Of a stretch of 38,665 bases of DNA, positions 1 to 38,665 are shown in pieces; position 1 is the first letter of the stretch; each line of letters starts with the position of its first letter. The stretch lies in the IMG/VR virus record IMGVR_UViG_3300034101_001802, positions 1-38,665 of that record; one strand, 5' to 3'. The notes beneath the pieces are model-generated. The model did no database searches. It worked only from the letters and a program-made list of their open reading frames with translations, and was not told where the DNA came from. Made by a program: the position numbers and the translations under genes. Source of the stretch: a virus.

Positions 1-267
1 AGTTCGGCAAAGACTTGGGTATGAAAGCCATGCAGGCTTTTCATCAGGTTTACTCCATTCAAGGTAGACTTGCTCTAAGTTCTAAAGGTTTGGGTGCATT
101 GTTGTGGGCCAATGGCATTCAGTACAAAACCATTCAGGACTTTGAGAAGATTACCAAAGAAGATGGTAAATCTGACTTTGTTACTACGATAGAGTTTTAT
201 CGTGGTAGAGTGACAGATAGGTGTTCTTTCCATTGGTCTGATGCAGTCCGTGCAGGGTTAAAAGTCT
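1..267 (+). CDS. recT: RecT-like single-strand annealing protein, exon 1 (5' end cut by window)
   Basis: The frame is open from the left edge (first full codon at 3). It encodes a sequence with the RecT-family pattern of 'mQAFHQVYSIQGRLALSSK', followed by a segment ending at AVRAGLKV. RecT-type proteins anneal complementary single strands and usually work with a 5'-3' exonuclease; a RecE-like nuclease lies at 4116-5108. The apparent stop TAG at 267-269 spans the predicted 5' splice site, so the gene does not end there. Removing 268-1176 and 1209-1458 gives one continuous frame: LKV-W-TTKDNWVKMP-KHMMYARCLALG, which restores the W-x-KMPxxM...R pattern typical of the family. Family assignment is from motif recognition. 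The exon boundary is inferred from intron pairings and frame. The true start lies outside the window; the TTG at 15 and ATG at 21 are internal. Confidence 0.72.
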
Positions 268-1176
268 AGCTCTGGGTAAATTGGGTTAATTCGGTGAAAG
301 TCCTTCAAAAATTTGGACATTTAAATATAAATGTTTATGTTTGTAGATAATACCGAGCCAAGCTATAGTTTAAAAGGCTGTAGAAGGTGTAGAGACTAGG
401 TATTGAAACTCTAAAAGAGAATATAATATACCCACGAAAGCCCAATATTAAAATGTATAAACAAGAAGAATGGCAATTAATACCTAAATATAGTAAAAGG
501 TATTTAGCAAGTAATTTAGGAAGAGTAAAAACATTAAATGGAAGAATCTTAAGAGGTTATAATCAAAATGGTTATAAAGTAGTTAAAGTTACTGATGATA
601 CTAATGTAAGACGATCTATAGGTATACACAGGTTAGTGGCAATGGCTTTTTTGCCTAATCCTTTAAACTTACCCTCGGTCAATCATATTAATAAAATCAG
701 AGATGATAATTCTTTAGAGAATTTAGAGTGGTTATCTGTAAAAGATAATAATATACATTCAAAAGAAAAGAAAATTACTTCATTTCAAGGCGGCTCTAAA
801 TTTTATGAACGTGATTTAAAAATCATTCATAAAATGTTAGAATATGAAATACCAAGAAAAGAAATAGAAGAAATTTATGACCTTGATAGAAATGTATTAA
901 CAAATTTATTTAACTCTAATACTTACCAAGAAGATTGTAAAAAACTAGGATTAGCCTTTAATAAATTTTCTAAAAAACATACAGCTAAAATCATAGAAAC
1001 AAACAGTAAAGAAATAAAACAAATGCTGTTAATGGGGTATGGTTATAGAAGTATTGCTAAAAAATTTAATGTTTCACATTCATCTATTATACAATTTAAT
1101 AAAGATATAGTCCGAACTACAGCAAATGACAAATCTGTAGAACTAAAAGATAAAGAGCTTTTAGGATAACAATTTG
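268..1176 (+). ncRNA. Group IA self-splicing intron 1 (carries HNH endonuclease ORF)
   Basis: All conserved core elements can be read. P3 is 280-286 with 440-446 (ATTGGGT/GCCCAAT). P4 is 291-295 with 352-356 (TCGGT/ACCGA). P5 is 300-303 with 315-318. P7 is 394-398 with 1108-1112 (GACTA/TAGTC), inside the near-canonical R (AGAGACTA) and S (AAGATATAGTCC) sequences. An extra P7.1 at 399-403/428-432 (GGTAT/ATACC) with P7.2 at 409-412/416-419 marks subgroup IA. P8 is 446-460 with 1087-1101, 15 nt with one mismatch, and its loop holds the endonuclease gene. P9-type hairpin CTAAAAG/CTTTTAG is at 1143-1149/1158-1164. The 5' site follows U267, paired weakly in P1 (264-267/274-277, with G-U pairs); P10 is 271-273/1177-1179. 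The 3' end is G1176, supported by the same ACAAWTTG-type ending in intron 2. Splicing itself is inferred. Confidence 0.85.
453..1169 (+). CDS. Intron-encoded NUMOD4/HNH homing endonuclease
   Basis: The 238-residue protein has the usual order of a phage HNH homing endonuclease. A NUMOD4 motif sits at about residues 5-30 (EEWQLIPKYSKRYLASNLGRV). The HNH core follows at about 60-105 (IHRLVAMAF, then VNHINKIRDDNSLENLEW). A helix-turn-helix DNA-binding tail lies at about 195-215 (YRSIAKKFNVSHSSI). Such enzymes cut intron-less alleles and spread the intron by repair. The gene sits in the P8 loop of group I intron 1. Its ATG lies inside the P8 5' strand. Its last 30 or so codons also form P8 3', P7 3' and the P9-type hairpin, so intron folding and translation of this gene should compete. 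It is more AT-rich than the flanking phage genes, as expected of a mobile insert. Confidence 0.9.
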   Translation: MYKQEEWQLIPKYSKRYLASNLGRVKTLNGRILRGYNQNGYKVVKVTDDTNVRRSIGIHRLVAMAFLPNPLNLPSVNHINKIRDDNSLENLEWLSVKDNNIHSKEKKITSFQGGSKFYERDLKIIHKMLEYEIPRKEIEEIYDLDRNVLTNLFNSNTYQEDCKKLGLAFNKFSKKHTAKIIETNSKEIKQMLLMGYGYRSIAKKFNVSHSSIIQFNKDIVRTTANDKSVELKDKELLG

Positions 1177-1208
1177 GGACTACTAAAGACAACTGGGTTA
1201 AGATGCCT
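1177..1208 (+). CDS. recT: RecT-like protein, exon 2 (32-nt micro-exon)
   Basis: Thirty-two nucleotides lie between the two introns. They encode W(part)-TTKDNWVKMP in the frame continued from exon 1. The right edge is well fixed: AUGCCU (1203-1208) pairs perfectly with GGGCAU at 1218-1223 as P1 of intron 2, with the required U-G pair at the splice site. The left edge depends on G1176 being the last base of intron 1, which fits the homologous intron 2 ending and keeps the frame with U267. Ending intron 1 at G1177 with exon 1 ending at U265 also keeps frame but breaks the parallel with intron 2. The W-x-KMP residues it encodes belong to a conserved part of the RecT family. Confidence 0.75.
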
Positions 1209-1458
1209 GAATAGTTTGGGCATTTAAAATTGGGTGAATTGCTGGAAAGCTAAGTCAGAAATGATATGCCAATCAGCAGCCAAGCTACTGAAAGTCAATT
1301 AGTAAGTAGAAGGTTCAACGCATAGACAGTGAGTAGACTAAACAATAATCTGTCCACGAGTGCCCAACATTGAACTTACTTATTCAATGGTGATATATGC
1401 TGAACTTATAGGAAACTATAAGAACTAAAGGATAAAAAGCCTTTAGGGTAACAAATTG
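1209..1458 (+). ncRNA. Group IA self-splicing intron 2 (compact, no ORF)
   Basis: A complete 250-nt group I core is visible. P1 is 1203-1208/1218-1223 (6 bp, U-G at the cleavage site). P10 is GTTT 1214-1217 with AAAC 1459-1462 of exon 3. P3 is 1230-1235/1362-1367. P4 is 1240-1244/1274-1278 (TGCTG/CAGCA), in near-canonical P and Q sequences. P7 is 1320-1324/1396-1400 (GCATA/TATGC). P7.1 is 1325-1329/1350-1354 (GACAG/CTGTC). P8 is CATTGAA/TTCAATG at 1368-1374/1383-1389. P9 is CTTATAG-GAAA-CTATAAG at 1405-1422 with a GNRA loop. A further hairpin CTAAAGG/CCTTTAG lies at 1425-1431/1440-1446. The terminal G is 1458. The P7.1 insertion again indicates subgroup IA, and several segments resemble intron 1, so the two are probably related. 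Confidence 0.88.
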
Positions 1459-1614
1459 AAACATATGATGTACGCAAGATGTCTTGCATTGGGTGCTCAG
1501 CGTATTGCACCAGACAAGATTCTTGGTCTGTACACTGTAGAAGAGATGGTAGATGTAACCAATGCCCCTGGTGTATCTATCAATGAAGAAGGGGAAGTCT
1601 ATATTAAAGCTTAA
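1459..1614 (+). CDS. recT: RecT-like single-strand annealing protein, exon 3 (C-terminus)
   Basis: The exon starts AAACAT directly after the terminal G of intron 2. It reads KHMMYARCLALGAQRIAPDK, then ILGLYTVEEMVDVTNAPG and a short tail ending EVYIKA before TAA at 1612-1614. The M-x-R-CLALGA and GLYTxEE patterns are typical of the C-terminal part of phage RecT-type annealing proteins. The exon joins exon 2 at a codon boundary, with no residue lost. It could start independently at ATG 1465, but that would give only about 49 residues without the fold. The next gene begins 12 nt downstream. Confidence 0.75.
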   Translation, partial: KHMMYARCLALGAQRIAPDKILGLYTVEEMVDVTNAPGVSINEEGEVYIKA

Positions 1615-1626
1615 AAAAACAAACTT

Positions 1627-1833
1627 ATGCAAACACCAGTTTCAAAAGCTGCATTCACCGCAGCACGTAATGAAGGTAAAACAGTAAAAGAATTAGCACA
1701 TCATTTTGGCATTTCCGAAGCAAACTGCAAGAAAATCATTGCACAGCTTGGTCTGCCTAAGCGTGGTGTAAAGCCAGGCTTTGTGTTAGTAGATGATAAT
1801 AACGGAGATAACTTAAATCAAACTAGTCTTTAA
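1627..1833 (+). CDS. Small helix-turn-helix protein
   Basis: This 68-residue protein carries a probable HTH at about residues 8-42. 'GKTVKELAHHFGISEANCKK' is followed by IIAQLGLPKRG, the shape of a recognition-helix domain of the Hin/resolvase-HTH type. The tail is acidic and Asn-rich. It lies 12 nt after the recT exon 3 stop and 2 nt before the SSB-like gene, so it is probably co-transcribed with both. A role in transcription control or in replication initiation is possible, but the sequence does not say which. No Shine-Dalgarno site is seen; the A-rich leader AAAAAACAAACTT precedes the start. Confidence 0.6.
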   Translation: MQTPVSKAAFTAARNEGKTVKELAHHFGISEANCKKIIAQLGLPKRGVKPGFVLVDDNNGDNLNQTSL

Positions 1834-1835
1834 TT

Positions 1836-2384
1836 ATGGCATACGGTAGTAAGAAAACTTCAGATGGTAAAGAAATCTCTGCAGACGAGACAAGAGTAAC
1901 TCCTGCAGTAGGTATTGTGCAAGACTGCACTGTAAAAGGTGCATTTGAATTGAATGATGAGAAGACTGTGGCTAGCATTACATTTGTGCAGCCCAATGGC
2001 GCAGAGATTACTCACAAAGAGTGGCTTAATGATGATGAAGCATCACAAGATGATACTAACCGTCGTGTGAAGCACATTGCTACTAAGTTCATTGGGGAAG
2101 ATGCATACAATGCTATCCCAGAAGCTGATAGTTTTGAGGACTTCTTCAATAAAGTCAACAAGGCTATTGCTGGTAAGACTACAGGCAAGTTCAGAATGTT
2201 GTTCCATTACAACAATAAGGGCTATGTGACTGTACCTAGGTATCCTAACTTCATTGAGAGTATGGAAACTAATCCTAGCAGAATTACCATCAGTAAATAT
2301 GTAGCTGACAGACTTGTAAAGCCTGCTGCACCTCAGCCAGATCCTGAGTTAGCAGCTGGTATTTCAGACGAACTTCCGTTCTAA
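1836..2384 (+). CDS. Putative single-stranded DNA-binding protein
   Basis: The 182-residue protein ends PELAAGISDELPF. A flexible Pro/Ala-rich linker (about 163-172) is followed by an acidic tip ending in Pro-Phe, the hallmark of SSB C-terminal tails that recruit partner proteins. The body (about 20-130) has alternating hydrophobic strands compatible with an OB fold, for example GIVQDCTVKGAFELNDEKTV and TGKFRMLFHYNNKGYVTVP. It sits between the RecT-like gene and the primase gene, the usual place for an SSB in a phage replication block. The body was not matched to a named SSB family by eye, so the call rests on the tail and on context. Confidence 0.62.
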   Translation: MAYGSKKTSDGKEISADETRVTPAVGIVQDCTVKGAFELNDEKTVASITFVQPNGAEITHKEWLNDDEASQDDTNRRVKHIATKFIGEDAYNAIPEADSFEDFFNKVNKAIAGKTTGKFRMLFHYNNKGYVTVPRYPNFIESMETNPSRITISKYVADRLVKPAAPQPDPELAAGISDELPF

Positions 2385-2407
2385 GGAATGGTTGTTTATT
2401 AATGCGG

Positions 2408-2443
2408 TCTAAATGGGGAGGGAAACCTCCCCTTTAGATTTTT
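2408..2443 (+). terminator. Intrinsic terminator or attenuator before primase
   Basis: Arms TCTAAA-t-GGGGAGG (2408-2421) and CCTCCCCTTTAGA (2426-2438) form 13 pairs with one bulged T and a GAAA loop, followed by five T (2439-2443). This is a textbook intrinsic terminator. It ends only 5 nt before the ATG of the primase gene, so it may attenuate primase expression rather than end the operon. Confidence 0.85.
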
Positions 2444-2448
2444 AACTT

Positions 2449-3417
2449 ATGTACGGTAAACCTAAAGAACTTACAATAGAAGAGATAACCAAACGAGTCT
2501 CTGAATGGGACTTGTGGTGTTACTATGTTCCTGGCGCAGAGATAGGCAAATCATTCAGAAGTCCACTGCGTGAAGACAAAAGCCCTTCTGTTGCCTTGTT
2601 TGTAGCCAAGACTGGTGCTGTGCTAATGAAGGACTTTGCTGGTGAGACAATAAATATTTGGAAATTCCTGCAACTCAAATATGGATTGACTTTCTATGAA
2701 GCACTTCTTACAGTAAATAATGATTTTAACCTCAAGCTTACAGCAGACAAAAGAACTCCTAAACCCACAATGGAATTCTTTGGTTTGCCTCAAAGACTAG
2801 GGGTGGAGAAGACAGCTCCTAAAATCATTACAATAAAAGCCAGACCTTGGAATAAGAATGACGTAGAATATTGGGCTAAGTATAATCTTAGCCTTGACTT
2901 CTTGAATTCCAGGAATGTAAAGCCCGTACAAAATTATTGGATAAACGAGCAGTTGATATACTGGCATACGGATTATAATCCTGTATATAGTTATGAATTT
3001 GGTAGAGGCCTTAGGAAATTATACGCACCTATGGCTAAGAAATTCAAGTTCCTGACTAATGCAGGAGATAATGTCTTACAAGGGTTTCAGTTCCTGCCTG
3101 AGACTGCTGATAAGCTTATTATCACAAAGTCATACAAAGATGTGTTGGTTTTAGAAAGTCTTGGGTATTACTCATTTGCCCCACAAAGTGAGTCTATGAA
3201 TATTCCAGACAGGTATATTACCAATATAAAAAGTAGGTTCAATACAATATACCTACTGTATGACAATGATTCTACGGGACTTAAATTTAGTGAAAAGATT
3301 TGCACTAAGCATGACTTTTCTCCTATATTTGTTCCTAAGCCAGAGAAGGACATTTCAGACTTTATAGCAAAGTATGGAAAAGACTGCACTCTACAGCTGC
3401 TAAAAGATGTATTATGA
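2449..3417 (+). CDS. DnaG-type primase with TOPRIM domain
   Basis: The N-terminal segment (about 17-75) has FRSPLREDKSPS and LMKDFAGETINIWKFL, the layout of a DnaG-type zinc-binding domain, but the cysteine ligands of the zinc ribbon are missing. The TOPRIM region (about 222-305) has LIITKSYKDVLVL and YLLYDNDSTG, with D272 and D274 as the metal-binding DxD pair. The glutamate normal in TOPRIM motif I (EGxxD) is replaced in TKSYKD, a variant common in phage primase-like proteins. The 322-residue protein lacks a helicase domain, so a separate helicase must act with it. Its stop overlaps the start of the next gene by 4 nt (ATGA), suggesting translational coupling. It probably makes RNA primers for lagging-strand synthesis. 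Confidence 0.78.
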   Translation: MYGKPKELTIEEITKRVSEWDLWCYYVPGAEIGKSFRSPLREDKSPSVALFVAKTGAVLMKDFAGETINIWKFLQLKYGLTFYEALLTVNNDFNLKLTADKRTPKPTMEFFGLPQRLGVEKTAPKIITIKARPWNKNDVEYWAKYNLSLDFLNSRNVKPVQNYWINEQLIYWHTDYNPVYSYEFGRGLRKLYAPMAKKFKFLTNAGDNVLQGFQFLPETADKLIITKSYKDVLVLESLGYYSFAPQSESMNIPDRYITNIKSRFNTIYLLYDNDSTGLKFSEKICTKHDFSPIFVPKPEKDISDFIAKYGKDCTLQLLKDVL

Positions 3418-3842
3418 GGAAAACTGAGAAGGAGAAGAAGTCTGAGAAAGTAATTAGGTCCAGGCCTAGCAAACCAGCAGGAGCTGGTAAAAGAGCTAGA
3501 CGCAAAGGACATAATTATGAAAGGACTGTTGTGAAGTACTTTAAGGACCTGGGATTTGACCAAGCCAAAACAAGTCGTCTAGGAAGTAGATTATTAGACT
3601 CTGCCAAAGTGGATATATGTGATATACCATTTAATGTGCAGTGTAAGGCTGTAGAAGCAAACATTGATTATTACAAACTTACTGATGAAATAAGCAAAGA
3701 ATTGAAGAAGCTTATCCCACAGAGAGAAGACTACCCTATTCTTATATTCCATAAAAAGAATAAGAAGACTAATGTAGTAATGACTCTTGAGGAATTCACT
3801 AAGTTTTTTAATAAGATGTTTGAAACACGATTAATACTATGA
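3414..3842 (+). CDS. Small PD-(D/E)XK nuclease, Holliday-junction-resolvase-like
   Basis: The 142-residue protein has a basic N-terminus (1-33) and then RRKGHNYERTVVKYFKDLGF. The pattern E36, D67 (KVDI) and Q76-x-K78 (NVQCKA) matches the catalytic layout of small Hjc/VRR-type PD-(D/E)XK nucleases, with Gln in place of the usual Glu/Asp. Such enzymes resolve branched DNA. The gene starts inside the last codon of the primase gene and ends overlapping the next start by 4 nt, consistent with a coupled replication/recombination operon. It could also be an endonuclease of other specificity. Confidence 0.68.
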   Translation: MRKTEKEKKSEKVIRSRPSKPAGAGKRARRKGHNYERTVVKYFKDLGFDQAKTSRLGSRLLDSAKVDICDIPFNVQCKAVEANIDYYKLTDEISKELKKLIPQREDYPILIFHKKNKKTNVVMTLEEFTKFFNKMFETRLIL

Positions 3843-4147
3843 CAATTAGATTCACAGAAGATTACAAAGTACAATGTTACAATGCCTTCAGGTATTCTCC
3901 CTTTATTGAGAAACTTATGGAAAGCCTGCATGTAGGAAGCTCAGCTAATGTGCGTTCCTATATGGATGCTGCGATTGACGACCTTCAAGAGGAGATAAAC
4001 CAACCTATTGGAGATGGCGAACACTTGATTCACAATGCACGTATTACACAACTTAGACAGATGTATACTACATGGTATGAATTGTTTGAATTAATTGAAA
4101 CACAAGATACTAATTATGAATTACTTCGAAATTCCAGCGCTGAGTAA
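3839..4147 (+). CDS. Hypothetical protein, 102 aa
   Basis: Not recognised. The protein appears mostly helical and acidic, with motifs such as YSPFIEKLMESLHVGSSANV and MYTTWYELFELIE. No signal peptide or membrane segment is seen. It overlaps the upstream nuclease gene by 4 nt (ATGA) and the downstream RecE-like gene by 32 nt, so it is almost certainly a real gene in this coupled cluster. It may be an accessory factor for recombination, by location only. Confidence 0.7.
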   Translation: MTIRFTEDYKVQCYNAFRYSPFIEKLMESLHVGSSANVRSYMDAAIDDLQEEINQPIGDGEHLIHNARITQLRQMYTTWYELFELIETQDTNYELLRNSSAE

Positions 4148-5108
4148 TTCTAGTCTAAGTATCTTTAATTATGACCCATCTTATTACCATAAGGTGTACA
4201 TAACAAAAGAGATACAAGAGAAGAAAGAATCTACTTCTCTTATGATGGGTTCTTTAATACATTGCATGTTGCTAGAACCTGAAGAGGTTCTCAACAGGTA
4301 TGTAATTTCCAAATTAAGTCCTGAAGAAAAACCTTCAGGCATGATGTTAGACTTTATCAATGCTTTGCTTAAGTATGAAGTTCATGATGACTTGAGTATG
4401 GAAGCTGCTTATGTCCAATCAGGATATAAGATAAGCAAGGATAAGGTCATAGAAAATTTCAATAAAAGCACCACTTCTCAGGCATACTTTAAAGAGCAGC
4501 TTGAAGCAAAAGGTAAGACTCTAGTCCTGCAAGCAGAGTTTGACCAGGCTTGTAAAGCTGCAGAGGTAGCTAAAGATAATTCCCAATGGAAGACTATTCT
4601 TGGAGACTTTGAATGGACAACTCATTACGAGCTTGAAATTCTTTGGAACTTTAAGGATGTGTCTTGCAAATCAAAGCTAGATAAGCTAAAGATAAGGAGA
4701 GATGGAGATACATTATTTGTAAAGTATTTTGACTATAAAACAGATAGTCAGAAACCTGCACATAAGTATCTGGAAACCTTCTTGTACTGGAAGACTTACA
4801 GACAAATGGCATTTTATTACGAGGCTATACATAGCTACATAGCTGAGCAATATCCTGATGTAAAGAATGTAATAGTCTCTATGTATCTTGTTCCTATTGA
4901 TATAGTTAGGATGAAGTCTTTGATTTATTTGGTAGATAAGACATATTTGCAACTTGGCTGGGAAGAAATTAGCCAGGATGTAGAGGATCTTAAATGGCAT
5001 TTAGAAACCATGTTATGGGATTATCCAAAGAGTACCTATGATTCTTTGGAGTTAGCTGGAGGATTAACATTAGTTGACTATGAAAGATTTAGTGGCAAAA
5101 GTGCATGA
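4116..5108 (+). CDS. RecE/Cas4-type PD-(D/E)XK exonuclease
   Basis: The 330-residue protein shows the RecB-superfamily order. LMMGSLIHCMLLEPE (H49 of the GSxxH motif) is followed by YELEILW (E172/E174), KSKLDKLKI (D189) and then YFDYKTD (D206-x-K208). This matches the DUF3799/RecE C-terminal nuclease type, which resects 5' strands to feed a RecT partner; the RecT-like protein is at 1-1614. ATG 4116 is preferred over the in-frame TTG at 4095, because MNYFEIPALSNSSLS is the expected N-terminus ('...LS.S.L..f...P..y' in this family). It overlaps the previous gene by 32 nt and the next by 29 nt. Confidence 0.8.
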   Translation: MNYFEIPALSNSSLSIFNYDPSYYHKVYITKEIQEKKESTSLMMGSLIHCMLLEPEEVLNRYVISKLSPEEKPSGMMLDFINALLKYEVHDDLSMEAAYVQSGYKISKDKVIENFNKSTTSQAYFKEQLEAKGKTLVLQAEFDQACKAAEVAKDNSQWKTILGDFEWTTHYELEILWNFKDVSCKSKLDKLKIRRDGDTLFVKYFDYKTDSQKPAHKYLETFLYWKTYRQMAFYYEAIHSYIAEQYPDVKNVIVSMYLVPIDIVRMKSLIYLVDKTYLQLGWEEISQDVEDLKWHLETMLWDYPKSTYDSLELAGGLTLVDYERFSGKSA

Positions 5109-5475
5109 GTTTCATAAGGCATTTGGGGTAAGGATAGAGTATTCTCCTACTCTTCCTGACAGCAAGACTATGAGACTTAGGTATGACCTAGCTAAAGAAG
5201 AGCTAGATGAATTTATGGATGCTTGTCAAACTGAAGACCATGTGAAGATATTTGATGCTCTTGTGGACCAGTTATATATTCTTATTGGTACAGCTCATAC
5301 CTTTGGGATGGCTGATGCTTTGGTAGCAGGGTTTAATGAAGTGCACAGGTCTAACATGACTAAGCTAGATGCAAGTGGTAAACCAGTTTACCGTGAGGAT
5401 GGCAAGGTCATAAAGTCTGAGCTCTTTGAAGCACCAGATTTAAACAAGGTTCTTAAGGAGATTTATTCAATGTAA
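5080..5475 (+). CDS. MazG-like nucleotide pyrophosphohydrolase
   Basis: The 131-residue protein has the all-alpha NTP-PPase signature. RYDLAKEELDEFMDA gives an EExxE-type motif (E40, E41, E44) on one helix. It is followed by KIFDALVDQLYILIGTAHTFGM, with D59 and D63 on the next, the metal site of MazG/dUTPase-2 enzymes. These hydrolyse NTPs or dNTPs to monophosphates. Phage versions are thought to reshape nucleotide pools or lower host alarmone levels; the exact substrate cannot be told here. ATG 5080 is chosen over TTG 5074. It overlaps the nuclease gene by 29 nt. Confidence 0.78.
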   Translation: MKDLVAKVHEFHKAFGVRIEYSPTLPDSKTMRLRYDLAKEELDEFMDACQTEDHVKIFDALVDQLYILIGTAHTFGMADALVAGFNEVHRSNMTKLDASGKPVYREDGKVIKSELFEAPDLNKVLKEIYSM

Positions 5476-5481
5476 TGTAGT

Positions 5482-6060
5482 ATGAGGAAGACAAGGTTTG
5501 AACCAAAAGAAAGGAACAAGTCCTATATCTTTCTTCCTCCTATGCTTGAGATAGACCCTGTATTCATGCAGCTTCATCTTTTGCTAAATACTTATTTGGC
5601 AAGTAATGATTTGCCTGATATAAAGAACAGCGTGTTCTTGCATTACGAATATCAGGATATGGATGGAAGCTTTGCAAGGTTGGAGAACAACTTGAAGAGC
5701 AGTCCATACTTTAGAGGAATGTATGAGCCTGACAGGTATACAACTATGTTTTATCTTCATATACCAGAAAAGTATTACGCAGATTACTTACTGTTTATGA
5801 ATTCAAAGTATAGTCAAATGTCTGACAAGGCGAAGAGAAGGATTCTAAGGTTCTATAATCTTGGTATTGGGTCGCAAGTCTATAAAGTACTTTACAGAGA
5901 TGTGCAAAGGCGTAGAGAGCTAGAAGAAGAGTTAGATGTTGAATTGCCACCTGACGCAGAGGTGGCTAGTGCAGTGGACTTTAATAAAGAAACTTATACA
6001 GAAGCTCATAAAATTATCAGCCTACAAAAATCAAACAAAGAACTCTGGGAATTATTGTAA
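5482..6060 (+). CDS. Hypothetical protein, 192 aa
   Basis: Not recognised. It is a soluble, charged protein with a basic N-terminus (RKTRFEPKERNKSYIFLPP), a central region rich in Tyr and Met, and an acidic stretch near 148-162 (RRRELEEELDVELPPDAEV). It starts 6 nt after the MazG-like stop and is the last gene before a long hairpin at 6066-6118, so it probably ends a transcription unit. Its placement suggests a replication-associated role, but nothing in the sequence names one. Confidence 0.7.
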   Translation: MRKTRFEPKERNKSYIFLPPMLEIDPVFMQLHLLLNTYLASNDLPDIKNSVFLHYEYQDMDGSFARLENNLKSSPYFRGMYEPDRYTTMFYLHIPEKYYADYLLFMNSKYSQMSDKAKRRILRFYNLGIGSQVYKVLYRDVQRRRELEEELDVELPPDAEVASAVDFNKETYTEAHKIISLQKSNKELWELL

Positions 6061-6065
6061 ACACT

Positions 6066-6125
6066 ACCCGATTGGGTATAATCTATTCCTACTTGGATTA
6101 GATTATACCTGATCGGGTTTATTAT
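6066..6125 (+). terminator. Long hairpin, probable terminator or RNA processing site
   Basis: Arms 6066-6084 and 6100-6118 pair over all 19 positions (two G-U). The inner part adds ATTCC/GGATT (6085-6089/6095-6099) with one mismatch around a 5-nt loop. A T-rich run (TTTATTATTT) follows. It separates the preceding gene from the DnaA-like gene in the same direction. The length is greater than usual for an intrinsic terminator, so RNase III processing or a transcript-stabilising role is also possible. Confidence 0.7.
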
Positions 6126-6131
6126 TTGACT

Positions 6132-6653
6132 ATGGGAGATATTTATATACCAGAACATGCTATTAAGAACGAGCAAGTTTTTAAGGCATACGTGATGAGT
6201 TTATACGGACACTTGTTCAAAGGCAAAGCCTTAGTAGAGTGTAAAGACGAGTTACCTGAAAGTCTTGAAGACCAGGTAGTCCTTGCAGAAAGGATAATGG
6301 AGGTAGTCAATTATTATATGCATGGTAAGTTTGAAGTACCTGCGTACAAACGTAAGAACAGAAAAGGTAATATGGCTATTACAGATGTGACTGCCGTTAC
6401 ATCAGTAATACTAGAACAACATTATGCTGTTCGTATAGTGCAACTAGGCAAGATACTAAGAGTACATCATGCTACAATAATATACTATAGGAAAAAGTTT
6501 GATGCCCTATGTGTAACAAAAAAATTCAAATATGATTATGTAAGAATAGTACTGCAACTATACAAACATGGATTACTGCATTACGTCAGCCTGCATACAA
6601 AAGAGTTTAGAGAAATAAGAAGACTAATAGAAGACAAGAAAGTAGTGCTATAA
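6132..6653 (+). CDS. DnaA domain-IV-like DNA-binding protein (putative)
   Basis: The 173-residue protein has, at about 85-125, TAVTSVILEQHY followed by VQLGKILRVHHATIIYYRKK. This resembles the DnaA C-terminal DNA-binding domain, in which a 'xxGxxF.xRDHTTVIhaxkk' helix reads the DnaA box. No AAA+ ATPase part is present. Such stand-alone domains in phages may mark the origin or act as regulators. It has its own position after a strong hairpin and ends at a convergent terminator. ATG 6132 is preferred to TTG 6126. The similarity is partial (HHATI for DHTTV), so a generic HTH protein is the alternative. Confidence 0.55.
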   Translation: MGDIYIPEHAIKNEQVFKAYVMSLYGHLFKGKALVECKDELPESLEDQVVLAERIMEVVNYYMHGKFEVPAYKRKNRKGNMAITDVTAVTSVILEQHYAVRIVQLGKILRVHHATIIYYRKKFDALCVTKKFKYDYVRIVLQLYKHGLLHYVSLHTKEFREIRRLIEDKKVVL

Positions 6654-6656
6654 GAA

Positions 6657-6681
6657 AGGGGGCTTACGAGCCCCCTATTTT
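6657..6681. terminator. Bidirectional terminator between convergent blocks
   Basis: AGGGGGCT (6657-6664) and AGCCCCCT (6669-6676) form an 8-bp GC-rich stem with a TACG (UNCG-type) loop. On the + strand it is followed by ATTTTT, and on the - strand by TTTCTT. It sits between the + strand gene stop at 6653 and the - strand gene stop at 6681, so it can end both transcripts. Confidence 0.88.
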
Positions 6682-9600
6682 TAATCTTCTTTTTCTTTCA
6701 TTTTAGTTTTGTCTCCAAACCAATTCCACATTGTAGTACCTCCAGGGACAAAAGCTCTCATAAATGACCAAAGTGGTTTATTGTTATGCACTTCTACTTC
6801 ATTATTAAACACTTGTCCTTTAGCTTCTCCAAATAAGTCTCCAAAGAATCTACCCATATCAGTAAATAATCCTATTGCAGGAACTGTTCCACGAGTAATA
6901 GCTTGGAAAGAATTAGGATTAAGATAAAAACCTATCTCATCACTAAATCTATTTAATGTTTTAAGAGTTTCAGATTTAAACCTTTTATCCTCATCATCGT
7001 CATCCCAACCTTCTTTTAAACCTCCTATTAAAAGCATTAAAGCAAGATATAAAGAAATTTCCATTAAACCTGCTTTAACATTAGCTACATGCATATCATA
7101 AAACATTTCTCTAGTCACTTCATCTCTAGAAAGATGAGGATTTTCTTCCATAAACTGATTGTATAAAGTATCTACTATATTGTCAGTATTTACTCCAAAT
7201 TGTCCAGTTACTGCGCCTCTAAGCATTTCTCCTACTAAAGGAATTATTCTTTTATTACCAATCTGATTCCACAAAGAAACAAACCTACCTTTTTCTACTG
7301 CGTCTAGCTCAGCATCAAACTTAGCTCCACCAAACCTAGCTTCTAAAGTACGTGGTATCCAGCCTCTAAATTGCATTAAAGCTTGTCCAGCCATACTAAG
7401 TCTCCATCCAGACATATTATCTCTACTAGACATACCTGTAATTTTTTCTCCTAGAGCTTGTACTTTATTTCTAAACTTACGGTATTCTTCTTCATTAAAT
7501 AAAGTAGTAAGATTGGATTTACCATCCTTATCTATTGTAAGTTGTTCTAAAATAGATTTAGTTCCTTCAGGTAATTTAGAAAGAAGCTTGATTTTACCAT
7601 TTGCATCTATACCATGACTCTGAATCATAGATACAGCAAGAGTTTTAAAAAGCATTTGGTCTCCATATTCATATAAAAAGAAAGCTTTTTCAAGATTAGC
7701 TTGACGCATAGTATCATTTACACTAAGTTTGTCAGCTCTTTTAAAAATCTCATTGTCTCCTCTTATATCCAGTACTTGTAAAAACTGATATACTTCAGGA
7801 TTAAAATTACCTGAAGTTACAAGAGTTTTAGCTTTTACCCAATCTTTTACTTTAAAAAATTGTCCTCCCGAAGCAAGGACAAGACTATTTACATTGTTAC
7901 CAAATATCTGAGCACCTCCTGATATTAAGTTAAGACCTAAGGCTTTAGTTGCAAAAGTTCTAAGAACAGCTTTACCTATCTTGTTCTTAGAATATTCCAC
8001 ATCTACTATTTCTTCCTCACCTGTTTTAGGATTAACTACTTTCTTTTGTTTAGTAAAATAACCATAATCTTCTGACTCTTTTACGCCATATACATAGTAG
8101 TTTACAAAAGAATCAAATGTATCAAGAGTAGTAGCAGACACTATTTTATTAGAACCCAGTAGATTTTTAATAACTTTACCATTACCATCTACCAAAGCTT
8201 CACTACTATCTGCTAAAGCATTTCTAAGATTTCTAGCAGAGCCTTCAATTTGAGACATATATTTATAGTTGTAAGCTTTATTACCAAACAACATAAGTAC
8301 ACGTCCTAAGTCATAAGACTTTTCTTTAGGGTCAATCTCTTTGGTATAATATACAGGTACTTGTCTTTCATATTCTCCAGTAAACTCATTGATTTGACCA
8401 AGGCGCATTTCCTCATCATACCTTAAGTCAAACATATCTGAAAAGTCTTCTCCTAGTCCTGATATAGCTGCACTGCCTCCCAAGGTAGAAACTTTTTCTA
8501 TTAAATCAGCACGAAGATTAGGAATAAACCTGTCAGGGTCTGTCCATTTATCATCTTTTCTAAAAGGCATAAACTCATTAAACTCACGCATTTTACTTGT
8601 AAACAAGGTGTAAAAGTCAAATGCAGGTTTAGTATTACGAAGAGTTTTATATCCTTCAGATAACCATTTTTCAGAAGGCTTTAAAAACTTTTTCATAAAG
8701 TCCATTTGTGACGCATAAGCCTTAGGATTATTAAACACGTCATAGTTGTCATGAAGTTCTTTTATTTTAGCCTCCTGAATTTTTTTATTGTAATCAACAT
8801 TACTTGAAAATGTAGTACTTTTTATATAAGCTTCTTGATCTTTTATAAACTTCTTCAAGCCTGCTTCATCTAGTACTGTATTTTCTTTCATCCATCTCCA
8901 GTCTCCATCTGCAATTTTTTGTTTACGAGTTTTATAAAACTCTGCAGAGAACTTACTGATTAACCTACCTGTTTTTTTGTCAAGCATCAGGTTAAATATA
9001 TCAGTACCTTTTAATCCTTGAGACCTTCCCCACTCCTTAAGTGCATTTAATTTCTCTTCTATTTGAGCTTGTAAAGCATCAGAATCACGTTTAGTATCTG
9101 TTTTAGCTTTATTTACTAAATTCCAAAAAGTCCTGAATATAGGATGATCTATTCTACTTAATGCTCTTGAAAATTTACCTACAAGTCCTATAGGTTTAGC
9201 CCCTTTTTCCTTATACAACTGTAAGGCTTCATCTGAAAGACCAGCTTTATTAGCAGAATTCTTAAAGTAAGTAGCAAGCTCATTATTAATTTTTACAGCA
9301 AGTCGACTAGCTTTACCTGATATTTCATCAAACTGCTTTACATGTTTCTCAGGAATTTTACCAGCTTCATAAAGAGGTGCAAACTTTCTACCTAAGTCAG
9401 TATATACTTCAAGCTCTTCTTGCATATCTACAAGCTCAGCTTCAGAAAGAGGAGTCTTAGTATCAGCAAGACGAGCTTCAATACTTTTAAACTGAACTGC
9501 TGCAGTTTCTGCAAATAATCCTAAATTCTTGTTAAGCTGTAAATCACGAATAGCTTTGTTAAGAGATATGATTTTTTGAGTTTTCTTAGCTTGTTCTACA

Positions 9601-11213
9601 GCACCAACTGCAGTTTTAGTACGAGCTTCTTTTTGTAAAGCTAAAAGCTGTGATATTAACTTATCAATAGTTTCATCTCCTGTCTTTTCATTACTTACAG
9701 GCACTGGATTAAGATAAGGTTTTTCTCCTGTTCTACTGCCAGGTATATTAATATTAATATCTACAAATTTAGTAGCTCCAGTAACCTTGTCTTTTTTAAA
9801 TACATTCTCTATAGGAATGTAACGCCTTTTTCCAAAATCTTTTACTCCACCTTTTTCTATAATGTCTTTGTAACTATTAAGTTGGTATTCATATTTAATA
9901 GTTTTATAATAAGAAGGTTCTCCAAATTCTTCTTTTTCTCTCTTATTTAACATCATAGTCTTCCAGTCATAGATATGGACTTTACCGTCTTTATCTATAA
10001 CTATTAAGTCAACTGTACCTGGAGTATCTGTTGAAGGGTCATATACTATTTGTTCAGAAAGGTACACTGCATCTTCACCATGCACCTTCATTAACCCTTT
10101 TGCAAAGTTCTCAAGCTTAGCGTAAATAGTAGGATTAGTTTTAATTACTTTAGCAATACTACCATCTCTGGACAATATTCTTTTTGAGATATTATCCATA
10201 TCATCGTGAACTAAACTACCTATTCTACCTGACTCTTTCATTTGAGCTTCAGCTTCAGGAGTTCTTACAGCGTTTTTAAATCTTACATCAAACTTTTCAT
10301 CACGTATAGTAGTTACAGATTTCCCTAGTTTCTTACCATTTTTATAATAACCACGTGTTTCATCTGTACCTTCACGACTAATTCCTTGACTTATAGCTTG
10401 TATCTTATCAAGTACAGCTTTTTGTTTTTCATTAAGAGCATTGCTAAGCTGATAGTAAGTATGAGTATCTGTAATTTCTTGGTTAAATAAAGACAAATCT
10501 TGTTCAGCTATCTTGTAAGCTAATTCTTTGAAAGGACTATATTCTTGTACAGCATTTTCAAACTTAGCTTTGTCAAAAGAATTAAACATCTGCTTAACTT
10601 TGGACAATAGCATGTTCCACCAGTTAGATGCTACTTTTTGTTGCTGAGGAGTAAGTCTTGATTGTTCATCTAAGTTAATTACTTCTCTAGTAATCAGCTT
10701 AGCCATAGCTTCTCTACGAAGTCTTTCTTCATTATAGCCAGGCAAACTACCATATTCTTTTACTACTTCTTGGAATACAGGATACTTAGTAATAGCATCA
10801 AACATGCTTTGATATACATGGCTATTAGTATCAAGCATAGCTACTAAGAAGTGTACAACTTCTTCAGTTAAAGTAGTCTTATCTGCACGACCTTCTACAA
10901 CTTTAAGTACTTTACTAAGAAGATCAGCTTGAGCAATAGGTCCTAACTTCTGACCAGGAACACCTGTTATCTCTTGAACTGCTTCATATTTTACCCCTAT
11001 CTGAGCAAGTATGTTGCGAAGCTTACTCTCAAGACTAGCATTAGCTTCTTGTAAACCTTTATCTGCTTCTATAGAAGTTTTACCTAATACTTTATCTATT
11101 GCAGACTGAGGTACATTACCATTATACTTATCCCATAAATCATATGCTGTGTGAGTAGATACTTGGGATGTAAGCTTTTGCCACTCTGGGCTATTTATGT
11201 TAGGACAAATCAT
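6681..11213 (-). CDS. Giant virion (ejected cargo) protein with Cas4/RecB-like nuclease domain
   Basis: The 1510-residue protein is the last gene of the virion block, 2 nt after the RNA polymerase gene. A PD-(D/E)XK domain of Cas4/RecB type lies at about 325-430. GRIGSLVHDDMD supplies the H motif, followed by LSEQIVYD, GTVDLIVIDKDG (D402) and YDWKTMM (D416-x-K418). The middle is largely helical and charged. A hydrophobic segment near 1385-1400 (EISLYLALMLLIGGL) could cross or insert in a membrane. Residues 114-127 (TLTEEVVHFLVAML) resemble a degenerate zincin helix, but this is uncertain. Related crAss-like phages place very large proteins after the virion RNA polymerase, and some are ejected. 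The nuclease could act on host DNA or on phage ends after entry; this is inference. Confidence 0.75.
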   Translation of the reverse strand: MICPNINSPEWQKLTSQVSTHTAYDLWDKYNGNVPQSAIDKVLGKTSIEADKGLQEANASLESKLRNILAQIGVKYEAVQEITGVPGQKLGPIAQADLLSKVLKVVEGRADKTTLTEEVVHFLVAMLDTNSHVYQSMFDAITKYPVFQEVVKEYGSLPGYNEERLRREAMAKLITREVINLDEQSRLTPQQQKVASNWWNMLLSKVKQMFNSFDKAKFENAVQEYSPFKELAYKIAEQDLSLFNQEITDTHTYYQLSNALNEKQKAVLDKIQAISQGISREGTDETRGYYKNGKKLGKSVTTIRDEKFDVRFKNAVRTPEAEAQMKESGRIGSLVHDDMDNISKRILSRDGSIAKVIKTNPTIYAKLENFAKGLMKVHGEDAVYLSEQIVYDPSTDTPGTVDLIVIDKDGKVHIYDWKTMMLNKREKEEFGEPSYYKTIKYEYQLNSYKDIIEKGGVKDFGKRRYIPIENVFKKDKVTGATKFVDININIPGSRTGEKPYLNPVPVSNEKTGDETIDKLISQLLALQKEARTKTAVGAVEQAKKTQKIISLNKAIRDLQLNKNLGLFAETAAVQFKSIEARLADTKTPLSEAELVDMQEELEVYTDLGRKFAPLYEAGKIPEKHVKQFDEISGKASRLAVKINNELATYFKNSANKAGLSDEALQLYKEKGAKPIGLVGKFSRALSRIDHPIFRTFWNLVNKAKTDTKRDSDALQAQIEEKLNALKEWGRSQGLKGTDIFNLMLDKKTGRLISKFSAEFYKTRKQKIADGDWRWMKENTVLDEAGLKKFIKDQEAYIKSTTFSSNVDYNKKIQEAKIKELHDNYDVFNNPKAYASQMDFMKKFLKPSEKWLSEGYKTLRNTKPAFDFYTLFTSKMREFNEFMPFRKDDKWTDPDRFIPNLRADLIEKVSTLGGSAAISGLGEDFSDMFDLRYDEEMRLGQINEFTGEYERQVPVYYTKEIDPKEKSYDLGRVLMLFGNKAYNYKYMSQIEGSARNLRNALADSSEALVDGNGKVIKNLLGSNKIVSATTLDTFDSFVNYYVYGVKESEDYGYFTKQKKVVNPKTGEEEIVDVEYSKNKIGKAVLRTFATKALGLNLISGGAQIFGNNVNSLVLASGGQFFKVKDWVKAKTLVTSGNFNPEVYQFLQVLDIRGDNEIFKRADKLSVNDTMRQANLEKAFFLYEYGDQMLFKTLAVSMIQSHGIDANGKIKLLSKLPEGTKSILEQLTIDKDGKSNLTTLFNEEEYRKFRNKVQALGEKITGMSSRDNMSGWRLSMAGQALMQFRGWIPRTLEARFGGAKFDAELDAVEKGRFVSLWNQIGNKRIIPLVGEMLRGAVTGQFGVNTDNIVDTLYNQFMEENPHLSRDEVTREMFYDMHVANVKAGLMEISLYLALMLLIGGLKEGWDDDDEDKRFKSETLKTLNRFSDEIGFYLNPNSFQAITRGTVPAIGLFTDMGRFFGDLFGEAKGQVFNNEVEVHNNKPLWSFMRAFVPGGTTMWNWFGDKTKMKEKED

Positions 11214-11215
11214 TG

Positions 11216-14200
11216 TTAACAGTTATTTTCTAAAGTTTCTCCTTGTGAAGGTAAAGATTCATTTTTAGGAAGTGCAGGTAGTAAAGGCTCTGACCACTGA
11301 GGAAACTTGTCTCTAAATTCTCCAGTATTTACATTATTCTTATTAAGCATAGAGTTCATATTGGCTTTCTTGTATTCCTTAGAAAGTCTATCTCCACGCT
11401 TGTTAATAAGCTTGAATGAACCATCTTCAGTCTTAGCAAGTAACAAATATTCTGCTGTATCTAATCCTGCTGCTTTAGCTAAGGCTGCTTTATCTTTATC
11501 TTGGTATTCAGGATATGTAGCTTTTACTTTAAGGTACAATCTATTTCCAAATCTTTTAGGAACTTGTCCTTTAAATGTACCAGTCTTATCTATAGCCAAC
11601 CGTTCTAAACTTCCTAAGTATGGTACTAAGCTACTGTTCATGTAGTTATTCCTAATAAACTCTTGCATAAAATAATCTGAATCAAAATTAGCAAGATTAT
11701 CTTTAAACTGCATAATAGCATTATTAAGTAGGTCAGCCATTACATCTACAGGTACTTTATCATACCAAGTCTCTGCAGAATTATCTAGACCTGACTGAAA
11801 TAAAATTAAAGCTGCCAACCTTTTCTGTTCATTTACATCAGTAATTCCGCTAAATCCATTTACTATCTGATTAAAGTCAAATGTTGTAAGCTTTACATTA
11901 AACATCTTAAGAGCTTTAACAGCAGATTTTGGATTTTGAAGCAAAGGTATTAATTGCTTGTAAAAAGGATTTTTTCTTATAGCAGGATTAGGACTCTTAA
12001 GTTTAGATGCAATTTCTTCAGGCATTGATTTAAGGTCTTCTGTACCTAACTGCAACCTTTTTTGTACGTCCGCCATGAAATCTTTACTTGTAGAGTACAT
12101 GTGGACTATTAAAGCATTCTTAGCCCTATCAAGTATATCGTTAGAAGATTGCTCATCTACTTTATTACTCTTAAGGTAATCCCTTAATGAGTCTAAAGCT
12201 GTCTTAATTTTAGGAGATTCAGTTACAAATAAATCCCTGTATACATCATGCAGCATTTGAGCTTTTTGAAAACCTCCTACAAGAGTATCATCAAAAATTC
12301 TTTGGACTGACTTTGAATCAAACATATTAGACTTACGAACTTCATCCATACGCTTGTTATAATTATCCAAGGCATTAAAATTCTTATGTCTAACTGTATC
12401 ATCAGAAGTAGCATCCATAAGCATACGCAAATTATTAGATTGCTCCATATATCTAGAAAAATCTTCTAATACTTGTATCTGAGTTCTTACAAAAGAAAGA
12501 TCTTTAAGATTTTCAGATAGGTCTTTACCTACATATCCAGACAAATTATCTTCTGTAAATGATTTAAAGGCTATTTTAGAAGCATCTGTACCTCCAAGAT
12601 TTTTAAAAGCAGCTTCTAGCAAAGAGTAAAGTTCTTGCTTAATTTCACCACTACTTACATCTGTACCATTCATGACATTAACCATAGACCTACCACCAGC
12701 ATACCTTTTAAAGTATTCTATGATTACAGGTTGAGTCATAAACTTAGAAGCTACTTCAATAGGTACTCCTCTGCGTATTAAATACATGTAAGTATCTGCA
12801 GTATTGATATTACCATTAAGCCTAAAGATAAAAGGATCTTTTGCTACATCTACAAAGGCTGAAAGAAACTCAGAGATAATATCACCTATTTTATGCTGCT
12901 TGTTACTATCAGAAATACCACCAAGACTATAGTTATCTTCTGACCCTGCAAAGTTTAATTTAGCAGAAGTCTGCTCATCAAAATTTACTCCGCCCATGTA
13001 TACCTTGTTTATACTAACTCCAGCTTGTTGAGTAAGAGTATGGTGAGTTCTATGTCTAGCTACAATACCTACAGCTGCTTTACCTACAAGATAATACTCT
13101 GCTGTATCAAGGTTGTGTCCCCAAGTCAATGATTTAGTCTTACTTACAAGAGTTTCTTTTCCAGCAAGATCTTTTAAAACTACAGGGTCATTAGGCATAA
13201 GAAGGTCAGTGTAATTTTCAGGAGCTGCTAAGAAATCCTGACTAATACTAATCATCTTATTATGTAGTACTTGCTCTTTATCTTCTACATTTATAGAACC
13301 TTCCTTGGTAAAGTGTCTGAAATATACATTCAATTTATCAATGTCAAAGTCACCACCTGACTTAGCTACTAACTCACTGGGTAAGTGAATAGCCTCACCT
13401 GCTAAAGGATCTAAGAATTCTACTATCTCAAGATTCTCAATAGTATTCATACCTTGAGTAGGTATCCTATAGGCTACAAATTGGAATATCTCAGGAGATA
13501 TATCTCCAAGTAATTCTTTTACAGCCTCAGGATTATACCTTGTACCTCCTGTTACTTTACCATCTTCTATAGTAACTTCCCAAAGTTTCTTAAGAATTTC
13601 ATTAGTCTTAGTTATACCCCCTAACTTCTTAATGACTTGCATCATATCAGAGTTAGGAGCTACTTTTACTTGAGCAGGAAGAATCTCTCCATTCTTACCA
13701 GGAATATAAAACCTAAGATCAGGATTAGAAGTAAGTATTGCTTTACCATCTTTAAAATTATAAGTACGTGGGCCACGCTCAAAGCCTGTACTAGCAGCTT
13801 GAATCCTTGCTCCACCGTTATACTTCTGAGTAATAACAGTATTATTAATCAAAGAAAATAAAAGATTCTCAATCTTATTCCTGCTAGGTACCCCATCAAG
13901 AAGATATTTAAATCTTATTTCTGTACCTTCTTCGACAGTACCAAGTGAGTCTATAAGATTATCAGGAGAATTCCTGTTACGAGCAGCTCTGATTAATTTA
14001 TTAGAGAGATTTTTAACATTAGTAATTTTATAGACTCCAGGCTTAACTTCTTTAGCTCCTATTTCAGCAAGAATTTTCTTAGCCTTTTCTTCTGTAATCT
14101 GATTAACTGTTTGATGATACTCTTTAACTAAAGCTTGAGTTTCTTTAGAGGTGAGAGATTTGGGTTTCCCATCTCTATAAACTGTAATAGGTTGAGCTAC

Positions 14201-17200
14201 TCCATTCTCATACCTATCTGAAACTAAGAGTTTAGCATTCTGACTACCACGAGTTGTGTATTCTTTTATTTCATTGTTAGTAGCTACTTGTATACCCATG
14301 AATCTATAGTCAAGAGTAAGAGTATTAGCATTAGCTGCTACAGGATTACCTTCATATTGACTTTCTTCTACTATATCATCATACAATGGATAGTAATTAC
14401 CATCAGGTTGCATCAAGGCACCTATCTTTATACCTGAAGGATATACAGCTACGCCTTGTCCATTAGCCATCATAGACTCAGCTATAGCTTCCATGTTAGT
14501 ACCTTTATAAACAGAAGGTATAAGAGGAAGCAAACTGAACTTAAGATACACAGGAACAGAAAGTCCATCTACTTTATTTAATCCAAAGTATTGAGCTTTA
14601 AGTACGTTAAATACTTTGGTTATCTTATCTACAGGTATATTATCTCCACGCATTACTTGCTGATAAAGACTTTCTTCTACCCTTCCCCATTCACCTACTC
14701 TTAATCTAAACTCTCTATATTCTGGTAAAGTAATGTATCCTTGTCCATCAGCTTCTTCCATTGCAGAGTATTTACTTGCAAGAAGGCTACCCTTTTTAAC
14801 ACCAAACTTTTCCTCAAAAGCTTTTCTTATATCAGATAAATAGGAAGACATAGTTACAGGTTCTTGCATAACTACTACTTCAAAGAATCCATCTTTAACT
14901 AGTTTACCATCTTTGTTAGACTGTGAAAGACTATTAATAAAGTTATTAATACGTGTATCTACTATAGCCATTTTCTTAGTACCTACTGCACCAGCAGTTC
15001 TCTTATAAAGGTCTACAGCTGATTTGTAAAAAGCAGGGTGCCCGAAGAATAATTTGGTCTGTTCAATATTACCTATTAAACTATTAGCTGTAAAAGCTTC
15101 AATAAGATTGTCAAACTGAGCTAGACTCATTTTAACACCTTGTTCAGACTTACTAAATGTAGTTCCAGCTTCTTTCTCAAACTGCTCTGTAATTCCTTTA
15201 TCTAAAGCACGAAGAGTTACTGCCATTCCACTTGCTGTAGGAGTATACACAGCAAGATTATTATCAACTAAACGCTGTATAACTTCTTTATTATGAAGTT
15301 CTAAATAATCTGAAATAGCTTCTCTAATGGCTTTTATATTAGTAGTTACATAATCTTCTACAGATTGAGTAGGAAGAATATTAGGTACCTTGTCTTTTAT
15401 AATCTCTTCAAAGAAATATAAACCATTACCTTTATTCTTACCAAAATTAGCAATTAAACTACCACCTGTTTCTTTACCTACAAGTAGTTCGTCTGCTAAA
15501 TATCCTACAAGAGTTTCTATTATCTCACTTCTTTTGCTATTAATATTACCAGGCCTAAAAAGAGGATTACCTTCTCCTTCTCTAGTTATATCTATTGCAT
15601 ACTCTAATGACTTGTCTGAAGTTCTAAGGATTGGGAAGATTCCTTTAAGGATTGAATTAAAACTCATCCAAGTCCTATCTTGTTTATCAGACTGAGTATT
15701 TACTTTACCTTCTGCAGCTGTTTGATTAGGACGAGCACCTTCTATAATTGTTATTTTAAAAGGTACATCAGTCCTTACATACCGTCCATTTTCATTTTTC
15801 CTAAATAAAATCTCATTTAATAATTTTGAATTACTTATATAAGGAGATAATAATCCTGGGAATTTACCAAACCTTCCATATAGTTTATGTATAGGAGTAC
15901 CTACAGGCATACTGTTTATATACTCTGCAAGCATAGAGATGGCATTATGTTCAGATACTCCATAACGAGTTTTACCATCTGGGCCTATATGCTGTAAATC
16001 TGTAACTTCATAAAGCTTAGAAGCTGCTATCTTAGCAAGATTAAATAGACGTGATTGCGAGGTTTTATTAAAAATATAATCTAAATCTAAGTCTTGTCCA
16101 CTCTTAGGCTCTTTAGACAACTGAGCTGTAAAATATTTAGCATTATCTATAAACTCTCTAGCTTCTTCATTACTATATTCAGATGGATCTGTAACATCAA
16201 TAGTAAAACCAAGTTTATTTAACGCCTCCATGTAATATTTAAAAGCATCAGTCTTAGGAGTTTTTACAGTGTTAAGAATCTCTCTTACTTTCCTATGACT
16301 AACCCTTGGTAAAGAAGCATCTTTGGGTTTTACTATAATAGATTCAGTAGTACCAAGATTTTCTACTAGTTTGCTACGCCATGTAGCAACAGTTCTATCC
16401 TCAGCAGTTTCTGCGTTAGGGTCTTGTTTTACTACATCTCCTTCATTTACAAGCCATAGATTATAATTCAATGCAGTCTTATACATAGACTGCTGAAAAT
16501 TAGTAACCAAATTATTTGCTTCTAAAGGATCCTTAGCCATATTTGCAGGATCTGTAAGTAAAGCAAGTAAGGTCTTATAATGAGGAATCTCTTCGGAAAG
16601 TCTTTCTAAGACTTTTACCATAGAGTTATTATCACCAGGGTCATTAAAAGTAGTTGAAGTATGTAAAGAAGATAACAGGTGATTAAATACACTGTTAGGA
16701 TTTACAAGCATTTGTAAACCAAGCATGTCTCCTTTTTCAGGAGTCATTACTCCATCAACTCTTGAATAAGCAGGTAATGATGCTACCATTAATTTTACAA
16801 AGGCGTTTGTACCTTCTCTAGGATGAATTGTAGAACTATCTTTACCCCAAGCATTACTATCTCTATCTGTTCTTTCTTGCTCGTTTATATCATCTTCTTT
16901 GTAAAGACCCAGGTCAATAGCTAAGTCATTCTGTATATACTCTTTTACAGCATTTCTTATTTTCTTACGTCCTGTTTCACTAGTATAAATAGCATTAAAA
17001 GTTTTTTTAGTATTTATAACTATGTTAGTAGGAGTTTTATAAAGTGTGCTATCAGGAAGTCTATCTATCTCTTCCTTAGTTCTTCTTATACCATCATCTA
17101 TAAAAGTTTCTAATTCTCCTACAGTCATCTTTGCTAAATCTCCTATACTATTATTAGCATTAAAAAGAGATTTAAACATATTACCAACTACAGAGTGAGT

Positions 17201-20200
17201 TACCTCTTTAGTGAACAAGGCAGCTGTTACTTTATCTATAGGCCTTGCAGTACCATCTTTTTTAGAAGTAGACCAAGTTATTAAACTAAACCTACTTGAA
17301 CCAAGTAGACGTTCTTTTGCTTTAACATAATCATAAGTTCTACTAACATACTTACCATTGTATAAGTTGTAGAACATTGAATCAATTGCTCCTAAAGGTT
17401 TTATTCCTAGAAATGCTTTGATAGCATCCCATATAGTTTCAAAAACAGTTTTAAGTTTCTTTGTAGGATAAGTTTTACCACCACTTAATGCAAAAGTTCT
17501 AAAGTCTTCTGCAAGCATCTCGTCATAAAATACTGTAGTAAGTTGAGCTTTATTAAGTTTGGGGTAAATCTTTTTTAAATCAGCAAGTTCTTTTTCAGTA
17601 GGTTTACCATAAAGCTTTGCAGCTTCTTTGTAAACTTCTGCAAGCTCTTCATCTGTAAGAAGACCTAACATTACTTCGTGTAAAGCTTCGTGATATTCAG
17701 TACCTTCTTCAGCTAATTCAGACAAATAAAGTACAGCATCTCCCGTAACTTTACCTTGAGCTATACCATTAAGAAGTTTTTCTACTACTTTAACATTGAC
17801 TTGAGGTAAGTTTTTAGCAATCCAAGCTTTAGCTTTAGCTATGTCTATTTTAGGACTACCTGTTTGTTGTGTTCTACCCAATCCATCTTCATCTTCTTCT
17901 TCTGTAATAATAGGGTCTTCCTCAATTTCTCCTTCTGAAATATCAGCCTCTTCTCCTGGTTCTACATTATCCGTAACTACAGATTCACTACTACCCATAA
18001 GAGCAGCAAGTTCAGAACTTTCTCCAGCTGCAAATTCTCCTCCTTCTGCAGGAGCTGTAGGAGCAGAAGCTGCTAAAGATTCTAACTTTACAGCAATTTT
18101 TCTATACGTATCATATATTTCAAAACCTGTAGATTGACCAGCAGCTTTAATCTTACTTGCTAGTTCATCATCTTCTAAAGATTCTACTAATTCAGTAGCT
18201 ACAAATTCATCAAAAGCTTTTTCTCCAAGTACACTTTTTACCTTTTTAAATATACTATCTAACTCTGTTGATAGAACATTTCCTTCCTCGTCTGTGGGAT
18301 AATTAGCATCTGTAAACTGTGCTTCTCCTTTATTTATTATACCTTTAACTTCTTCTAATAAAGAAGCAGCTGAGCTTTTTGCAGGAGGAGGTGTAGTAGT
18401 CCCAGCTTTAGGAGGGGTGTAAGTAGCCTTAGAAGATTCAGGAGTTTCTTTTATAGCTTCAGGATTATCAGAATATTTAAGATAAGTACTCTTGATTATA
18501 ACTTCTCCATTACTATCTGTAACAGCATTAGTAGTAAGAGGTATATCTTCTACAGGACGAGGGTTACCATTAGGTTGCTTGTTGCTTATAAGATATGAGA
18601 AGTAGCTATTATGTTTTACAGTTTCTACATAGAGAGGCTTACCTTCTTCATCAAATACTACCCTGTTAACTTCTAAATGGCTACCTGATTTGCCAAGTTT
18701 ATCATTACTAATCTGATGGTATTTATTTTCTAAGAAGGTAAGTAAAGCATCTTTATTAGCTTCAAGACTTTCTTGAGTAAAAGGTACTTCTACCCTAGTA
18801 CCCTTAGTAAAATCATAAAAAGAAAGTTGGCCTTCAGTTAGATAAAGTTGGGTTTGAGGATTAGGACGTGCAGAAAGAAGTGCATCTTCAGCTTTATCTT
18901 GTCTACCAAAATAGACAATTCCACGTAAGTAATCATAGATACTAAGAGTGTCTTGTGTCTTAGACTTACGAGCTGCTTCAGCTTCTTCTTTAGTAAGTTG
19001 TTTCCTTTTGTAGTAACCCCAAGAGTTTTTATACCTATTCCAAACAGCTGCATACTTAAAGTTACCTTTCAGCTTTTTATTTATAGCATCTAACTTTGCT
19101 AAAGCTCTTTTCTTATCCTTTTCAGGTTTACCATCTTTACCTAAAAGTACAAACTCACTTTTTGTCTTTTTTGTAGCAGTGGCTTTTTGTACAGCTTCTG
19201 CTTCTTCAGGTGCAAGAGCTATCTCAGCACTAGAAGTTAATGCAGTAAGAAGGTCAAATACTACCTGAGTTTCATTAGAACTAAGTTTTCTAGAAAGAAG
19301 GGGTACTACTACATCTTCATCTGTAATAAAATAAGCCAGACCATTCTTTACCTTGACTTGTTCTTTACCTACAGTAATATAACCCCAACCTTCTGCAGCA
19401 TCTTCATCATTAGTAGCCTTGGCTATTTCTATCCTACTCTTACCTAATCTTTCACCTTTCTTATTTTCTGTATTACCAAGAAGGGTATCCCATACAGCAG
19501 TAGTTAAATCCCTATCTCCTGTACGTTTATGAGGAGTAGTTTCAAGAAGTCCTAAAGATTTTCCTGTAACAGGTAAGAAAGAATTAATACCAGCTGCAGC
19601 TCTTTCAAAAAGCTTATCTCGTAAAGCCTGGAGTTTCTCCATAGCTTGTGCAGCTTCAATAGGCCTGTCTTTAGCATCATAAAACCTTTCGTAGTTCTCT
19701 GTTTTAAGAGTAGGTAATGGAATAAAATTATATACAAGCTGGTCTTCTCCAGCATTCTCTCCTAAAGGTTGTAGGTTAGCATCTACAGGAGCTCCATTCT
19801 TATAAAGAATAACTGCTAATGCATCTTTCTGCATTTTTTCAGGTAAAGGCTTACCTTCTGCATCTACAAAAAGATCAGGACGTTGTTGAGCTGTAACTAC
19901 TCGTAAAGAATACTTAGCATCAGAAGTACTAATTTTAGCTACAGTTTTAGACCATCTTTGCTGCGCTTTATTAGGATTAGGAGTACCGTCAGGTAGAGTA
20001 TCCATACCTGCAGTTTTAAATGCATTATCTATGCTAGGTTTTGGAGATGAATAATTAGTAATTAACGTATCTTGAGAGTTATCAATCTCTTGAGTATATG
20101 TTCTTTTTGCAGCTTGTCTAGGCGCACTTTCAGCTTGTTTAGCACGACGTTCTGCAAGCACCTTAGCTAAAGCATCTTCAAATAAAGACCTTTCTTTATT

Positions 20201-23200
20201 TAAAGAGTTAATCATTTTTTCCCAAGAGTTTATATAACTTTGGATTTCAGCAAGTTGCTCTAATACAGCATCTAATTGTTTCTCTTCTATACCAAGATTT
20301 AAAAAAGCTTGTGTTTGTTCAGCACGTAATTGTCGTAATAATGGAGTAACATCTGTCTGCCATTTTACCATTAAGTTATTTACAGTAGCTGGGTCTACAC
20401 CATAGATACTTTTATATAAAGCTTTGAACCTAGGATAAATAACTTTTACTAAAGCTTTTAGCGCATCTATTACTTCCTGCATTCTTTCTGCAGTAGCCTC
20501 AGCTTGATTCTTAGCATCTTGAACATCTCTAATCTGCTTTTGTAAAGCAGCTATGTCTTCAGTTATAGCTTTATTAAAAACATCTCTTCTAAATCTATTC
20601 TCTTGAACTTCTTTTAACCCAGCAAGAGCTTTGTTATTCTCTTCAAATAATGTAGCTCTTTGCTCATCAAGTTCTGCAATCTTTGCTCTATATTGTGCAA
20701 GTTTATTTTCAAGGTCAAAGATTTTAAAAGTAGTTTTTACACCATCTATTGTAACCCTAATTCTGCCAGATTTTGTAGCTTTAGCACGTTTTAAAAGTTC
20801 TTCAGCCTCAGTTATACTTTCTTCTATAATTTGTTTCTGCGCTCGTAAATTTTCAGCTAAAGCCATATTAGCTTTAATCTGCTTTTGAAGAGTTTGAACA
20901 CGTACATTATTATATATTTCCTGACGTTGTTCTTCCCTACTGAAAGAACTAGATGCTAAAAATGAAGGGTCTCTTTCAAGGTCTTCTAAGTCATATACAT
21001 TACCATCTTTATCGTACATAACATTAGGTTGACCTCTTTTAAAGAAAAGGTCAATAGTATCATCTATTGTTTCACGAGATTCTACTGGATTTTTAACTTC
21101 TACTTTAACTTCTTTACCATCTACAATAACTTTATATGTAGCATATTTATCTCCAGCTTTAGAAGTTCTTACAGCTGCATTACCATCTTCATCTATAAGG
21201 TTAGGATTTTCTGTAACAGGTTGTGCATCTTGAAGTGTAATAGGAGCTCCTGTAGATTTAGAAATACCTGTAACAGTTAACTTATCTTTTTTACCATTGT
21301 CTACTTTAAAGACAGTACTTTCAAACCCAAACTCTGGGTCTTCATTAGTATTAGCCTGGTAAAAATTCTTATACCTTTCTTCTTTAGAAGTCTTATCTAG
21401 AAATCTTTCTTGAGCATCAGTTTCAGCCAAAGCTTGGGCATTTTCTGCATACCTTTTATCAGCCATTTTAAAGTATGCATCATTCATGGCTTGTCTTTGC
21501 AAGACTAACCCATATAAATCCCTGGCTTTTTCAGCAAACTTAAGTTTAGTTTCAGGATTACTTTGATACTCTAAGTACTCATTTATAAGCCTTCTATAAT
21601 TATCAAGCCCTTTCTTTTTACTTAAGAATTGCTCTAAATCTACAGGAGTAGCTAAAGCTGAAAAGTCTGAAATGTATTGTATCATTTCAGGAGTAAAATT
21701 CTCATTAATCCCACGAAGAAACTGAGTGCCTGTTTCTGCTTTAATTTCTCCAAGTAAAGAATTAATTCTATCATCTATATCCAAAGTTGAAGCAGCTTTT
21801 AAAAGCATATCTTTACGTGCTCCTTCAGGATAATCTGAAAATCTTACATCAATATCTTCTTTAATCTTTTTTATTTTCTCAGCTTGTTTTAAAGCCTTTT
21901 CTCCTTTATCTTTAATATATTGTTTTACTTGGTCATCGTCCATACCCTTGAAAAAATCAAGAGTAGTTTCTTTTCCTGTTACAGAAGAAACAACTTTAGA
22001 GCTGTACTTAGCTCTAAGTTCAGCAGCACTAAGTAAATTTTCATCTTGTATTTTACTTTTTAAATCCTCAAACTTACCTATTTCTACAAAAGTATCTACC
22101 ATGTTAGCAAGTTGCATTGAGTTGATAGTTTTATGATTCATCCTATCATCTGCTAACAATGCTTCATCAGCCATACTTTTTAAAGCATTGTCTACTACTT
22201 GACCTTCGTATAATTTTTTGGTAAGTGTGTCTTGTAAATAACTATTAGCAGCTTCTACATTTCTTTTAAAAGATGCGTCTGCGGCACTTAACTCTTTATA
22301 TTCTCCATAAATACCACCCTCAATACCTAGTTTTACACCTAACTTAGAACCAGGAGCACGTTTAATTGTAGGTATTCCTAATCCTCCAATAACTAAACCT
22401 GCAAATGCATTTTCCCAACCTTCTTCTGTACCATAAGCTTCTTGTAAACCACGTCCTATAGAAGTAATAAAGTTTTGTACATCTGAATTAGCGTCTTTAT
22501 TAAGCCTTAAGTTATAGTAACTTTCTGCAGTTTTCTGAATAGCAAATTGTCCTTGCTCTTCTGTCATCTCCATTAAAGGATCTTTAAGAAGCTTTGTAGT
22601 ATAGTCTAAACCTTTTTGAAACTTGTTTCTTTTTACAAGTTCATATAAACCTGTATCTTCAGCAACATTAATAGCCTCAGTAGTTAAAACTTTATTAGGT
22701 GTGTAGCCTTTACTAAAGATGTTTCTAAATTGTGTATAATTAGATAAAGTAAGTAATCCTACATTAGCTGTAAATACAGAATTTTGGTAATTCTGAGTTT
22801 CCTTCTCTAAATTATTTAGTTCTTGCTCATATTCTTGAGGAGTTATCTCTCCACTTTCAATTTGAGCCCTAAGGCCTTGCATCCTCTGCTCTTTAAAATC
22901 TTTACCATTTTGCAAAGCTTCAAAAGTAGATTCACCTAAAGAACCTACAAAAGAAGACACGGCTTGATTCATAGCCGTTTTACTTTTTATAGCTTTAGCT
23001 ACAGTAGCAAGTTCATCTAATACTTGTGTATTTTTTAAAGCAGCCAATTGTTCACCTGTTAAAGTAGCCACTTGTTTCATGGCAGCTTGTTCAGCTGCAG
23101 TTAAAGTACGTCCTTCTTGTAAAGCTTTAGACAATCCTTCTAATACTTTAGAAGTATTCCTAAGTGTAGTAAGTCCAAATAATTCTGCTCCTATACCTGC

Positions 23201-23779
23201 AGTTACCATACCTGCACCCATTGCACCTACTGCAAATCCAAAGTTTTTAAGGATAGTTTCTCCCCAAAAGTTAGTAGGATTTTTAATGGCATTAATCCAA
23301 AAAGGATTATCCATTTCTTCTTGAGTACGATAGTTAGGTAAAGCTTCTTCTAATCTTTGTTGAAAATCTACAAGTTCTCTAGAAACAGGATTGTCTATAA
23401 ATCTATTATATAATCCTTGATCTTCCCTACCTGTTGCTAAATTTACAAGACCTGCTAATGCTCCTAAAGTACCTTGAGCAAAAGTAGAGACTCCTATACC
23501 AACAAATTTAGTAGCACTTCTACCAAGTTGTTCTGTCCAAGGCTGCAACTGAGCACGCATTTCCTCATTGTCAGCACCTATTTGGTAGCCTGTATATAAA
23601 TAATCAAAGTAAGTATTGTCCTTATCTGGAACACTTACTTGAGGACTTCTTACAGTAGTTCCTCCATAAGGAGTTTCAGCATATCTTTGATTAATGCTGT
23701 TTAACTCCATTTCTACTAACTCAGTAGGAGTATAAGGTTGGTTAGTTCTTGGGTTTATATTAACAAGATTTGGCCGCAT
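11216..23779 (-). CDS. Giant virion RNA polymerase / zincin protein (4187 aa)
   Basis: The DFDID motif at residues 3477-3481 (LVAKSGGDFDIDKLNVY, nt 13337-13351) matches the double-psi beta-barrel catalytic loop of crAss-like virion RNA polymerases. The three Asp bind the catalytic Mg. This family, known from phage phi14:2, is ejected with the DNA and transcribes early genes. A metallopeptidase-like HExxH (HEALH, H2030-E2031-H2034) follows an acidic linker (about 1905-1965) and could process the protein or act on a host target. The N-terminus has two Gly/Ala-rich hydrophobic segments (about 91-117 and 179-204), possibly membrane-inserting. A long coiled coil spans about 950-1200. The protein is much longer than phi14:2 gp66 (about 2180 aa), so it likely fuses modules that are separate elsewhere. 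It starts 14 nt after the lysozyme-module stop. Confidence 0.88.
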   Translation of the reverse strand: MRPNLVNINPRTNQPYTPTELVEMELNSINQRYAETPYGGTTVRSPQVSVPDKDNTYFDYLYTGYQIGADNEEMRAQLQPWTEQLGRSATKFVGIGVSTFAQGTLGALAGLVNLATGREDQGLYNRFIDNPVSRELVDFQQRLEEALPNYRTQEEMDNPFWINAIKNPTNFWGETILKNFGFAVGAMGAGMVTAGIGAELFGLTTLRNTSKVLEGLSKALQEGRTLTAAEQAAMKQVATLTGEQLAALKNTQVLDELATVAKAIKSKTAMNQAVSSFVGSLGESTFEALQNGKDFKEQRMQGLRAQIESGEITPQEYEQELNNLEKETQNYQNSVFTANVGLLTLSNYTQFRNIFSKGYTPNKVLTTEAINVAEDTGLYELVKRNKFQKGLDYTTKLLKDPLMEMTEEQGQFAIQKTAESYYNLRLNKDANSDVQNFITSIGRGLQEAYGTEEGWENAFAGLVIGGLGIPTIKRAPGSKLGVKLGIEGGIYGEYKELSAADASFKRNVEAANSYLQDTLTKKLYEGQVVDNALKSMADEALLADDRMNHKTINSMQLANMVDTFVEIGKFEDLKSKIQDENLLSAAELRAKYSSKVVSSVTGKETTLDFFKGMDDDQVKQYIKDKGEKALKQAEKIKKIKEDIDVRFSDYPEGARKDMLLKAASTLDIDDRINSLLGEIKAETGTQFLRGINENFTPEMIQYISDFSALATPVDLEQFLSKKKGLDNYRRLINEYLEYQSNPETKLKFAEKARDLYGLVLQRQAMNDAYFKMADKRYAENAQALAETDAQERFLDKTSKEERYKNFYQANTNEDPEFGFESTVFKVDNGKKDKLTVTGISKSTGAPITLQDAQPVTENPNLIDEDGNAAVRTSKAGDKYATYKVIVDGKEVKVEVKNPVESRETIDDTIDLFFKRGQPNVMYDKDGNVYDLEDLERDPSFLASSSFSREEQRQEIYNNVRVQTLQKQIKANMALAENLRAQKQIIEESITEAEELLKRAKATKSGRIRVTIDGVKTTFKIFDLENKLAQYRAKIAELDEQRATLFEENNKALAGLKEVQENRFRRDVFNKAITEDIAALQKQIRDVQDAKNQAEATAERMQEVIDALKALVKVIYPRFKALYKSIYGVDPATVNNLMVKWQTDVTPLLRQLRAEQTQAFLNLGIEEKQLDAVLEQLAEIQSYINSWEKMINSLNKERSLFEDALAKVLAERRAKQAESAPRQAAKRTYTQEIDNSQDTLITNYSSPKPSIDNAFKTAGMDTLPDGTPNPNKAQQRWSKTVAKISTSDAKYSLRVVTAQQRPDLFVDAEGKPLPEKMQKDALAVILYKNGAPVDANLQPLGENAGEDQLVYNFIPLPTLKTENYERFYDAKDRPIEAAQAMEKLQALRDKLFERAAAGINSFLPVTGKSLGLLETTPHKRTGDRDLTTAVWDTLLGNTENKKGERLGKSRIEIAKATNDEDAAEGWGYITVGKEQVKVKNGLAYFITDEDVVVPLLSRKLSSNETQVVFDLLTALTSSAEIALAPEEAEAVQKATATKKTKSEFVLLGKDGKPEKDKKRALAKLDAINKKLKGNFKYAAVWNRYKNSWGYYKRKQLTKEEAEAARKSKTQDTLSIYDYLRGIVYFGRQDKAEDALLSARPNPQTQLYLTEGQLSFYDFTKGTRVEVPFTQESLEANKDALLTFLENKYHQISNDKLGKSGSHLEVNRVVFDEEGKPLYVETVKHNSYFSYLISNKQPNGNPRPVEDIPLTTNAVTDSNGEVIIKSTYLKYSDNPEAIKETPESSKATYTPPKAGTTTPPPAKSSAASLLEEVKGIINKGEAQFTDANYPTDEEGNVLSTELDSIFKKVKSVLGEKAFDEFVATELVESLEDDELASKIKAAGQSTGFEIYDTYRKIAVKLESLAASAPTAPAEGGEFAAGESSELAALMGSSESVVTDNVEPGEEADISEGEIEEDPIITEEEDEDGLGRTQQTGSPKIDIAKAKAWIAKNLPQVNVKVVEKLLNGIAQGKVTGDAVLYLSELAEEGTEYHEALHEVMLGLLTDEELAEVYKEAAKLYGKPTEKELADLKKIYPKLNKAQLTTVFYDEMLAEDFRTFALSGGKTYPTKKLKTVFETIWDAIKAFLGIKPLGAIDSMFYNLYNGKYVSRTYDYVKAKERLLGSSRFSLITWSTSKKDGTARPIDKVTAALFTKEVTHSVVGNMFKSLFNANNSIGDLAKMTVGELETFIDDGIRRTKEEIDRLPDSTLYKTPTNIVINTKKTFNAIYTSETGRKKIRNAVKEYIQNDLAIDLGLYKEDDINEQERTDRDSNAWGKDSSTIHPREGTNAFVKLMVASLPAYSRVDGVMTPEKGDMLGLQMLVNPNSVFNHLLSSLHTSTTFNDPGDNNSMVKVLERLSEEIPHYKTLLALLTDPANMAKDPLEANNLVTNFQQSMYKTALNYNLWLVNEGDVVKQDPNAETAEDRTVATWRSKLVENLGTTESIIVKPKDASLPRVSHRKVREILNTVKTPKTDAFKYYMEALNKLGFTIDVTDPSEYSNEEAREFIDNAKYFTAQLSKEPKSGQDLDLDYIFNKTSQSRLFNLAKIAASKLYEVTDLQHIGPDGKTRYGVSEHNAISMLAEYINSMPVGTPIHKLYGRFGKFPGLLSPYISNSKLLNEILFRKNENGRYVRTDVPFKITIIEGARPNQTAAEGKVNTQSDKQDRTWMSFNSILKGIFPILRTSDKSLEYAIDITREGEGNPLFRPGNINSKRSEIIETLVGYLADELLVGKETGGSLIANFGKNKGNGLYFFEEIIKDKVPNILPTQSVEDYVTTNIKAIREAISDYLELHNKEVIQRLVDNNLAVYTPTASGMAVTLRALDKGITEQFEKEAGTTFSKSEQGVKMSLAQFDNLIEAFTANSLIGNIEQTKLFFGHPAFYKSAVDLYKRTAGAVGTKKMAIVDTRINNFINSLSQSNKDGKLVKDGFFEVVVMQEPVTMSSYLSDIRKAFEEKFGVKKGSLLASKYSAMEEADGQGYITLPEYREFRLRVGEWGRVEESLYQQVMRGDNIPVDKITKVFNVLKAQYFGLNKVDGLSVPVYLKFSLLPLIPSVYKGTNMEAIAESMMANGQGVAVYPSGIKIGALMQPDGNYYPLYDDIVEESQYEGNPVAANANTLTLDYRFMGIQVATNNEIKEYTTRGSQNAKLLVSDRYENGVAQPITVYRDGKPKSLTSKETQALVKEYHQTVNQITEEKAKKILAEIGAKEVKPGVYKITNVKNLSNKLIRAARNRNSPDNLIDSLGTVEEGTEIRFKYLLDGVPSRNKIENLLFSLINNTVITQKYNGGARIQAASTGFERGPRTYNFKDGKAILTSNPDLRFYIPGKNGEILPAQVKVAPNSDMMQVIKKLGGITKTNEILKKLWEVTIEDGKVTGGTRYNPEAVKELLGDISPEIFQFVAYRIPTQGMNTIENLEIVEFLDPLAGEAIHLPSELVAKSGGDFDIDKLNVYFRHFTKEGSINVEDKEQVLHNKMISISQDFLAAPENYTDLLMPNDPVVLKDLAGKETLVSKTKSLTWGHNLDTAEYYLVGKAAVGIVARHRTHHTLTQQAGVSINKVYMGGVNFDEQTSAKLNFAGSEDNYSLGGISDSNKQHKIGDIISEFLSAFVDVAKDPFIFRLNGNINTADTYMYLIRRGVPIEVASKFMTQPVIIEYFKRYAGGRSMVNVMNGTDVSSGEIKQELYSLLEAAFKNLGGTDASKIAFKSFTEDNLSGYVGKDLSENLKDLSFVRTQIQVLEDFSRYMEQSNNLRMLMDATSDDTVRHKNFNALDNYNKRMDEVRKSNMFDSKSVQRIFDDTLVGGFQKAQMLHDVYRDLFVTESPKIKTALDSLRDYLKSNKVDEQSSNDILDRAKNALIVHMYSTSKDFMADVQKRLQLGTEDLKSMPEEIASKLKSPNPAIRKNPFYKQLIPLLQNPKSAVKALKMFNVKLTTFDFNQIVNGFSGITDVNEQKRLAALILFQSGLDNSAETWYDKVPVDVMADLLNNAIMQFKDNLANFDSDYFMQEFIRNNYMNSSLVPYLGSLERLAIDKTGTFKGQVPKRFGNRLYLKVKATYPEYQDKDKAALAKAAGLDTAEYLLLAKTEDGSFKLINKRGDRLSKEYKKANMNSMLNKNNVNTGEFRDKFPQWSEPLLPALPKNESLPSQGETLENNC

Positions 23780-23793
23780 TTTTATATATTAAG

Positions 23794-24309
23794 TTAAGAT
23801 GCAATTAATTTAATAGCTTCGTCTAATTCTGTATCTGAAACATTATTTAGACCTTCCCACTCATTTCTAAGTTGAGTTCTCTTTTCTGCTAAGGTACCAC
23901 CTTTTTTCAACCTTTGCTGTAAAAGGTATATAAACATTTTATCTTGTATTTCAGGTGTAAACATTGTATCATCTGGTAACTCTAAAGCTGTAGCAACATC
24001 TTTAAGAGTTTGACCTACTATTTGATATTTACCTAAAGGCGTAGCTTTTTTAGTAGATTTTCTAATTCCTTTACTATACTTATCATAAGCTCCTCCAGAT
24101 TTAGTAAATTCATAAAGCTCTGCTAAAGTTTTACTAGTTATATCAACGTCTTTAAAACTTTTTGATGTTGTTTCAGCATTGTTGTACAAAGTTTTATAAG
24201 AACCAGCTTCTACTTTATTTAAAAGAGTTAACATTTTATTATAAGAATCATCTAAAGTTCCTGTCTTATTTTCTTCTGATGGAGCAGGCTTGGCATCAGA
24301 AGGTTCTAC
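23794..24309 (-). CDS. Lysozyme-like (GH104-type) module, reached by -1 frameshift
   Basis: The frame is open from the slippery site at 24309 to the stop at 23794. It gives a 25-residue Pro/Ser/Glu linker (VEPSDAKPAPSEENKTGTLD...) and then 146 residues from ATG 24234. The domain matches the phage lambda R/GH104 muramidase layout. LLNKVEAGSYKTLYN carries the likely catalytic Glu. ITSKTLAELYEF, PLGKYQIVGQTL, and MFTPEIQDKMFIYLLQQRL follow, all typical of the family. It would cut peptidoglycan glycan strands during genome entry. The frame is -1 relative to the upstream 765-residue gene, and the linker is coding-like throughout, so it is probably expressed as a C-terminal extension (936 aa total). 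Independent start at ATG 24234 would trim residues close to the catalytic segment. Annotation as a separate 146-residue gene is the alternative. Confidence 0.82.
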   Translation of the reverse strand, partial: VEPSDAKPAPSEENKTGTLDDSYNKMLTLLNKVEAGSYKTLYNNAETTSKSFKDVDITSKTLAELYEFTKSGGAYDKYSKGIRKSTKKATPLGKYQIVGQTLKDVATALELPDDTMFTPEIQDKMFIYLLQQRLKKGGTLAEKRTQLRNEWEGLNNVSDTELDEAIKLIAS

Positions 24310-24315
24310 TTTTTT
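24273..24315 (-). promoter_or_regulatory. Programmed -1 ribosomal frameshift signal
   Basis: On the - strand the zero-frame codons end CAA AAA AAG TAG. The heptamer A AAA AAG (24315-24309) is in the exact X XXY YYZ register, the same slippery sequence as E. coli dnaX. After a 6-nt spacer (TAGAAC), CTTCTGATG (24302-24294) pairs perfectly with CATCAGAAG (24281-24273) around a 12-nt loop. Loop CCTG (24288-24285) could also pair with CAGG (24263-24260) as a pseudoknot. The zero frame stops at once, and the -1 frame enters the lysozyme module. Confidence 0.85.
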
Positions 24316-26603
24316 TGCGGTACAGGAGCTGGAGAACTAAATACATTTATTTCAGGTAAACTAGTTCCTGAAAAATATCTTTCATTTATCTTACCCATCT
24401 TACCATTAAAGATAGTAATATTCTGACCAGGATTTGCAAAAAGTTTATCAAGTAAACTTTTTCTTTGCTCAGTAGTTAATCCAGGTCTAGACATAATAGC
24501 ATTATAACTATCTGTAAACCTAGCAAGGTCCCAAAAAGATGAAGTTTTTATTACATTGTCTTTATCTAAACCTGGGACTTTAAATAAGTAGTCACCCTGA
24601 TTAACCCCTACTTCAGAAATAGCTTGAAAAGCAGATTTAACTTTAGGAGTAGCAGCTACTTCTTGTATAGGAGCACCATTACTATCTACTCCTGCATCTT
24701 TATATAAAGTAATTGTACTGGCTCTTCCATCTGTAGCTGCTAATCTTTGCATAAATAACTTTTGTTTTTCTAAAAACAAAGTATGCATTTGAGGATCTAT
24801 CTTTTGAATGTATTTACCCAAATCAGATATACCAGCATTTATTTCATAAGTTTCTCCTCCATAACTTACATCTGCTACATAGCTATTAGTACTCTCATCA
24901 AACCTTACACTATAAACAGCATCTTTCCACAAAGCTGCATTTTGTTGTAAAGCTGTCATCTCTTCTGCACTTAAATACTGTCCTCTATTTCCAGCCTCAG
25001 GTCCAAAGTTAGCTCTAGTAATATTCTTAGGATTAGCAGCAGCACGTATTACAGTATTTCTAAGTTCATTTTCATCCTCACTAGCTACTGTATAACTAAA
25101 TGCAGGTTTATAGATAGTAGCATTTAAATACTGGGTAAGCTTGTTATTGTATTCAGCATATTTAGGATCTTTTGTAAGATATTCGTTATAAGCTTTATCA
25201 TAAGCTAATAAAGAGTTTTCACCTTCTTTTGTCGGGATACCATTTTTATCTGATACTAACTTGTATAAATCTTCTCTATTATTTAATAATCCGTTTATTA
25301 CATATGTAGCACCATAAGTTAAAGCTGCACTTGCAGCATGACGATTAGCTTCAACCAACAAATTAGGATTAACTTGACGCTCCATAGGTTCATCAGGATC
25401 ATAACCACTTATACTTTTAAAATGATTTAAAATAGACTGATGGCTATCTTTTTTAATTTGTGCTTCTACAAGTTGAGCATTTAATTCAGCTGCCCTTGAT
25501 TTTATTTGAGGGTCTTTAATAAGATCTAAATTAATCTCTTCGCCATTTATAGTATGATGAAAAGTCGCTTCACCTAAATCAGGAAACTCTTCTAAAATTT
25601 TTCCTTTAACAATAGTTACATTAGCATCTTCTTCTCTAATAAGCCCTTCTAATCCTTCTGTACTAGTAATTCTTCTATTATTTACACCTGTTACATAATC
25701 TAATGCTGTAGTAACAGGAGTACCTTTTATAGCAGGAGATTTATCTGTACCTCCTTTTGATGTACCGTCTGAATCACCACCACTTATAGGACTTAAACTT
25801 TCTTCTACATGTTTAAAATAAAAAGGTACACCAGAAGTTTTTATCAAGGCTTTTGCAGCTTCTGCCTTTTCTTTAGGGGAAAGATTTTGGTTTTTTGCAT
25901 GCCAATAAGAAAATCCAGGTTTTGCTTCAGGATTTTCCATTAACATTTTATAAGTAGATTCTGCTACAGGAGCTAGAATATCTTCATCTTTGTAAGATGT
26001 TTGAGTTGCTGTATTATAATATTTTACCTCACCATCTACAATCTTTGTAGTAAGTCCTAATTCTTTTATTCTAGCTTCTTTTTGAATATTAAATTGTTCT
26101 TGAATTTCTTTTATAGGGTCTCCATAATACGTAATGTTGAACTTATCAGGACCATACCTAAACTTATTTTGTTCAAATTCACCTTTAGAATTTATAATAC
26201 CAGGAGCATTTATAACAGCATTTTTATTTTCAGCATCCCATAAAGTATTAGAATTTTTATCAAACCAGTCTTTAGAAGTTACAACTGTTTGTACATTCTG
26301 GTCATTTGCAAAGTTTGAACTTATACTTGTAAGTTCTCTTATAAATTCTCTAGACCCTAAATTATTTTTATGCTTTTCTACAAGATTATTAAGCTTATCA
26401 TTATATGTTTTAGTTAATCCTGTAGCTAAGTCTTCATGTCCTGGTGCAGCATTTAGTGCTGCAAATAAACCTTTAGTTTTACCAATTTGCTCATCGGCAA
26501 GGTCTAGACGTTTACTTTGTTTTTCTGCTAATCCTGCTAAAAACTCAAATGGTATTTGAGGAAATACCATTTCAGGCTGTTTATCCCATATTGAATATGC
26601 CAT
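24306..26603 (-). CDS. Virion cargo/structural protein, zero-frame product (765 aa)
   Basis: The protein is mostly helical and charged, with no membrane segment. The start MAYSIWDKQPEMVFPQIPFEFL leads into helices rich in Lys, Asn and Glu. The C-terminus is Pro-rich (NVFSSPAPVPQKK) and stops at TAG right after a slippery A AAA AAG site. No enzyme motif was recognised in the 765 residues. By position, between the tail muzzle-like protein and the RNA polymerase gene, it fits a crAss-like cargo protein held in the tail or capsid. A minor fraction is likely extended into the lysozyme domain (total 936 aa). It starts 18 nt after the stop of the 928-residue gene. Confidence 0.8.
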   Translation of the reverse strand: MAYSIWDKQPEMVFPQIPFEFLAGLAEKQSKRLDLADEQIGKTKGLFAALNAAPGHEDLATGLTKTYNDKLNNLVEKHKNNLGSREFIRELTSISSNFANDQNVQTVVTSKDWFDKNSNTLWDAENKNAVINAPGIINSKGEFEQNKFRYGPDKFNITYYGDPIKEIQEQFNIQKEARIKELGLTTKIVDGEVKYYNTATQTSYKDEDILAPVAESTYKMLMENPEAKPGFSYWHAKNQNLSPKEKAEAAKALIKTSGVPFYFKHVEESLSPISGGDSDGTSKGGTDKSPAIKGTPVTTALDYVTGVNNRRITSTEGLEGLIREEDANVTIVKGKILEEFPDLGEATFHHTINGEEINLDLIKDPQIKSRAAELNAQLVEAQIKKDSHQSILNHFKSISGYDPDEPMERQVNPNLLVEANRHAASAALTYGATYVINGLLNNREDLYKLVSDKNGIPTKEGENSLLAYDKAYNEYLTKDPKYAEYNNKLTQYLNATIYKPAFSYTVASEDENELRNTVIRAAANPKNITRANFGPEAGNRGQYLSAEEMTALQQNAALWKDAVYSVRFDESTNSYVADVSYGGETYEINAGISDLGKYIQKIDPQMHTLFLEKQKLFMQRLAATDGRASTITLYKDAGVDSNGAPIQEVAATPKVKSAFQAISEVGVNQGDYLFKVPGLDKDNVIKTSSFWDLARFTDSYNAIMSRPGLTTEQRKSLLDKLFANPGQNITIFNGKMGKINERYFSGTSLPEINVFSSPAPVPQKK

Positions 26604-26621
26604 AGTATATTATCTTAAATA

Positions 26622-29408
26622 TTAACCAAAAATTCCAAAGTCAAAATTATAATCAGGATATGCAGCTTTTAAAGCTTCCATTGTAATTTGATTAGACTGC
26701 TGATTATAAAAACTTGCAGGTAAGTTCTTACCAAACTGTTCACGCATTGCATTTCTACGAGCAGCTCTATTCTGTTCATTAAACATTGCAATCTGCATAC
26801 GCTGATTCATGTTAGCTTGTTGAAGAGTTTTATTCCTAACATCTATTTCACTTTGACCTTGTCTATTTATGTTTTCAAGATTCTCATTGTATTTAGCAAG
26901 TTGTCCGTAATACTGGTTAGCACCTTGAGTTAAAGCAGCCAAAGCATTTGAACCTCCAATATTACGTGCTGCATATTTAGCACCAGCATAAGCTCTTCCT
27001 AAATCTCTACGTCCAGCTTCACCTGTAAGTTCACGCCATTTCAAATCAGCAGGGGTTTCATAATCTTGAGATTTCATAGAATAAGGTTTTTGCAGTGAAG
27101 CTTCAAGACCCATTGCTAAAGAAGTAGCCATTGGTAAATATTGTCCCCAATTATTTTGGGAGCTATTGGGTGGAGAAAGTTTTTTATACCCTTTACCTTT
27201 ATATCCTATACCTGTATCAGGAATATTATCAAAGTTAAAAGTAGTAGGATCTAATGATCCAAACATACTAGTATTTTCAGTCATTGCAGGCCTAGAATGA
27301 TCTAGATTTAAAGACTGTGGGACAGATAGAAACATATGCCCAGGTGTTGTATTAAACTGATTTGAAAAATTATAATTACTAAGTGCTGGATTATTAGTAT
27401 TTAATCCTCCAGTCCCCCCTCCTAAATCATACATAGGAACCATACCACCTCTAGCCATCATACGTTGAATTGCTCCACCATACTTACCCATCATACGAGT
27501 CATAGCCCTTGTAGCTTTTTGTTCTTGAGCTGCAGCTAGTTGTTGTTCTTTAGCTTCTTTTTTTCTTTTAGCTATTTCAATTCTACCAGGAAACATAATA
27601 TTATTATGATTTTTACCATGTAAACTTTCTTTTAAAAGTTTATCATACTCAGCTAAATCATCTTCTTTTTTAAATGCTCTTGGAGCTATAGAAGCTCCTA
27701 CAGGAAGAGGTACTACTTGTTCAGGTTTAGGGTTACCATTTGCATCATGTCTACCCATACCTCCTGATTCATATTTAGTAGCAGTTTGCCACATACCATT
27801 TTTCATAACATTTAGGTTTTCTCCATGTTCTAATTCTCCCTCTGTCATTTCAGTATTTCCACCTCTAGCAAAGATAGGCATATTACCCATATTCTTTCTA
27901 AGGCCTTGGGGATAGTTTACTTGGCCTCCCATTGCAGCTTTAGAAGTACTATTTGCAGAAGCTGCATAAATAGCTCCTCCTAATGGTGCAAGGCTCCCAA
28001 ACATATTACCTATTTGTCTAGTAGTAGAGTTATCTTGTTGTGCTGGAACAAATTGCTTAGACATATTTTGAGCAGAACTTACTGCTGCAGAACCTACTGG
28101 TCCTAATAAAGCCCCTGCTACTATAGGAGCTGCGGCATTAGTAATTCCTCCTGTTATATCTGAAACACCTTGCATAGTTCTACCAAAACCTGTATCACTA
28201 TAAGAATCTGCTCCTATAATATCAGGGTTTACTACAGAAGTTGCAGTGTCTGCTAAAGCCAATCCAAAGTCTCCAAGGCCTGTTAAAAACCCACCTTTTT
28301 TATACATAACAGGACCTCCCATGGCATAGCCCATGTTAGGGAAATTCTTAGCACTAATAACATGTGACAAATCTCCTATGTTAGTAGTACCTCCCATACC
28401 ATACATTACAGGACCTCCATATTCTTTCTTTTCAGCAGCACGAATCTTTCTTTCTTGACGCAGCATCTCTGCAGTAGGCTTTTTACCACTACCTCTGTTA
28501 GCTCTGATACTATCCCAAAGACCACGACGAGAGTAAGAACCATCCTTACGCTTAATCATACCTCCACGACCATAGTCTTCCATCATTGCATAACCACCCA
28601 TAGCATACATAGAAGGAGTAGGCATGCCCATAAGTTGATATGCATCTACCATACCTCCATCTGCTTTTTTAGTATTAAGGCGCTTAATTTCTTGCATTAC
28701 TCTCCAGTAATCTGGAGCAGATAATGTAGCTTTTAAATCGTAATCTGTAGTTCCATACATAGGACTACTAGTACTCATTTTTCCTGCTGCATCTGCGTAT
28801 TTAAATCTCTTAGCTATTTTAGCTACTTCATCATTGGTTAAATATAATTTACCAGCAGCACCTTTATTTCTAAAAGCATCTATAGCAGATTGACGTGCCA
28901 TAGAGTATCCCATTTTTTGTGGATTTCTTAATTGCTCCCTCATTTCTTCCACAGAAGGATTGTATCCATAATCTTCTGCAGAACCTATCTCTTCATAACT
29001 ACCAAAAGTATCTCCTAATAATATTTTGCGCATATTAGCTGGAATAGCATAATCAGCATAATAAGTACTATCTTGAGCTCTATCTTGTGGAGTATATGTT
29101 TCTCCTCCATCTTCATACATATCTACATAGCCACCTTCTTCTTTCTTCTTACGCTTAGCAGCCATCTTATGAAAAGTCTTAGCTAAAGCCAAAGCACGTC
29201 CTGTACATCCAGGCTTAGACATAGGAGTACATTTACCTTCTGTACCTCTACGTTTAATAGAAGCAGTAGCTTTTTGAATCCATCCACCTTTCTTATACTG
29301 TTCAACCATACCACCATACTCCATCATAAAAGATTGTTGGTCAGGATATTTATTGTAGAACTCTTGTTCAGAGAATCCAGTCATTTCAAGGATTTGTTGC
29401 TTTGTCAT
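26622..29408 (-). CDS. Virion-associated protein with repeated GG motifs (928 aa)
   Basis: Short Gly-Gly motifs recur along the chain: YGGMVEQYKKGGWI (31-44), EGGYVDMYEDGGETY (91-105), DGGMVDAY (250-257), MGGYAMMEDYGRGGMI (270-285), YGGPVMYGMGG (330-340), MGGPVMYKKGGF (363-374), and RGGMVPMYDLGGG further on. A cysteine pair is set in KCTPMSKPGCTGRALALAKT (59-78). A central Ala/Gly-rich region (about 415-450) may be membrane-active, and a coiled helical C-terminus is rich in Gln/Asn/Arg. An EGELEHGENLNV segment resembles one that recurs in large gut-phage virion proteins. Function is unknown; location implies a tail or cargo protein. The GG motif is shared with the neighbouring 1129-residue protein. 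Confidence 0.78.
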   Translation of the reverse strand: MTKQQILEMTGFSEQEFYNKYPDQQSFMMEYGGMVEQYKKGGWIQKATASIKRRGTEGKCTPMSKPGCTGRALALAKTFHKMAAKRKKKEEGGYVDMYEDGGETYTPQDRAQDSTYYADYAIPANMRKILLGDTFGSYEEIGSAEDYGYNPSVEEMREQLRNPQKMGYSMARQSAIDAFRNKGAAGKLYLTNDEVAKIAKRFKYADAAGKMSTSSPMYGTTDYDLKATLSAPDYWRVMQEIKRLNTKKADGGMVDAYQLMGMPTPSMYAMGGYAMMEDYGRGGMIKRKDGSYSRRGLWDSIRANRGSGKKPTAEMLRQERKIRAAEKKEYGGPVMYGMGGTTNIGDLSHVISAKNFPNMGYAMGGPVMYKKGGFLTGLGDFGLALADTATSVVNPDIIGADSYSDTGFGRTMQGVSDITGGITNAAAPIVAGALLGPVGSAAVSSAQNMSKQFVPAQQDNSTTRQIGNMFGSLAPLGGAIYAASANSTSKAAMGGQVNYPQGLRKNMGNMPIFARGGNTEMTEGELEHGENLNVMKNGMWQTATKYESGGMGRHDANGNPKPEQVVPLPVGASIAPRAFKKEDDLAEYDKLLKESLHGKNHNNIMFPGRIEIAKRKKEAKEQQLAAAQEQKATRAMTRMMGKYGGAIQRMMARGGMVPMYDLGGGTGGLNTNNPALSNYNFSNQFNTTPGHMFLSVPQSLNLDHSRPAMTENTSMFGSLDPTTFNFDNIPDTGIGYKGKGYKKLSPPNSSQNNWGQYLPMATSLAMGLEASLQKPYSMKSQDYETPADLKWRELTGEAGRRDLGRAYAGAKYAARNIGGSNALAALTQGANQYYGQLAKYNENLENINRQGQSEIDVRNKTLQQANMNQRMQIAMFNEQNRAARRNAMREQFGKNLPASFYNQQSNQITMEALKAAYPDYNFDFGIFG

Positions 29409-29412
29409 GTTA

Positions 29413-32400
29413 TTATAAATTGTCTAGCCAACCGCCAGATTGTTTTTTATTATATTGTCTAACTCCTACTCTAGGATAGTTAGGTATCCAGTTGTATATT
29501 GGACCTCCTTGTGCATAACCTCTTGTAAACCCTGGTAAATATTCATAAGCGTCTCGTCTTGGTATATTTATTTTAGAAACATTAAATCCTTTTAAACTTT
29601 GATCAGCTAAACTAGTATTAAAAACACTATGTTGTGGAAAATAATAATATTTTAATGGTACATCTTCTGGAAAATTATATTTTATAGTAGGAGCCCCTAA
29701 TCCTGTTGATTTATTTTTCTTTTGTCTTGCCCAATACCATTGTGCATACTCTGGGTTCAAAGTACTATACATGCCTTCATCAGTAGTAATGTTTGGATTA
29801 GCATCGCTAAATGTTTCTGGAAATCTTTTAGACCATCTTTCTTCTATTGGATATTTACCTATTTCACTCATTCTTTCAGAAGTAGGTTCAATTTTATATC
29901 TGAAATCACCATAATCACCACTTACTGGAAAACTTTCTACATCTATTGTATTATTATTACCTGTTGTGAAACTTCTACCACGTAAGGTAAAAAATTCATC
30001 GGGTGATACATCTTCACCAAGTGATCTTGTAAATGTATTAGCTTGTTTAATAAGATTATTTAAAAATTCATCATCAGTAGTTTTTGGGTTTTTTAAATGT
30101 TCATAGATTATATCAGTATACTGAGGAGATTCTTCTGCTATGTTTTTGAATAGTGGATTTTGATTTATTAAATCCATTCTATCTTTATACTTATTATTTA
30201 AGTAACTTATGAATTTTTTTTGACTATCATAAGTTTTTTCCATAAGCTTGACCCTATCATAATATTTCTTTACATTTTCTGGCCTCTCAAAAAAAGGAAA
30301 TACATTATAATCATTATTAGAAAAAGAAAATGTAGGGTTTTCTTTTTTAATTTTGTCTACTTCTCTTTTTGCTTTTTTTAAATTTACTCTAAAATCTTTT
30401 AATGTAGTATAGTATGTATCATCTGGTACTTCATTCCAGTCTAATGTTTTTATTTTAGGGTTATAGCTGTATATCATCTCTTTAGCTACACTTGGATCTA
30501 ACTGACCTAAAGCTTTAGTAGTTTTTGGAGAACGTGCTATTAACAATCTATTTAAATACTTTGTACTAAAAGTAGGTTTAGCGGCATTTATTACTTTTAA
30601 TCCTTTTACATAATCACTTATTCCAGCAGTAGCTTCAGAAGCTAAATTACTTGCAAACATCCTTGGTACTTGAGTTAACCCATATGCACCTAATCCTACT
30701 CCACCTGCTGTAAGAGCTGCAGCCATAGCAATAGGATCACTAAGTACATCATTTTCTGCTCCAGGTTCTTGAATACCTTGTTTATAATCTTCAACAGAAT
30801 ACTTACTAGGGTCTTTAGCTATAATCTTTTCACGCCTTTCTTTTTCTCTAGACTCAGGAGTAGATACTACTTGACCTAATGTATTAGTAACAGGTTTATC
30901 AGCATTAGCTAAAACAGCTTGAACCATAGCAGGATTCAAGTAAGGTTTAGACATATCCCTAACTGTAGAACCTCCTTGATATTTATCTAACCATCCTCCA
31001 TTAGCTTTTTTCTGAGGAGCTCTATAGCCCATCTTTAATAATTGTTCTGGAGTATATCCAGGAGGTACTTGAGGTGTGCTACTCCATTCACCTCTAGTAT
31101 CCATGTATTGTGGAGGTATAGTTGTATGAGCTGGTACTTTTACTTTTTGTGGAACAGATTCTTCTTGCAAAAACTCAGGCATGCCACGCATAAGCATTTT
31201 AGTAACTTCAGGATTAAAAATTACTTTTTGTGTAGGCTTTTTAAACAAACCTATATAAGGTTCATCACTTTGTAAATAATACTCAGCGTCTGGGTTAGAA
31301 GCAGAAAATTCTGCCATTTCCTCTCTACTCCACCCTTGCTTATATTTATAAGGTTTAAAATTTAACTGTTTTGCAAGAATATTCATTTCTTCCTGATACT
31401 TAGGAAGTCTTGAATCAAATGGGTCTTCAACAAATATTAATTCATTTCTACGTGATAAATTATAAGCAAGAGAACTATCTCTAAAAGCTTTATTTCTTTC
31501 AGCAAACTTTTTAGGATCAGAAGTAACATAAGGTGGTACATCTCCTCCATCACCAAAAGTAATACCTCTTTGTGTAGTAGGTCCTACATACATTCCTGCA
31601 TCAGATACTCCAGGACTAATAGCATAAGGAATACCTGCTCTTTTCTTATAGTCTGAAGTTACTCTTCCTCCTTGTTCCATCTTAGTAGTATCAGGAGCAT
31701 GTAATCTCATAGGTCCATTGTAAGGATTATAACCTTGCATTACAGGAGCTTGAGTAAAGTATCTTGCACTCTTAGGATAAGTTACTTCAGGATAAGGTAC
31801 TGCAGACTCAGGACTTATAGCACGACTGTTTACATAGTTAGCTTGGTTTACACTAGGTGTTTGAGTAGCATTTGACCAAGTTTTACTAGTTTGAGCTTGT
31901 GTATTTTTAGCAGGCCATACTGTAGCCCCTGCTGCATACATAGGAGCTTTAGGAGTACCCATTTGACGAGTAGTCAAAGTTCTATCAGGGTATGCAGGAT
32001 AGTAAGAAGGAGTAGTAGGAGTAGGGATACTTGAGTCTTGTACCCATGAGCCATCATCATACGCATCAAGCCACCCTCCTTGCTCATTACGTGCGCCTAC
32101 TCTAGGATAGTTAGGTGGAATCCAATTATAGACTGGACCTCCATTTTTCTTCTGAGGAGTTTCGCCAAAATTAGCTTGTAATACTACAGGTAAAAGAGCA
32201 GGAGTTTGTATAAATGTATTTAGCAAATTACCCCAATCTATATTACGTTCAGTAGTAACAGGAGTAATAGCTTTTTCTATCTGAGCTTTTTGTACAGGGT
32301 TAACTTCTCTAAATCTTTTCTGTCTTGCAGGTAAGTCTTTAGGGTCTCCTGCCCAATGCAACTCTAGCCATGCTTTTTCAGGATTAGTAGGGTCTAAGTA

Positions 32401-32802
32401 ATAGTTAGGGTCTTTCTTTCTTTTCTGTGCAGCAGCTCCTATAAGATTACTAGTTATATAGAAAGTTTGACTGTCTTTATCAAGTTGTGTAAAGTCTTCT
32501 TTAAAAGTAGGTAGCTTGATTTTCTGCCCTCTAGCTTCTAACTCTTTAGCAATATTTTGACTACGAGCATATGCAGTTTTAGCAGAAGGTCCTTCTACTT
32601 GGTAATAGCCTCTTCCAGGACCTCCTCCTATTTGTGCAATGTTCTGGTCATTAGTTTCAACTCTAGCTATTTGGTCATACAGATTAAAAAAATCTTCATG
32701 CTTATATTTTTTATATTGAGGAAAAGCAGCTTTAAGTGCACTTATATAATTATAAGTGGTAGGATAGGTTTTTTGATAATCTATCTTTTTAGGTTTAGCC
32801 AT
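29413..32802 (-). CDS. Virion protein with N-terminal muramidase-like domain and GG motifs (1129 aa)
   Basis: Residues about 35-155 look like a phage lysozyme/transglycosylase fold. LYDQIARVETN supplies E49 as candidate catalytic acid, GPGRGYYQVEG is the typical GxYQ strand, and WLELHWAGDP follows. The rest is a low-complexity Tyr/Pro-rich middle (about 225-400), then a poorly known C-terminal part. GGPVYNWIPP...GGWLDAY at 221-247 is repeated as GGPIYNWIPN...GGWLDNL at the C-terminus (1099-1129). Another GGWLDKYQGG is near the middle. Together with the lysozyme module of the neighbouring gene, the phage would have two peptidoglycan hydrolases in the ejection apparatus. The enzymatic call is moderate; no known family name is given. 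It starts 1 nt before the stop of the upstream tail gene. Confidence 0.72.
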   Translation of the reverse strand: MAKPKKIDYQKTYPTTYNYISALKAAFPQYKKYKHEDFFNLYDQIARVETNDQNIAQIGGGPGRGYYQVEGPSAKTAYARSQNIAKELEARGQKIKLPTFKEDFTQLDKDSQTFYITSNLIGAAAQKRKKDPNYYLDPTNPEKAWLELHWAGDPKDLPARQKRFREVNPVQKAQIEKAITPVTTERNIDWGNLLNTFIQTPALLPVVLQANFGETPQKKNGGPVYNWIPPNYPRVGARNEQGGWLDAYDDGSWVQDSSIPTPTTPSYYPAYPDRTLTTRQMGTPKAPMYAAGATVWPAKNTQAQTSKTWSNATQTPSVNQANYVNSRAISPESAVPYPEVTYPKSARYFTQAPVMQGYNPYNGPMRLHAPDTTKMEQGGRVTSDYKKRAGIPYAISPGVSDAGMYVGPTTQRGITFGDGGDVPPYVTSDPKKFAERNKAFRDSSLAYNLSRRNELIFVEDPFDSRLPKYQEEMNILAKQLNFKPYKYKQGWSREEMAEFSASNPDAEYYLQSDEPYIGLFKKPTQKVIFNPEVTKMLMRGMPEFLQEESVPQKVKVPAHTTIPPQYMDTRGEWSSTPQVPPGYTPEQLLKMGYRAPQKKANGGWLDKYQGGSTVRDMSKPYLNPAMVQAVLANADKPVTNTLGQVVSTPESREKERREKIIAKDPSKYSVEDYKQGIQEPGAENDVLSDPIAMAAALTAGGVGLGAYGLTQVPRMFASNLASEATAGISDYVKGLKVINAAKPTFSTKYLNRLLIARSPKTTKALGQLDPSVAKEMIYSYNPKIKTLDWNEVPDDTYYTTLKDFRVNLKKAKREVDKIKKENPTFSFSNNDYNVFPFFERPENVKKYYDRVKLMEKTYDSQKKFISYLNNKYKDRMDLINQNPLFKNIAEESPQYTDIIYEHLKNPKTTDDEFLNNLIKQANTFTRSLGEDVSPDEFFTLRGRSFTTGNNNTIDVESFPVSGDYGDFRYKIEPTSERMSEIGKYPIEERWSKRFPETFSDANPNITTDEGMYSTLNPEYAQWYWARQKKNKSTGLGAPTIKYNFPEDVPLKYYYFPQHSVFNTSLADQSLKGFNVSKINIPRRDAYEYLPGFTRGYAQGGPIYNWIPNYPRVGVRQYNKKQSGGWLDNL
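29416..29508 (-). repeat. GG-P-YNWIP repeat, C-terminal copy
   Basis: Encodes GGPIYNWIPNYPRVGVR and ends GGWLDNL. It shares 21 identical bases with the other copy (29465-29485 here, 32096-32116 there), so the two arose by duplication or conversion within one gene. Confidence 0.8.
32047..32142 (-). repeat. GG-P-YNWIP repeat, N-terminal copy
   Basis: Encodes GGPVYNWIPPNYPRVGAR and ends GGWLDAYDDG (residues 221-252). It lies just after the muramidase-like domain and matches the C-terminal copy at 29416-29508, including 21 identical bases. Confidence 0.8.
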
Positions 32803-32803
32803 C

Positions 32804-35800
32804 TTATCTAGAGTTTACTGAGTACAATGCTTTAGCTGAATGTGCTACTAATTTATTCTGTCCAGTAGTAAGCTGATTACTATATGTCAAGTCTACTACA
32901 AACCATTTATCTTTCATACGTCTTGTAATAGCTGGTCTATTAAGTGCAAGGTTAACAGGGTTAAATATATTCTGAGTTACATCTAGTACTCTGTCAGAAG
33001 GAACTTTTACATTCCATATAGTCTTATGCCTTCTTGATAATCCTGTAGTAGATAGTACATCAGTATTTTGATAATTATCATATACTCTAATCGTATCAAA
33101 GAAATCTGTATAATCTATTGCAGAGAGTGAATCATAATTTATGTTACCTGTAAGGTTTGCTTTATAAGACTCTGCTACAATCTCAAGGTTAGTAAATACC
33201 TTTTCTATGGTAGGATTGCTATTTACTACAAAGCTTACTTTAGAATCATCATATGTCACATTATCATAAAACTTACCATAAGGTCCATAGTTATGAATAT
33301 GTATAGTATCTGATAAAGTTACAGGAGAAGTAACTACTCCAAAGATATTTACCTTGTCATTGATGTATACTTTAGGATAATGTGTGTAGCTTCCTACAAA
33401 CCCATCAAAAAAGTCACTATATACAAGAGTATCTTGGAAGTCATCATCAAGGAAGGTCATGTAGAACTCTCCATGCCTATAGTCATATGTACTATGAATA
33501 CCTCTGCCTATGTAAGGATTGTCAAAATTCTGAAAGTTACCTCCAGTCCTTGCATAGACATACGCACTGTATCCTTTTAAATCAGATAAAGGTGCTAATC
33601 CACTAGGACTGTACTTGTATATCTTCCTTGCCAAAGAATCAAACCATATCATGCTATAGTCTGATACAGACATACTAAACTGATGCTTTGTACCTGTCTT
33701 AGTAGATATGTAATCATACCTTTCAAGAATACCTGAAGAACCTAATACAAGTTCTGACAAGTCTCCATCAGAACTATTTAAAAGTTGTTGCGCAGCTACC
33801 TGTACTACACCAAAGCCTCTATCTTGGAAGAAGAATAACTTATCTTGAAATATGATAAGATTATTAATAGGTCCATACGCAGACTCTACATCTTTAAAAG
33901 CACTTGGCTTAAATACACTCCAAGACTCTACAAGCTCTCCGTCAATTTTAGGCTCAGATTTCCATATACGACAGTCATAGACTGTAGCAGGAACTATCAA
34001 AGCAGGTTGAGGAAAATATCTGTATACTGATTTGTCTGTATGATTAAATACAGGGTCTACTGTAAATTCTTCTTGTATAGGTAAAGTAGGTGTAGAGTTC
34101 CATCCAGAATCTTGGGCTCCATACAGAATTTCAAGATTCTTTGTTTTATTTGGAACTAAAGTTCCTTGTGAGCCAAAGGCTTGATTATTATATGTCCTTC
34201 TATAATCTACAGCTATAGAAGTTTCTACAGGGAAATAAACTTCTTTAAAGAATATGTCTACTCTATTACTAGCATCAAACTTTTCAGCTTCTGCTCTATC
34301 AAAAAATTGCAGAGTATAATCCATTACTACTACAGAAGTATCACCTCCTAATACCTTAGTAATAATAGGCGCAGTCTTATTACTTATATCTATAAGATTA
34401 TTACAAGGCACATATTCACTACTACTTCTAGCAAAATAATTTTGTCCGCCAAAAGGAGAAGCTACATTCTTTTTATAGTTACCTAAATAATTATAAAACT
34501 CATAAGCAGTAGAGGAGTCCCATCCGTCTAATTGTATAAAGTTTCCTCCTCCAAAAGATACACTTGGATCTGCAAAATTATAAGCTTCTCCATCCAGCAT
34601 TTGTACGAACAAAGTATTATTCCCATACGAATATCCTGGATGAGAACCATAATTTAATCCTCCTCCAGAGCCATTTAAATCTTTAGGTACACAATGATGT
34701 ACAGACCTTACAGCAAGAGTAGACCCTGCTCCTTGTATTGTACTAGCAGGTCCTCTGTATAATCTAGTTCCATTTCCAGCTCTGTTTAATACAAATGCAT
34801 TTATAAGACCATATGGGTTATTACTAATATTACTTTTTATACTACTAGGTGTAGAAGCACCTTCATTAAGTTCATAGTTTTTTATTCTAAATCCAGTCCA
34901 TCTTTTATTTTGCTGGCCACTAGAACTACTAAAAGGTTCTGAGTCTAATGCCTGTAAACTTCCGTCTACATCTGCTGCTAAAAATGCAAAATCACTTTTA
35001 TACAAAAGTCCTAACACATCTACTGCATCACTAGATGTAAAACCTTGAAAAGTATCAAATAAAAATTCAGGGCTTGCTAAAGTCCAACAATCATACCACA
35101 ATCCATTATAAGAGCCCCAAGCATAATTACCTCTAGCTCCATTCTGTGTAAATACTGTATTAGTGTCAGCATAAGGTGACCCACTCATTGAAGTAGATAT
35201 AAAAGTAGGTTGAAGGTAACCTTGCCCTATTACATGCTTAAACTCAGGTTTTAAAGGTACTCTTACAATAGAAGCTTTTTTATATTGAGAAGGTACACTG
35301 CTAAAGTCTATGGTAAACTTAATCCCTAGAGGTTTACCATACAAGTCATGTTTATTATTAGCTTCATCTAAATATGTAGTATCTGTAGAAAGTCCATTAG
35401 TAGGATTAATACCTACACCTAATCTAGTCCTAGTAGTTCCTGCGCCTGAAATAAAAGCATCTCTACAAGTAGCAGGCATAAAGATATGAGGCATCCTAAT
35501 ATCTCCAATCCAGCTTACATATGTAGGATTATCCAGCTCATCAAAGAAGACAATTCCAAACCTATACATTTCATCTCTTCTATAACCTACAAATAAATCA
35601 TAGACATAAGGAGATGCATTATTAGACAAAGAAGTGCCTTGTGATACAAAAGTCCTGTCAACAGAATTAAATGCTATTCCAGCATTTGTATCAGGAGTCA
35701 TGTGTGGACCATAAGCTCCACTTGCAGGCGAGTCGTCATATTTATTATCAAGCTTTACATTCTCTGTAAAAAACTCGTATTTTACATTAGGACCTGCTCC

Positions 35801-38440
35801 TCCTAGAATGTTAGAGTTAGGCTGGAATAAATAGTTCGTGTCAACTGTAGGACTTTGGTATACATACGCCTGAAGACAATCATGTGTTTCAGGTACAGGA
35901 TTATTAGGAGTTCCTAGATAATTAAAGTCACCTGTTGCAGGGTCATATACTACAGCTTCAAAATTAGGATTAGTTGCTGACAAATATTCAGCTTCATACT
36001 GGATATATGTAGTATTATTATTTATAGGAAACCTATAAGTTCTAGCATCAAAGTTTATAACCTGGTCTCCTGTAGTTACATTAGCTAAGAAAAGAGTTTG
36101 CTTTTTAGCAGCAAGAGTCTTGGCACGTTTGATGCTTGTTGTAAAAGCTGTAAACTCTTCTATTGTAATAGGTACTACAGGGTCTTCATCTCCAGTAATA
36201 AATACTTCAACTGAACTGCCAGAAATAAAAGCTTCTTTTACTATAAGTATTTCAGGCTGGTTATTATTATCCTTATAGTATAATGTAACAAACTCTATTG
36301 TATCAAAGTTTGTATCAATATTATCTACACGAATTATAATTTGCTTACCCGCATCTTCTGTTACTAGTTTTCTAGGATAATAAGTTTTTACATCAGGGTT
36401 ATTACCTTCTGATGCGTCAATGACAGGAATAAAATTAGTAGTCCTACTAAATCTTGTCTCAGAACCATTAGTATTCTTTAACCTGTATGCTACTTGATAT
36501 AATCCTACTTTAAGACTACCTCCATCCTGTATATTAACAAATACAGGCAAGTCCATACTTAAAGAAGGAAGAAGATTAAGTTGTTCTACAGTAAGGGTAG
36601 CTACATTAGGGTCAGCTACATTTATCTGACGAGGTACATTATAATTGTCTGTCCAGTATATTTTCTGAATTAAAGAATTTTCATACCTAGATTCTATCAT
36701 GCCAGGATTGGCAATAGGCCTGTATATGGTAAATCCTGCATTACCTGTCCAAACAGGTATACCTGCATTACCATTAAAATCTCCTAGTATATAGTTATTA
36801 GGGTCTGCTGGGTTACCACCCTTATCATACAAAACTTTCCAAATAGCATCATTAGTTACAGGAGGAGCTCCAAGTGAATTGTCTGGGTCAAAAGTTCCGT
36901 CTGTAGTAAAGATATAAATGTCATCACGCAGTGCAACCCAACCTATAATTTTTATAGGAGCTGTTGGAGGAATAGAGTAAGCACTAGGTACAATGTAGGA
37001 GGAAAGATTTGCAGAGGTTATACCAGTATTGACTATTCTCAAATAATCAAAACTTACTGAGTAGTCAGCTGCAGACCCTAATACAGAACTTACTTTTATC
37101 CAATAATTAAAAGCAAGATTAGTAGTCACATCATCTGCACTACTTCCAAAAATAGATTGAGCAGGATTTACTCCTACTATAGAAGGTATAGAAAAAGTAA
37201 AGCTAGTTGAACCAGCAGAGTTATTCAGACTATCATAGTTTGTAACCCCAGCAGGTATATTAATACTTTGTATTAATATACCTTGAGGTCCTGTAGAACC
37301 AGCAGATGTAAGGTATTCTATATCTCCTGTACCCGCAGGACCAAAAGTACTAAGGTAGTTTGCTCCCCATTGACTTGCGTCACTTATACCTGGGTCAAAA
37401 TATATTTTTATAGTTACAGGTAATGCTGAAGTTTTTCTTACATAAAAACTTAACTCAGCATTATATGGACCATAAGTAAAAAGATTTTTATTATACAATG
37501 GCCCTGGAGTATATCCAGGATTAGATATGGCTTGAGCATAGTTTATATCATAACTTCCTGAACCCTCTCCGTACAAAAGTATTCTAGAGTCATGTGCATC
37601 TGTAGCACCTACTTCTACTACAGTATCTGAAGGACTAACTACACTTCCAGAAAAGTTATATACGTCTTGACCCATTCTTTCAACAAATGTTTCAAAATTA
37701 TAACTTGCTAAAAGAGGTTCTGTAACATCAGATGGTGTGCCTGCCCAAGGAGGCCCAGAAAATTGGTTACCGTCATATTCCCATACAGCCCATAATGGAG
37801 TAAGAGCATAAGAAGGTATATCTGATAGATACAATCCACTGCCTATGCAGTTAGGCGCAGGTACTGCAGTATAACAAGAAATTTGAAACTCAGGGTCAAA
37901 AGGTTCAAAAGGTTTTCTTGTAACATCTGCTGTAGGATTTGTAATAGTAAAAGAAGATGCAGTTATTGTAGTTCCGCATGGAACTTGTACTAACATGGAA
38001 TTTCTAGGTGCAATGACAGTTACTAAAGCATTAGTAAAATCAGCATTATTAGAAATATATGTTCCTAGTGTATCTAGGAAAAAATCAGCATCATTTGTAG
38101 AATTAGTAGTAGCAGTGTATGTAAAAGAAAAGTTAGAAGTAACAGGAACTCCATTAATATTAAAACTTATATCATAAGAAGCCCCAGGTATTAAAAGAGG
38201 AAATATTGAATTTATTAAAGTATCCTTATTTACTATCTGTATGTAACAAGTAGTAGCAGGTGGTGCAGTACTAAGAGGTACTACTGCTACAGTTCCTTTT
38301 ATACTTTCTCTAGCCGCAGAAGTATTACCATCATTAGTAGTAATCCTGAAGTTTTGAGAATCAAATACAGCTCCTTGTGGGAGTTTGCTGAATGCAAGGT
38401 CTTTATTTACTAAACCACCTAAGTCTTTAATTTCTTCCAT
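32804..38440 (-). CDS. Muzzle / P22 gp10-like tail stabilisation protein (1878 aa)
   Basis: The N-terminus (EIKDLGGLVNKDLAFSKLPQ, then GAVFDSQNFRITTNDG) has the look of phage tail stabilisation proteins of the P22 gp10 type, which cap the tail and keep DNA inside. The rest is beta-rich and low in charge, with many Asn, Ser, Thr, Tyr and Gly, as in large tail-nozzle proteins. In crAss-like phages the muzzle gene precedes the cargo and RNA polymerase genes, and this gene sits in that place. No catalytic motif was seen. The start ATG at 38440 lies 1 nt after the upstream stop, so translation is probably coupled. Confidence in a virion role is high, in the exact name moderate. Confidence 0.62.
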   Translation of the reverse strand: MEEIKDLGGLVNKDLAFSKLPQGAVFDSQNFRITTNDGNTSAARESIKGTVAVVPLSTAPPATTCYIQIVNKDTLINSIFPLLIPGASYDISFNINGVPVTSNFSFTYTATTNSTNDADFFLDTLGTYISNNADFTNALVTVIAPRNSMLVQVPCGTTITASSFTITNPTADVTRKPFEPFDPEFQISCYTAVPAPNCIGSGLYLSDIPSYALTPLWAVWEYDGNQFSGPPWAGTPSDVTEPLLASYNFETFVERMGQDVYNFSGSVVSPSDTVVEVGATDAHDSRILLYGEGSGSYDINYAQAISNPGYTPGPLYNKNLFTYGPYNAELSFYVRKTSALPVTIKIYFDPGISDASQWGANYLSTFGPAGTGDIEYLTSAGSTGPQGILIQSINIPAGVTNYDSLNNSAGSTSFTFSIPSIVGVNPAQSIFGSSADDVTTNLAFNYWIKVSSVLGSAADYSVSFDYLRIVNTGITSANLSSYIVPSAYSIPPTAPIKIIGWVALRDDIYIFTTDGTFDPDNSLGAPPVTNDAIWKVLYDKGGNPADPNNYILGDFNGNAGIPVWTGNAGFTIYRPIANPGMIESRYENSLIQKIYWTDNYNVPRQINVADPNVATLTVEQLNLLPSLSMDLPVFVNIQDGGSLKVGLYQVAYRLKNTNGSETRFSRTTNFIPVIDASEGNNPDVKTYYPRKLVTEDAGKQIIIRVDNIDTNFDTIEFVTLYYKDNNNQPEILIVKEAFISGSSVEVFITGDEDPVVPITIEEFTAFTTSIKRAKTLAAKKQTLFLANVTTGDQVINFDARTYRFPINNNTTYIQYEAEYLSATNPNFEAVVYDPATGDFNYLGTPNNPVPETHDCLQAYVYQSPTVDTNYLFQPNSNILGGAGPNVKYEFFTENVKLDNKYDDSPASGAYGPHMTPDTNAGIAFNSVDRTFVSQGTSLSNNASPYVYDLFVGYRRDEMYRFGIVFFDELDNPTYVSWIGDIRMPHIFMPATCRDAFISGAGTTRTRLGVGINPTNGLSTDTTYLDEANNKHDLYGKPLGIKFTIDFSSVPSQYKKASIVRVPLKPEFKHVIGQGYLQPTFISTSMSGSPYADTNTVFTQNGARGNYAWGSYNGLWYDCWTLASPEFLFDTFQGFTSSDAVDVLGLLYKSDFAFLAADVDGSLQALDSEPFSSSSGQQNKRWTGFRIKNYELNEGASTPSSIKSNISNNPYGLINAFVLNRAGNGTRLYRGPASTIQGAGSTLAVRSVHHCVPKDLNGSGGGLNYGSHPGYSYGNNTLFVQMLDGEAYNFADPSVSFGGGNFIQLDGWDSSTAYEFYNYLGNYKKNVASPFGGQNYFARSSSEYVPCNNLIDISNKTAPIITKVLGGDTSVVVMDYTLQFFDRAEAEKFDASNRVDIFFKEVYFPVETSIAVDYRRTYNNQAFGSQGTLVPNKTKNLEILYGAQDSGWNSTPTLPIQEEFTVDPVFNHTDKSVYRYFPQPALIVPATVYDCRIWKSEPKIDGELVESWSVFKPSAFKDVESAYGPINNLIIFQDKLFFFQDRGFGVVQVAAQQLLNSSDGDLSELVLGSSGILERYDYISTKTGTKHQFSMSVSDYSMIWFDSLARKIYKYSPSGLAPLSDLKGYSAYVYARTGGNFQNFDNPYIGRGIHSTYDYRHGEFYMTFLDDDFQDTLVYSDFFDGFVGSYTHYPKVYINDKVNIFGVVTSPVTLSDTIHIHNYGPYGKFYDNVTYDDSKVSFVVNSNPTIEKVFTNLEIVAESYKANLTGNINYDSLSAIDYTDFFDTIRVYDNYQNTDVLSTTGLSRRHKTIWNVKVPSDRVLDVTQNIFNPVNLALNRPAITRRMKDKWFVVDLTYSNQLTTGQNKLVAHSAKALYSVNSR

Positions 38441-38441
38441 T

Positions 38442-38665
38442 TTAGTATCTACCTCTGTGTCCTCTTGAGTTTACTGCACTAAATCCTGTACGGAAATCTT
38501 CAGTACGTACAATCATCTTAGTCATTTGTCTTCTCAGGCTTTCCATTTGAGCTACATCAGGCATCTTGATATGAGAAGCAGCAGATGCTACATTCCATCT
38601 CCAGTCTTCTTCAGACTTCATATACACTTTGTCTGTAAGAGTATCCTGTCTCCAAAGAATATAAT
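38442..38665 (-). CDS. C-terminal end of an upstream virion gene (partial)
   Basis: The frame is open to the right edge of the window, so the visible GTG and ATG near 38627 are internal. The last 73 residues include EEDWRWNVASAASHIKMPD and SLRRQMTKMIVRTEDFRTGF, and end in a basic GHRGRY tail. No family is recognised. Because the next gene is the muzzle-like protein, this may be a tail ring or hub protein. Confidence 0.6.
   Translation of the reverse strand, partial: YILWRQDTLTDKVYMKSEEDWRWNVASAASHIKMPDVAQMESLRRQMTKMIVRTEDFRTGFSAVNSRGHRGRY

Follow-up and report, generated by a model that had tools for sequence, protein, structure and literature searches.

In the crAss-like phage studied here, a programmed −1 ribosomal frameshift very probably joins a lysozyme-like domain to a 765-amino-acid (aa) late protein, so that one protein would be made in two forms. 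We place the probability of this reading, which is based on sequence, at about 0.85. The DNA analysed (hereafter 'the window') is an IMG/VR virus record of 38.7 kb. The late genes of the window all lie on the minus strand. The first is a gene for the crAss muzzle protein (32804..38440; Pfam crAss_MUZ, 5.2e-130). Three genes follow, for proteins of 1129, 928 and 765 aa, and then come the lysozyme-like frame and a gene for a crAss-type virion RNA polymerase of 4187 aa with a DFDID motif (11216..23779). A protein of 1510 aa is also encoded. We assign the phage to the Crassvirales because it has crAss structural genes, marked by crAss_MUZ, and the giant virion RNA polymerase. The polymerase matches crAss phages, at only ~25% identity to those that have been named. 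We searched IMG/VR for matches to the 765-aa protein, to the lysozyme and to the N-terminal part of the polymerase, and obtained a single crAss-like contig, IMGVR_UViG_3300034283_000468 (loci L002, L013, L018, L027 and L110). We refer to this contig as the relative.

The 765-aa open reading frame (ORF; 24306..26603, minus strand) ends CCG CAA AAA AAG TAG. The slippery heptamer A AAA AAG (24309..24315, minus strand) is in zero-frame register and the zero-frame stop codon, TAG (24306..24308, minus strand), is directly 3′ of it. A 6 nt spacer, TAGAAC (24303..24308, minus strand), begins with this stop codon and leads to a hairpin (24302-24273) that has a perfect 9 bp stem and a predicted energy of −11.4 kcal/mol. 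The 5′ arm is CTTCTGATG (24294..24302, minus strand), the loop is 12 nt long (24282..24293, minus strand) and the 3′ arm is CATCAGAAG (24273..24281, minus strand). Upstream, the −1 frame is closed by a TAG codon (24337..24339, minus strand). The heptamer in register, the immediate stop, the spacer and the stem described in the original prediction are all present to the base. No Shine-Dalgarno-like stimulator is visible in the sequence upstream of the heptamer. Few −1 motifs are more efficient in E. coli than A AAA AAG (PMC4066793, PMC5009743). Frameshift stimulators generally begin 5–8 nt downstream of the slippery site (PMC4066793).

The energy of the hairpin was reached by 1 of 200 shuffles of the 49 nt after the heptamer. 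A longer fold, of 77 nt, gave a weaker signal (z −1.44; 14/200 shuffles). The late genes contain 60 in-frame X XXY YYZ heptamers and just one of them, A AAA AAG, has a perfect stem of at least 9 bp starting 5–8 nt downstream. Such perfect stems at this distance occur at 0.16% of all late-region positions. Among 997 stop codons of long ORFs in the collected loci, A AAA AAG at the stop together with an open −1 frame was found only in the window and its close relative; the remaining slippery-stop matches have other heptamers.

From the slip site, the −1 frame is open for 173 codons and reads KK-VEPSDAKPAPSEENKTGTLDDSYNK-MLTLLNKVEAG... to a TAA at 23794. The 25 codons that follow the two lysines (24235..24309, minus strand) form a linker rich in Pro, Ser and Glu. 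With the other late genes as reference, the codon usage of the linker scores +33.7 bits in the −1 frame. Coding windows of the same length score 22 ± 7, and off-frame windows −32 ± 12 and −46 ± 14. For the linker and the lysozyme-like domain alike, the score is positive only in the −1 frame, which agrees with the predicted passage through a coding-like linker into the domain. When 26-codon stretches of the late genes were sampled, 0.6% of those in one off-frame and 8.6% of those in the other were free of stop codons. Between the upstream TAG and position 24234 there is no ATG, GTG or TTG in the −1 frame. The linker would be reachable only via a shift from the upstream gene, since it is coding in the −1 frame yet has no start codon. 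Judged by codon usage, such a startless coding stretch, open only from the upstream gene, is the trace left by a programmed frameshift. Tryptic peptides predicted from the linker are VEPSDAKPAPSEENK in the window and VEPSDASPAPSEENK in the relative.

Beyond the linker, the −1 frame encodes a lysozyme-like domain of 146 aa (23794..24234, minus strand; stop TAA) with homology to phage lysozymes. The domain matches an endolysin PHROG (7.6e-12), and all 57 aligned members of the domain family match phrog_14527. Identity to the lysozymes of Roseobacter and Lentibacter phages is at most 48%. An AlphaFold2 model of the domain is confident (pLDDT 86). Compared with viral proteins, the model is closest in structure to these same Roseobacter and Lentibacter phage lysozymes (E 2e-14). 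By these matches, the domain is a member of the phage lysozyme family. A G-x-x-Q-x-x-G motif is conserved in the family. Glu36, at the end of the first helix, is E in 49 of the 50 alignment rows that cover the column and is the candidate catalyst.

The domain had been labelled GH104-like. In searches of the PDB, the domain-family profile matched lambda lysozyme (1am7/3d3d) at E 0.015. The same entries were the top Foldseek matches, weakly (E 0.11–0.13, TM 0.31–0.37), and the Pfam SLT profile scored 0.099, below the cut-off. The resemblance to lambda lysozyme is weak though consistent. The label is a fair one: homology to phage lysozymes holds, and assignment to GH104 falls short of proof. Residues 275-356 of PDB entry 11mn_A ('66 kDa protein') also matched the lysozyme profile, at an E-value of 0.0099, slightly better than lambda lysozyme. 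This protein may contain an unrecognised or degenerate lysozyme domain.

Could the lysozyme be a separate small gene, translated from the ATG at 24234, with the slippery site there by coincidence? Homology of the domain begins at this ATG, the context upstream of it is A-rich, as at several other starts in the window, and a homologous lysozyme is encoded by its own gene in Siovirus-type phages. However, a separate gene leaves unexplained the 25 coding-like, stop-free and startless codons in the same frame. Nor does it account for a heptamer, a stop and a hairpin that are all in register. The only ATG lies 71 nt from the stop of the 765-aa ORF; gaps between the other late genes are 1–18 nt. Furthermore, the first predicted helix comprises residues 23-35 and the ATG falls at residue 28, so that a start here would cut the helix. 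We consider a separate gene improbable. Initiation at the ATG could nevertheless operate alongside frameshifting.

The relative is a separate contig, 4–14% diverged from the window, and encodes a counterpart of the 765-aa protein with 88% identity. Most of the codons ahead of the two lysines are changed (FSSPAPVPQ in the window, FNYIPPVVR in the relative). The ORF of the relative ends AGA AAA AAG TAG, so that the A-run is six rather than seven, via a substitution with no indel. The two genomes do not differ in the heptamer, the TAG, the spacer or either arm of the stem. As far as the ATG there are two differences only, both in the loop. A stop codon closes the −1 frame of the relative at the same distance upstream. 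Of the features proposed for a check of conservation, the spacer and stem are kept in this one relative, as is the heptamer, and the run of seven A's is not. Both genomes have an intact domain with its conserved residues; the two synonymous and three non-synonymous substitutions in the domain form an uninformative pattern. The conserved signal is no statistical proof of selection at the RNA level because the two genomes, the only ones that carry it, are ~98–99% identical downstream of the slip site, with no covariation in the stem. The step in divergence at the junction could also be explained by a recombination boundary.

The same comparison bears on two further explanations. In one, an in-frame fusion has been broken by an indel, either through sequencing or assembly error or through a recent mutation toward decay. 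The break does fall in a homopolymer, and in-frame fusions of the domain are known in other phages. However, the frames are related in the same way in the second, diverged contig, where another A count arose by substitution, and the domain, conserved residues and signal are intact in both genomes. An A count that joins the frames, which would have spoken for such an error, was not seen. Since the frame relation is the same with six A's as with seven, a miscounted homopolymer is unlikely to be the cause of the frame break, and we hold an indel of any kind to be very unlikely. In the other explanation, RNA polymerase slips on the A-run to give a mixed pool of mRNA, part of which encodes the fusion. 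The run of seven A's in the window is at the right place for this. The relative has six A's only, which is short for RNA polymerase slippage, yet keeps the ribosomal heptamer. The hairpin and 6 nt spacer are also of ribosomal design. Polymerase slippage is the least credible of the three alternatives. Reassignment of TAG to glutamine, as used by some crAss phages, was rejected; ribosomes reading through in the zero frame would miss the lysozyme frame and run into another TAG shortly afterwards, and the large genes of the window are without in-frame TAG codons. A self-splicing intron was also rejected, with no Rfam match in the window and only 71 nt between the ORFs.

The gene for the 765-aa protein sits between the muzzle gene and the virion RNA polymerase gene, directly upstream of the latter. 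This is the position of crassvirus cargo protein 2 (gp46 of phi-crAss001). The 765-aa protein had no match in Pfam, including the crAss cargo profiles. Homology to cargo protein 2 was tried and rejected, with an hhalign probability of 3% against Asinivirinae cargo-2 proteins. The AlphaFold2 model of the 765-aa protein (pLDDT 42) is too poor for use. The original prediction was that a frameshift attaches a lysozyme domain to a virion protein. The joining is well supported by the sequence; a virion or cargo role for the 765-aa protein is probable, and is taken from gene order only.

Some features of the neighbouring late genes are recorded here in their own right. Towards the N-terminus of the 1129-aa protein, a region ARVET...GGPGRGYYQ...LHWAG is kept in both genomes (window 32201-32802, minus strand; L013:2150-2800 in the relative). 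By eye, this region resembles a second lysozyme-type fold; Pfam and the PDB gave no match and a PHROG match was marginal. The 928-aa and 1129-aa proteins (26622-32802, minus strand) have the short Gly-rich motifs YAxGG, GGWLDxY and MARGG in common. Their layout is strongly unlike that of the counterparts in the relative, of 648 and 1293 aa, which suggests that these late genes undergo rapid domain shuffling. In phage cr108_1 (L014:13620-25210), the RNA polymerase match is split across two annotated coding sequences. For crAss phages, introns, inteins and interrupted polymerase genes have been reported, with which this split agrees.

Programmed frameshifting would work as follows. Most ribosomes on the 765-aa gene would terminate at the TAG, to give the plain 765-aa form. 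On some passes, the tRNAs paired with the lysine codons of A AAA AAG would slip and pair again one base back, aided by the hairpin 6 nt downstream. The shifted ribosomes would then read the linker and the lysozyme-like domain. The product, of ~938 aa, would have a putative peptidoglycan-cutting domain at its C-terminus. Slipping in the host, and the frequency of slipping, are predicted from the sequence. The lysine tRNA set of the host matters for slipping at A AAA AAG. The 765-aa protein may be packaged alongside the virion RNA polymerase and then ejected, in which case the enzyme would cut peptidoglycan and let cargo and DNA in. In phi-crAss001, the smaller cargo proteins are present at an estimated up to ~12 copies per virion (PMC10172136). 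At up to ~12 cargo copies, a few per virion would bear the enzyme if tens of percent of ribosomes shifted. We see even odds that the frameshift sets the number of ejected cargo copies with a peptidoglycan-cutting domain, and that a few such copies open the wall for delivery of polymerase and DNA. The purpose might be to limit the dose of enzyme, and with it lysis.

Homologous lysozymes were found at 79 other phage loci, all as ordinary genes or in-frame fusions with no comparable slippery site. The sole slippery site at these loci, T TTG GGC in a 117-aa ORF (L091), looks spurious. In the Zobellviridae SIO1, ICBM1 and CRP-4, the lysozyme is encoded by a separate gene just after that for an internal virion protein. 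A frameshift was considered for these Siovirus-type phages and rejected: the lysozyme frame stands in a +1 relation, has a start of its own and lacks a heptamer. The lysozyme of T5S1, KZY1 and others lies within a longer protein, in one frame. Gene 63 of the N4-like Dinoroseobacter phage vBDshPR2C (L024:2542-4599) encodes the protein that immediately precedes the virion RNA polymerase, and the lysozyme lies within it. The lysozyme has the same place in the phage of the window, by convergence or by exchange; the two phage groups both have giant virion polymerases. From the comparison with other phages, this lysozyme is commonly associated with virion proteins that are internal and probably ejected, and its joining by a frameshift is peculiar to this one crAss-like lineage.

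We also collected 79 environmental crAss-like contigs, many of them fragments, by means of a polymerase motif. The lysozyme domain was found in none of these 79 contigs, and the 765-aa protein in none of the 39 that were searched for it. No other slippery-site fusions were found in the environmental crAss-like loci, most of which span little beyond the polymerase gene. In ten other crAss-like contigs, no hydrolase domain was recognised in the genes upstream of the polymerase. A plain in-frame fusion in related phages, which would have weighed against the frameshift, was likewise found in none of the crAss-like relatives.

Recoding in phages is known for tail chaperones and for Ig-like domains on capsid and tail proteins (PMC5009743). 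The Ig-like domains are the nearest precedent. In phage T3 (coat protein) and Lactobacillus phage A2, a late frameshift likewise puts a C-terminal extension on a fraction of the copies of a structural protein, and Listeria phages A118, A500 and PSA have related capsid and tail frameshifts (PMC5009743). Like the lysozyme domain, Ig-like domains are elsewhere also joined in frame. Here, however, the addition is a peptidoglycan hydrolase-like domain, and the recipient, rather than forming capsid or tail tube, is probably a cargo protein that is ejected. The −1 signals of E. coli dnaX and of the IS3/IS911 type have the same heptamer and a downstream structure (PMC5009743, PMC4066793), and the hairpin in the window likewise begins within 5–8 nt. 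Conversely, the stop codon in the window directly follows the heptamer, no upstream Shine-Dalgarno-like element is seen and the products are unrelated. At the lambda G/GT tail chaperone, −1 frameshifting likewise yields a minority extended form of a late protein (PMC5009743). Unlike what is proposed here, the G/GT products act in assembly, are absent from the mature virion and have no enzyme domain. Gene 63 of vBDshPR2C and its counterparts in KZY1 and T5S1 also place a homologous lysozyme on what is probably an internal virion protein; there is no frameshift, and the enzyme is on all copies.

In the open literature, with most subscription papers outside the search, we found no record of a virion protein that gains a peptidoglycan hydrolase through frameshifting, which agrees with the earlier remark that such a use was not known. 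Within the same scope, no programmed frameshift has been reported in the Crassvirales. The main text of two main crAss papers (PMC10172136, PMC7886860) does not mention peptidoglycan or muramidase. If the frameshift is real, recoding would be put to a new use, in which only some copies of a probable entry protein receive an enzyme. This use would also provide a genetic handle on the number of hydrolases needed per virion. The lineage is a concrete candidate for how crAss-like phages pass the cell wall.
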